A stretch of 64,000 bases of DNA, from positions 15,419,501 through 15,483,500 of the forward strand of contig NC_068971.1 in NCBI RefSeq assembly GCF_016808095.1, read 5' to 3'. This DNA is from Vigna angularis. Taxonomy: Eukaryota > Streptophyta > Magnoliopsida > Fabales > Fabaceae. Each line of letters starts with the position of its first letter. The first letter of the stretch is position 1. The translations under genes and the position numbers were made by a program. Positions 1 through 64,000 of this stretch are shown here, one piece after another. The notes below the pieces were generated by a model, which was not told the origin of the DNA, searched no databases, and was given only the letters and a program-made list of their open reading frames with translations.

Positions 1-1660
1 AATGAAAGAAGAGCTTCATCTCAGTAGAAGGGAGTCCTATAGTTACAATCTCATGATGTTTTGCTTGCACAGAATAAAATTATCACTCAACAATTGGAAA
101 ATTTGACAAAGAAACTCTCTCAAATGCATAATGTTTCATAGGTTCAATAGAAACTCTGTGAACTATGTGGTGGTGATCATATCAATGGTCAATGTGTGTT
201 TCCAATAGAGACCCAAGAAGACGTCAACTATATGGGCAATCAATTACGCCAAGGTAATTTCAACCAAGGGTGGAAACCTCACCCAAGTATGGGTCAAGGT
301 CAATTTGTGCAATCTGGGCAAACAGGACAATTTAATAGACCACCGCAACAACAATCACAATGGCAATAGATATCTGCATTATCTGACAGAACTTCAAAGC
401 TTGAAGAAACTTTTCAACAATTTATGCAGGTAATTATCTCCAACCACAAGAGCACTGAAGTTGCTATAAGGAATTTGGAGATGCAGGTGGGCCAACTGGC
501 TAAGAAGTTGGAGGATAAATTTGAGAAGCAATTGGGGCTAATACTGAGGTTAACCCTAAGGAAGAATGTAAAGCTATTGTGAGCATAAGTGATGAGAGAG
601 TAAAGGAGAGAAAAGAAAGAGTTGAGTTGAAAGAAGAAAAAGAAGAGAGAATAGGTGAGGTTGAGAGAAAAAAGAAAGAAAAGAAGAGGGGAGAGAAAAG
701 ATTTGAGAAAATTGAAAAGATTCTTCCTTACCCTAAGGAGTGTGAAAAAATTGATAAAGAGAAGCAATATGAGCGTTTTAAGGAGATCTTCAAGCAATTG
801 GAGATTACTATGCCTTGACCGAAGCACTACAGCAAATTCTTGCTTATGCGAAGAACATGAAGAAAGTCCTCAAAAAGAAGAGATATTTAGATGAGGAAAC
901 TATTGATGTACAGGGCAATTGCAGTGTTATCTTGCAGAAGTCACTTCCTCCAAAAGTTAAAGATCTAGGAAGTTTTACTATTCCTTGCGTCATAGGAAAT
1001 GTTGAGATAGGGAAAGCCCTAATTGATATAGGGTTAAACATTAATTTGATGTCCTTATCTGTGCTTGAAAGGATTGGTGGTCTTAAAATGAAGCCTAATA
1101 AGGTTACTTTGCAATTGGCGGATGGATCTACCAAAAAGCCTTATGGTTGATTTTGTGGTAATGAAAATGGAGGAAGACATGAAGATTCCTATTATTCTTG
1201 GAAGACCATTCATGAAAACGGCCAAAGTAATCATCAATGTGGATGATGGGATGATAGCACTTAAAGACCGAGAAGTGGAGGTGATCTTTAATGTCTTCAA
1301 TGTGGAGCAGCAGATTCAAGTTAAGAAGAATAGTCATAAAGCTGCATATAAAGATGCACTAATGACTAGGCTTGAAGATGCTAAGCCGGTCAACAAAGGT
1401 AAAAAAATTTCTTATCATAGGTTAAGGAGGAAGAAAAAGATGGGAAGATGGTTCATCATGACTCGGTGGATGAACAACTCAAACTTGGCACACCGGTGAG
1501 ATTCAAGAACAAGTTGTGGGTTGTGAAAGAGTTCAAAGATAATGGAGTAATAGATATTGAAGCTTCGTATTCTAGAAGAGTCAAAAAGGTGGACAGGAAG
1601 TTGTTGATGATTTGGTGTGATGAAAGCAAGAGGAACACCAACATAGAAGATTGCACTTGA
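1..1660 (+). pseudogene. Athila-like Ty3/gypsy gag-protease remnant, pol deleted
   Basis: Broken retrotransposon coding region. A gag zinc knuckle of the form CX2CX3HX4C lies at about 157-195, followed by a Gln/Gly-rich tail and, from about 540 to 815, a Glu/Lys-rich charged stretch. A retropepsin-like domain follows (about 815-1300), with ALIDIG where the family has the catalytic DLGA or DTGA, then SLSVLERIG and later IPIILGRPF, the usual protease end. The frame is broken at 367 and 816 (stops) and shifts near 1148. After the protease the sequence passes directly to a short reading frame (1448-1657) that resembles the extreme C-terminus of pol, so reverse transcriptase, RNase H and integrase are absent. 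This looks like a non-autonomous, decayed Athila/Diaspora-type element; its 5' part lies outside the window. The family call comes from the knuckle, the protease and the downstream spacer, and is inference from memory of these families. Confidence 0.72.
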
Positions 1661-2967
1661 GCTTTATTGAGTCAAGCTACTGACGTTAAAGAAGCGCTTA
1701 TTGGGAGGCAACCCAATTTTCTAACATTTTTCTTGTTATTTGTTTCTGTTTTTAGAATAGGTTGTGATGTACTTGGCTAAAACTTATATCTGATGCAATG
1801 ATTTGATGATGTTGTGTTGTGATGAGTATTGCTTGATGATGCTCTTATAATGAGATGATGCATAAGATGCTGATATGCAGGTGGTTGCTCATAAGATGTG
1901 TGAACTGCATGATGTTATGATTGTGATTATGATGTTGAGCATGATGTTTATCTGAATTATCTGAAACTTTGAATTAGCTTGTATGTGAGGTTTTGAGCTC
2001 CAAAGTTTGTGTTGTGAATGATTTCTATTCCGTTGAAAGCATGAATGATTTTGCCCAGGTTTCTATGATTGAATCGCTTGCTTGCATGTGTCATATGATC
2101 AAGGCCATCTGTTGTTATCCCTTTTTAGCCAATGCATGATTTTAGTCCAACAAAAAGAGAACAATGTGTTCTACCCTTTGAACCTTGAGCCTTAAATCGT
2201 GAAATAAAACCCTTCATTGAAAATCTTTACCTTGAGTTAAGTTGAGAATATTTTGTGTGGTATTGATAAAGGTTCAAGTTTAGGGTGGGTTGTTGGGAAA
2301 AAGAAAATGAAAAGAATAAGCATTGAGTGAAGTATTGAGCAAATGAAAGCAAAGGAAAAAGAAAAGAAAGAAAGAAAAGCTCAATGCAAGGGAAAGTTGG
2401 AAATAAGTGAAATTGAGTTATTGGAAAAAGAGGTTGTGTTTGAAAAAAAAAATTTATGAATGACTCTCTTAACTCAAGGATTTTGTGATCCAGAAAAACC
2501 AATGTTGTTCTTACCCCAGCCACATTACAAGCCATGGAAAGTCCTTGTGATGATACTTGTTTGTGAGTGTGTTTGATTGTGGTTAAATGAAAGGAAATTT
2601 TGTTTTATGTGACATTAGGATAGTAGAGTGAAGGAGTTACCTCTATATACACCTGTGTGATTGAGTGAAACACTTTGACTGGTGAGGAGTAGTTCCATGA
2701 ATACATGATTACATTTATGCTTAGTTAATTGATCATTCATGAGAATAGCATTTGTTGGATATTATGTGATTTTTTGAGCACCATGATGAGTTGTTTGAAT
2801 CAAGGCATGTGTACATCTTGACTGAATTCTTTGTGATGAGCTTATTTCAGTAATTACTTGTCTTGAAAGAAAGAGTTTTGGAATGTGTGAACCATTGTAT
2901 TGATTGTTTGAAAGCTGAGTTATATCATGTTTGCTTGAGGACAAGCAAAGTCTTAAGTTTGGGGTTG
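1661..2967 (+). other. Untranslated 3' region and polypurine tract of the Athila-like element
   Basis: No gene is seen here. The segment starts with the motif TTGGGAGGCAACCCAA (1698-1713), which is characteristic of the region after pol in Athila-type elements. It is followed by T/G-rich sequence with many short ATGATG words. It ends in a purine-rich tract (2955-2967, AAGTTTGGGGTTG) directly before an LTR beginning TGATAACGG, which is where a polypurine primer should sit. Confidence 0.6.
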
Positions 2968-4065
2968 TGATAACGGTTGAAAATACCGTTATTTGATACT
3001 TAATTTTGATACTAAAAACACCCTTTATGACTTAGAAACTAGCTTAAAATCATGCTTTTGCTTTAGTTATGAGAATAAGAGAGTTGAAGGTGGAATTATT
3101 GGTTTTACGCTTTGTTTTCCTTGTTTTAACAGGAATTAGGATGGTTTGGAAGAAGAGTTGAAGTATCAAGGAGTTGGAACTCAGGAAAAGCTGGAAAATC
3201 ATCAGAGAGAAGGACCGCAGGTGGCGCCTGAGCGCCCTTTTGGAGGCCCTCAGCGCTGAAGTCTTGCCTTGGCACCTAAGCGCCCTTTTTGTGCCGCTGA
3301 GCTCCAGTTAGTACCGCAACTCACGCCTGGGCGCCCTTCCAAGGGCGTTGAGCGCAGATGCTTTCACAGTCACTCCTGGGCACCCTAAGTTTGGACATTG
3401 AGCGCCAGTCTCGTGGGCTTGGCCTTTTCATGTGCTCTATTTAAGGATTTGGACATCCTAGGCTTGGTATCTTTTGACAAAAGAGGCGCAAAAACACTCT
3501 CTTGGAGGCGGATTGGGAGGCAGAAGCTCTTATCTTCAACTTTTAGGGTTTTTCTATCTCATTCTTTTCCATTATTCATCTAGTTTCACCATGTCTATGG
3601 TGAACTAAACTTCAATTGTTGTTGGAGAAACGATGTAATCCTTTGAAACTCTCATTTATTGAAATGATTCTTATTTTAAATGCTTTGTTAATTAATTGTT
3701 AGGGTTTTTCCTCTATACTTTATGCTTGCTTTGTTTAACTCATTCATAGCATGATAATTGATTTTGTCGATATGGACACATACGGGAAAATCTAGATCTG
3801 GGGAATCTCTCCCAAAAGCAGTATTACCTAGACATAGGGATATGAGAGTTGGTTTCCTTTAAGCTTTTGTGCATTTATAATGCAGAATTAATTGCTAGGG
3901 AGACAAGACATTGTAAACTAGTAATTAAGGATAGGCTTTCTTCGTCGAGACATCGGGTCTAAAGTAAATTAGAAAGTGGCATTAACATTAATGAAAAAGA
4001 CAAATTCATAAATACATGAGAGTAGATAGGATAAGTCGAACCTCCAACAACATAATCATTCCATA
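2968..4065 (+). repeat. 3' LTR of the Athila-like element, truncated
   Basis: Starts TGATAACGG right after the polypurine tract. The part from about 3520 to 4065 is clearly homologous to 37316-37860, which shares the blocks GATATGGACACATACGG, CAAAAGCAGTATT and GAGACATCGGGT in the same order. The second copy continues past this point into a typical Athila LTR end, while this copy stops matching at about 4065, so the LTR is truncated by other DNA. Between about 3215 and 3410 it contains GC-rich, hairpin-forming repeats. Confidence 0.68.
3215..3410 (+). repeat. GC-rich palindromic repeat inside the LTR
   Basis: Four or so diverged copies of a GCGCC-T-GAGCGCCCTT word followed by a complementary AAGGGCG or GGCCCTCAGCGC arm. 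One perfect stem is CGCCCTT-CC-AAGGGCG (3331-3346). This block is strongly GC-rich in an AT-rich window and falls in the transcribed part of the LTR. Confidence 0.6.
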
Positions 4066-5059
4066 TTTTGTAATTGATTACAAGTCACAAAATGGCCTAC
4101 ACTTGTTTTAGGAATTCACCTAACTTGGTCATGACACCAACATTTGGTTTGTCCTCCACCATGGACTACCCAAACCTTAGTTTGGAAGCTCTACTCACAC
4201 TTCAACACTTAAAACATGTCTCATCCATTGAAGAAATATGAAAAAATTATGAAAAATGTCTTTGGTTAGTGGTGTTCCCACAGCTGGGTCCTGCTGAACA
4301 AGTTTTTGTACAAAACCATTTTTTTTCTTGTGTAATTGTTTTGCAGGGTTCTTGTAATCGAATACAAGTGTCAGAATACCCTGTACATTCCTGAAATCCA
4401 ATAAAACTTTTTCAATTCCTCAATCATATTGGACACTTTGTTTTTAACATTCCAAACAACAACTCATTTGACAATGCCAATAGGGAAAGGAATAACACTT
4501 CAAATAACATTCACAATAATGAATGTAAATCAAGATCCATCTTCATTAACATTAAAAAAAATGTTACAATACATTGTTTTGTTCATCTATGTACAATGAT
4601 CTTTTACTTTCTATAACAACTAAATACACAAATCACTCATTTTTCTCCCTATTTGCAGTGTACGGAGTTATAAGGGCTCTACTCTTGTATCGCTTTCTTG
4701 ATATGATCCTCATAAACCTCTATACAGTCAGTTGGTTGGTGTAAATGCCTCCCGAGCTTACAAAGGGAGTGTTCATGTGGGATTCTTCACGAGGCGTACT
4801 GTGTCCACCATCATCTTTATTCCTCTGTTTATTCTTCTCTTCAGCCAACTCTGCCTGTTTCTAATTCTTCAATTAGAGATTCTTGTTCCTCTAAAGTGCG
4901 CATAAAACTTTCTCTATGCTTTGTTTGTTTTTAGTTTTTCAGTGTTTGTTGGTCCTCTTTCTTAACCTCTCTAACTTTGCATGAAAATGTCTCCTTGCTT
5001 GAAGCACCAACATCATCACCCACCTGAAAATTAACAATAATTAACATAGTATACAAACA
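4066..5059 (-). pseudogene. Transposon-like gene remnant, 3' part (interrupted by a MULE)
   Basis: Between about 4680 and 5030 the minus strand shows short exon-like open stretches. One reads VGDDVGASSKETFSCK (about 4970-5024) after a good acceptor (TTTTCAG). Another contains STPREESHMNTPFVSSGG (about 4757-4810). The continuation lies on the other side of the MULE insertion, at 6884-7100. The composition resembles genes carried by plant CACTA or Ulp1-type transposons, but I cannot name the family. From 4066 to about 4670 I see no gene, only AT-rich sequence. Confidence 0.25.
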
Positions 5060-5068
5060 TTGATTTTA
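5060..5068. repeat. Left target-site duplication TTGATTTTA
   Basis: A 9-bp direct repeat, identical to 6875-6883, that exactly flanks the inverted termini of the element between them. Nine base pairs is the standard Mutator-superfamily duplication length. Confidence 0.9.
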
Positions 5069-6874
5069 GGCTTAATAGCCTCTTTTGTCCCAAGTTTTGC
5101 TCGATTGTGTCAATTTGGTCCTTGATTTTAAAAAAGTGTCAACTTGGTCTTCACTTATTAAATTTTGCATCAAAATTGTCCCCTCCGTTAAATAGAAATA
5201 AACGGCGTTAAAGATGGATGCTATGGCAGAAGACGTGACATTTTGTAGATATATTTATGCTGACGTGTCAGAGAATGAGTGCAGAGATGGAATTTAGGAG
5301 TGCTTTTGGATACAAAATACCCTTTAAACTTTTTTAATTACAAAATACCCTTTAAACTTTAACCTCCCTAAATCTCCCTGCACCTCTCCACAACTTTTTT
5401 AATTACAAAATACCCTTTAAACTTTAACCTTTATTTACTTTAACCTTATGCTCGCCTATGTCGAATTTCATTATGGCTTTGCCTCCGCCAACGTCCTCGT
5501 TGCAGCAGTCATCGGACAACGCAGAGTCTCCGCCATCCTCGGAATCGCCATCGTAGCCTTCACAGTCATCGCCTTTACCATCACCATCAACGTTACCACC
5601 ATCCCTAGAAATCTCTTCTCCTCCACCTACCGTATCTCCGCCGAAAAAATCTCCTCTGCCGGCACCGGAGAATTCCCCTCCTCCACAAACGCTGGTTCAT
5701 TCACTGCCACCACCAACTCCTTTTACTTCTCCACCACCTACCCCTTCTACTTCTCCACCACCTCCCCTTTCTCTGTCGCCACCTCCGCCAGATCAATCTT
5801 CTCCCCCGCCAAAACGTCCTTCGCCTTCTTCGTCACCGAGACTTTCAGCTCCACCACCTTCTCCCACACCTTCTCCCTTCTGCACAACCAAAATCGAAAT
5901 GGAGGTCGAGGTGTCGAATGCTTCCACTGACTACAGTCGTGATCCATGTCTGGATACTTACAAGATGACCAGAGGTAGAGTCAGGTCTGAGGCGAAATCT
6001 GTGGAGGGGTTGGTCTCTATCACGCGAAAGTAAGAAAGAGTCCACGGAGTGTAGAAAATGAGAGTAAGCCTCGTTGTTTTTGTCATAATCAAAGAGGTCT
6101 CCTTCATAGTGGAAATAAAAAATGAAGGTCTCTTCTCCATCGGTCGTCGACAGCGGCACCTCAACCACGCTCAAGAACACAACCAGCGTCGTGCAGCAAC
6201 CATAGCGTCATCCAAAACCCCAATCGAAAAGAGCCCCAAATTGTAGAACCGTAATCACGTAGAAACCATCCCCACCGCAAGAATCTTCATCGCGCATCAA
6301 CATCATGCCTCCTCAGACCTGCAAAGCAAGAGAACCAAACCAGAACGGATAAATCGCAACACAACCATTTGGAAATTTGGGTTGGCGGGGGCATAAGAAA
6401 GAGGGGTTTGGGGGGTGGGGGTGGTGATAGGGTGTGGGAGGCGGAGCGGGGCAGAAGGGGAAGTGAGAGAGGGAGCAAGTGGGATAGATATTCGGTGGAG
6501 GAGTGGGACGCCATTGCTGATTATCCATTACTAACTGCAACACTCTTTTTAGAAGAAGAAAAAGATTTGATCTGAGAAATGGGATGTCATTCTTAACTAT
6601 CACATTAATTATAATTAAAAGTAATTAAAAGAAAAAGATTAATCCAAATTAATTATAATTAAAGGAAATACTAAACACGTCACCACGCATACAATTTAAA
6701 AATGTCACGACTTCTGTCAGATCATCCATCCTTAACGCCATTTATTTTTATTTAACGGAAGGGACAATTTTGATGCAAAATTTAATAAGTGAGGACCAAG
6801 TTGACACTTTTTTAAAACCAGGGACCAAATTGACATAATCGAGTAAAACCGAGGACAAAAGAGGCTATTAAGCC
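5069..6874. mobile_element. Pack-MULE-like Mutator element with long TIRs
   Basis: An 1806-bp element flanked by an exact 9-bp duplication (TTGATTTTA). Its terminal inverted repeats are about 177 bp: 5069-5246 and, inverted, 6699-6874. Both start GGCTTAATAGCCTCTTTTGT and stay alignable to the word ACATTTT. The interior has no transposase. It carries a proline-rich coding fragment on the plus strand (5473-6033) and a G-rich segment (about 6370-6480). Near 5313-5435 there are three copies of ACAAAATACCCTTTAAACTT. Long TIRs, a 9-bp duplication and a gene-like cargo without transposase define a Pack-MULE. It sits inside an older transposon-like gene remnant (4066-5059 and 6884-7100). Confidence 0.88.
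5473..6033 (+). pseudogene. Captured proline-rich (PERK/extensin-like) coding fragment
   Basis: Reading from ATG at 5473, the plus strand encodes a Ser/Pro-rich protein with one in-frame stop at 5554-5556. It then stays open for 158 codons to TAA at 6031-6033. The open part is dominated by SPPP, PPPTP and SPPPPD words (for example SPPPPDQSSPPPKRPSPS), the style of extensins and of the extracellular domain of PERK receptor kinases. It then passes into a charged tail (KIEMEVEVSNASTDYSRD). There is no kinase domain or transmembrane segment. It lies wholly between MULE TIRs, so the simplest reading is a captured gene fragment that has since gained a stop. The parent gene is not identifiable from this sequence; low-complexity proline-rich coding could also come from another cell-wall protein. 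Confidence 0.5.
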
Positions 6875-6883
6875 TTGATTTTA
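6875..6883. repeat. Right target-site duplication TTGATTTTA
   Basis: Second copy of the 9-bp duplication flanking the MULE. Confidence 0.9.
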
Positions 6884-7110
6884 TCAACAAAGATCACTGA
6901 ATATACTACAACATACAAAACTCAAACAACAAACCACATACCACACTCGTCTCCATAACACATCTGATGAAGTTGTCACCCACATTTTTATTCAACCAAT
7001 GCAATATTCTAGGAAATATCTCTATAGGACCTTCGGGAGGAATGAAATGCTCACAAAACCAAACCTCAAATACATGAAAACACAAAATTTAGTCAAATTA
7101 CAGGAAGAAG
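6884..7110 (-). pseudogene. Transposon-like gene remnant, upstream exon
   Basis: The minus strand reads FEVWFCEHFIPPEGPIEIF then PRILHWLNKNVGDNFIRCV and meets a possible donor near 6935. The pattern (V/L)W(F/L)EH...PRI..W is seen in plant transposon-associated DUF1985/Ulp1-type and mobile-domain proteins. I treat it as the same remnant as 4066-5059, split by the MULE. The family is uncertain. Confidence 0.3.
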
Positions 7111-7119
7111 AACGGTGGT

Positions 7120-7512
7120 GTTCTTGACTTGGGGGTGTCTCAAAGGGTTAGACAGCAGAAGATGGTGTTCTTGCTACTAGTCTTGTTGTTTACTACCTAT
7201 ATTAGATTAGAGAGTTAGAGAGGTGTTTTATATTTTTGACGTGAGGTCTCTATAAAACCTTGTTGTAAAAACCTTGATCTTTATAGTGCATTTTCTTCTT
7301 GTGGTTTGAAGGACACTGGATGTAGGCTTGGTCGAACCAGTATAAAAACACAGCGTTTGAATTTTCTGATCCATACTCTCTTTTATTCATTCAATTAAGT
7401 TCTTTGCATATTCGATTAAGTTTCCGCTGCATTGTTAATATTTACCTTGTGATTCAAGAAAAGTGTAAAGGCAACACATTTTGTGAAAAAGATTTTATCA
7501 CCAATTCAACCC

Positions 7513-7570
<58 letters not shown>

Positions 7571-7600
7571 TTTTGGTGTGAGAAATTGAGTCATTCTATT
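7120..7600 (+). repeat. Copia (SIRE/Maximus-like) LTR fragment
   Basis: Contains the features of the downstream half of a SIRE-type LTR: TCTATAAAACCTTG and TATAAAAACAC words, TTTCCGCTGC (7421-7430) and GGCAACACATTTTGTG. It ends in a C-rich tract before TTTTGGTGTGAGAA. The solo LTR at 20152-20641 ends in the same way, with CAATTCACCCCCCTCTTGG. Confidence 0.55.
7514..7569 (+). repeat. Homopolymer run of 56 C
   Basis: Uninterrupted run of 56 cytosines, placed where related LTRs in this window have only six C before TCTTGGTGTGAG. It is most simply an expansion, or an assembly artefact, of that short tract. The opposite strand is a 56-G run, able to form quadruplexes. Confidence 0.95.
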
Positions 7601-7944
7601 TTAACACTTAGTTATGTGACTTCTCGAAGCACTTTGTCGAGCTCTCTAGATGTCTTGTTGAGTATACACTTAACTAAGCTTTACGAATGTCTTGCAGACC
7701 TTTTAACCTCTCCACTGTATAATTATAAATTTTGACATGTATATGTTTTCCTTTGCCACGTCACCTTGCTGCTAACATCGTTTCTGGAAAACTAACACTA
7801 AGGACTTGGTTGATGCATATTAACAAATTTAAGGACGAAATTGAAACTTTTTAAAAAGTGGGGTCCGAGTTGACACATTGTCCCCAAAGTGGGACCATCC
7901 AAGTAAATAAGCTCAAATACTAATAATGATGTCATGTGTGAGGA
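7601..7944 (+). other. Gene-free stretch with a MULE-type terminus
   Basis: No gene. From about 7800 to 7915 the sequence has the wording of the right end of a MULE TIR (GTTGACACATTGTCCCC, GGGACCA, AAGTAAATAAGC). The wording resembles, but is not identical to, the TIRs at 5069 and 28844. I found no matching left end, so this is an orphan terminus. Confidence 0.4.
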
Positions 7945-8440
7945 TTTGAGAAGAAGTGAAAGATAGAGGACGAAAACTTCGTTTGGAGATTACTTTTATA
8001 CTTATCTAGTTGAAAAGGATCCAACAAGTTTTTCAGAACTTGTTATTTCTCCTGATGCAACACATTGGGATAAGGTCATTATGATTGAAATTGAATCAAT
8101 TAAGAAAAGTAATACTTGTACCTTAATAGATTTGCCAAAAAAAAAAGCGAAACTCATTGGTTTTAAGTGAATCTTTAAGAAAAAATATCATTCTGATGGA
8201 TCCATAGAGAAGTATAAGGCAATATTAGTAGCAAAAGGTTCTACCCGAAAACTCAACATAGATTACTTTGATACTTTTTCCCCTTTGATTAGGATTTCCT
8301 CTATTCAGGTATTGTTAGCTCTATATTCATAAACTAGTGATACACCAAATAGATGTTAAAACCACTTTTCTAAATTGTGAGTTAGAGGAAGAAATTTATA
8401 TGACTCAACCTAGAGGAAGTGTCCTACAAGTATTTAAGGG
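7945..8440 (+). pseudogene. Ty1/copia reverse transcriptase fragment
   Basis: Conceptual translation across several frames and stops shows the N-terminal part of a copia reverse transcriptase: NTCTLIDLPKKKAKLIGFK, then IFKKKYHSDGSIEKYKAILV, AKGSTRKLNIDYFDTFSPL and ISSIQVLLAL. The order matches the family's (WKLV/IDLP...G.KWIFKKK...GSIEKYKARLVAKG...YFDTFSPV). It breaks off after a MTQPRGS-like segment at about 8430. At least two stops and a frameshift make it non-functional. Confidence 0.85.
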
Positions 8441-10800
8441 TGTGACCTTAATCGCTTCATCTCCGAATTGGTTGTCACGAATCATGGAAGACACCTAAAT
8501 TTCTCAACAACTCCACCTTTTCACAATTCATGCACAAAAGTTTTATCTTATCCTCCTAACGTGTAAATCTATTGTGTTGCATAGATTTAATCGCAAGGGT
8601 CTTTTTAACCGTACAGATCTTACCCAATTTCAACCTTAAGGATCGCAACAACTAATATTAAACGTTGTGTTTCTTCTCCACAAGTCAAAGAAATGAGCGG
8701 TTCCTTCGTGGGTTTATAAACAGGAGCTCATACTTTCCTCGAAGAAACACCACACATTTTTTTCTTTCCTTTACATCTCTCTGATTCTCTTTCTCTCTCC
8801 TTATTAAATCCTAAGTTATTTACTCTTTAAGATAATTTATTGCTAGTTTTTTAGTTTCTTAGAAAATTCGAGAAGTTCATGTTATATATGGGTTATTTTC
8901 TTTCCTTTTCATCTTCTCTCTCATTCTCTTTTTGTCTCCTTACTAAATCCTAGGTTATTTACTATTTAAGATATTTTTTTGTTAATTTTTTAGTTTATCA
9001 AAAAATCCAAGAAGTTCATGATATATCCTAAAGCAACACATCGTAGGTAGGACACGCTTCAAAAAATATAATTTATTTATGCTTTTTATTAACATTTACA
9101 ACACTCAGTGAATGTCTAATAGACCTAATGATCAAGTATATTGGTCAAGTTATATTTAATCTAATCAACAAAGTGAATTTAACTTAGGCTTGATCCAATT
9201 TAAATGGGATTTGAGAAAAAATTCAAATTTAATTAATTTAATCAATATGAATTATTGGTCCAATCTAGATAAATTAGAATTAGACTATATTTTGAAAAAA
9301 TTAATTTATGTCCCGTAAACAAATGTGCAACAAGCGAACACGTATTATATGGGTGACAAATGAATTTCAAGTAAATCAACCCATATAATTCATATTTAGA
9401 TTAAATTGTCTTTTTGTTTTCTTCCTCATTTCCATAATCTTTAAAATGATTATTATATCTTTATTATTATATTCTTTCTATCATCATGGAATATTTAAAT
9501 AGTGATTTCTAATTATGTATTACATAATAATGGTATGAGAAAATTCAGATAAATAATCCATCTATTTCTTCGTAAAGCTGAGGTATGGTGTCGATAATGT
9601 TGTTAATAAGATTCCTTATTTATGATTTATGCTGTATTTATGTCTTGGTGTCTTCGTAACGCTGAGGTATTAGAAATTCACCTCTATATAAAGAGTATAT
9701 AAACAACTAGCATTTGGTGACTAGATGTTTTGGAATAAAGGTTGAGAAAAGTTGTGGGTTTATTTTATGACATTTTAAAATTATAAAGTTGATTTGAAAG
9801 ATTTAAAAAAAAATGAAAGAAGTTGTGGATTCTAACAAAACACTAAGAACTAAATTTAAAGTCTAACTCTTACAAAAGGAGATATTTTAATCCTTAACAT
9901 GTGAAGGGCAAGTAGTAATCACGAAACAAATGGCTATTGTGAAAATAACATTAGCTTCTTTCTTCATCTATTCAAAATTGTCATTTTATAATGTAGTTTC
10001 ACACAAATACTTTTCCAAAGGCACACCTAATGATTTATCATTCGAAATTGAATTGTTCAGTAAAAGTGGGATAAACTATAAAATCACTTAACATAACTTA
10101 CACTCTCGCGGACATATATGGCATATTTTTCTTGAATGTCCCGTAATTTTTAATCATAACAATGTTCTAAAACGAATCTTCAAATACTAAAATATCAAAT
10201 TTATCAGAATTGCATAATAATTTTAATACGAATTTTCATTATTTTTCATCAACTTCTTATATAGAGATTATTCCTTTGCTAAATTACATCAATTTTTTAA
10301 TATTAATTTCTATTTTTATAAATTATTTTAATCCATAAATTGTCAAAATAACAAATTAAATAAAAATATTAATTGACGTTGTTAACATAATGTTCACAAT
10401 AAATGAAAATTTGACAGATGACAAACACGTTAACACGATGAATGTTTAAAAAATATTTTTTAAGTACATATAATTTATATTACAAATTCTGGATTGCATT
10501 TCAATTTCAATTGATCCTTTCTAGAACATTTGTGATCCAAGCCAACAAACATAGCCTTTTTCTCCTCTCTAATTTACTTCTTCTCTTATTGTTATATCAA
10601 TTATAATGCTTTGTTTGGTTTCTAAGAGACTCTGTAAACTGCTTTTCATCAAGGATCCACAGGGAATTTGGGAACCCCTCAACTCTACCAGTAAAAAATG
10701 CCTTAGTTTTTTTCGAAAGTGCATCAATATGAATTGAATTCACAATAATTTTAGTTAACTTCAACATAACCTTTTTAACATAAATCTATTACTTTCATAT
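8441..10800. other. AT-rich intergenic DNA with a local duplication
   Basis: No gene supported. About 8755-8885 and 8888-9016 are two adjacent diverged copies of a roughly 130-bp unit: each has CTCTCTC/TTTCTTTCC, AAATCCTA-GTTATTTACT, and ends (G/C)GAGAAGTTCATG or CAAGAAGTTCATG. Two short copies of CTTCGTAA-GCTGAGGTAT occur at about 9571 and 9654. The rest is AT-rich and unremarkable. Confidence 0.5.
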
Positions 10801-11263
10801 TACAAGTAATTTAAACAAAACAAAAGATTTGGAAATTACAGGGAAGGTTTGAAAAGAACACCAACACGTACCAAAGTTGGTGGAAGATGATTTCTCTAGC
10901 TCCTTGTTATAAAAAACCTGTTCTGCTATTTTCAATCTAGTCCAGCCTTGAAACACGCATCTAAAAAGCTGCAACTTTGGAATACCGGAATAAAATTTTC
11001 TCACAAACAAAAAGTTTCAAAACTGGACTGATTATAGAAATCAGCTCGAAACATATTCTTTTCAAACCGGTTCAGAAACAGTCCCACGCCTATAACTAAA
11101 ATGTTCAAAGGTAAAATTACAGTTAGAATTAATGTCAGGATACTATACTAAAATTCATATCCAAGAAAAATACAATTTGGTGAACAATGTACCAAATTTG
11201 AAAAAGGAGGCTCGAAAATGAAATGAAAATCTTCTTTCATTTTTTCTGGAGGACTGGGATAAC

Positions 11264-14200
11264 TCAATCTTGAGGAGTAGCCCCGTTTGTTGAGTCCATA
11301 GGCTCAGCTTCAACTGACTCATCTACCTTGTCCCCTTTCTTACCTATGCAAACAACCAAGCACTCTTATTTGTTGAGCCATTCAAAACAAGGAACATTAA
11401 AACCTTAGAAAGGTAAATTTTCTGTTCAATAACATAAAAGCAGGAGGCAAAACAACGTATAATAGAACAGCAACATGCCCTTCCCACCTACCTTTTTTCT
11501 TCTTTCCACCACCTTTCTTCTTTGTTTTCGTGCCCAAGGCTAGCCAGGCCTTGATATCAGGATCATCAATTGATTTTGTAGGCTGCATTTCTTGGAGTGG
11601 ATGAGATGTGACTCGATCAGACCCATTTGGCATTAACAAGACTGTGAATTTGATGTGTGCGACATAATCACCTGAAAAACAAACAAAATAATGCATGGCA
11701 AGGCTTAAATAAATGACAACTTGGTTATTTAGTTATGGTACTAGCCAAAGGAATTTTACCAGGCTTTTCGTGCAGAACAGGATATGGCTGCAAGAGTTCA
11801 TGGTTGACACATTCAACTAAACCCAGACGAGCTCTTTTCTCTTCCAAAGCTCTATTAAAATACAAATGAACTTTTAAGACAAACGAAGAGAATCAGAATT
11901 AGAACAACAGAGACAGTATTAAACATTGAAAGTAGCCGGGTTACCTAGCAGAGAATGGCATGATTGGAAACTTTTGACTTATCTCACTAAAAATAAACCT
12001 AGAAGCTTTCATCTTCAGATGATAACTCTTGTCAACAGCCCTCTTGTAAATAGTTGTCTGCTTCTCATCCAATAACTTAGGCTACAAGAGAAAAAAAAAT
12101 TACTTTATCAAGCATTTGATGTATCTTACTGGGTAACATGTTGATATAGTTATGCTACCTTGCCATCCCCTGTGCTTGTTACTATATCTATAGCATAAAC
12201 TTCATTCTCCTCAAACTCTGCTTCTTCAACCCTTGTGTCCGGATTAAACAAACTAAGCACAACTTTATTCCCATCAATAACAAACTGCTTCATTTGGTGA
12301 CTAAGAACACCTTCAACAATTTTACAGTCATAGGCAGCAGCAACCTTTTGAATTGCTTCAGTAACATCCTTGTTCTGTAAAAAATGAAGATCATTGATGT
12401 GCTCACATTAATTTCAATATTTTGCTAGTTAAAATAGCCAATAATTCTCACAATAATAGGAAATCAGTATTCCAAGCTTACTTTAAACTAGGCAACAGGG
12501 AGAAGAGGAAATCAATATCCTTTTAATCATTATAGTAAAGTTTTCCTTAGTCTAAAGGTTTTTATAAATGGTATGCATTCAATCCACACAAAACTGTTGC
12601 GCACTTTTATAGTTCTGCAATAGAAGTGAAAAGTATTGGTTTTAAAAGAGACTTATGTTGGCCATAATAGACATGAGAACTGACTACTTAAACGAGCACA
12701 AGTGTGAAACCATTTTTAGCCAACTCTAATATCAGCAACAGGGAAAAGAGGAAGTCAATATGGTACTGATCACCTCGGCAAAGTTGCCTTTAGTATAGTT
12801 TTAAACATTTGCAACAAATACACACAGAAATGACTAAAAAGAGAGGCAAATAATAGTTACATTGAAAAAGTATACTATAGGATTACACTCAGGTAAAAGA
12901 TACGTAATGGTTTTAACAGAATTATGTTGGCTACAAAGTGTGCTGACTATATAAATCAGCACAACTATAAAACTATTATCAGCCAACTCTAGTATCAGCA
13001 ACAGGGAAAAGAGGAAACCAATATGGTAATGATCACCTCGGCAAAGTTGCCTTTAGTATAGTTTTAAACATTTGCAACAAATACACACAGAAATGACTAA
13101 AAAGAGAGGCAAATAATAGTTACATTGAAAAAGTATACTATAGGATTACACTCGGGTAAAAGATACGTAATGGTTTTAACAGAATTATGTTGGCTACAAA
13201 GTGTGCTGACTATATAAATCAGCACAACTATAAAACTATTTTCAGCCAACTCTAGTATCAGCAACAGGGAAAAGAGGAAACCAATATGGTAATGATCACC
13301 TCGGCAAAGTTGCCTTTAGTATAGTTTTAAACATTTGCAACAAATACACACAGAAATGACTAAAAAGAGAGGCAAATAATAGTTACATTGAAAAAGTATA
13401 CTATAGGATTACACTCAGGTAAAAGATACGTAATGGTTTTAACAGAATTATGTTGGCTACAAAGTGTGCTGACTATATAAATCAGCACAACTATAAAACT
13501 ATTTTCAGCCAATTCTAGTATCAGCAACAGGGAAAAGAGGAAACCAATATGGTAATGATCACCTCGGCAAAGTTGCCTTTAGTATAGTTTTAAACATTTG
13601 CAACAAATACACACAGAAATGACTAAAAAGAGAGGCAAATAATAGTTACATTGAAAAAGTATACTATAGGATTACACTCAGGTAAAAGATACGTAATGGT
13701 TTTAACAGAATTATGTTGGCTACAAAGTGTGCTGACTATATAAATCAGCACAACTATAAAACTATTTTCAGCCAATTCTAGTATCAGCAACAGGGAAAAG
13801 AGGAAACCAATATGGTAATGATCACCTCGGCAAAGTTGCCTTAATTATACACATTTGATACAAATATCAAAATCAGAGCATAGACTGGAAAGGCTAAAAA
13901 GCGAAGCAAACTACAGTAACATCATCAGAAAATATATTAAGGGATGATCAGACAAGTAAAGAATAAGTAATGTATGTTGGCTATAATAAACAAGTGCACC
14001 GACAGTATAGATCAGCACAACCATGAAACAATTTTCAGCCAATTCTAGTATCAGAAACAGGGAAAAGAAGAAACCAATATGGAACCGATCACCTCAGCAA
14101 AGTTGCCTTTAATATAACCTTAAAAACTTTATACAAATATCAGAATGTAAGCAAAGATTGTCAAGTCTAAAAAGAGAGGCATATAGCAGTAACATGTTAC

Positions 14201-16297
14201 GTATATGGAATACATACAAGTAAAGAACAAGTACTAAGTAATGAATTTAGTACATAGTATGTTGGCTATACTAGACAAGCGCACTGACTGAATACATCAG
14301 TACAGCCATGAAAAAAATTTAGCCAATTCTAGTATCAGCAACAGGGAAAAGAGGAAACCAATATGGTACTGATTGCCTCGGCAAAGTTGCTTTTGTTATA
14401 ATTAATTTGCTACAAATGTTAAATTCCACATATACAGTCATGAATCTAAATAAAGAGACAATTACAGTACTGTTAGAAGTATATGAAGAGATTATGAGGT
14501 AAAGGATACCGCAAACCTTTAATATATAATCATAGTCAACAACCAAAAATGCCCCCAAAAACTTGAGAAAAAGTCATATTACACGTAAAAATGAAACAAC
14601 CCTCATGGTACATATATAGAATAGAGAACGAACGATTCTCCCTATCAGTGTAACTATGACAAAAAGAGGCATCATTGGAGTTAAACCATAGCCTATGATT
14701 TCTTCATCTTGTAGAGATCAGTTCATAAATTCACAATCCAATGTTATTATGGATCATAACAAGATAGTTGTACAGCGGATTTGGAAAGAAAAATCAAATT
14801 TATAGTTTTTGCAAAATTCATCAGAATAAAAATTAATTTATAAGGCAAACAAGTATTTGACGACAGTGCATGATAACATCCAACAAGAAGGTAAAATAAC
14901 ACAATGGAATAGAAAATCAACAATTCTCTGTCAGTGTAACTATGACAGAAACAGGCTTCATTGGAGTTCATCCATAGCCTATGATTTCTTCATCATACAG
15001 AGAAAAATTGATCAAATTACAATATAACATAAACCACGTTAGGATAATTTTAAGAGAACATGGTAAACTGGAAAGAAATCAGAGAGATATAAACCAATTT
15101 CAATCAGAACAAAATTAAATCAAGTCTTTGGAAGAAAAACCATAAATGACCTCTATCAGTGTAACTATGACAATTAAGCTTCATCGGAGTTAATCCATAG
15201 CTCAAGACAGTTTGCATCATTTAGAGATCAAAATCAACAAGGCACATAACAGAGCAATGAAATTCCTTCAAATAATACACATGAACCAAACAAATTTCTC
15301 TCCAACTTTAATGCTAACATGACACTTGAATTTACAACCATCAACGACAGGCACACTCAAGAAAGGCAATATGTAGTAAAATCCAAATCAACTCATTACA
15401 AAGATGCAACTACAATAAAAACTAGTTACAATTGATCACCTTCTTTCCTGGCCTGACAAGCCTCAAGGCCACCTCTGCAGCAGTATTTGCAGCAGCAATG
15501 ACATCTGCTGCCCTTCCTGTGATAGGACCTTCCTGAAGTACATGGGTGTGAGCCACAGCAGCAATGAAACCATCTATATGACAAGCCATATCACTGCACC
15601 AACCAAAGAAATAAACATTAACTTCTAAGTAATAACAAAAACCACAGACTCCATTTTCCCGCCACACATCACAAATTCATGATCTGAATATCTTACATTT
15701 TCAATATATCACCTTCTTCGAACACTGCCTCATCACTGGCTAGTGGAGAGAAATGGCAGACTACATTGTTTACTGATATACATGTAGGAAAAGCAACTCC
15801 TCTCTCAATCTTCCTCTTCACATTCTTGTACACATTTCCAGTTTGCCTAGACAAGGAACAACAACTATTAGCAAAATTCTACAAGTATAAAAAGAAATGA
15901 AAAACAAAAAATAAGAGATAACATGTACACAGGTTAAAATAGAAATAAATATAAGCTTACTCTCTAATATATGAATCCCCTTTCTCACAAATATCCACAA
16001 TCTTGGTCTTAGGTTTACATTCCGAAATAACAAGCTTCAAGGCCTCTGTAAATCGAAGAGGAATACAGAAACAAAACATCAAAATTTAAGAAAAACAGGA
16101 AATGTAAGCCGACTTCCCAAAAGAAAATTGTGTCCAATGTAAGCAACACCAAGACCCTAGAAAGAATTTTACAAACCAAAGATATTAAAAAGTGTGAGGA
16201 ACATACTGTTAACGATCTCAGCAGCTGTCTTGTATTTGGTGACCACTTCGGCAGAAGAAAGATCCAACTCCTTCTCCTCCCTTTCCTCGTCGGACAT
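11264..16297 (-). CDS. EBP1: EBP1 (PA2G4 homologue), copy 1, nine coding exons
   Basis: Coding exons on the minus strand: 16297-16207, 16045-15961, 15846-15697, 15593-15440, 12374-12159, 12081-11945, 11851-11760, 11671-11492 and 11343-11264. They total 1185 nt, encoding 394 residues, and every intron is GT-AG. The protein starts [15 protein letters not shown] and has the pita-bread fold sequence of type II methionine aminopeptidases. It keeps D110 (KIDMACHID), but Ala occupies the place of the second metal-ligand Asp (position 121), as expected of the enzymatically inactive PA2G4/EBP1 family. It ends in a Lys-rich tail ([13 protein letters not shown], about 355-368) of the sort used for RNA binding and nucleolar localisation. 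Plant EBP1 promotes growth and ribosome biogenesis. The 394-residue length equals that of human PA2G4. A close paralogue lies at 31292-35797 on the same strand. Intron 4 is unusually long and holds snoRNA-like genes. Confidence 0.95.
12653..12789 (-). ncRNA. Box H/ACA snoRNA-like unit 1 (EBP1 copy 1)
   Basis: Most 3' unit of the array. The 5' hairpin with its pocket strands TTTGCC and TTTTCCCT is intact, the H box reads ATATTA, and the lower stem of hairpin 2 (TTGGC/GCCAA) and the ACA box remain. The upper stem of hairpin 2 is degraded, so the 3' guide is doubtful. Confidence 0.55.
12922..13052 (-). ncRNA. Box H/ACA snoRNA-like unit 2 (EBP1 copy 1)
   Basis: Reading the minus strand: lower stem GGCAAC/GTTGCT encloses an internal loop with strands TTTGCC and TTTTCCCT. 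Above it are stem GAGG/CCTC and a short ACCA/TGGT hairpin. The H box ATACTA (ANANNA) lies 14 nt after the pocket. Hairpin 2 has outer stem TTGGCT/AGCCAA and a perfect upper stem GTGCTGA/TCAGCAC, and then ACA and a three-nucleotide tail. About 131 nt, the usual length. Pocket strand TTTGCC is complementary to GGCAAA and TTTCCCT pairs (one G-U) with AGGGAAG. Together they frame the U of AGGGAAG-UC-GGCAAA in 25S rRNA, the geometry expected for pseudouridylation. The rRNA sequence is from memory; expression is not shown. Confidence 0.72.
13185..13315 (-). ncRNA. Box H/ACA snoRNA-like unit 3 (EBP1 copy 1)
   Basis: Almost identical to the unit 263 bp to its left; all stems, the H box, the ACA box and both 5'-pocket strands are unchanged. 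Confidence 0.7.
13448..13578 (-). ncRNA. Box H/ACA snoRNA-like unit 4 (EBP1 copy 1)
   Basis: Member of the homogenised set; differs mainly by AATTC for AACTC next to the lower stem of hairpin 2. Guide pockets and boxes intact. Confidence 0.7.
13711..13841 (-). ncRNA. Box H/ACA snoRNA-like unit 5 (EBP1 copy 1)
   Basis: Last of the near-identical units. The flanking spacer changes right after its 5' end (TTAATTATAC instead of TTTAGTATAG), marking the edge of the recent amplification. Confidence 0.7.
13972..14108 (-). ncRNA. Box H/ACA snoRNA-like unit 6 (EBP1 copy 1)
   Basis: Diverged unit with the longer 3' pocket strand (CTTGTTTATTAT before AGCCAACA). The 5' pocket has TTTGCT instead of TTTGCC and the lower stem carries one mismatch (GTTTCT), so function is less certain. 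Confidence 0.5.
14257..14391 (-). ncRNA. Box H/ACA snoRNA-like unit 7 (EBP1 copy 1)
   Basis: First unit in transcription order. The 5' pocket is intact, the H box is ATACTA, and ACA is present. The 3' pocket strand CTTGTCTAGTAT resembles the units of EBP1 copy 2 rather than its own neighbours. The upper stem of hairpin 2 is shortened to ACTGA/TCAGT. Confidence 0.55.
14637..14717 (-). ncRNA. Box C/D snoRNA-like unit c (EBP1 copy 1)
   Basis: On the minus strand: C-like box AGATGAA, D box CTGA (complement of 14645-14648), and guide GTCATAGTTACA just upstream of the D box. The terminal stem is weak (TCTC-type pairing), making this the least convincing of the three units. Confidence 0.6.
14924..15004 (-). 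ncRNA. Box C/D snoRNA-like unit b (EBP1 copy 1)
   Basis: Minus strand: terminal stem TTCTCTG pairs perfectly with CAGAGAA. The C box TGATGA is at 14995-14990 and the D box CTGA at 14934-14931. The guide GTCATAGTTAC before D is complementary to GTAACTATGAC, found in the universally conserved 25S/28S segment GAGTAACTATGACTC. By the D-plus-5 rule it should direct 2'-O-methylation of the second A of GTAAC. A C'-like box (AATGAAG) lies mid-unit. About 81 nt, normal for the class. Confidence 0.8.
15148..15229 (-). ncRNA. Box C/D snoRNA-like unit a (EBP1 copy 1)
   Basis: Minus strand: terminal stem GATCTCTA/TAGAGGTC with one G-T pair, C-like box ATGATGC, C' CGATGAAG, guide TTGTCATAGTTACA and D box CTGA. 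It shares the 25S guide with the neighbouring unit, but its internal sequence (AAACTGTCTTGAGC) is different, so the two are diverged duplicates. Confidence 0.72.
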
Positions 16298-16333
16298 GGC
16301 GGCACAACTCTGTGGCCCCTCTGTGTGTAACCA

Positions 16334-16478
16334 CTGGAACACCCAAATGAAACGGGAAAAAACAATAAAGAAAACAAAAGATAAATCCAATTGGGTCGTG
16401 AAAGAGAATAAAATCGAAGAAAGAACGAATATCCAGATGAAAAGTTGGAAAATTGATTGAATTTGAAGTAACTCACAG
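16334..16478 (-). other. 5'UTR intron of EBP1 copy 1
   Basis: Predicted intron between donor GTGAGTTA (16478-16471) and acceptor TTCCAG (ending at 16334) upstream of the ATG at 16297. EBP1 copy 2 has an intron at the same place with a similar donor, which supports the call. Confidence 0.65.
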
Positions 16479-16593
16479 TGAAGAGGGTTGAAGATGACAA
16501 AGTGCTGAAGAATGAGTGAATAAGTTAAGGGTTTTTGGAATGGAAATGGAAAAGGGGATGTGTTGCTAAGACAAATGGAGGGTGGCTTAGTGG

Positions 16594-16690
16594 AACTAGG
16601 GTTACACCCTGAGGTTGCTTTGGCTTAAATAGGATTTTTCACTTTCATTGCAACAATACAAGCTTCGTTCGAGTAGGGTTTTTCTTACAC
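16594..16690 (-). promoter_or_regulatory. Core promoter of EBP1 copy 1: TATA-like box and teloboxes
   Basis: On the minus strand: telobox AAACCCTA (16681-16674), TATA-like CTATTTAAG (16632-16624), then AACCCTAG (16603-16596) near the expected transcript start. Teloboxes are typical of plant ribosomal-protein and ribosome-biogenesis promoters. The same set occurs upstream of EBP1 copy 2. Confidence 0.6.
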
Positions 16691-17074
16691 ACTATATATC
16701 TTCTATTATTGTTTTTTTTATTTGTCTATATTAATTAACAACAAATACATTGTTCTACTTATTTATTTTATTGATATATTTTCTAAATTTTCTTACAGTT
16801 TCATTTTGAAATTATAATTGCTTATTTATTTATCTATAATTTATAATATAAAAAATAAAGATGATATATTTTTCTAACTATTTTTTTTCCTGACCATCTT
16901 ACTTTCATTTTACCTTTAATAAATAAAAATTATATTTTAGTTGATTTTTTTTGTTGTACAAGTTTTCTTAGTATTTTACTCATTTTTTTTTACTTATTAA
17001 AATAAGTTTATAATAATTAACGGAGATTTAATTGTTTTTTAAATATATCTTTTTATTATTTTATCTTTAAACTT
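16691..17074. other. AT-rich intergenic stretch
   Basis: T- and A-rich sequence upstream of EBP1 copy 1; no gene, repeat or site seen. Confidence 0.5.
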
Positions 17075-17082
17075 AGAGTATC

Positions 17083-17716
17083 TAGTGCTATCCAAACAGA
17101 CACTCAGCCCGACCCACTACGGGTTGATTACTTAGTGAACCGACTTAACTCGGTTCATTTATTAGCGAGTCGAACAAATTTAAACTTGGTTTTGTGGGTC
17201 AACGGTTGGTTCACTGGCTCACTTAATTATATTTTTTTAATAAAAAATACAATTTTTTTGTAATTCAAATTTAATAAAATTTAAGTTTAAAATAATTTAA
17301 ACTCCAAAGACAATTCAAAATATAAAAAAAAGTAACATACAACTCAAATGTAATCCAAAAACAAACTCAAAAAACGAATAAATAAGTTTATAATATTGAT
17401 AATTTTGTTTCACTTATCCATTTATAAGATTGGAGTCTTAAATGGATTAATTTATAATATTTTTCTCTCTTGAAATATTTTTTTCTTTATTCTCCTTTAC
17501 AATACAATAAAAAAAATGTTAACAAATAATATTGAAACATAAAATAATTAATAATTAATAATTAAATTAAACGAGGTGGATTGGTGAGCCAACCCGGGTG
17601 AGTCAGGTTAAAAATTAACTTGTATAAGAAAATTTCATTATTTTCAATCCCAACCTAGCCCGAACCCATGGTGGGCCAGGTTGACCCACGGATTCTAACC
17701 AATTTTGACAGCACTA
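17083..17716. mobile_element. hAT-type MITE
   Basis: A 634-bp element whose ends are inverted: left TAGTGCTATCCAAAC, right (inverted) TAGTGCTGTCAAAAT. Both ends contain GC-rich ACCCG/CGGGT words (GACCCACTACGGGTTG; TTGACCCACGG). Flanking 8-mers AGAGTATC (17075-17082) and ACAGTAAC (17717-17724) match at six of eight positions, consistent with a decayed hAT 8-bp duplication. The interior is AT-rich with no coding capacity. Confidence 0.65.
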
Positions 17717-17984
17717 ACAGTAACTATCTTCTATAATTTTTTATGTTAATGGTAAGATATGGAAAATTAGTGTTATTATATGCATAAGTTAGTTATAAGA
17801 ATATTTGAAATAAGGTTTTTTAGTATCATGTGATTAATTAGTTAGAGTTTATCGTGGTGGTGTGAAAGTCTTGTATGCAAGTGATATGTGGTTTGAAACA
17901 TAAATCGTTTGCATTAAAAATGAAAATATGCTATATGTGAAATGAAATAACTTAGAAGGTTAATAGTTGGTAATATAATCAAAC

Positions 17985-18120
17985 AAAATGAGTTGGTGTA
18001 GTGGTATGTGTTGTGTGCATGTGGTAATGGCGCGAGGGCCTGACTTTAAACCTTATTGAAGCCAAAACTGTAGTTTTGCTTTTGGGCTAAAACAAAATCG
18101 CGAGAGTGAAGTAAGAATCC
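17985..18120 (+). repeat. Possible tRNA-derived SINE
   Basis: TGGTGTAGTGG at 17994-18004 fits an RNA polymerase III A box. About 35 bp downstream, GGCCTGACTTTAAACC could be a decayed B box, followed by ATTGAAGCCAAAACTG. The layout fits plant tRNA-derived SINEs. I could not define a 3' end or a target duplication. Confidence 0.35.
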
Positions 18121-18211
18121 ATTCTCTTCTTCAACCTTTGAAACCTAAAACCTTGTCATTCTCTCATCTTTTTCTTTTTCTTCAAAACTCATAAATTCTA
18201 AGACAAATGTA

Positions 18212-18239
18212 GGGGAGGGGAGGGGGGAAGGGGGAAGGG
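18212..18239 (+). other. G-rich run with quadruplex potential
   Basis: Four or more G-runs (GGGG, GGGG, GGGGGG, GGGGG, GGG) separated by one or two A, in otherwise AT-rich DNA. It meets the usual four-run pattern for an intramolecular G-quadruplex. Confidence 0.6.
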
Positions 18240-20039
18240 TATGTGTGTGTTGAGAGAGAGTGTGAGCATTCAATGCTCGAGTGAGAAACCAAAAAGGTGA
18301 GTAGAAGGCACCGAGAGAATAAGTTATGTGAGGCAAAGGGTGAACGTGAGAGTTGGAGAGCAAGAGAAGCAAAGGTTGGAATCGAGAGTTGTCGCGAGGA
18401 TTTCGGACAAGGTATGAGGAGTTAACGCTTTGTGTGTTTGATTAGTTTATTGATATATGATAATTGTGCATCCTTTGTACTTATGTGCTCGTATGAATCT
18501 TCCCATTGATATAGATGTATTGATAAACATCAATGATATTTTCGATGAAATAAGTATAGTGTGTTATTATTCCAATTGAATTCGAGTTAGAGTGTGTCTC
18601 GAGGATGATATAATTTTGTTATATTGTTGTGGTTCTAGAGGCTGCTTATAAAATTAGGTCCCGAATAGGAATTAAACATGTCATGACTTATATCATTAGT
18701 CTGTCAAAATTGAAAAACTGAAAGGCCTAATCTAAAATACAAAATAATCATGTATTTAACATGTCATGCTTGGTTGAATGGCCTTGGCATGGAGAAGTAA
18801 GCAGTGCGGTGATGGGTATGGACTCTTGGTTCCTAAGTTTGTTTGTTTTTTTAACTATAAAATGATTTAAGACCTTTAGTGGTGGAGCATATGATGTCTA
18901 TTATAGTAAGGGGTGATAACCTGTTATTAATTACTGTAAAATAGTACACGATGTTTGTTTTTGCTATGGTTATGTTGTTACTAAATTGTTTGTGGTTATT
19001 TCAGATGTTTAAATAATTTTCCTGGAGGATGTTTGATGCCTTTATTTATTTGATGAACTTTCACTGTAATCATAAATGTCATTGTGAGTGCTTTGTCTTG
19101 AGGGCATGAGTCATGGTATGAAAAGATGATAAACCAAATGCTATATTTGTATGAATAGCAACTAATATGTTGGTTGATATAAAGATTATCCGAGCTTTCG
19201 ATGGTCTTTATTGTGTTACTCTTCCTGTTTGCTTTGGCCAACATTGTGGCGATGGAGATGTGTAAATTTTAGGTATTTATGCCCTTTTAATCGTGAAACT
19301 TGATTTAGAAGCAACAACAATAAACACGTTAAACATTTTTATTTATAAGTTCTTTATATCTTTGGTGTAGTTCTCAGTTATGTTGTGTTTAAATTATATG
19401 AGAAATTAACTTGTTTACTGGTTGGGTAAAGAACTAATATTCTTAACTGGTTGAAGAGTTATTTCCTTGTTGAATTACGTGGTTGTAGTGCATTATAAGT
19501 ATGGTAACATGTCCCTAGTTTAGCCATTTTTTGGTGAACAGGATTGTTGTCGTGGAGTATGGAAGATAACATACGATTGTAGAGATTGTTGATATTGGCA
19601 TGTGTTGCTTTTAGACGGCAAACCTGTGTAATGATTGTAGGTATAGGCATGATTCCCTCAGACAGAAAGTATGGTTTAGAATTGGGTTGATCATTATAGT
19701 TTTACTACTTATTGACTTTGGTTAATGTGATAGGTTTATAGTATTGACTAGATGATTGAGAACAATATGTCGTATTGATGTTTTGATGTTTTTTTTCTTT
19801 TGTTAGCTCACTCATATTTGTTTGTGTGTGGCGATGTTCGTATAATGTTTGTGTTATATAGGATGCAAATATTTCAGGAGCTGTGTAGACGTTGAAAGAT
19901 GAGGAAAACTAATGTTGGACTTTTGTAGGAGTTGTATTCTTTTATGAAAAAGGTTTTATAGATTTATGTATTTGCAAACAATTTAACTTGAATATTTAGG
20001 TTGTAAATACTAATTGTATTCAATTTATTTGAAAAATTA

Positions 20040-21190
20040 TTCTTAATTGCAAAAAATTTAATTTTCTAGACCTAATATTGCTTATGCAGTAGGTAGACTG
20101 AGTAGATATACTTAATGTCCAAATTATAAACACTATGATGCACTTATAAGGTGTTGAGATTGTTGATAGGGGGAGCACAGGTTTAGCTGAACCCACAATC
20201 TCAGTGATATTTGTGTTTTTGATGATGACAACACATAGTTAATAAAAACTCATGTGGTTGTACTATGTTACATGTTACATGCTTATATGCTTACTATGTT
20301 GTATTTGTTAAAGCGTGTATGTGAACATATTATGTTGATCAATGCATAACACTATGATTGATATGTGATTTTATCTGTGTATGCATAATATAAGGTTTCA
20401 AAAATGAAAAACCACAAGCACTTAAGTTGAACTTTAAAGTGTGACAAAACAACAGTTTTAAGTCGATTACATTATTTGTGAAATCGACTAAAACTCGTGT
20501 GTTTGCACAAATATTTTTTAAGTGTGTTGTGATGAATTTGTGAAGAAAAATTTTCAAAAATGTGCTAAGTGTTTTTACTTAATTGAATCATGCAATTCAC
20601 CCCCCTCTTGGTGTGAGAATCTAAGCCTTTCTTTTTTAACATAAGGCTTATGAGATACTTAAGAGATTCAATGGATTATGATATTGAATAGGGTTTCACA
20701 CTATACTAGAAGGCTACAATGATGCTAACTGGATCTTATATTTGGATGAGACAAAATCCATTAATGGTTATGTATTCACACTTGGGGTTGTGCGATTACA
20801 TGAAGATCAACCAAACAAACAATTATTGCTAGATTAACAACGAAATATGAGTTTGTTTCTTTTGAGATGGTTGGTAGTGAGACTAAGTGGTTGAAAAACT
20901 TCTTAACAAATATTCCACTAAGAATGAAATCGACTTCATTTGTGTCAATACACTATGATTATCAATCGGTAATAGGTATAATTAAAAAAAATTACAATGG
21001 AAAAACAGACATATATAATTAAGACATAATTTGGTGATGCAACTACTAAAGAGTTGAACTATTTCCATTGATTATGTGAAGCCAAAACAGAATATAGCAT
21101 ATCATTTGATAAAACCCTTAGGAAAAAATATGATCTTAGAAACATCGAATGGAATGAGACTTAAGTCACTTGCAAATAAACAAGTAATGA
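20040..21190 (+). pseudogene. Ty1/copia RT-RNase H remnant, split by a solo LTR
   Basis: Left of the LTR (20070-20146) the plus strand reads TRPNIAYAVGRLSRYT and then CPNYKHYDALI. Right of it (from 20642) come LMRYLRDSMDYDIE, GYNDANWILYLDETKSINGY and TIIARLTTKYEFVSFEM, then WLKNFLTNIPL. This is the C-terminal reverse transcriptase plus RNase H of a copia element; joining across one TAAGG copy keeps the match in register. Several stops (for example after GYVFTLG) and frameshifts disable it. It fades out after about 21190. Confidence 0.85.
20152..20641 (+). mobile_element. Solo LTR of a SIRE/Maximus-like copia element
   Basis: A 490-bp block starting TGTTGAGATTG and ending TTTAACA, flanked by exact 5-bp repeats TAAGG (20147-20151 and 20642-20646). 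It interrupts a copia pol remnant that reads through when the block is removed. It has SIRE-type LTR wording (TGTTGATAGGGGGAG; CAATTCACCCCCCTCTTGG), and its first half resembles the LTR beginning near 50443. No internal region is present, so it is a solo LTR formed by recombination. Confidence 0.82.
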
Positions 21191-24100
21191 TAACCCAACC
21201 TTTGTGATTGGAGATCACATGAATAAAATTCATATGGGTAAAAATAAGTCACTTATTAGTTTTGATAGCACTAATTTGATTTTAAATCAAATATGTCCAT
21301 TCCTTTATGTGTGAAAGTGCTAGAGATTGCATTATTAAAAGGTTAAACTTTGTAATTAAAATTCTATGTGGTGACAGAATTTTAGTTTAAACAAAGGTTT
21401 CAATGATCTTCATCTCTCTTACAAGTGGTGTATGATTTGTAGTATACACTTGATTAAATCACCTATATGAGTATCAAGTGGGGCCGCTTCCATGAGATCT
21501 TGGCATCATCTTTAGAGCACTCATGAATACTGGGCACGCACATGACCTGGTAATCACTGAGGCAAGGTCTTCAAGTCTATATGATCAATTCTTACAAAAG
21601 AATAAATTAATTTCTATAATTATCTCTAGTTTGCGTGTTTTCCATGCATATGAGTATTGTTATGTCGCATGTGTCATATAAGTTTTCTATAAGACTTTCT
21701 GATGATTAGTGGTGCTAACAATATGTCATAATCATGATTTTGTGGTTTGTAGAAACAGATAGAGTTCCTTGAGTTAAGAGAGTCACTCTAGGTACAATAG
21801 AGCAATTTGAGCTTAACAGGTAAGGGAAGTTAACTACCATATTTTAAAGTCATTGATATGTTTTTAGTCTATGATGTATGTTGAATTTAATATGAATATA
21901 TTGTCTGTTATGGAAATTTTGTTTAAATGGTTTGTTGAGTGATGAAGTTTTTGTCTGGAATTTGTTAAAAGCATGTGCTTAAATCTGTTGGTTCAAAATG
22001 ATTGTGTATTTATTGAATTGATTGGTTTGGTGTTAAGTTGATAAAATAAGTTTATAGTCATTTGAGTAAATTGGTATTCCCTTGGACATTAAAACACGTA
22101 TTTGGCGTTAATAGACTAACCTTGTGGATCATAGGGTGAAACCCATTAACAATGACTCTATAGAGCAGTAGAGATCATCACCACAAATGCATAATCTGCC
22201 AGAGTTTGACATTAATACATATATTTTGATAGTCAAGTCTAGAGTTAATGTTTGTATGCTTAGAATTTGTATGATTTACTTGTGTTTAATTTTATATTCA
22301 TAACTCAATTGTATGTATGTTTCTTTGGTAAAAAAAGTTATTCTCCTATCTTTGTTTGTGTATTGACTTGTTTATTATGATCACCTTAATGGTGTGAGTA
22401 AATGAGTTTGTTGAGTAAGTGCTAAGTGGTGATGAAATTGAGGCGTAGAGTAGGACTTTAATTTATTTTTGTATATTTGTTCTTTTGAAAAACTCTAATT
22501 TTCCACTTGTTGATTTTTCACTTGTTGATTAATGTAATAGAACTATCATTAGTGTAGGATCTTGTATATATATTTTAGTGCTATAGTTATGTTTTGATAA
22601 CTATAATAATATTTTATATATAATCTTTTTTAAGTTAACTGCTATCTTCTTATTGAATTCGTGATGTTTATGTAATAATGTTAAAAATACAATGAGATAT
22701 TTCATTGTTAATATCATTAATACCAATAATTATTATTTTATTATTATTACATTATAATTGTTATTATTTGATATTAGTAGTGTTATTATCTATATTATTA
22801 TTACAATTATTAACAATATAAATATTAGTTATTATTATATTATTATTATTAACAAATAATTGGTATACGATAACTTTTCAAACAACACCAACAAAACATA
22901 AGTAAAATAATTTCATTTAATATAATATTCAATTAAAATGTATAATTCTAAATTTTAGTCATATCACGTCACAGTCACTAATATTTATTATTGTCATTTT
23001 TATACAATACCAACCAACAAATTCATATATAAATGTTATTTTTTAACTTTAAATTTTTTATTAAAAAAATAATATTTGATTCCATACGTTAATATCTTTT
23101 AATATATCTTTGTTTGTTTATATTAAGTACTTTTATTTTAAAAAGTTAATATTAACAACTTCATGTTATTTTTATTTTATATCAGTTCCTATTTCACAGT
23201 ATATCTATATTTTATTTTATTAAAAACGTGTGTATATCTATTTCATTTTTAATATAATATATAGCTCAATTTTAATTATAATATTGTTTTGTAAATTTTT
23301 TAATTGCTATATTATTATATAACTTATTTAAATAAATAAATTATTTACATTATTTTTTTAAATCTTAAAAAAATTCTATTTATAAAGATAATCTTAAAAT
23401 AACATATTGGATAATATAAAAAAATAAAATCATTTTTCAACAAACATAAATTAGTACTAATAATATAATAATAAGTAATGTCTAAGCATAATTTTTTCCA
23501 ATGACATGACAACTATATATTACATATATACAATACGGAAAACTAATTTCAAACTTAACTATTATAAATAAAAATACATGTTTAAACACTACGGTATTAT
23601 TTTTATTATTACTTATATTGTTACTACTATTATTTTTTACTAAGAATACTATTATTAGTATAATATATTACTACTATTAATGATAATGAAAAGATACTTC
23701 TCATTAATAATTTCATATATTCCATATTACCAAAATTTAAATGTTATCTTCATAAATATACATCACTATAACAATAGTTATATATTATTTGTTTTAACAC
23801 AATTTTATATAAAAACAAAAAACGAACCGTGTCGTATGCACGGATCTAAAGACCAGAGAATATTAAAATAAAAAGGTTTTAAAGTACCTGAAAGAAATTT
23901 GGAACAAAAAAACATAAAATGTTCCAAACAAATACACTGATTAAAAACTTCTTAATAATCGTACAAATACAAATTTCCACTTTTAACATATTTTCCTACA
24001 CCTATCTTAACATGTCAATCTAAATCATGCCTTTCATCACATTCTTTAAGTTAAACTTAATTTCAATTTTAATATATGATTTAATTAAACTTACTTTTAG

Positions 24101-24427
24101 AATGACAATTATATATAAATTAGAACATTTTTAATTCCTCCAGAAGTCATTAAATCAACTCAATTCATTAATTTGTAAAATACATTAATTAAAACATTCT
24201 ATTATCTATCTATAATTCAAATTTGCAAGAAATGCTTATGTTTGGATCAGGTCATTTACAAGAAAATAAGAGTGAATACTTGTAAAGAAAGTTTCATGAT
24301 TCATTTTGCGAAATCAAATAGAAAGAAGTCATAACAAAATTGAATCAATTCTCACAAAATTAAATCGATTATCGGCTAATAGAATATATTCCCAAGGAGA
24401 GGAATATGGATCATCACGGAACACAAT
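21191..24427. other. AT-rich retroelement debris and TTA-rich DNA
   Basis: From 21190 to about 22500 the sequence looks like untranslated 3' region or LTR of the preceding copia remnant, but no boundary could be set. From about 22560 to 23700 it is extremely AT-rich with many TTA/TTATTA words (densest at 22690-22860). No gene is supported, and no satellite period was found. Confidence 0.45.
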
Positions 24428-26444
24428 ATGACAACCAGGAATGACAGAAAAATTTGTACTCATGAATATCTGCGGGTAAAATTCGTTACAAGTATTTAAT
24501 ACCCGCTTGTTAACGGGCCGAATTCGGGTATCACATTATTTGTATCCGCGGGTACCCGCTACCCGTTTGAGAAATGAAATTACAATTTTACCATGATAAA
24601 TTTTCTTACTTTCACTCTATGTTCGTATTCTCTTTGCTCTGCCGTCAAGTTCTTCAAACCCTAACTTGTTTACAACTTCTAAGTTTCTGATGGAGATCAA
24701 TGTTTGCCTCTGAAATCCTGAATGCTCACCTTTCTCTTCTCTGAAAGCTGAAATCCAAAAACAAATTAACCCTTTTCCCATTGCGGTTTAGAGGAAAGAA
24801 AAACAGAACAAACCTTGCAGATGATGAGATTGCCTTCATTATCGGACTCTTGCCAAATCCTGTGAACTGTTTCCTCGAGTTCGGTTCTAGCCTATAAGGA
24901 ACAATTGATTTTGCATTCTTATACATTGTTTCTTTCTCTGTTTTATTTTATCTTAGTTTGTTGATGTTGGTTCGAACTTTATTAAATTATTTTATGTTCC
25001 AACTGAAGTAGCAAAGAGGATTTAGTTCCAGCTGAAGTAGCTAGGACAACTCTTTATTTGGTATGTTGGTCGAGACACAATGAGTATTGGAGCATTGTTT
25101 TATCTACGCATGTTGTGTCTGCGGGGTGGATTCAATTGCTTTGTTGATATAATGGTGCTGCAATTACTTTGGTCTGGTTATCTTGTGCATTCCATCTGAA
25201 GCAACCCACGTGTTTGTGTTATTGACTCAATGAAGAGTATTTTAACAAAAGTCAGTGAAGGTTTTTGAAGCGGTGAAAGCAGGTGTTTGCTTTGGAAATA
25301 TGTTTATCTATAGTTGTTAATGTAAGCATTGGTTCAGTTGCATTCAATGAAATTTGCAACCTAGTAACTAGTAAACTGAGTATATGTCAATTTAGTTTCT
25401 TGTAGCCTAACTCTTAAAAAGCAAGAGTTCATTAACAAAAAGGATGAACCACAATGTTGGTAGCTTTTTGTTTGTTCCTTTGTCTTTCACACCATTGTAT
25501 TTTTTTTTAACTTCATACCCCTGTATTTAGTTATCTTGCTCAGTAAAATTCACAATCAATCCCTACAAATACTTGGAATAAAGGAAAAGGAATATTTAGT
25601 TAATTACGATTGTTTAGAACTAAGTATTACAATCTGAAACTAAGTATTACAATTTGGAACAGTCTCTATCATCTTCTGCATGAGACAAAATATTTAGTTA
25701 AACCAATCATAACATCTCTTTCACCAAACCTTGCTCACTTTCTTTTGTTTATGCTAACTAACAAATTTATTCTTTTATTGTAAAGTTTTTTATTATATTT
25801 CTATAAAAACATATTTTTAAAGGGGAGTTTAGCTTCCACAAATATTTCTCCTAGTTCTTCTTGACAAAGTTCTTGGTCAAATCAATAACACAGCTTGGTA
25901 GATATGAGAAAGCAACAAAAGCTCCCAAATTTGAATACAAAGAACATTAGAAAACTAAATGTAATCATGAAAGAATAACTAAAGAATTTAAAATTGAGGC
26001 TTACATTGTAGTGATGATGATGAGACGTCACTTTTATGAAAAGGGTTAGGCATAATTATATATAGTGAAATGTTATGTGTTTGTTTTGGTTTGTGATGTG
26101 ACAGGGTTATTGAAGTTGGTGTTACGGGGGTTGTCAACGTGGTTTGACATACCTTTTATATAGATAGTCTTATTGTATGTTTTTTTGTGTGTGATCTGCT
26201 ATAAATATATTGTATGTTTATATAGATAATCTTTTTGTATGCTCAAGAAATTTTTAAAATGATTTAAGTGATGAATATATTGTATGTTTATATAGATAGT
26301 ATAAGGATGGGGTTTTTGTAGGACAAGGTTGATATAATATTTTGGTAATATAGAACAAATTTTATTACTTGAGTCTATTATAAAATAGAATAAGTTACAA
26401 AACTAAGTAACTTATGTTGATCAAATTTTTTTTTTGTTTTTTAG

Positions 26445-28520
26445 GATGTCTACCCAAGATACATTTTCTCCTATAGAAGATGGCCAACAAGGACAATCTA
26501 TAGAACCTAATGTAGGAGATTCAAATCAAAATGATTTCCTGTAGATTGAAATCAAACTGAAAGTTCAACTCCTACTGTTAACTCAAGAAGATTATTGTCA
26601 GATGTTTGGAATCACTTTAAGAGACAAAAGGTAAATGGGAAATGGAGAGATGTACAATTATTGTTCCAAAAGTTTTCTAGGTTAGGAAAAGCAAGGTACG
26701 TCACATTTGAGAAACCATTTCAAGAGTTGTAAGCTTCGAACAACATGGGACATCAAACAATCATTTTTAAAAACTCATAAAGAAGGTGGTGAAATTCTAG
26801 TTGTTGGCAATTATGTGTTTAATCAACAAATAGCTAGAGATGCACTCCGTAAGATGATAATTCTACATGAGTATCCAATGTCAATGGTTGATCACATAGG
26901 CTTTAAAGAATTTTGTGTTGCTGTACAACCTCTATTTAAAGTGGTTTCTCGAAACACCTTAAAAAAGGATATTAGAATTACAATGCTGAAAAAGAGAAAT
27001 TGAAATTATTGTTGTCAAAGATTCAAAGTCGAGTTGCAATTACAACTGATTTATGGACTGCTAGTAATTAAAATAGAGGCTACATGACTATAACAACTCA
27101 CTTTATTGATGATTTATGGAGGCTACAAAGTCAACTTGTAAGGTAATAACATTATATTATTCTCTATTTTAAGTGTAATTTTTATATTAACATTGTTCTT
27201 CTTCACTAAATTAATAAAATATGACTTCCAATTTTAGGTTTATGCATGTGCCTGCTCCTCATACTAGTCAAGTTCTTGCTGAATTGGTTGAATGTTTAAT
27301 GGATTGGAATCTAGATAGAAAAATTTCTACTTTGACAGTTGATAATTGCACTATAAATGATGCAATGATTGATCGCATTTAAGACAAGATTTCACCTAAG
27401 TCTCTTATTTTGGGTGACCAATTGTTTCACATGCGATGTTGTGCACATATATTGAATTTGATTATGAAGGATGGTTTGTCCATAATTGCTAATGTCATTG
27501 AAAAGGTCAGAGAAAGTGCTAATTTTTTGACAGCTACACCTAAAAGAGAAGAAAAATTTATAGAGACATGTGCTCAATTGAATATTCCATTCATAAGAAA
27601 ATTAGTTGTTGATTGTAGAACTAGGTGGAATTCTACATTTTTAATGCTTCAAGTAGCCATACAATACAAAGATGTATTTGATCGTTTATCACAACGAGAG
27701 AGTCAATATAAGGTTTTGCCTAGCGACATGATTGGGAAATGGCAAATGAAATTTGCCAAAAGTTGGAAATATTTTATGATGTGACACTCTTGTTTTTTGG
27801 TACCTCTTATCCAACTACCAACATTTTCTTTCCAAAGGTATGTGAAATTAAGTTGGCTTTGATGGAATGACTTAACTCTCCCAATTCTATTATTCACCAA
27901 ATGAATGCATCTATGGTTTTAAAGTTTAACAAGTATTGGAGTGTGTTCAGTGGAGTGATGGCTATAGGTATTGTCTTAGATCACAGGTACAAAATTGATT
28001 TGTTGGATTATTTTTTCCCTCATATATATGGCAATGAATCTGATTTTGAAATTGAAAAGGTGAAGATTCTTTTTAAGGACTTGGTAAAAGAGTATGAAAT
28101 GTACATGAAAGGTAAGAAGTCACTTTCTTCATGTCAAAATTCGAACATAAATGTAGGCCAAATTGTTGACGATAGAAAAGATGCTTGGAGGAGAGATTTT
28201 GCAAAACATCATATTGCAAAGAAAAATGAACCATCAAATTATATGTTAGAACTTGATTTTTACTTGGAGGAACTGACACTACCGGATTCAGATGAAGAAT
28301 TTGACATTATAATTTGGTGAAAGACTAATGGATTAAAATATTCAATCTTACAAATGATTGCAAGAGATTTTCTAGCCATTTCTATCTCAATAGTTGCTTC
28401 TGAGTCTTCTTTTAGTACTGGTGGTTGATTTCTTACTCCACATCGGAGTAGATTACACCCAGACACTTTAGAGGCATTGATGTGTGTTCAAGATTGGCTA
28501 TGGAGTGACATACAAGGTAA
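26445..28520 (+). pseudogene. hAT transposase (BED zinc finger, RNase H-like, dimerisation domain)
   Basis: Starts at ATG 26445 after a TTTTTTAG acceptor. In order: a BED finger region (VWNHFKRQKVNGKW, then TSHLRNHFKSCK in another frame, 26600-26730); a conserved stretch DALRKMIILHEYPMSMVDH (about 26835-26890); a catalytic-core region ending ITTDLWTASN (27030-27070); HMRCCAHILNLIMKDGL (27430-27480); and VVDCRTRWNSTFLML (27608-27650). At the end lies the hAT dimerisation domain (ASESSFSTGG, then RLHPDTLEALMCVQDWL, 28395-28503). A probable intron is 27143-27237. Stops at 26544-26546, near 27069 and near 27381, and several frameshifts (around 26690, 26980 and 27780-27900) inactivate it. It resembles the RICESLEEPER/DAYSLEEPER-like family. 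Confidence 0.9.
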
Positions 28521-28843
28521 TTAAATGAACAATTCAACTTACATATTTATATTCATTCAAATGATTGCCTATGACAAATGAATTTATTTTTCTTTTTCAG
28601 GTTCTTCAAAATTGAAAGTGGATAACATGAAGATTAATAAGGAGATAATTGATGATGATGTTAGTGATTTTGGTTATAATATTTTAATATGATTTTATTA
28701 ATAGTGTCAATTTGTCATTGATTAATGACTTTATTTGTATTTATTTGTATTTATTTGTTTTAGAAATTAAGTGGTCAAAATGAAGATGTAGGAGAAGAAA
28801 CATAAATCCTGGAGTGTTATTTTTAGAACAATTATTTTTAAAA

Positions 28844-30205
28844 GGTTTAATACTCTATTTTGTCCTAAGTTTCGCTCGAAAATGTCAAATTAGTCAATCC
28901 TTTAAAAAGTGCGTTAATTATGTCCTCACTTAATAAAATTTGCATCAATGAAATCCCTTTCATTAAATCCGTACAAACGACATTAACTATTTTTCTCTCT
29001 CTTATACTTTTCTTCTATTTTTCTATGCAATGCAGGTTTTTGTCAGTTTTTTTTCCTCTTCTACTTTTCTTCTACTTTAAATAATCTCTCCTCCCATATC
29101 ACTCAAATACTCTCTCCTCCCATATCACTCACGTAGCCCCTTACCTCCCATGCATACTCTTCTTTACTTTCCATGTGAGGGTTCAACGTGCTGTTATTTT
29201 TTGCAATTATTTTGTATCAAAAATGGTGTTTGTCCCTTTCGTACACAAAAATTAATGTGTCCCGTTTATTTTAAATAATAACCTGTTTAGTATATAAATT
29301 TTAACTAATAATGTTATTATTATTTTTCTATATTTTAGTTCTTTTATAACTTTAAGATATAATTGTGTATTTTTTTTTCAATTATGAGCTATTTTTATAT
29401 TAGAAAAGAAACGACTTTTGTATAATAACCTGGTTATTATTCTTCCTTGAAAAAACACTAGTTATTATATTTAGAGATTTAAGAAAAGAATTTAATTACT
29501 AATCATAAGAATCATGGCTTTAAAAAAAGAACAACGTAATGAAGCTTATTAAGTTATGATATAATGTAGAAGAAAAAAAAGTGAAATTATGAGTTAAATT
29601 AAAAATATCTTTGATTTTTTATAAATTTTTTGAACTTATATCTGAAGAAAAATGTAAATGTAATTAAGAATATTTTAGGAAATTTTGCTGCAATTAACTC
29701 AAGCTTTTTAGTTTTTACTATGAATTTCAATTGGAATATTAATACTGCGTATTATTTGTCAAATAATTAAAATAAGTATGGCCATTAAAAATGTTATATT
29801 TTAGATCATCAGATTTTATTTCAAAAGTATTTTATCCTGAATTATCTCTAATTGAAACTTAATATTAAAAAAAAGACATTGAAACAATATTAAAAAAAAG
29901 ACATTGAAACAATATTAAAAAAAAAGTATAAAAATACAATCTGAATTAAATGAAAAGTAATTGGAAGATGACTCTATAAATAAAAAGATACGAGTTTAGA
30001 TTTTATTTTTAATAGCCTTCTTTCTTTAATCTCATTCTACAATTTTCTCTTTGCTCACCCTACCCTATTTTATTGGACCAATGAAACTAAAAGGTTATTA
30101 TGGAGACTAGAAAAAAAATGGTTAAAAAAGTTCTATAAAGAATTTATATTAAAATGTATATTAAGAAAAATAGTTAACTGTTGTTCCAGAATAAAGTATT
30201 AAACC
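28844..30205. mobile_element. MULE nested inside the hAT element
   Basis: A 1362-bp insertion flanked by exact 9-bp copies of TTTTTAAAA (28835-28843 and 30206-30214). Its ends are inverted: GGTTTAATACTCTATTTTG on the left, GGTTTAATACTTTATTCTG inverted on the right. The left 150 bp are homologous to the TIR of the MULE at 5069 (shared TTTTGTCC-AAGTTT-GCTCG and CCTCACTTA-TAAA-TTTGCATCAA), so both belong to one family. The right TIR seems shortened by an internal deletion. No gene is visible inside. Confidence 0.8.
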
Positions 30206-30521
30206 TTTTTAAAATTAATTGTATTTAGATATATATTTTATTATTATTTTGTATTAATTTAAATTTATGTTTTAACTTTTATTTACTATCCATTAACTTT
30301 ACTTAATATATATTTTAAATATTATTTGAATTTTTTTACAATTTAATTTAAATTTCATTTAAAAATTTATAAAATAATATTTTTAAAATATTCACTAGTT
30401 GAAAATGGATATCCAAGAAGTATCCACGATTTTTTTTAATTGCAAATTTTTTTATGTAAATATCCAGATACAATTTTATTAAATGGGTCATCATACATAC
30501 CCATTGCCATCCAATGACAAT

Positions 30522-31291
30522 AGAGATGGAATAAAAAGTGAAAAGATGATGAAGTATAACTATGCACTGTAAATCATCTAGTATTTCACATTGCAAGGAA
30601 CTTTCTCATTTCTTCCACTCTACCAAAAATAATTAATATTTTATAAATGTTTTTTCAGAATAGTTCCTCTTCATTTAGTAGCCATTTCCATTATACAAAT
30701 TTAAAAAGCTAACTTTTTTAATAATGATTCTAATTTTACAAGTTTAAATAAGGATATAAATATATAAAATCAGATTTTGAATAAAAAGTGATAACTTCTT
30801 GCTTTTTTCTTTTTCATTTTGAACTTAAATGTCTTAGATAACTTCTTTCGACAAACCTTCCGGTTTGTCAACTTCCCTCCAGGACAATTCTCACCCATTC
30901 AACCTAAACTAATCTCAAAAGTTAAGTTATTATTGGAAAGATAGTAAATCGAGGGTTTCACACAAAAAAATGGCTAAAAAACCAATTTGAAACTGGTTAG
31001 GCTTTAAAAATCAGCCCAAATCTAGTTCAGTTCAGATTCAGTTTACCAAAAACCAAACCATTTTATCAAATTATCAAACAGTTTGGATGAAAATATAACC
31101 CACCAGTGTACGGTTTGGTTTTTTTAAGGAACCATATGAAAATTGCTGTTAGAATCAAGGTCGGAAAACTATACTAAAATTCATAATCAAACAAAATACA
31201 ATTTGGCGAACAATGTACCATGTACCAAAATTGAAAAGGGGTAATGAAAAGAAAATCTCTTTCATTGTTCGGGGGTAGAGGACGTGGTTAA
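30522..31291. other. Intergenic DNA and 3' flank of EBP1 copy 2
   Basis: No gene. From about 30960 the sequence starts to resemble the 3' flank of EBP1 copy 1 (from about 10990). For example, ACTATACTAAAATTCAT and ACAATTTGG-GAACAATGTACC occur in both, marking one edge of the gene duplication. Confidence 0.55.
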
Positions 31292-34200
31292 CTAATCTTG
31301 AGAAGTGGCCCCATTTGTTGAGTCCATAGGCTCAGCTTCAGCTGACTCATCTACCTTGTCCCCTTTCTTACCTGTGATAGAAAAAACACAAGCATAGCTA
31401 TTTGTTGAGCCATTCAACACAAGGAATAATGAAATTTTAGATATGTAAATGTTGTGTTCAATAATATAAAAGTATGATACACAAGGAGTAATATAACAGC
31501 AACAAACTCTTCCAGCTACCTTTTTTCTTCTTTCCACCACCCTTTTTCTTTGTTTTTGTGCCCAAGGCTAGCCAGGCCTTAATATCAGGATCATCTATTG
31601 TTTTTGTAGGCTGCAATTCTTGGAGTGGATGAGATGTGACCCGATCCGACCCGTTTGGCATTAACAAGACTGTGAATTTGATATGTGCAACATAATCACC
31701 TGAAAAACAATTATACAAAACCTTAAATAAATGGCACTTTGGTGATGTGATTTTGCTACCAGCCAAAGGCTTTTTTTACCTGGCTTTTCATGCAGAACAG
31801 GATATGGCTGCAATAGCTCATGGTTGACACATTCAACTAAACCCAGACGAGCTCTTTTCTCTTCCAAAGCCCTGTACAAAACAAACGAAATTTTAAGAGA
31901 AATGGAAAGGATCAGAATTAGAACACCAGTAGAAGCAGTGTAAAAATTTAAAGGTTACCTAGCAGAAAATGGCATAATTGGAAATTTCTGACTGATTTCA
32001 CTGAAGATGAACCTAGATGCTTTCATCTTCAAGTGATAACTCTTATCAACAGCCCTCTTATAGATGGTTGTCTGCTTCTCATCCAACAACTTGGGCTGCA
32101 AGACAAGGGGAATTAATTTCTTGCGTATGGTATGATATACCATTCTATTAAATATGTTCATATAACTAACCCACCTTGCCATCCCCTGTGCTTGTTACTA
32201 TATCAATTGCATAAACTTCGTTCTCCTCAAACTCTGCTTCATCAACCCTTGTTTCCGGATTAGACAAACTGAGCACAACCTTATTCCCATCAATAACAAA
32301 CTGCTTCATTTGGTGGCTGAGAACACCCTCAACAATTTTACAGTCATAGGCAGCAGCAACCTTTTGAATTGCTTCAGTTACATCCTTGTTCTGTAAAAAA
32401 TAATTTGATTAAAAAACAGAATGAGCATCTCCTTCTAAAAATAAGGTCATTTATGGATATGAATAATGGGTTGAATATGCCGTTTCCATCTTTTCTATTT
32501 CTATAAACAATAGTGATAAGTAATAATTTCTATAGGGTATTATTATGTTGGCTATACTAGACAAGTGTACTGCAATAAAAATATAAACAAGCACAACCAT
32601 GAAACTATTTTCAGTCAATTCTAGTAAACCGATATGATATTGATCACCTCAGCAAAGTTGCCTTTGTTAAAGCTTTAATGTTGCTACAAATATTAGAATC
32701 AAGATAGATATACACAGACAAGACCAACAAGAGAGGCCAATTACAATAACATTAAAAGAATAATAATAGGATTAAAGACAGGTAAATAATAATTAATGTT
32801 TTAAATAGAGCACGCTGTTGGCTATACTAGACAAGAGCACTGACGGTATATAATCAGCACAACCATGAAACTATTCTCAGCCAATTCCTAGTATCGGCAA
32901 CAGGGAAAAGAGGAAACCACTTTAGTACTGATCACCTCGGCAAAGTTGCCTTACAAATTTAATATTTTGCTAAAATATCAGAATGCAGACATACATTGAC
33001 AACGCTAACAAGAGAGGCAAATTACAGTAACATAAAGATGTATATTAAGGCATTATGTTTTGTTGGCTATACTAGACAGGTGTGCTGATTATATAAATCA
33101 GCACAGCATGAATCTATTTTCAGCCAATTCTAGTATCAGCAACAGGGAAAAGAGGAAACCAATTTGTACTGATCACCTCGGCAAAGTTGCCTTACAAATT
33201 TAATTTTTTGCTAAAAAATCAGAATTCAGACATACATTAACAACGCTAACAATAGAGGCAAATTACAGTAACATAAAGATGTATATTAAGGCACTATGTT
33301 TTATTGGCTATACTAGACAGGTGTGCTGAATATATAAATCAGCACAGCATGAATCTATTTTCAGCCAATTCTAGTATCAGCAAGAAGGAAAAGAGGAAAC
33401 CAATTTGGTACTGATCACCTCGGCAAAGTTGCCTTACAAATTTAATTTTTAGCTAAAAAATCAGAATGCAGATATATATGGACAACGCTAACAAGAGAGG
33501 CAAATTACAGTAACAAAAATGTTTATTAAAGCACTATGTTTTGTTGGCTATACCAGGCGAGTGTGCTGACTATATAAATCAGCACAGCATGAAACTATTT
33601 CCAGCCAATTCTAGTATCAGCAACAGGGAAAAGAGGAAACCAATTTGGTATTGATCACCTCGGCAAAGTTGCCTTACAAATTTATATTTTGCTAAAAAAT
33701 CAGAATTCACACATACATTGACAACGCTAACAGGAGAGGCAAATTACAGAAACATAAAAATGTTTATTAAGGCACTATGTTTTGTTGGCTATGCTAGACA
33801 GGTGTGCTGACTATATAAATCAGCACAGCATGAAACTATTTCCAGCCAATTCTAGTATCAGCAACAGGGAAAAGAGGAAACCAATTTGGTACTGATCACC
33901 TTGGCAAAGTTGCCTTTAATATCAAGACATTAAACAGGTGAAGAAAACCTTAAACCTTTAACATAACCATATTTAGCATAAAAAATAGAAACTGGCATAT
34001 TTCACATTACATGAACCATCCTAGATTGCACATATTCTTTCCTGGTGTACTAATCAGTCAGTCAGGTATATATAGAACAGAGTATGAACAACTCTATCAG
34101 TGTAACTATGACAGAAATAGGCATCATTGAACTTTATCCATAGCCTACGATCTCGTCATCAAATAGAGATAAGTTCATACAGTTCAATATGATATTATGG

Positions 34201-35797
34201 ACCAGAGTAAGACATTTTGAAGAGGTGATATGGAGAGAACAATGAAATCCCGTTCATAATTTTTCTAAATTTCATCCCAGTTAAAAAGTGTTTCATGACA
34301 GTGGATGACAGGATACATCATGCAGGTAAAATAACAAAAAAATGCAAACAAAATCAACAATTCTCTGTCAGTGTAACTATGACAGAAACAGGCTTCATTG
34401 GAATTTATCCGTAGCCAATAATTTCTTCATCATACAGAGATAAATTGTTCAAGAGCAATATATTATAAATCAAATCAAGATAATTTTAAGAAAACGTAGA
34501 AAAGTGGAAAAATTTATATTCAGAGTTTTTAGCAACGATTTCAATCACAATAACAAATCAAGTCTTCAAAAAAATTCAATAATAACATTCATTATACATG
34601 ACACAGTACCAACACTACCAGTAAAAAAATAAATGACCTCTATCAGTGTAACTATGACAATTAAGCTTCACCGGAGTTTATCCATAGCTCATAACAGTTT
34701 ACATCATTTAGAGATCAAAATCAACATGGCACACACTAAGGCAAAGAAGAACCTTCCATCAAGCAACACAGATAACCAACGTAATTTCTCTACAAATTAA
34801 ACAAGGTTAACTGCTTATATATTATATGAACTTACACCTATCAAACAAAGGCACAGTAAAAAAGGGTAACATGTTGTGAAACAAAAGCAAACCACCAATG
34901 AAATACAACCACAATAAAAACTAGTTACAAATGTTTACCTTCTTTCCTGGTCTGACAAGCCGCAAGGCCACCTCTGCAGCAGTATTTGCAGCGGCAATGA
35001 CATCGGCTGCCCTTCCTGTAACAGGACCATCCTGAAGTACATGGGTGTGAGCCACCGCAGCAATGAAACCATCTATATGACAAGCCATGTCACTGCAAAC
35101 AACCAATGAAACAATCTTCAATGTCCAAATAATAGCAAAAAACACAGAATCCATTTCCCCACAAATAATCACAAATTCAAGCACTGAAAATCTTACATTT
35201 TCAATATATCACCTTCTTCCAAAACTGCCTCGTCACTGGCTAGTGGGGAGAAATGGCAAACAACGTTGTTTACTGATAAACATGTTGGAAAAGCAACACC
35301 TCTCTCAATCTTCCTCTTCACATTCTTGTACACATTTCCAGTTTGTCTACACAGACAAAAAAGCTAACCCTATGAGAAAAATTCTACAAATATATATATA
35401 AAAAAAAAAAACTCAAAGGCAATGCTCTATGGTATAAGAATAAACAAAAGCTTACTCTCTGATATATGAATCCCCTTTCTCACAAATGTCCACAATTTTT
35501 GTCTTAGGTTTGCATTCTGAAATAACTAACCTCAAGGCCTCTGAAAAAACAGCAATGATGTTTTTGAAATCGTATAAATGTATATATAAAGAACGGAACT
35601 TCAATTGGATTCCAACAAAAAGAAAAATGCATGGACAAGGTAGAAAATAACAAAAATCTAAACAGTTTGAGAAAACAAAAAGACATTGAGAAAGTGAGAA
35701 ACACACTATTAACGATCTCAGCAGCTGTCTTGTATTTCGTTACCACTTCGGCAGAAGAGAGATCCAACTCCTTCTCCTCCCTTTCTTCGTCCGACAT
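31292..35797 (-). CDS. EBP1: EBP1 (PA2G4 homologue), copy 2, nine coding exons
   Basis: Coding exons on the minus strand: 35797-35707, 35540-35456, 35346-35197, 35092-34939, 32390-32175, 32095-31959, 31871-31780, 31699-31520 and 31371-31292. Total 1185 nt, 394 residues, all GT-AG introns, and every exon is equal in length to copy 1. The first 30 residues are identical to copy 1. Visible substitutions are mild: KALRL for KALKL, LQDGPV for [14 protein letters not shown] for [14 protein letters not shown] for ESVEAE, and GATSQD for GATPQD. No stop or frameshift is seen, so both copies look functional. D110 is kept and position 121 is Ala, as in copy 1. The exon 1 donor is GTGTGT instead of GTATGT. 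Intron 4 (32391-34938) also carries snoRNA-like units. Confidence 0.95.
32543..32663 (-). ncRNA. Degenerate H/ACA-like unit 1 (EBP1 copy 2)
   Basis: Lacks the segment that holds the right strand of the 5' pocket (no AACAGGGAAAAGAGG), so the 5' guide is lost. The ACA end and part of hairpin 2 remain. Probably a dead copy. Confidence 0.4.
32813..32951 (-). ncRNA. Box H/ACA snoRNA-like unit 2 (EBP1 copy 2)
   Basis: 5' pocket strands TTTGCC and TTTTCCCT, lower stem and H box ATACTA intact; ends CCAACAGCG. Hairpin 2 upper stem is GTGCTGA with a slightly altered partner. Confidence 0.62.
33058..33192 (-). ncRNA. Box H/ACA snoRNA-like unit 3 (EBP1 copy 2)
   Basis: Complete unit: both hairpins, H box ATACTA, ACA plus AAA tail. 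The 3' pocket right strand is CCTGTCTAGTAT, longer than in the homogenised units of copy 1. Confidence 0.68.
33299..33434 (-). ncRNA. H/ACA-like unit 4 with altered ACA box (EBP1 copy 2)
   Basis: The ACA position reads ATA (AGCCAATAAAA) and the 5' pocket strand is TTTTCCTT instead of TTTTCCCT. Both changes hit key elements, so this copy is probably inactive. Confidence 0.45.
33539..33674 (-). ncRNA. Box H/ACA snoRNA-like unit 5 (EBP1 copy 2)
   Basis: Complete; substitutions are confined to the right strand of the 3' pocket (CTCGCCTGGTAT) and the loop of hairpin 1. Confidence 0.65.
33780..33915 (-). ncRNA. Box H/ACA snoRNA-like unit 6 (EBP1 copy 2)
   Basis: Complete apart from AAGG for GAGG at the base of the upper stem of hairpin 1, which leaves one mismatch. 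H and ACA boxes intact. Confidence 0.6.
34092..34168 (-). ncRNA. Box C/D snoRNA-like unit c (EBP1 copy 2)
   Basis: Terminal stem CTCTA/TAGAG, perfect C box TGATGA (34161-34156), D box CTGA (34100-34097) and the guide GTCATAGTTAC. Its C box is better than that of the equivalent unit in copy 1 (AGATGAA). Confidence 0.75.
34361..34441 (-). ncRNA. Box C/D snoRNA-like unit b (EBP1 copy 2)
   Basis: Terminal stem of CTCTG/CAGAG or longer, C box TGATGA (34432-34427), D box CTGA (34371-34368) and the same 25S guide. Closely similar to 14924-15004; the differences lie mostly between C and C' (AATTATTGGCTACGG versus AATCATAGGCTATGG), which may affect a second guide. Confidence 0.78.
34635..34716 (-). 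ncRNA. Box C/D snoRNA-like unit a (EBP1 copy 2)
   Basis: Terminal stem GATCTCTA/TAGAGGTC, C-like box ATGATGT, D box CTGA (34646-34643), guide TTGTCATAGTTACA. The C' box (GGTGAAG) is weaker than in the equivalent unit of copy 1 (CGATGAAG). Confidence 0.7.
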
Positions 35798-35826
35798 GGT
35801 GGCACGACTATGTAGTCCTCTGACCT

Positions 35827-35987
35827 CTAAGAGACCCAAATAAGATGGGACAATAAATGAAAAAAACAACAACAAAAATCAAATCTTTATCCAGATGGGT
35901 CGTTATAAAGAATAAGAAAAACAGCACAAACAAATACCCAGATTAAAGTTTAGAAAATTGACGAATGAATCTTGAGGTAACACTCAC
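35827..35987 (-). other. 5'UTR intron of EBP1 copy 2
   Basis: Donor GTGAGTG (35987-35981) and acceptor TCTCTTAG (ending at 35827), in the same relative position as in copy 1. Confidence 0.65.
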
Positions 35988-36084
35988 CGTTAGGATGTTG
36001 TTGGGATTATGAAAGAGCAAAAGAATGAAGAAGATGAAGGCTGGGGAAATAGAAAGTCTTGTCGAACCAAACGGTGGCTCTGTG

Positions 36085-36180
36085 CAACTAGGGTTACAGC
36101 CACAGAGACAGCTTTGGCTTATATAGGATTTTTCATTTTCGTAAGAATACAAACCTTTTGAGTAGGGTTTTTACACTCCA
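36085..36180 (-). promoter_or_regulatory. Core promoter of EBP1 copy 2: TATA box and teloboxes
   Basis: Minus strand: AAACCCTA (36170-36163), TATA box CTATATAA (36126-36119) and AACCCTAG (36095-36088). The spacing equals that of copy 1, but the TATA box is a better match here. Similarity between the two gene flanks is lost soon after this block. Confidence 0.65.
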
Positions 36181-37250
36181 TTTCTTGCCTTAGTTTATTT
36201 ATTTGTTTTAATTTTATATTTTTATATTTTATATATTTATAATGTAGTTCATTACTCTTTTGCTACTCGGGAACGGTAATAATTCTGCAACCAAGAACAA
36301 GTTAATAATATTACTGGATTGATAGCAGCAGAAAATTTTTTATTTCTATCATTAGATATAAATATATTTTTTATTTAATTAATAATAATTTAAATTATTT
36401 CTGATATTTATAATTTAGTAGAATACACATAAATTTTATTACATACTAAGTAAGATTTAATATATTAAAGATAAAATTGGTATTAATTTAAATGTATAAT
36501 ATTCATATGTCTGAAATTAGAATAACATTAATAATTATTCTTTTCTCTTTTTATTTTATTTTATGATATATGTTTATGAATTTTTATACTACAGTATATT
36601 TGTCTAGTTAAGAAATAGAATAAATTACATTAATACTTCCATATTATAAGTTCTAAATAAAAAAGAATATAATAGAAATTCAATCACATAACTTTCACAG
36701 TTACTATAATCAACATAAAGATTTCGATAGCTCATTCATATATAAATAACTTTAAACACAACATTTGGATGACTTATATAATGGTTAGTTCTTAAAAATC
36801 ATGCATTTACCATTACTCAAACAAGGTGTGTTTTGGCCAAAGATGAGGGACACTAGGAGTTGTCCCTAAGGAGACTATGGGAATTGACATCGAAAACTTC
36901 AACTATGCTCTTTAGGAGAACAACGGAGAGTGGTGCGTCTTAGCCAAAGGTAAGGAGGCTATGGGAGTTGACCTTGAGGATTCCAACATTGGTCTTTAGG
37001 AGAGCACTAAGGAGTGGTGCATATCGACCAAAGGTGAGGGGGTTCTAGGAGCTTACCATAAGGACTCTAATTATGGTCTTTCAGAGAGTAGTAGCGAATG
37101 GTGGACTCAACACAGTTATACCATAGGTGAAATTTTCGTGAAAGCTCTCTTGGAGAGTGTGGGTAGTGACACTTGCATACTTCGCCGATAAGTTTATATG
37201 TAAGTTTAGTTATTATGCTTTCTTTTAAGTTAACTCACCCTTACATGTTC
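36181..37250. other. Intergenic DNA with a short tandem repeat
   Basis: No gene. AT-rich to about 36830, then three imperfect copies of a unit of about 85-105 bp starting CCAAAGRTRAGG at 36838, 36943 and 37028. The unit includes CTATGGGA-TTGAC and TGGTCTTTAGGAGAG. Confidence 0.6.
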
Positions 37251-38095
37251 ATGATTGTGGTTTCCACCTTTAATGGTCATATGACTTGTGTTTGGAGGCA
37301 AATTTAGGGATGCGGGAGCTCTTCTCTTTAGTTTCTAGGGTTTTTCTATCTCTTTCAATCTATTGTACACCTAGTTTCTTCATGATGATAAAGAACTAAT
37401 CTTATTTGTTGTTGTGGAAGATGTAACCTCTAAACTCTCATGTATTTGAATTGATTCCAATTTATATATGCTTCTTTCATTAATTGTTAGGGTTATTCTT
37501 CTTTGCTCTATGCTTGTTATGTTTAACTCATTCATGACATGATTATTGGTTTTCGTGATATGGACACATACGGGGAAACCTATATCTGGAGAATTTTCTC
37601 CCAAAAGCAGTATTGCCTAGACATAGGGATATGAATTTTGGTCATCTTAAGCTTCCAATCGTAATGCAAAATTAATTGCTAGTGATACAAGACATTGTGA
37701 TCTAGTAATTAAGGATAGACTTTTTTCGCCGAGACATCGGGTTCTAAGTATTTTAGAAAGTGATGTTAACAATTAATAAAGAAGAACAATTCATATATGC
37801 GTGAGAGTAAAGATGGTGAAATCTAACCCCCAACAACATACTCATCTCATATTATCAACATCATCCATTTATTCTTGTGTTTAGCCTCAATTGATCAAAT
37901 TACATTCATGTTTATTTATATTGCATTTGCATTCAAAACCCCAAAAATTGTTCTTAAGTCTTAATTCGTTAAGCAATTACACAACTGTTTAGTGCCGTGA
38001 GTCCTCTAGGATATGATACTTGGTCTTACCATTTTATATTACTTGATACGATTCGGTACACTTGCCGACATCTTAATAGTAACATCCTGAACGAA
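37250..38095 (+). repeat. Athila-like LTR fragment, second copy
   Basis: From 37316 it matches the LTR at 3520-4065, then continues through AACCCCAAAAATTG and GTGCCGTGAGTCC to GATTCGGTACACTTGCC, the usual end of such LTRs. It is diverged from the first copy, so it is an independent old insertion. No coding part is attached. Confidence 0.62.
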
Positions 38096-40915
38096 TGCTA
38101 CATTTAACAACTCAACGCTGCTCCTCCTTAGATCCTATGTTATGTTCTGTTTTAGTGGAAATCACGATCATTGTAGGTAGATAATACCAACACATAAAAG
38201 CAAATAAGGTAAGTTAGAGATATTTTAAAACTTATAAGTTTTAAATAAAAAAAATATACTAGAAATTCAAAAAGTAACCACATAACTTCATAATTCCTAC
38301 AATTGACATCTAAACATAAAGATTTTCATAGCTCATCATATATAAATAACCATGACACAACCTCTAGAGTAATGGTGTACTCACTAGTTCCTATAGATCA
38401 TACACTTGTCATTACTCAATCACTCATGCCTATCAAAAGTTACATTTATAACATGTTTGAGCCTTCTCCCGATCCATAGAGCATGATAGGGTAAATTCTA
38501 TATCTAACGAGTTTGACCACTACCAATACTTTATATATGAATCCCATTGACTCTCACAACTAGTTATTTTCACTTATATGAATATAATTACTAGTAGATT
38601 CAAGATTATCTTGTTCCAGCCCCTATCGTCGATACTCCCCCACACAAAAACCAACTTACTGTAGTATTCTCACCATAGGAATAACTACCTCATAATCCAA
38701 ATCACATACATTTCAATTGGTAATAAACTTTATCGATATAGCACAACCACAAGAAAACTAGCAAACACAATGTATCTCACTTAGCTCCTTCATCACATTC
38801 TTTAAAATTTCTTAAATCATAACACACTTTCATACATATGTACTTTAATTCAATTAAAACTCATATCATAACATAAGTCACTTATTGTTTATTTTAAATT
38901 ACAAGCTAAGAATTCATCATTTATTTTCTATTGTATTAGCATAACATTCAAATACTATATTTCAAATAATTAGATCAAGATGGTAAAAAAACTTCTCTAA
39001 CTATAAACGTCTAATGACAGATCCCTATGATTACAATAAAGATTGACATGTCTGAGATAAGTTGTAAAAATTTTAGCTTGCTCCAACGATTAATGAAGAG
39101 GGAATCCCAATTTTCCCAAGATGACTCAGTGTTGGAAATAAGGTGGTGCCTAACAAGTTAGTGAATTCACTATTTTGGTTGCGCCCAACAATACTAAAGT
39201 ACCGTCCAACACTAGCCAAGTCAGTGGCTCTTGTCCAACTAGTGCCCAACAACACTATAGTGGCGCCTAACGTTGCATCAGATATTTTAACTTCCTCTTT
39301 AAGTTTTAATTTAGCAATTTGACTTTTCTTAAGTTATTCTCCACTTAATAAAATTCATAATGTTTTAATAAATCAATCAAAGGTCTCATAAAGAAGCTCC
39401 TATAAACAACAAAACTCTAGATTTCACAAGATAAAATCACCCTTTGACACCAATCTAATTAAACTCCCCTATCTTTAAAGAAATCCTACAATAATAAATT
39501 GATTACACACTCATTATTGTCATCTTATAAACACAATTAATTAATCCTTCAATTACATATATCATTTATATCTAAATTCATCAATTTAGCCAGTTCAATT
39601 AAAATTGACCCATTAAAGACTAAAACACTATTCTACCTATTCATTTCCCAACTTCACAACTCAGATATCAAACTCAACACACAACATAATTTTCTCATTT
39701 AATCCCTCATCACACATCAACCTGATCAATTAATTTCCACGTGCCTAGTATCAAAGTTCACAGTTTTAATCAAATCACACCACAAATTCATAACTCAAGC
39801 ATCAATTTAATCAATTTCCTCATACATGTATAATTACCACTCTAAAACAATTTCATTCACTAAATTCATAATAAATTATCATCATACATATTACAGTTCA
39901 TTAATCCTTAATAAGAATTAACTTTAAAAATAGTTTCCCTTACTTGCTTAGGAGCAACACCAAGGTCTTTCATTTCTAAGCATTCTTAAACACTAAGATG
40001 GGCAGAAACCGCATAAAGAATATGCAAATCAACAATGCGATCACGCCCTAAGGATCCTAATTAGACAGAGAATCCTTAGAAAACCCCAAACCCCCACATA
40101 CAAAAGCAAATTGCTCTACATGCATACAAAGCCCCCAAATCAACTCTAAAAAGGTTAAAAGGAGAAATTAGTATTTTCCACGATTAGATCAGATAGAATT
40201 GTAGCTCTCACCGATAGGAGTTATACAATGCTTTTTGATCTTCAACTAGGGGAGCAGAGTGTGAGGGAGTTTAAACAGAATGTAAAAAATTATAGAAAAA
40301 TGGTTTCAAAAGAGATAATATGTTTTAAGATAATGAAATTCATTTATAATAAAACTATTTATACTAAAACCTTTTGTTATTAAAATAATTAAGTGTCACC
40401 ATTTTAAAACCTCTATCAATCCTCCTAAAGTACTATTTTCTAGGTTCTCCCACTTTTTCTCCATTTATTTCAATTTTAATTTTTCATGTCTCTCAATTTT
40501 TAATTTTATTTGAGTTTATTTATTTTTTATTTATTTTGTTTTGTTTTCTTTTTAGTTTATTATTTTCAATTAATCTTGTTTTCTATTTTTTTATTTTTTT
40601 ATTTAGTTTACTATTTTAAATTCTTGTCATTTTCTAGTTTTAATTTTTCAATTAAATTCTACTAATTTCAATTTATGATCTTAATTTCTATTGTGGTTTA
40701 TTTAATGAGTAGTATGCAATTTGGTTAAGCTTGTTTATCCATTAATAACATTTAGTCTCTATCAATGTTTGTTAATTTTTTATTTTATAATCTAGTTAAT
40801 CCATCCATGTTTCTTTCTATTTTAATTTAATTGTTGTTGTCTTTAGGTTAGCCATTGAATTTTGATATGACCAATTTAGGGACTTTTAATCCCTTAAATC
40901 ATACTCCTTCTATAT
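38096..40915. other. AT-rich DNA without a supported gene
   Basis: No coding region or RNA gene seen. Around 39145-39275 a short, diverged word (GTGGCGCCTAAC, TGCGCCCAACAA, TAGTGCCCAACAA) repeats several times and resembles GC-rich repeats of legume LTRs. From about 40440 to 40680 the plus strand is very T-rich. Confidence 0.4.
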
Positions 40916-41650
40916 CTTAACTTGTTTAGAGAGGACATGAAGCAATTGACTTATTATAAAAGGTATTCTTAGACCCCATAATCAATCTAACTTATATTGA
41001 TAAACTTGACATAATAAATCCAACTAATTATGACAAGTCCATTAATATTTGTAGTAAGTCCAACTTATTATGACAGGTCTAAGAATACATGTTATAATAA
41101 GTCACTTACTTTGACATATATTCATAAACATGGTATAGTAACTAAGTATTTTTATTTTACTTTATAATTTTTTCTCCATTCACAATAATATTACCTACAC
41201 ATAATAATATGCAATTTCTAAATGAAACAACCTCATTGACTTACTTTATCTAAAAAAAACTTCAAATTGTAATTTTGATTTGATATATGATTTGGATCAC
41301 AAAACATTAAGCTCGAGTTATCATCTAAGTCATAATTTAACACCACTACAAAATTTAAAAAATCAGTAATTTACATTATCAAAATTACTTGAAACTAATT
41401 TTCAACTAAATCACAAAATTAATTATCATTTGGAGACAAACTTTTGCTTGAAAATGGATTGTCGTGATAGTATGATACTTAGATTGGTCTATGTGCCCAT
41501 AGTTTTTTTCAAAACTTTGTATAAGTTCATACTTATAAAACAAGAGATAAAAAATCAATGTAAACATGTTTTACTATAGTCATTGTCAAATTTAACAACC
41601 ACACGATTATTGTTTAAATGCCAAAATGCAATACACTTAAATGGTGCATA
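40916..41650. mobile_element. Remnant of an older CACTA family, left part
   Basis: Contains several copies of a palindromic word, best AATAAGTCCAACTTATT or its variants (40940-41115), as in subterminal repeats of CACTA elements. The following AT-rich block (41140-41350) is homologous to 56370-56600. The younger CACTA element at 41651 is inserted next to it. Confidence 0.5.
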
Positions 41651-41679
41651 CACTAGTGTAAAAAGGGCTATAGACGTCC

Positions 41680-41995
41680 GTTCTTTGGGCCTTTTGACGT
41701 CCGACGTTCCCTCGATGTTTATGCGGGTGACGTCTATGTAGACGTCCGTTGTGTCAGGCCGGACGTTTATATAGACGTCCGTGGTGTGAGGCCAGACATT
41801 TATATAGACGTCCGCTATGTCAGGCCGGACGTTTACATAGACGTCCGCTGTGAACCCTCGGACGTTCATATACACGTCCGACGCCTCTCCCCCTGGACGT
41901 CCACTTGGCTGAATTGTTAGTGGTAGGGTCTGGGGGGTTGGACGTCCGTTAGTGCACTGCCGGACGTCTATAGACGTCCGAATATGCACTAACAG
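41680..41995. repeat. Left subterminal ACGTCC repeats of the CACTA element
   Basis: Short-spaced copies of GACGTCCG or GGACGTTTA in both orientations, for example around TATAGACGTCCG. In En/Spm the subterminal repeats bind the element's regulatory protein; the same role is inferred here. An apparent minus-strand reading frame over this stretch (VYINVRPDT repeats) is just translated repeat. Confidence 0.75.
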
Positions 41996-42213
41996 ATGTC
42001 TACTGGGCGTTTTTTTTTAAAAATTGATTTATTTTTTCAATAAAACCACACCTGAAAAGCAGAAAAATGTCCCAGAATAATTTTGTAATAATACAAATAT
42101 GCGTTTCATATAAACAAAGTTCTACATAATGTGGAGTTCAATCCACTACCAAAACTATCAACATAAAACTTAAACTAAAACTAAACAATGTTCCATAAGA
42201 AATAAAACTATTC

Positions 42214-45157
42214 CTAACTCCATCTTTGCAGAAGATAAGCGGTCCACTCCTGCCTTATCTGTTTAATTGTGTCCTCTGGAATAGGCGATGTACTCTTGAA
42301 GCGCTGCAAAATTCAAGAAAGATTCATTATGGTTTCATATATGTTGTAGATGAATTTGATTTGTAATGTATTGAAGGTATACATCATTACCTCATTCCAG
42401 TCATCTGTAATGACAGCTCGAATGATGATCTTAATCCAACACATCACATAGAAGCCACATTCACATGAATCTAGCTGCTGGTTACACTAAAATGACAAAC
42501 TAAATAGTTAAGAATTTAGATCATTCAATAACATAGAAAATGAATTAGAAACTATAAATGACTTACAACCTTTGGATACAAAATTTGAACCAGTTGACCA
42601 CGAGATTTACCAATAACTCTGTACAGATTGAAAACACAAAGTATAATTAATATGACTATATTTATCATAAAAGTTGAAGGTGAACATCAAATTCAAAGTC
42701 ATTTTTGGAGAAACACTTACCCTTGAAGCATGGTTCTCAATTCATTTTTCATCCTCCTGTGCAACGAACAAAACCATATAATTTTACATTGTTTGGGAAT
42801 GATGACCATCAGCTGCCAGTGCGACCTATCACGAAGGACAAATAGTTATTCAACTAATTAAGGAAACTATAATAATAAACTGACCACATATAACAGCACC
42901 TACGCCTCAATGTATGGCACAAGGTATACGTCTCTTTTTGACTCATCCATCCATGTTTGCAAATAATGTTGTCTGTTTTGAAGTGTGTTACTAGACGGTT
43001 GAATGGTCTGAGGTTCAACAAATCTGTACATGGAAGACCGACCTTGGTTTACAACGATTGTGTCCATGTACCTAAAACAACAAAGTTAAGTTGTTAGAAA
43101 CTATAACAATGTAAATAAAAGTAATATGAAAGACCAAATTGACTATCTTACATGCACCACAGCTGAATGATGGAAATATTCAACATCCGGTCTCCCCCAA
43201 TCATCTCCAATGCATCAGATAATGTGATATAAACTGGCACATGTGGGGGAAGACCAAATACTCTCAAATCCCAGTATAGTTCAAATGGTGCTTTCTTCAA
43301 CCTGGGTAATTTTGTCATTAGCTTTGATAGAGGATCATCCTCCGCTTCATCCATGTCATCATCTTCATGTATGACTGTATCATGAATCGGCTGCTTCTGA
43401 GGATGTGTGAACTGAAGATAAGAATTTACGTCAAAGCGTTATCAACAATTATTTGTAGAATAAACATAGAAATACTAAGTTAATTATACCTGTGGAGTAG
43501 CGATGTGGGACATGATTAATGCTCTAGGCCAGGCAATAAATGATCCTATGGCCTCCCCCACAAAGTTAATTTCTGGAGTGGGTACAGGCACCTGAGCCTG
43601 GGGATCCCGAACCTCGTCAATGGTCACACGCACGTGCTGGGGTAATATGGCAACACCATGAATGGTCTGCCCTCCCTCAAGCACTCGTCCGACAGCCACA
43701 ATGCGTGGGGGATCCCCATCAACCAACAACTCATATTGACCGCTATACTGAGTGGGGTCTACAGTAGAGCATGATCCTCTAGTGCTGACACGAGGTGGTG
43801 TGGGAGTGTCATCGGCCCCCATGTTGCCTTGCATCATGGACTGCAGTTTTTCTTCAATCGCTCTTTGTATTTGTTTTTGTTCTTGTAGCTGCTCCATGAA
43901 TCGTTGCTCCATTGATCTCATGCTTTGGTTGAGTCTTTCCTCCCACTGAAGATCCATCTGCCTCAGTGTCTCCTGACTCATTGATTGGGGGGTTTTTTGT
44001 GTAGGGCCAAAGTAGTCTTCTTTCCACAACAATTTCAAATCATCAATTAAAGGTGCTAAGTAAACATCAATGTCATTTCCAGGTTGTCTAGGACCCGATA
44101 TCATCATGGACAACATCACATATTTTCTCTTCATGCACAACGAAGGAGAAAGATTGTAAATCATCAACATAACTGGCCACGAACTGTGTTTGCTACTTAA
44201 GTTTCCATAAGGATTCATACCATCAGTTGCAAGTGCAAGCCTTAAGTTTCTTGGATCTGCACCAAATTCAAGGAATTTGTCATCAATCTTTTTCCAATGT
44301 GGAGAATCAGCAGGGTGTCGAAGAAGATTATCGCACTTTCTTTCGTCAGAGTGCCATTTAAGGTTCTTTGCATCTTCTTTAACAGAGAACATACGTTTGA
44401 ACCTAGGTATTATAGGCAAATACCACATCACCTTAGCAGGTGCACCATCATTACCTTCATTACCAGTGACTCTGTCAGATTTCTTTTTAAAACGGGATAA
44501 ACCACATGTTGGACAATACTTTAACGAAGCAAACTCCTTTGTGTACAAAACACAATCATTAGGACAAGCATGTATCTTTTGATATTCAAGACCCATTGGA
44601 CATAAAAATTTTTTGGCGTCGTAATTACGAATAGGTAGAGTATTATTTTCTGGAAGCATCTCCTTCAACAACTCCAACAACTTAGTGAAACTTTTATCGG
44701 TCCATCCATTCCTTGCTTTTAAACTAAACAACTTTAAAGTTGAAGACAGACGTGTAAAGTTCGAGCATCCTGGGAACAACGGTTGCTCTGAATCATTAAT
44801 AAGAGAATCATACAAATTAGCCCTTCCAAAATTATCTTCACCGACAGAACGCATCATGTCCTCTAAATGGTCACTCATCCATTCTTCCACATAATCCGTT
44901 CCTCGTGACGTGGTAGGCTGCTCCAGTACTTCTCCATGCCAAGTCCAAACGGTATAAGTCCTCGTTATGCCGTACATGAATAGATGGTCACACACATTGC
45001 CTAAGTCTTGCAGTATTTGATTAAGACAACGCACACAAGGACAAAAATATGTCCCGTTGACAGACTTAGCATTTTGTTCAACGTATTGCAAGAACTTTGA
45101 AACACCCTTCTCATATTCTTCACTAATGCGACGTTCGTTCATCCAGCTTCGATCCAT
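42214..45157 (-). CDS. CACTA TNP2-type transposase fused to a Ulp1-like protease
   Basis: Seven coding exons on the minus strand: 45157-43490, 43411-43152, 43071-42904, 42825-42721, 42618-42570, 42486-42391 and 42303-42214. They total 2436 nt (811 residues), with all junctions GT-AG and in phase. Residues 4-80 form the transposase-associated domain (CPCVRC at 39-44). About 165-378 is the start of the Transposase_21 domain (CPNDC, CPTCG, ATDGMNPYGN, NDIDVYLAPL), which stops after LKLLW. A Gln/Met-rich coiled stretch follows (about 395-450), then a linker. The end is a Ulp1/C48-like domain: SHWQL with H701, Q754 and C760 in QQLDSCECGFYVM. The expected Asp position (718) is Cys. The missing half of Transposase_21 suggests an internal deletion that fused two element genes; such a protein is unlikely to catalyse transposition alone. 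Confidence 0.85.
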
Positions 45158-46014
45158 ACTATGTTCGTAAAATCATCAGTTCAAGTGTTTTAACTCTCAC
45201 AAGGTTAGGCCCTACCCATTCAAAAAAATTAATTTTCATAATTTGCTCAGCCACGAGCATTGAAGTCTACATCATAAAATTGATAAGATTTCGGCAGCAT
45301 TTCGCATTGGTCTCCGAAATACACGAAATGAGAGTAGTCAACGATGACCACAATCAAATATGCATCCGGAGAACAACACAAGTACTGAACCGAAATTTTA
45401 TCAATCTTATCCTTAAACTCCAATTGACATGTTATTGCAAATTATGAAAAATAATTTTCTCAAACTGTCCAATTGGACAATTCAAAATTTAACATAAACA
45501 ATTAAAAGATTAATCGTTTGTCTTAAATTTCAAACGGGAACTAAGTGTCACTCAATGATTTGATACTTATAATAACACAACTAATACACATATATTCAAA
45601 AGCCAATAACACAGTCACATTTTAGAGTAAAAAACATGCATACACAAAACCCAATTAAGTGCATACAAAAAATTTTCAACCAATAAGCTAACCTGAAAAG
45701 TAGATTCGAAATGAAAGGGAGGGAAATCGAGGAGGGAACGACCTAAAACGCAGCCCAAAAATAGTCAAAGAAGCCGCCCAAGAACACGCAAGAGACTGCA
45801 AAAAAACGGACCGAAAACGATTTTTAATCGGTTCAAATCAAAGGTATTTCATCACAAAGCAATGTAATCGGATTGAAAATCAATTTAAACGGTCCAAAAG
45901 AGAGAAAACGCACCTGGAAAATCAATGGTGCAGCAGCGTTCGCGGAGGAAGACGATGAACAATGCTTCGCGTTTCCAAAACTTAACTGGTCACGGGTTAG
46001 CGGGAGCAATATTA

Positions 46015-47345
46015 ATATAGATAGACGTCCGGCACTCTGGGCCACGGACGTCTATAATATTATAGACGTCCGGTTCGTCACTAATATGACGTCTTTGTGG
46101 ATTTAAAAATGATATTCGCGGGTGGGTTTAGACGTCCGTCCTGGGAGGGCTCGGACGTCTATAATATTATAAACGTCCTTTTGAGGGGGACAAACGTCTA
46201 CTACACTAAACAACTGAACGTTTCAACTCCCCATGTCAGCCCTTAAACGTCCGTCCTGGGAGGGCTCGGATGTCTATAATATTATAAACGTCCTTTTGAG
46301 GGGGACGAACGTCTACAACGTTTCAACTCCCCATGTCAGCCCTTAAACGTCTGTCCTGGGAGGGCTCAGATGTCTATAATATTATAAACGTTCGTGTGAG
46401 GGGGACGGACGTCTACGAGGCTGACACAACTGAACGTTTCAATTCCCCATGTCAGGACCTTAAACGTCCGTCCTCGGAGGGCCCTGACGTCTATAATATT
46501 ATAAACGTCCGACCCCCCATTTTGGACGTTTAAGGGGCTGAAGACAATCAAATCTCCAACCACCCTGTCAGCACATTAAACGTCCGATATGGGGGGCTAG
46601 ACGTTTATAATATTATAGACGTCAGTCCCCCTCACACGGACGTTTAAGGGCTGAAATGGGGACTGAAACGTTCAGTTGTTCAGCCTAGTAAACGTCCGTC
46701 TTGACCCTGGACGGACATTCAAGGGCTGACATGGGACTGAAACGTTCAGTTGTTCAGCCTAGTATACGTCCGTCTCGACCAAGGACGGACGTTTAAGGGC
46801 TGACATGAGGACTTGAAAACGTTCACTTGTTCAGCCTATTAAACGTCTGTCCCCCTCACACGGACGTTCATAACATTATAGACGTCCGTCTCGACCAAGG
46901 ACGGACGTTTAAGGGCTGACATGGGTACTTGAAAACGTTCACTTGTTCAGCCTATTAAACGTCCGTCCCCCTCACACGGACGTTCATAACATTATAGACG
47001 TCCGTCTCGACCAAGGACGGACGTTTAAGGGCTGACATGGGTACTTGAAAACATTCACTTGTTCAGCCTATTAAACGTCCGTCCCCCTCACACGGACGTT
47101 CATAACATTATAGACGTCCGTCTCGACCAAGGACGGACGTTTAAGGGCTGACATGGGTACTTGAAACGTTCACTTGTTCAGCCTATTAAACGTCCATCCC
47201 CCTACGACGGACGTCTATAATATTATAAACGTCCGGCTCGACCAAGGACGAACGTCTCGAGTTTCACTTATTTACGAATATGCCACCGGTCAATTATATA
47301 CGTTGGGACTTTTGTGGACAGACGTCTATTGGGGGACGTTAAAAG
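46015..47345. repeat. Right subterminal repeat array of the CACTA element
   Basis: Over 1.3 kb of repeats built on AACGTCCGTC and GACGGACGTTT arms. From 46881 a unit of 116 bp repeats nearly perfectly (GACGTCCGTCTCGACCAAGG starts at 46881, 46997 and 47113). Each unit carries two inverted ACGTCCG pairs and GTTCACTTGTTCAGCC. The earlier part (46130-46560) has a different, longer variant with CTATAATATTATA. Confidence 0.9.
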
Positions 47346-47362
47346 CCAATTCTGCACTAGTG

Positions 47363-48350
47363 ATATTTTTCATAAATTTTATCAATAATTTTATCTAGTG
47401 GTTTATTTTTGCAACTCAACATCACATGCAAAAAAAAAAAATGAGTAATAGGTAGAATATTTGTTAACCATACAAACTTTATGATTCATATAATACAACA
47501 AATATATATAGTTATTTATAAAATATTAAATGATTTTGATTTTAATTAATTAGATGGTTCATAAAGTTTAGAAATAGCCTTATATAAGTTTTTTCTTGTT
47601 TATGAATAAGTTGGAAATTTCTCGTACCTTTTCATACACATTAGGGTTATTGTAATGGAAAATGAACCAAACTCTTTAAAGTTACTCAATCTAGAACATG
47701 CACACAAACTATTTTCATCTTTAAGCTTCTCTAGTATAAAATTTTTCTTTACATTTTGAGCCAATTTGATAATGTAACCTACTCTCATTCCTAGCCTGCA
47801 GTGCTTTTCCAAATTTGTTTCACCAATTTTCACAAATTCCTTTAAACTAGCAAATTTTTTTATTTCATCTGTGTGGATTAATTTTTCTTAATTCTTTTTA
47901 TATAAAGGGATTATAATTAATACATATATATGTTATTTTTTTTCTTTTCAGATCCTAAAATAATTAGAAACAACACAATATTTTTTTTTCATGCATAAAG
48001 AATGATTTTTTTTTAAAAAGACTAACAAAATTAGCTCTAAATTGTGTTTTACCACTTAAATTCCCAAAAGAATTTATGTCATTTTAAAATAGTTCAATTC
48101 TCAAGTTTTTTTTTCGACATTAAATTTTAAAAATGTTTCATCAATCTTCTTCTATTTTAAAGAATCAAGTAAATGTCAAATAAATCTTTTTCATGTAACT
48201 TTTTTTACATAATTTTTAATTGCAAACAATATTTTAAATTTAGTATCACTAGGAAGTACCACAACACATCAACAAGAGGACTATTTGTTTATTCCTCACC
48301 ATTGCTTGCATCAAATGTTTCCTTTTATATCAAAGAGGAAGTATATGTGG
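47363..48350. mobile_element. Remnant of the older CACTA family, right part
   Basis: 47560-47880 is homologous to 58380-58680 (shared ACTCTTTAAAGTTACTCAATC and ACATTTTGAGCCAATTT). 48020-48330 is homologous to 56600-56910 (shared CCACTTAAATTCCCAAAAG and TCAACAAGAGGACT-like words). The latter reads, on the minus strand, like a decayed TNP2 (the complement of a MNPFGN-type segment). The block order is the reverse of that in the 56-58 kb copy. No open frame survives. Confidence 0.5.
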
Positions 48351-48359
48351 AATAAACCC

Positions 48360-49491
48360 CTGACTTTGAAGACTTTGAGATCCTTGATCACATTTACAAA
48401 CTGAGAAAAGTTGTATATGGACTCAAACAGGCTCCAAGATCATGGTATTAAAGGTTGAGTGAGTTCCTTATCAAGAAAGAATTCAAAAGGGGTAAAGTTG
48501 ATTAACATTATTCATTAAAAATTCTGGAAAATATTTATTTTTTGTACAAATATATGTTGTTGATATAATATTTGGTTTCACTAATCCTCTTTTGTGTATA
48601 TGCAGGAGGAATTTGAGATGTCCATGATGGGAGAGCTAAATTACTTCCTTGGATTGTAAGCGAAGTAGGAAAAAGCTGACATTTTCATTCATCTATCAAA
48701 GTACTGTGTTGATCTGTTGAAGAAATTTAAGATGAATGAATGCAAAGAATCTATTACTCCTATGGCTACAAACTGTTATCTTGACAAGGATGAAAAAGGT
48801 AAAGATGTTGACCAAAAGATGTACAAAGGTATGATCGGTTATTTACTTTATTTATCTGTCAGTCGTCCCGATATTATGCACAATGTTTGTTTCTGTGTTA
48901 GATTCCAATCATGTCCAAAAGAATCACATTTAACTATAGTTAAAAGAATTATGAAGTATCTCAAAGGGACAAAAAATGTTGGACTATGGTACCCTAGAGG
49001 TTCAAATTTGACTCTTGAGGGTTATAATGATTCAGATTTTGAAGGTTGTTAATTAGACAAAAAAAACATCAATGGTACTTATCATCTTTTGGGATGTTCA
49101 CTAATCACTTGACATTTAAAGAAACAAGCTTTTGTGGCATTATCCACCACAGAAGTTGAGTACATTGCAACTGGAAGTTGTTGTGCTCAATCTCTTTGGA
49201 TCAAGAGTTAACTTAAGGACTATGGTATTCATCTAAAGCATATTCCTCTAAAGTGTAACAATAATAGTGCTAGAAATTTAACCAAAAAACCCCATTCTGC
49301 ATTCTAAAACGAAACATATTGAGATAAAACATCATTTTATCAGAGATCATGTTTCAAAAGGGAAAGTTAAAATTGAATTTGTTGATACTCTACATCAATG
49401 GGCTGACATTTTCACAAAACCTATGTCTAAAGAAAAATCTTACACAATAAGAAATGAGCTAGGCATACTCGATCAAAGCTATGTCAAATAA
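48360..49491 (+). pseudogene. SIRE/Maximus-like copia RT-RNase H remnant
   Basis: Plus strand, with stops and gaps: DHIYKLRKVVYGLKQAPRSW (48388-48447), EFEMSMMGELNYFLGL (48609-48657), an open segment 48717-49049 containing MYKGMIGYLLYLSVSRPDIM and IMKYLKGTKNVGLWYPRG, then VALSTTEVEYIATGSCCAQ (49135-49190) and IEFVDTLHQWADIFTKPMS (49371-49428). It ends at a TAA (49489-49491). These are the RT palm-thumb and RNase H segments of a copia pol. Stops near 48451, 48658, 49050 and 49211 disable it. Confidence 0.9.
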
Positions 49492-50442
49492 TGGGATTTA
49501 ACTGATGAATCTATTTGTATGGATGAAATCTGATCTATTTTATTGTCATACACTGTTGGACATTCATACTCATTCATGAATATTGAAATTGCATAACAAT
49601 TATTGCTTTCATAATGTTTATTACTATGCTAACACTCAGCATTGTTGAGAAAGTTGTGTTTGCAAGATGAACATTGATCTCAAAAGGTTTAAATTGATCA
49701 AAACTATGCATTTGAGCACTTTCACGAACTTTAACCGATTACACAGATCAATAATATGTTAAAAACTCACTCAATAGAGAGTTTAATCGGTTAGATTCAT
49801 AACGTAATCGATTAAAAGTCACTTACTTGGTTTACACGCTTATAATTGATGATATTAACTGCTTAATATGTTATGATTGGTACTTTGATACAATTTAAGC
49901 ATATCTTAGATATCAAGTGTTTCATATTGCTCAAAAATGTTTTTGAAAATCATCCATATGCTTCACTTTGAAAAATTGCGCCACATGTTGCAGAATTTCT
50001 TACACTGTGATATCAATTTTGTTGCTGCATAAGATGGTATCATGCATTTATATTGCAATTATACTCTAAGCTTCGTATTTGTTGCATAATCATATTGAGT
50101 ATTTTGCTAATTGAACATGATACATCATGATACATTCATTTGATATCAGTATATACTCTAATCTATATACACTAATATATTGTCATACTGTTTTCAATAT
50201 AATGTTATGAGCTTTGATTTAAACTGTTATAAATCTCATATTGCTCATACTGTTTAAAGTGCTACACTTCTTCATGATAGGGAACATCATATTCTTAAAA
50301 TGGTCTGTAAGAATTTCTTTTTGATGTACCTCTTAGCACTTTGTTTCCATGTTACTTGTATTGTCATTTTTTGCTAATACCCAAAGGGGGAGAGTAACTC
50401 GAAAACAGTTTCTTGCTGTGCATCATAAAAAAAAGGGGAGAT
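49492..50442 (+). other. Untranslated 3' region and polypurine tract of the copia remnant
   Basis: No gene. AT-rich sequence follows the pol stop and ends in AAAAAAAAGGGGAGAT (50427-50442), a good polypurine tract just before LTR wording TGTTGATAGAGGGAG. Confidence 0.6.
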
Positions 50443-50635
50443 TGTTGATAGAGGGAGTTATGTACAACTGAACCCATATCTCACATATGTGTTTTTGATT
50501 ATGACAAAAGAAATGTTTTATAGTTTCTTGCACAACAAAATGGCAAAACAATTGTTTGATTACATATGTGATTGTGGTTGAACTATGTGATATGTGTATT
50601 CATTGATTAAGAATGAATCATTTGGTTGAAACTAT

Positions 50636-52069
50636 TGGAACACAACAACCGGTACCGATTTTGCGCAGCGGAAATAAAAACAGAGTTCGATACGGATTGT
50701 TAAAAGCGAAGAGCTTGTTCAGTCAATTTTAGAATGATTCCTTTAATTTTCTTATAAACGATTTAACGATAGTTGATGTACAGAAAATGTAAAGAGTATA
50801 GGGAGTAGAAAATCACACAAATGATTTTTATCCTAGTTCGAATTAACAGATTCTACGTCCAGTTGTTAATCACTATAAAGAGTGATTAACTGTTTCACTA
50901 AAACCAGTTTCACAGTTACAATGAAAGTGAATGCAACTTTAGAACAACAAAACCTTCCTTCGATGAACGAACTGAAAGCAACAACTCTGCCAACTTGAAG
51001 AGAACCGCTCCAACCTTTGACACACAAAGCGCGAGCTTCTCCTATTCACAAGGCTTGACAAAAGCAAGAACTATCACTTAAGAACTTCCTCAAACACACT
51101 GTATTCTCAAATGACATAGATTTCTTTTCATTCTCAGAGAGCTTCCCTTAGGCACACAACTCTAATACTCTCAAAATGAAAAGTTACCTTCTAAGAGTTG
51201 TGAAGACGTCTATTTATAATCCCAAGTTCGCGCAGTGTTAGAAACTGAAAAGACATATTACAACTGCCAGTGATAAACGATTATTGTAAGTGATAATCGA
51301 TTATCTACGAGACTTTGCAACATATATGATATTAACTCTTCAAATGGTCGGCTCTAGTTCTTCACCTCCTTCCACCGTTCGGCTCGAGCCCTTACTGTCT
51401 TTAGACGTTCGGCTCAATTCTTCTTCACTCGTAGACCTTCCAACTCTTAACATTTTATTCTAGAATGTTAGTTAGACTCAACACCGTTCGGTCTTGTACA
51501 TGTGTTGTGTTTATGTCTTATTCGGCTTTCAACTGCTATATGCCGTTCGACCTTCAACTACGTTTGACTTTCATCTGTTATACGTGGTTCGGTCTTCAAC
51601 TATGTTCGGCGTGTGTTCGGCCTGTGTTTCAAATGTCGTTCGGTCTTCAACTGTGTTCGGCCAGTGTTTGTACTATGTTCGGCCTTCATTTGTTTGTGAC
51701 CGTTCAGTCTCAATCATGTCTCTGCTCGGTTGCCAAGACTCAATTCTTCCTACCACCACTTCACCGTCCAACCGCTCGGTCTCGTTTATGCCTCGCTTGG
51801 TCTTGGTCATGCCTTCCACTACTCGGTCCTAACTGCTCGGTCTTGGTCATACCTCGCTTGGTCTCAGTCATGCCTTCCACCGCTCGGTCCTAACTGCTCG
51901 GTCCTGGTATCTTCTGTTATACGGAAATGATTTTAAACTTAATACAACAAGGGTCTTCATATTCTTCACTTTGTAACATCATCAAAATCATTATCTTCAA
52001 GACACCAATGCTTCCTCATTGGTAACTAAAACACTTTGCACATTGCATATCCTCATGAATTAATTGATT
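50636..52069. mobile_element. Unclassified insertion inside the copia LTR
   Basis: Starts near TGGAACACAACAACCGG and contains GCGCAGCGGAAATAAAAAC, which inverted resembles the R/U5 end of copia LTRs. It also contains a CGGTC/TTCGG minisatellite. Two sets of possible 5-bp duplications exist: ACTAT (50631-50635 and 52070-52074), or TGAAT just outside a slightly larger right-shortened block. Neither gives clean TG...CA ends, so exact limits are open. It may be a solo LTR in minus orientation. Confidence 0.4.
51335..51930 (+). repeat. CGGTC/TTCGGC minisatellite
   Basis: Irregular tandem words of about 18-30 bp such as CGGTCTTCAACTATGTTCGG and CTCGGTCCTAACTGCTCGGT, more than fifteen in 600 bp. 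Several overlapping open frames cross it, but they translate repeat sequence only. Confidence 0.75.
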
Positions 52070-52289
52070 ACTATGTTTGCATAATCTGTTAAATTCATCA
52101 GATATCAGTATATGTTTAACAGAGGCAAAATACCAAGTTTTAACCGATTGAATTATGTGGATAACCGATTAAAACTCGTGGTTATGTCTGCACATGTTTA
52201 CTGAGTGCATCAAATTGTTTTGAATGAAATTTTGTTCAAAATTTTCTTAAGTATGGAACTTAATCGATTATGTTAAAATCCACTCTTAG

Positions 52290-55200
52290 GGTGCCATGTG
52301 ACCACTTCTAAAAATCAAATCCTACCAATGGAAGCATGACACATGGCACACACTTTCCTCTTGGTTTGGCTGTCTAACTTAAGGAAAATCCTTTGCTACT
52401 TAGGCCTTAATACAAGCCTTAAACAGACCTACACTACAGGGTCTAATACAATGGCCTAGATATCCTACACTACTTTTCAATCCATGCTTCATGATGGCTC
52501 CAAAGGTGGCCCATAAGGTAGAGTTGATGTCATCTTCATGGATGACTTCCACTCTTTTGAAAATGCTTGACCATGGATAGGGGATTTTCCATCATTCCCT
52601 CCCTCTTGAAAAGGATTTTCCCTCAAATCTTCAACATGGAACAAGGAAAATTTTCTTATTTTCTTTGGAGTTTTGTGCGCTTCTTCACCAAGGTCAAATA
52701 CCCATTTTATAACATAAGTTAAAACAAATGTTATAATAGTGTGTAAATGAAGAATATAGCTCCCAACAATGATACACCTTAAATCAAATGAATGATCAAA
52801 TCCTACGAGAGTAGGAACATCTTTGAAGCTCTTATTTGTCTTGTGTTGGATGCATATGTTTGAAAGACTATCCATTCCAACACAAGAGTTAATTTTTTAG
52901 GGATATGCCATCACACCCTTCCTTTTGAAAAGGATTTGTCCTCAAATCTTCATGTTCTTTTATGACAAAAACATTTTTCTTATTATTGGTTAAGTTGTGT
53001 TTCTTTCACTAGGATCAAAGATCCATATGCAAGTGTCGTCAAACACAAAATCAATAATCTTATGAGTCACAAACAACATATATCTATATGAAAGATTAAA
53101 AGAACACCTTATGTTAATTTCAAAAGAATTTACTTGAAAACTTTTAATGTATATTTCACAAAATTGTTTGTGTTTACTTTAAGTTAATTGTATCCTAAAA
53201 GGTAAGATCAACTCAAAGTTCGATTTGGAAAAATTTGAGTTAAAAATAGTGGGAGGTGAAAAAGAAGTTGGAAATATTTCAAAAGTAAAAGTTGGAGTTT
53301 TGAAATATGGTTGAATGTATTGAGAAAAGTTCGAGGATTGAAAAACTCCCTTCATCATCTTAGTCACAACCTTAATTGTGGGAGTGGTAGGGGGCTTTAG
53401 TAATTCTTCCTCTTCTTATCTTATCTCAATCTCTTCTTTTTCTCTATTTTCTTTCTCATTCCTTTCTTTTATCTTTTTTTCTTCATACTCTCTTCTTCTT
53501 TCCTCCTCTTCTTTCTCTCTTCTTACTTGCTCCTTTCTCTCTCTTTGTTCTTTCTTTCTTTTCTCATGCTCCTCATTCTCTCTTTGTTCTTTCTTTTTTC
53601 TTTTGTTTTCCTCTTTTCTTCTCTTAATCTTCGTTAAATCCTTTTGGACTTTTTCTTGGTTTTCATTAAGAATTCTAAGCTCTTCTTCTAAGGTAGCAAG
53701 ATATTGCTTTATTTAAACTCTTTCTTTCTTTTCTATCTCTCTCATTTGTTCATCTCTTATTCTTTGAATCTCTTTTTTTCTCTTGTCACTCAAGAGCTTT
53801 CTCACTTTTTCTTCAAAATCATCTTCTCTTTTGAAGAACCCTTCTACACTTTTTTAGAAAAGTTTTTCCTCTTTTAATGAGTTATCTCATCTCACATATT
53901 TGCTCTTGGTTTATTACAAGGGAAGAAGAAACAAATTTTCTTCTCATGCATGCTCTCAAGTCACATCAATCCTCAATTAGAGATTTTTTACCTTTCTCAA
54001 CCTTAGATTGTCTTGATTCCACCATTCACTTGCATGTCCTACAAGCTTAGAGATGCATAAACTAAGTATATGATATTTACCATGCCTAACCATGAATGAA
54101 TGAAGCTCTTCTATTATTTTCTCCCATGCTAGGTATGATAATGCACTAGTATTCTCACCAAAGAATGGAACGTCACTTTTAACTTTATAATGTAGCTCAT
54201 TCTCACCATGACTTAAATGCAAGCTACTATAAAAACTCAATTGTTTCAAAAGAATTTTGAAAAATGATTTTCACAAATAATCTTAGACATTTTTAAGATT
54301 TTTGAAATTAAGTTATGCAAACAAACTTAGTATTTCAAATAAAATTCCTTAAGAGTCTTAAGGAGACAAGAGAAGCTTAAGTTCACTTATAAGAAAGAGA
54401 GGTGAATCACTATGGATTGCTTAGAAACCAGTTTTTTCCTAGCCAAAGCTTACCTCAAGTTTCCTTATACCAAACTTCTCAAAGGGATTTAAACTTGAAA
54501 TACAAGTTGACACATACTAGACTATCACGATTAAAGAAAACAATTAAATCTACACAATGTGGCCTAATGATGAATTAGAAGGAACTTTTGTCCTTTCTTA
54601 TCCACCAACTACAAATAACGCTTAAATAATAAGTGTTCAATGTTCTTGTTAGGAAAATCCCCTAACAAGCCAAATATTACAAAACAAAGAGAAAGCAAAG
54701 ACAATTTCCTCACCAAGTGTATACTCTCTTGTCTTCTTGTTTTCAACCAAGACTTCAAGCTCTCCACAAGGCCTTCTTCAACTAAGATTCTACCTCCAAG
54801 ATTTTGGATCACCTCTAGGACGAAAAACCTACACCAAAGAGGTCAACACCACCAAAAAAGAAAAAAAAGCTAAGGAGAAGAGCAAGAAAAGGTCAAAACG
54901 AACAAGGCTATCTCAAAGGATTTTTTAGATGACAAAAACAAGATAAGAAAGGAGACAAGCAAGAAAATAAATGGTTAAGAATAAAGGTTCAACACTCAAA
55001 AGAGATTCCTAAGGAAAAACTCTAGAAAATATCACAAAAACTAAAAAATTACTAGAGTAGAAAAGGTGTTTTTTGTCCTTTACCCAATTTTTGAGCACAT
55101 GTGGCACTAGACCATCTTTGTAGCACTAAGTGGCATGGACCAGCTGTTTCAATAGAGGTTTGGGATGTGAATTTAAGGTGCAAAAGAACCACCAAATCAT

Positions 55201-55970
55201 CATACAAATGCACACACAAAAATTAGTGGTGGTAGTGTGAAATGTACCTTGTTTTTTTTTTTCTTTTTACTTTTGCATTTTGTACTTTTTTTTGTTACCT
55301 TTTCTTTTTTCTATTTTGTCTCTTGTTTTTCTTGTAACTTTCCAAAACATAAAGCACACAAACAAACACCCCAAATCAGATTTTAAAGATGCCTTTAAAG
55401 GTGTATAATGTCACACACACAAAATGATAAAGAAATCCTACTAAAATCAAAATTTTGGCAAGAAACTCAAAATGACATGTATGAAACCTAACTCTATAAA
55501 TTTGTTGATGAAATAAAAAAAATATGAATTCAAATATGCAAAGAAAAAACACTCAAAGGTTTCTAAAAGGTGCATTTTTGAGAAACATACAAACATATCT
55601 TTTTGGTGATTTTTTCAATGTTTAACTTGGAAATAAAGACAAGAAAATGACTAAACATGACTTATAGACAACATGGATGGATTCAAAAGTTGAAATGACA
55701 CCAAATAACGTATATAACCCACAAAAACAAATAGAAATGACTCAAAAATGGAAATGACTCAAAAATAGAAAAGACACATAGAACATAAAAACACAAGAAC
55801 ACCTAGTGACAAAGATGAATGGTTCCAAGAGTAGAACAAAGTAGAACCATGAAAACAAGAAAAATGGTAACAAGATTATGACAAGTAAGAACAACACATA
55901 AAAAACAATAAAGATAGATAAGGAAACCAAGGAAACTTAGCTCTTGAAGAACCAAGGCTCTTGATACCAA
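52290..55970 (-). pseudogene. Ty3/gypsy-like non-autonomous remnant, minus strand
   Basis: Read on the minus strand from high to low: a primer-binding-site-like TTGGTATCAAGAGCC (55970-55956), resembling the initiator-Met type; untranslated leader; a gag fragment at 54249-53977 containing FFGENTSALSYLAWEKIIEE and LVGHASEWWNQDNL; and a Glu/Lys/Arg-rich coiled region (about 53860-53400). Two copies of a pol C-terminal-like phrase follow (VEDLRENPFQEGGNDG near 52600, and a diverged repeat near 52930). Almost all of pol is absent and several stops are present. Confidence 0.6.
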
Positions 55971-56095
55971 ATGATGGCAACCTTCTTGGCTAGGTTGAGC
56001 CAAAGCTAGGAGATGTGCATAGAGGGGTGTTTCCTTGGTTCACTAGTATTCTTAGACTCTTGAACCTAAGTCATGACAGTCCTTCTGTCTTCATA
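55971..56095 (-). repeat. Part of the 5' LTR of the minus-strand gypsy-like remnant
   Basis: The minus strand ends GGTTGCCATCA directly before the primer-binding-like site, as an LTR should (terminal CA). Its upstream limit could not be found, and I saw no partner LTR in the window. Confidence 0.4.
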
Positions 56096-58690
56096 AATAT
56101 GGGCAATATATAAAGTTTAAGTTTTCTATGCCAATTAAGAAAAAAACTGACATAATAAGTCTAATTTACTATGATTGTTATTAAAGAATCTGATATAATA
56201 AGTCTAACTTACTTAGATAGGTAATCGTAGACATGCTATAATAAGTCCAACTTAATATGACAAATATTTATGGACTTGTCAAAATAAGTGACTTATTATG
56301 ATGGGTATTCTAGATTTGACATAATAAGTCCAACTTATTATACAAGTATTCCTATATTTGACATAAAAAGAAAGTATTTTCTTTTAATTTTTTATAATTT
56401 TGTCAAATTTGCACCATTCAAAACAGTATTACTTTCATATAACAATATACAATTTCCAAACAAAACAATTTTGTTTACATACTTTATTTATCATAATTCA
56501 CAAATTAAAACTTTACATTATAATTTTAATTTTTAGTATGATCTTCCTCACAAGACATAAGCCTCAGGCATAATCTAAGCTATAACTTAAGACAACAACA
56601 AAATTACCACTTAAATTCCCAAAAGGATTCATGTCATTTGTAAATAGTTCAATTCTTAAGTTTATTTACTTGGTAACAAATTTTAGACATATTTCGTAAA
56701 TACTCTTCCATCATGGATAATCAATTAAATGTCAAAGAAATTTGTCACATTTTCCACATTTATATTTCATATGAGATTTTTTTTTTTGCATAATTTTTAA
56801 TTCTAAACAATCTTTTAAAGTTATGTATCGTTGATAGTACCACACCATCTTAACAAAAGGACTCTCTCTTTCTTCTTGACCACTACTTGCATTATGTTTA
56901 CTTTCAAACCATAAAAACCCACATAGAAAACACATCTTGAATGCAACCAACTCATTTATGTATAATAGAAAATCATTAGTGTATACATATCTTCTTCACT
57001 TCATAGATACAATTATGTAACATGTTACCTTTTACAAACATTTCCTTCAACATTTCCAATAATTGTGTAACTATTTTTATCAATTAATTCATTTCTTGCT
57101 TTTAATTTGGATAATATTGAAGTTTTTTACAATCTTGTATTGTAAAGTAATTACATCGTGGATACAATTGTTGCCTGAAATCTGACTTCAAAAAGTCATA
57201 CATATGTGTTCTTCCAAAATAGTCTTTGCCAACATCATGTATTGTATACTAGTACAAAATTACGTTTTATATCGGTTATGTATAGTATATTACACCGGTT
57301 ACACCCGATCTAGAAACTACCGACCTAATAAGTTAGACTAGGGTAACCGATCTAATATAAGAAATTGAAGTGAAAAAAAATCCCCCATTCATCTCCTTCG
57401 TGCAACATCTTCCTATCAATCATCATCCTCCATTCTTCCTCCTTCATTCATTCAAAGAGCACAACACATAAAAAATAGAAAGCACACACATGAAATTAGT
57501 GAAACATTTTCTAGAGAGCAATAATATCATGAATTTCAAACACTTACATAACATAAATGTTATTAAAGAATGAAAAATTCTTATACACCTTCTTACCACT
57601 GGTGGCTGCTACTAAAATAAAAGGATCACCTTCCTATCAAGGGCACTAGAGACAACATGAGCAAAGGTGTCGGTGACGCATGAATGTCGATGCGAGCAAG
57701 ATAGGGGTGAGTAGGGAAATCCCACCAGCGTTTAAGTGTGACAATGTTTAAAATTAGTCTGGGCGGGTTCTAGAGTGCGATGAGGATACTAGTAGTGAAG
57801 AGAGAAGATGAAGCATAATGTAGAGAGAGAATACAAAAGAAGATAAAGAGAGAATATGTGCTGAGAGTTTTGGGTTCTCTCAAAGAGAGAAGATAAAACT
57901 CAATGTGGGAATAAAAAAAAGATAATTATTATATCTGTTCTTTCTATAATTAATCTAATAGGGATTCTTAATTTTTTTAACTTTTTAAATAAAAATATTA
58001 GATCAGTTTCTTCTATAAACGATCTAATAGGTGGATATTAAACTAGTTTCTTCTGTAATCGATCTAATAGGCTTTCTAATATTTACAAAATTGTCATCGT
58101 GTTTTCAATTACATCATTTCTATACAATCAATCTAATATATTGTTGTAATATCCTCATTTTGCACTAGTATATATTTTAAATGACTTCTTCAAAATATAT
58201 TGTTGAAATAGTTGAAATGGATAATATTTTTCCATTACAAGGTCACATCGTGTAACTTTTTACAATAGATAAATAAAAGGGTTAAATATTTTATATTATT
58301 TACAAAACTTATATTTGAAATTACAATTAACCTTCATTGTTTAAGATAACAATTATATGGTACATAAAAAAAAACCTCATGTAACCGTCTTCTTGTTTCT
58401 GAATCAACTAGAACTTTTCATACCTTTCCATTAACATTAGTGTTGTTGTAATGGATAATGGACCAAACCCTTTAAACTTACTCAATCTAGAATACCCTCA
58501 CAATCCCCTTCATATCTTCAAGCTTCTAGTAGAATTTTCTCTACATTTTGAGTCAATTTTATAGTGTAAGTTGCTCTTCTTAGCTTGTAATGTTTTTCCA
58601 ATTTTATTTCATACTACAAGTTCCTTTAAACTAAGAAAATTCCCTATTTTGTGGATTATTAACTTTTCTTAGTTTTGAGAAAAAAATTCT
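56096..58690. mobile_element. Second remnant of the older CACTA family
   Basis: Palindromic AATAAGTCCAACTTATT-type words at 56150-56345 correspond to those at 40940-41115. There follow the AT-rich block 56370-56600 and a minus-strand TNP2 relic (56600-57240, with the counterpart of CTTCCAAAATAGTCTTTGCC at 57211). After a nested MITE comes the block 58380-58680. No open frame remains. Confidence 0.55.
57247..58170. mobile_element. Small CACTA-type MITE
   Basis: A 924-bp segment with inverted ends TACTAGTACAAAAT and TACTAGTGCAAAAT (first base changed from the usual CACTA). Subterminal CGATCTAATAGG-like words occur six or more times (57330-57365; 57945-58140). It interrupts the older CACTA remnant. 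A 3-bp duplication is not clear. The interior (57380-57930) has no transposase. Confidence 0.6.
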
Positions 58691-59431
58691 TGAAAATCCA
58701 AATATAAGTCTAAATTTCACATTTAATAGAAATGAAAAGGTTCAAGTCACATATAGAATAAAAAACTCAAACTTATTGTCTTAAAGTTTTAAATTGAAAG
58801 TGTATTAATCTCTTTTATGAATTAAACTTATTTAAATTAGACTTATTGATATTATATTTTTGTAATAAATTTTTTTCTAATAAAGAAATACGTACACAAC
58901 CAAATATGATATTGGTAAATATCAGAAAGAGGAAATCGGATGTGTGAATGAAGCATGTGAAAGATGTTAAAATGGTTATGGTTATGAAAATACCACATAT
59001 ACAATCTACCTACGGAAATACATATAGTAGTTACACAAACCTTGTTAATGGGAAGAGAGTGGAATGAAGAACACGCATGTTTGGTTTTTAGCCTTGTTTC
59101 TTGCTTCCTTTTGTGTGAAATTTGTTTGTTGGTGTGGTCATACAGGGCAAAAGATATGAACGCTGAAAACAAGTGCAAATACTCTGAAGACTCAAACGGG
59201 ACCCTACTAAGTACTAAACGCGGTACGTTTTATACTGTTACTTTTTTTACATTCACGCATATCACTTTTGATATATTCCAATAATATATTTGAACAATAA
59301 AATAAAATATAATCATTCTGAAAATCATATTTTCAAGTATTTATTTTTATTAAGAATGTTTGTGTGCTTAGTGGAATTATGACCATATATAAAAGTAAAA
59401 GAAAGTGGTAAAAAGAAGTTTCAAATAGTTT
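58691..59431. other. AT-rich stretch without a gene
   Basis: An open frame of 80 codons at 59042-59284 has a hydrophobic N-terminus but no recognisable domain and no coding signature. I do not call it a gene. Confidence 0.4.
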
Positions 59432-62170
59432 GATGGACTTCTTGGCCCAATGATAATAATACCTTAAACGTTGGTCTAATTATGGCCCAACTTTGATATA
59501 GCGGGTGGACCAAACGATACTCAATGTTGACCGTTCGGTCTTGGGCCTATACCATACATATGCCCCCAAGTCTGAGTTAACTATAGTTAATATAGGACTT
59601 ATGATAAGGAATTTGGGGAGGTTGCGTTCGGTGTTCTCTGAGCTTTCGTTTTTCCTTACGTCGGGGAACATATTCTAGGAGTTTATGATTCCGTAGATCT
59701 ATAAGTCTTGGGTGCGAGTTCATGGAGGACGTTTCTCATAGAGCAGTTTACTCAAAGTTGGCTGAGGGGTTCACCTTGCACACTAAACCACAATCGAATT
59801 TTAACTGGAAAAAACAAGAATATCGATAGTTTAGACAAACCTGTTCTAAAGGTTGGATTAGAGTCCACACTGAACTTCTCAGGAGGTCGGCTTCGTGAGA
59901 ACTTCCTGGTAAGAGGGCTTTACCTCTAGGCTTCGTGGCTTTGTCCTAGGAGTTCTTCCTAAGGAACGAACTTTACCGTTCGACTTTGCACTAGGAGTTC
60001 TTGGAGAACTTCCTAGTGGGAGGGATTTACCTCTCGACTTTGTGACTTCGACCTAGGAGTTCTTCCTAGGGAACGAGCTTTACCATTCGGCTTTGCACTA
60101 GGTGTTCCTAGAGAACTTCCTAGTGGGAGGGCTTTACCTCTCGGATTCGTGACTTTGACCTAGGAGTTCTTCCTAGGGAAGAGACTTTACCGTTCGACTT
60201 TGCACTAGGAGTTCCTGGAAAACTTCCTAGCGAGAGGGCTTTACCTCTTGGATTTGTGACTTCTACCTAGGAGTTCTTCGTAGGGAATGAGCTTTACCAT
60301 TCGACTTTGCACTAGGAGTTCCTGGAGATCTTCCTAGCGAGAGGGCTTTACCTCTTGGCTTTGTGACTTTGACCTAAGAGTTCTTCCTAGGGAACGGGCT
60401 TTACCGTTCGGCTTTGCACTAGGAGTTCCTGGAGATCTTCCTAGCGAGAGGGCTTTACCTCTTGGCTTGGTGACTTTGACCTAAGAGTTCTTCCTAGGGA
60501 ACGGGCTTTACCGTTCGGCTTTGCATTAGGAGTTCCTAGAGAACTTCCTAGTGAGAGGGTTTACCTCTTGGCTTTGTGACTTTGACCTAGGAGTTCATCA
60601 TAGGGAACGGGCTTTACCGTTCGGCTGCACTAGGAGTTCCTGGAGAACTTCCTAGTGAGAGGACTTTACCTCTCGTCTTATGTACTCCTCTTGGCCAAGT
60701 GGTTTGCAGGATCCTATCACCTGCACTGAAAAAATATAACAACTCAAATTTTACATGGTGGAAAAAGAGTAGCCAAACAAACCAATGTATTAATGTCAAA
60801 ACAGGTTATGTTATAAGGCTGGTCGGCCAAGCAAATAAGACCGCTCGATCTTCGGTGGAATGTTTGCAAGTCAAACTGAGCAAACCACATTAATATGTGT
60901 CTCGGATGAGCTGTAGGTGTTTTATGCTTTGTTATCCTGTAAGTAATATTTTTCTGCATAAACTTTTCTCCGATCATATGGATAAGAACGATTGGCGTGA
61001 GGCCATGAAAAGCCGAGCAGTTGAGGCCACCTGATGGCCGAATGGCCGAATACCTACGAGGCTGATTGGCCGAATACTTGTGAGGCTGAATGGCCAAACA
61101 ATTGAATGGTTGAGCACTTGATGCCAAATTTGGCTAAGTGATGAGTCGTCATTGGACCCTGAATAAATCTTGAACAATATTATAATATTGAATTAAAATA
61201 TTTAAATTAAATCATTCAGCAAGGAAGAATAATTATCAAAATATATGTATTTTTAAACAAAGCCGAATGCACGTAGGTGTTGAAGCTATTTTTATGTTGT
61301 TGGTGAGTCTTTTCGTAGGTGATGCATCAATCATAGAGGTTGCTTTTATATGTTGAGATGGATAATCATGAATATTCCAAATGGTTTAGAAGTATAAATT
61401 AAATGATATAATATAAAATGAATTTAAGATGGTTATATCAAAATATTTATCTGTAAAGCCGTAGAAGCTTGCTGACGTTGATGGTGATAGTTTCTTCAAT
61501 CGGGATCAATATGTAGGGGCCTGGTCGACATGATGATGCTGAGACTGCGTCCTTGTCTGGTTCATTGCGGTTTCAGCGGGATGTCGTTCGACCCTACGGT
61601 GGACGCCAAAATGTTTCGATAGGGATTTGTGTAGGACCGAGAGACGTACCTTTCTGTCGTAATCTTCTTGTTTTCCAATGCTTGAGTTGTGTATACCGCT
61701 CGGTTGGATTTCGGAGGCCGTTCGCTTGTACTCTTGATGGGGTGAGGTACCTGCAAAAGGTGCTCCGACACTCAAGTTAGGCGTGTGTTTGAAGAGCTTC
61801 TGCTCACAATAGAATATTCAGTGAATTGTTATCATTGTTGAGTATTTGGACGTAGTGGAGAGTGCATAGAACGTACCTGGCATTTGGCTCTGATCTTATA
61901 TTTATAAGTACATAATCAAATGAAAACAAACTTATCTGAAGATTCGGTCGATTATCAATATCTTTAATCAAATATCTTTGGTTATCAATATCTTCAATCA
62001 GATATCTTTGGTTATTTTAACCGTTTGGTTATTTTAACCGTCTGCTGGACTTCTTGACCCAATGATAATAATACCTTAAACGCTAATCTAATTATGGTCC
62101 AACTTTGATATAGGAGGTGGACCAAATGGTACTCAGCGTTGACAGTTCGGTCCTAGGCCTATAACATACA
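59432..62170 (-). mobile_element. LARD-like non-coding LTR element, minus orientation
   Basis: On the minus strand: 5' LTR 62170-61612 (TGTATGTTATAGG...CGAAACA, TG...CA ends), then a primer-binding-like TTTTGGCGTCCACCGTAGGG (61611-61592), resembling the TGGCGCCCACCGTGGGG sites of Tat-type gypsy elements. An internal region of about 2.05 kb without coding capacity follows, then a polypurine tract (CTTGGGGGCATA, 59572-59561). The 3' LTR starts TGTATGGTATAGG at 59560 and is truncated after about 129 bp (59432). The two LTR starts match closely. This fits a large retrotransposon derivative that depends on others for movement. Confidence 0.7.
59870..60690 (-). repeat. 107-bp tandem repeat in the LARD-like element
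   Basis: The word GCACTAGG (or GCATTAGG) recurs at 59989, 60095, 60202, 60309, 60416, 60523 and 60627, giving spacings of 106, 107, 107, 107, 107 and 104 bp. Each unit contains ACTTCCTAG, GGCTTTACC twice and CCTAGGAGTTCTTCCTAGGG. About seven and a half units. Confidence 0.9.
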
Positions 62171-62758
62171 ATTATGGTATATAAAATATTAATTTTAATA
62201 TAAATCTAAAAAAATAAAGTAAAATGATATGACATAAAGTAGAAAAATCTCAATTATTATAGTCTTATATAAAATACTAAAGTCAGTATAATAATAATTT
62301 TAAAATAAAATTTGAAGTGCATTTTTGTCTAATTCTATTTATATACTATTTGTTGCATAATACTAATTCAAATTAGTTTCATCGGTAAATTTTGATTTTT
62401 TGATATATACAAGTAAAATAAGTATATCAACTATTTGATATTTAAGGTGACAAATTTATTAGTAGTGGCATGATATTTTAGTTTAAGATTATTAAACTAT
62501 AGGACGAACCTTATGACTTATTACTCAAATTTTTAGTTACTTTAGACTTAAAGGTTGTTACTTTGTTTTGTTTTGTTTCGTTTACTTTGATATTCATATA
62601 AATTAATGTTGGGATGACTAATAAGTTAATGAACTAATCTATTTATTTTTTTATGCGAATTTTCTCTCTCTTATGTTTATTTGTATAAACATATAGATAT
62701 TTTAACCAATTGGGTATAATCTTTTACATTAAATAATTGTGGGAGTTACTTATAGTCA
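62171..62758. other. AT-rich stretch without a gene
   Basis: No coding region, repeat or site seen. Confidence 0.45.
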
Positions 62759-64000
62759 CACTAGTGGAAAAACAGCGTATAACGTCACGTGTTCAACGTC
62801 GTAGCACTTAATATTCAACATTAAAAATGATTGGTGGCATTGTCGTAAATAAATTGATTCTCTCCACGTCAATTACTAAAGTAGTGCGCCGTCTAAAATA
62901 TATTAACGTCAAACAAGAAGCATATCGACGTAATCTAAAATGCATTAACGCCAAATAAGGCCAAGATCGACGTAAAACAATCACATAATGTCAACTTAAG
63001 AAACATCTGACGTTCAATTTAAAATAAAAAAAATAATGAAATAGTGGTTTGCTTCCAGCAGTATTGCTCCTACCCACATTTGACGTCAATCACGACAAAT
63101 ATTCGACGTTTTATATGCCAGCATGGAGCCAAAGAGTAAATCCCTTAATTATTCTTTATTTCTTTTCTCTTATAAACCAAACAGAACGTCCCACACTTTA
63201 TGGAGTTGACGTTTAAAACAATATAGAACGTTGAACAAGTTCGGGTTGGACGTGCTGGTCGTAATCACATAACGTCCATAAGGAAGCAGTCGACGTCCAA
63301 TACAAAATAAATAAATATTAAATATTGATTTAATTAATATGACGTCAACCGTAACAAAAGAAGGACATTGTATATTACAGCTAGCAGTTATTTGTTTATT
63401 TTTCATTTAAATCAACCCATAAAATGTTAGTTTTAAACTGGGTTAGACGATTTGTTATTTAGTTCCTTTTTTTATTATTTTTTCTTTTTCTTTTAAACCA
63501 ACCACAGAACGTCGAATTCTTCTTTGCATTGGACGTTATATTTTCCATAAAGTATGTTTTTAATTTTTTCTTCTAAACCAAACGAAAAAATGTCTTTGTA
63601 CTCGTGGCTTCGATGTTTTATTAAGCGAAGTTAAATTATGTGGGTATTTGGCTTTGACGTGCCGTACTCGCATAAAACGTCAAAGTTCAACGTCCCATAA
63701 CAGAACAGAGAACCACTCCAATGCCTTTCACGTCGAAGTGCCCTAGAGTTAGACTTTAGTGTTGGATTAAAATAAAAAAGAATTAAACCAAAAAGACACT
63801 TTGGAAGTCTGCAGAAATTGACGTCAACCTCTTCGTTTCTAACAGCAAACTGCATGTTCCCATATATCATTTAAGTAGACTGTCTTTTATTATTGAAGCC
63901 CATATCAGGCCTTTCCCAACCGTAATTATTTATGTAGACATCCATTTATAAAATTTCTTATAACAACCTTTTGCCTTCGGACTACCTTTTATTATTGAAG
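62759..64000. mobile_element. Left part of a second CACTA element, cut by the window end
   Basis: Begins CACTAGTGGAAAAACAGCG and then has dense ACGTC/GACGT words (AACGTC, GACGTCAA, CGACGTCC, GGACGT), more than thirty in 1.1 kb, like the subterminal region of a CACTA element. The start matches the terminus CACTAGTG of the element at 41651, but the subterminal words differ (TGACGTCAA instead of AACGTCCGTC), so it is a different family. The other end lies outside the window. Confidence 0.75.

Follow-up and report, generated by a model that had tools for sequence, protein, structure and literature searches.

Two neighbouring EBP1 genes in the window analysed here, the whole stretch of 64 kb of plant DNA (33% GC), each carry an oversized intron 4 that, with a probability of about 0.87, is a polycistronic cluster of H/ACA and C/D snoRNA genes with guides to 25S rRNA, co-transcribed with its host. 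The sequence anatomy, the host intron, the conservation pattern and the rRNA complementarity are observed directly. The first-pass annotation had proposed intronic H/ACA genes in EBP1, and this part is well supported because of the box order, the 15-nt spacing, the 5' pocket, the resemblance to snoR144 and the higher conservation of the units compared with the spacers. However, the cluster proved to be a mixture of C/D and H/ACA genes.

Judged by its predicted protein, the host is EBP1. Copy 1 (positions 11264..16297, minus strand) is an intact gene of 9 coding exons and 394 aa, as delineated by splice-site patterns, TIGR00495 and plant EBP1 homologues, and its protein scores 571.5 bits against TIGR00495 (ErbB3-binding protein EBP1; cut-off 430). 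Among the best 120 of 3272 homologues, the top-scoring named ones are plant EBP1 proteins, with 94% identity to Vigna mungo and Phaseolus vulgaris and 94% identity across 92% of the query to Glycine max. Copy 2 (31292..35797, minus strand) is likewise intact, with 9 coding exons and 394 aa; the two proteins are 97% identical, and the genes differ by a Ks of 0.36 and a Ka of 0.014. The splice sites were set by sequence pattern, not by transcripts, and intron 4 has GT-AG ends in both copies. This intron measures 3065 nt in copy 1 (12375..15439, minus strand), where the other seven are 77–161 nt, and 2548 nt in copy 2 (32391..34938, minus strand), where the others are 79–166 nt. Each intron 4 contains its entire cluster, and all units lie on the minus strand, an arrangement of at least two sense snoRNA genes within one intron that defines an intronic cluster.

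Seven tandem H/ACA-like units on the host strand had been described in the intron of copy 1, and we recovered all of them between 12653 and 14393, with lengths of 132–138 nt. They differ in quality, two of them being weaker. The first unit (12653..12790) has a diverged hairpin 2 with a weaker upper stem, and the sixth (13972..14109) has a weakened lower stem in hairpin 1. The four units between them (12922..13053, 13185..13316, 13448..13579 and 13711..13842, the last two identical to each other) form a burst with a 263-bp period, and the seventh (14257..14393) has a longer 3' pocket, as in copy 2. What had been overlooked in this intron is an eighth, decayed unit at about 12420–12557 (minus strand), which is detected both as a member of repeat family D3 (12472–12557, 63%) and by a covariance model (12420–12548, E 0.0074), as well as three C/D units.

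The intron of copy 2 had been credited with the shared core, which is indeed present, but it contains a full second cluster of six H/ACA units (32543–33916), one of them clearly broken, and three C/D units. The broken one is a pseudo-unit at 32543..32664, which lost its 3' guide element by a deletion of part of hairpin 1 and has a changed first box-H base. It is followed by units at 32813..32952, 33058..33193, 33299..33435 (in which ATA replaces ACA and the lower stem of hairpin 1 is weakened), 33539..33675 and 33780..33916. A search of the window with the covariance model, which was built from 12 of these 13 very units (32543 left out) and is not independent of them, returned all 13 units and the relic at 12420–12548, and the next matches had E values of at least 0.2. 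An H/ACA unit searched against plasmid sequences gave no match.

Box H/ACA snoRNAs are stable RNAs bound by dyskerin/CBF5, NHP2, NOP10 and GAR1. The order hairpin, H box, hairpin, ACA and three-nucleotide tail that had been claimed for copy 1 was borne out: box H is ATACTA in six of the seven units and ATATTA in the other, and ACA plus 3 nt is found in all seven. Taking both copies together, 11 of 13 units have an ANANNA box H and ACA, the exceptions being 33299 and 32543. The four 263-bp units have the stem sequences given earlier, which vary in the remaining units. The two-hairpin fold, which had been named as a check, was obtained unprompted when RNAalifold was run on 12 units (−30.5 kcal/mol).

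In copy 1, six of seven units have a hairpin 1 whose stability exceeds that of at least 292 of 300 dinucleotide shuffles (in 13972, 71 shuffles were as low), and in five of seven, hairpin 2 surpasses at least 298 of the 300 (in 12653 and 13972, 35 and 39 shuffles, respectively, were as low). Over both copies, hairpin 1 fell within the lowest 3% of 300 shuffles in 10/13 units (exceptions 13972, 32543 and 33780) and hairpin 2 within the lowest 1% in 9/13 (exceptions 12653, 13972, 32543 and 32813), in a test that compares energy and not shape. When whole units were folded without constraint (12 units; 12653 left out), the minimum free energy structure took the classical form in five, namely 14257 and the four 263-bp units. 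In all six copy 2 units, the H region ATACTAGA paired instead with TCTAGTAT, or a near variant of it, in the 3' pocket, and unit 13972 misfolded in another way. Covariation gave the fold no support: 1 of 32 pairs changed on both sides, 237–311 of 500 shuffles did equally well, and the paired cells in the alignment amounted to 95.5% versus 95.3% in the shuffles.

We also observed that the box-H region can pair with the unit's own 3' pocket TCTAGTAT at 8/8 nucleotides in 14257–14393, 32813–32952 (with one G-U), 33058–33193 and 33299–33435. The pairing is 7/8 in five other units (in 12653, at a different spot) and drops to 5/8 in the four 263-bp units through a 6-nt deletion.

In a pseudouridylation pocket, the target pairs with two guide elements, 14–16 nt from the box. 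Twelve of the 13 H/ACA units contain the two elements of the 5' guide, TTTGCC and TTTTCCCT. The exception is 32543, which lacks TTTTCCCT, the 3' element; in every other unit this element is spaced 15 nt from box H. The resulting pocket offers 7 plus 6 pairs to 25S. Furthermore, only 2 of 168 cells in the 5' pocket are off consensus across 12 units, both of them C-to-T changes (in 13972 and 33299) that, judged by hand, retain a G-U pair with the 25S target. The 3' pocket, on the other hand, has 41 of 319 cells off consensus and 29 gap cells in 12 units, among them the 6-nt deletion common to the four 263-bp units. The Fisher p of 2e-6 for this comparison is only indicative, because the units are related. 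The 5' hairpin alone looks like a constrained guide.

To which site would this guide be directed? The search set consisted of a 411-nt plant-like 25S piece, one eukaryote LSU and a plant-like 18S, which are not the rRNA of this species. The top site of the 5' pocket was the same U, in AAGGGAAG-U-CGGCAAA, in both the 25S piece and the eukaryote LSU, with a score matched by 4 of 200 Markov-resampled sequences in the former and 23 of 200 in the latter. No site stood out for the 5' pocket in the plant-like 18S (116 of 200 resampled sequences were as good), and for the 3' pocket, tried in four forms against the three rRNAs, at least 20 of 200 resampled sequences did as well as the best target in every case. 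That the working guide is the 5' hairpin is a proposal and not a proof, because the search comprised many tests and its plant-like sequence was limited to a 411-nt piece of 25S, a small part of that rRNA, and an 18S.

It is quite unlikely that the H/ACA RNA is instead an orphan or has another target, such as an snRNA, an mRNA or its own host intron, with the 25S match being incidental. The narrow search set, with a small part of plant 25S and no snRNA, leaves room for such a target, and in the longer LSU the 25S site exceeds background by a moderate margin only. In addition, the pocket of snoR144, the H/ACA family that the units most resemble, reaches a higher score at another U in the plant 25S piece (31.7 vs. 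27.1), and a common target with the units is therefore not established. However, the first-ranked U was the same in two LSUs, with 7 plus 6 pairs over the two arms, and those few changes that the 5' pocket shows all keep the pairing, which argues for the 25S guide.

Several observations accompany this search. The plant-like 25S piece (about 3991–4401) sits inside a public Mangrovicoccus contig and the plant-like 18S (1–1764) is registered in a public record as an Acinetobacter plasmid; both are in the wrong place. Viral contigs gave no match to 25S/18S patterns, and further 25S sought in plasmids and phages returned bacterial sequence or nothing. The idea that the H/ACA target equals a pseudouridine known from human rRNA was dropped, as the position numbers behind it turned out to combine two schemes of counting (passage of PMC9941101).

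The C/D trio of each intron 4 precedes the H/ACA array, on the side of the 5' splice site, at 14641..14717, 14924..15004 and 15149..15228 in copy 1 and at 34090..34170, 34361..34441 and 34636..34715 in copy 2 (all minus strand). A D box is found in all six units, whereas the C box matches RTGATGA exactly in two, with one mismatch in three and poorly in one (14641–14717, AGATGAA, with D CTGA at 14648–14645). The C-to-D distance is 61–62 nt in all six. The best-formed example, 14924..15004, has C ATGATGA, D CTGA and the terminal stem TCTCTGT/ACAGAGA. The guide GTCATAGTTACA-CTGA is invariant in the six units and complementary to 25S GUAACUAUGAC; it is an exact 11-nt complement of GTAACTATGAC in the eukaryote LSU, equalled by 4 of 5000 random 12-mers from the window. 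In C/D RNAs, the modified base is found by counting five bases from the D box. This count leads to the second A of AGUAACUAUGAC, which we take to be yeast Am2256, the snR63/SNORD46 site.

A scan of the whole window at Rfam gathering thresholds returned no matches. The top families by bits on the host strand were snoR144 and SNORD46, one from each class. The units share with RF02412 snoR144 (H/ACA) the features of its 5' hairpin, namely AAGGCAAC, UUUGCCGAG, CUUUU-CCC and GUUGC, whereas their 3' hairpin is unlike that of snoR144. The scores reach at most 26.3 of the 100 bits of the gathering threshold (26.3 bits, E 0.033, for 32813..32952), and 9 of the 13 units are listed at E values up to 10 or 5. 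Similarly, the C/D units are identical to RF00218 SNORD46 in the guide plus D box UGUCAUAGUUACACUGA and have a similar C box, but the remainder of the RNA has diverged from SNORD46 and RF01259 snR63. Here, the scores reach at most 26 of 40 bits for SNORD46 (E 0.01 for 14924..15004) and 22 bits (E 0.005; gathering 50) for snR63.

Could the arrays be a functionless intronic tandem repeat that resembles H/ACA RNA by chance? TRF calls both arrays long tandem repeats, and the uninformative covariation and the nil result at Rfam gathering thresholds favour such a reading too. We nevertheless consider it highly improbable, as boxes, spacing, 25S complementarity, resemblance to snoR144 and SNORD46 and constraint between the copies would all have to coincide, and a second snoRNA class (C/D) is present in the same intron.

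The comparison of the two EBP1 copies agrees with the claim that the core is conserved in copy 2 and the spacers are not: in multiple alignments, the H/ACA units are 87% identical between the copies and the spacers 63%. For reference, 40 unrelated stretches of similar length gave a pairwise mean of 46% and a maximum of 59.5%, and the seven small introns of copies 1 and 2 are 54–78% identical pairwise. The related statement that conservation ends where the snoRNAs end is correct for the comparison of the EBP1 copies but not within copy 1, where the four 131-nt spacers within 12791–13710 are 99–100% identical owing to the recent duplication of a 263-bp block.

Two C/D units of copy 1 have clear partners in the same order in copy 2, with identities of 92.6% for 14924/34361 and 93.8% for 15149/34636, whereas 14641 is 83.1% identical to 34090, barely closer than to 34361 (81.8%). 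The 70-nt flanks of the best C/D pairs are 44–77% identical between the copies. At least two C/D genes are thus older than the duplication of EBP1. The tree of the H/ACA units groups the four 263-bp units of copy 1 together (90/92), as it does four copy 2 units (95/94); the other five have no supported placement, and one of nine inner branches is well supported by the rule of the tool, with five left open. The tree suggests, with modest support, that older H/ACA units were inherited and that a separate later burst followed in each EBP1 gene. Gene conversion within each copy would look alike, giving the same pattern.

That the cluster is real while most of its units are unselected tandem duplicates, produced by unequal crossing-over with the extra units neutral or decaying, is almost an even bet; this reading is compatible with the main explanation, as it concerns the number of units. 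It would account for the four copy 1 units that are 98–100% identical to each other at a 263-bp period, with their near-identical spacers, and for the relic at 12420–12548, the pseudo-unit at 32543–32664 and the weakened units 12653, 13972 and 33299. On the other hand, the 5' pocket is retained even in older diverged units, whereas the 3' pocket and the spacers drift. Selection for dosage is a rather doubtful further proposal: after the EBP1 duplication, the H/ACA gene would have been amplified separately in both introns because more of a single 25S pseudouridine guide was favoured, so that the snoRNA supply scales with the expression of EBP1, a ribosome-binding protein linked to growth.

For the polycistronic cluster as a whole, we infer transcription, processing, RNP assembly and both modifications. 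The intron 4 cluster would be transcribed together with the EBP1 pre-mRNA, and the intron would then be excised and trimmed to yield individual H/ACA and C/D snoRNPs. The H/ACA RNA would act with a single guide: through TTTGCC and TTTTCCCT, its 5' hairpin would select the U in 25S AAGGGAAG-U-CGGCAAA for pseudouridylation, and its 3' hairpin would chiefly complete the particle. The C/D RNA would select the second A of 25S AGUAA-CUAUGAC for 2'-O-methylation. Passages of a report on plant clusters describe release by endonucleolytic cuts and exonucleolytic trimming, with intronic clusters released from spliced introns (PMC4660826).

Passages of the same report describe telo-box and site II elements as common to plant polycistronic snoRNA genes and ribosomal-protein or ribosome-biogenesis genes (PMC4660826). 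A telo-box, AAACCCTA, lies on the minus strand at 16674..16681 in copy 1, 377 nt upstream of the ATG (with the 7-mer AACCCTA at 16597–16603), and at 36163..36170 in copy 2, 366 nt upstream of the ATG (with AACCCTA at 36089–36095). Site II (TGGGCC/T, both strands) was not found in the ~800 nt upstream of either EBP1 gene. The main reading is slightly less secure because of this result and because the C boxes are exact in two of six units only.

Could the host protein and the guides within its intron serve the same part of the ribosome? EBP1 has been reported to bind the ES27L arm in animals, and the predicted 25S sites of the H/ACA and C/D guides presumably flank ES27L on either side. If so, protein and guides may serve one ribosomal neighbourhood around ES27L.

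Intronic snoRNA gene clusters have reportedly been found in Chlamydomonas as well. Passages of three reports describe intronic polycistronic clusters first in rice and also in Drosophila, plant clusters in which the C/D and H/ACA classes occur together, and plant intronic hosts that are mostly ribosomal-protein or ribosome-biogenesis genes (PMC2780460, PMC4660826, PMC8351944). EBP1 intron 4 is alike in its mixed classes and ribosome-related host. It differs in its repetition, with six to seven units of a single H/ACA species and three of a single C/D species in each of two adjacent paralogous hosts; rice and Drosophila were compared by description only, and such repetition may occur there too. 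In the passages concerned, plant snoRNA genes are said to be independent, in introns or in intronic clusters, with few intronic examples known (PMC8351944), intronic snoRNAs are called few in plants (PMC5122169), and those of Arabidopsis are said to lie outside introns, mostly in clusters between genes (PMC9175010).

The description of the array as unusual therefore stands as far as intronic plant snoRNAs are called few (PMC8351944, PMC5122169) and those of Arabidopsis mainly intergenic (PMC9175010), but clusters in ribosome-related genes have been described (passages of PMC4660826, PMC2780460, PMC8351944), which makes this a known, if uncommon, kind of cluster. The statement that it had not been described for EBP1 agrees with our search of the main text of the open-licence literature, in which we found no report of EBP1 as a snoRNA host and no mention of snoR144. 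In Arabidopsis, EBP1 protein is listed as a partner of a snoRNA-containing lincRNA, and in the passages concerned it figures as this lincRNA protein partner, not as a snoRNA host (PMC9175010). The seemingly parallel bursts in two paralogs are the most notable part. With 19 units in two introns within ~22 kb, the clusters are a dense example of snoRNA gene multiplication in the introns of sister genes, and they could be used to measure the trade-off of copy number, decay and guide constraint. The analysis also names testable 25S targets and shows genes that lie under Rfam gathering thresholds in this plant.

Elsewhere in the window, we observed two transposon-related ORFs that lie outside the snoRNA-cluster finding. 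A 557-aa ORF at 43484–45157 (minus strand) matches the first half of the Pfam profile Transposase_21 (tnp2 family) at 162 bits and also Transpos_assoc, which identifies it as a predicted piece of a CACTA-type transposon, and a 139-aa ORF at 27901–28320 matches Pfam hAT-like_RNase-H (49.6 bits), as expected of a hAT transposase fragment. The region 46217–47255 consists of tandem repeats with 74–117-bp periods, rich in ACGTCCG and GGACGGACGTT words, and a 33-bp array at 41729–41880 has similar GACGT words. A further tandem array, at 59897–60673, consists of 7.3 copies of a 107-bp unit with 90% matches. Finally, positions 7510–7569 form a 60-nt near-pure run of C (96% matches), possibly an oddity of the assembly.
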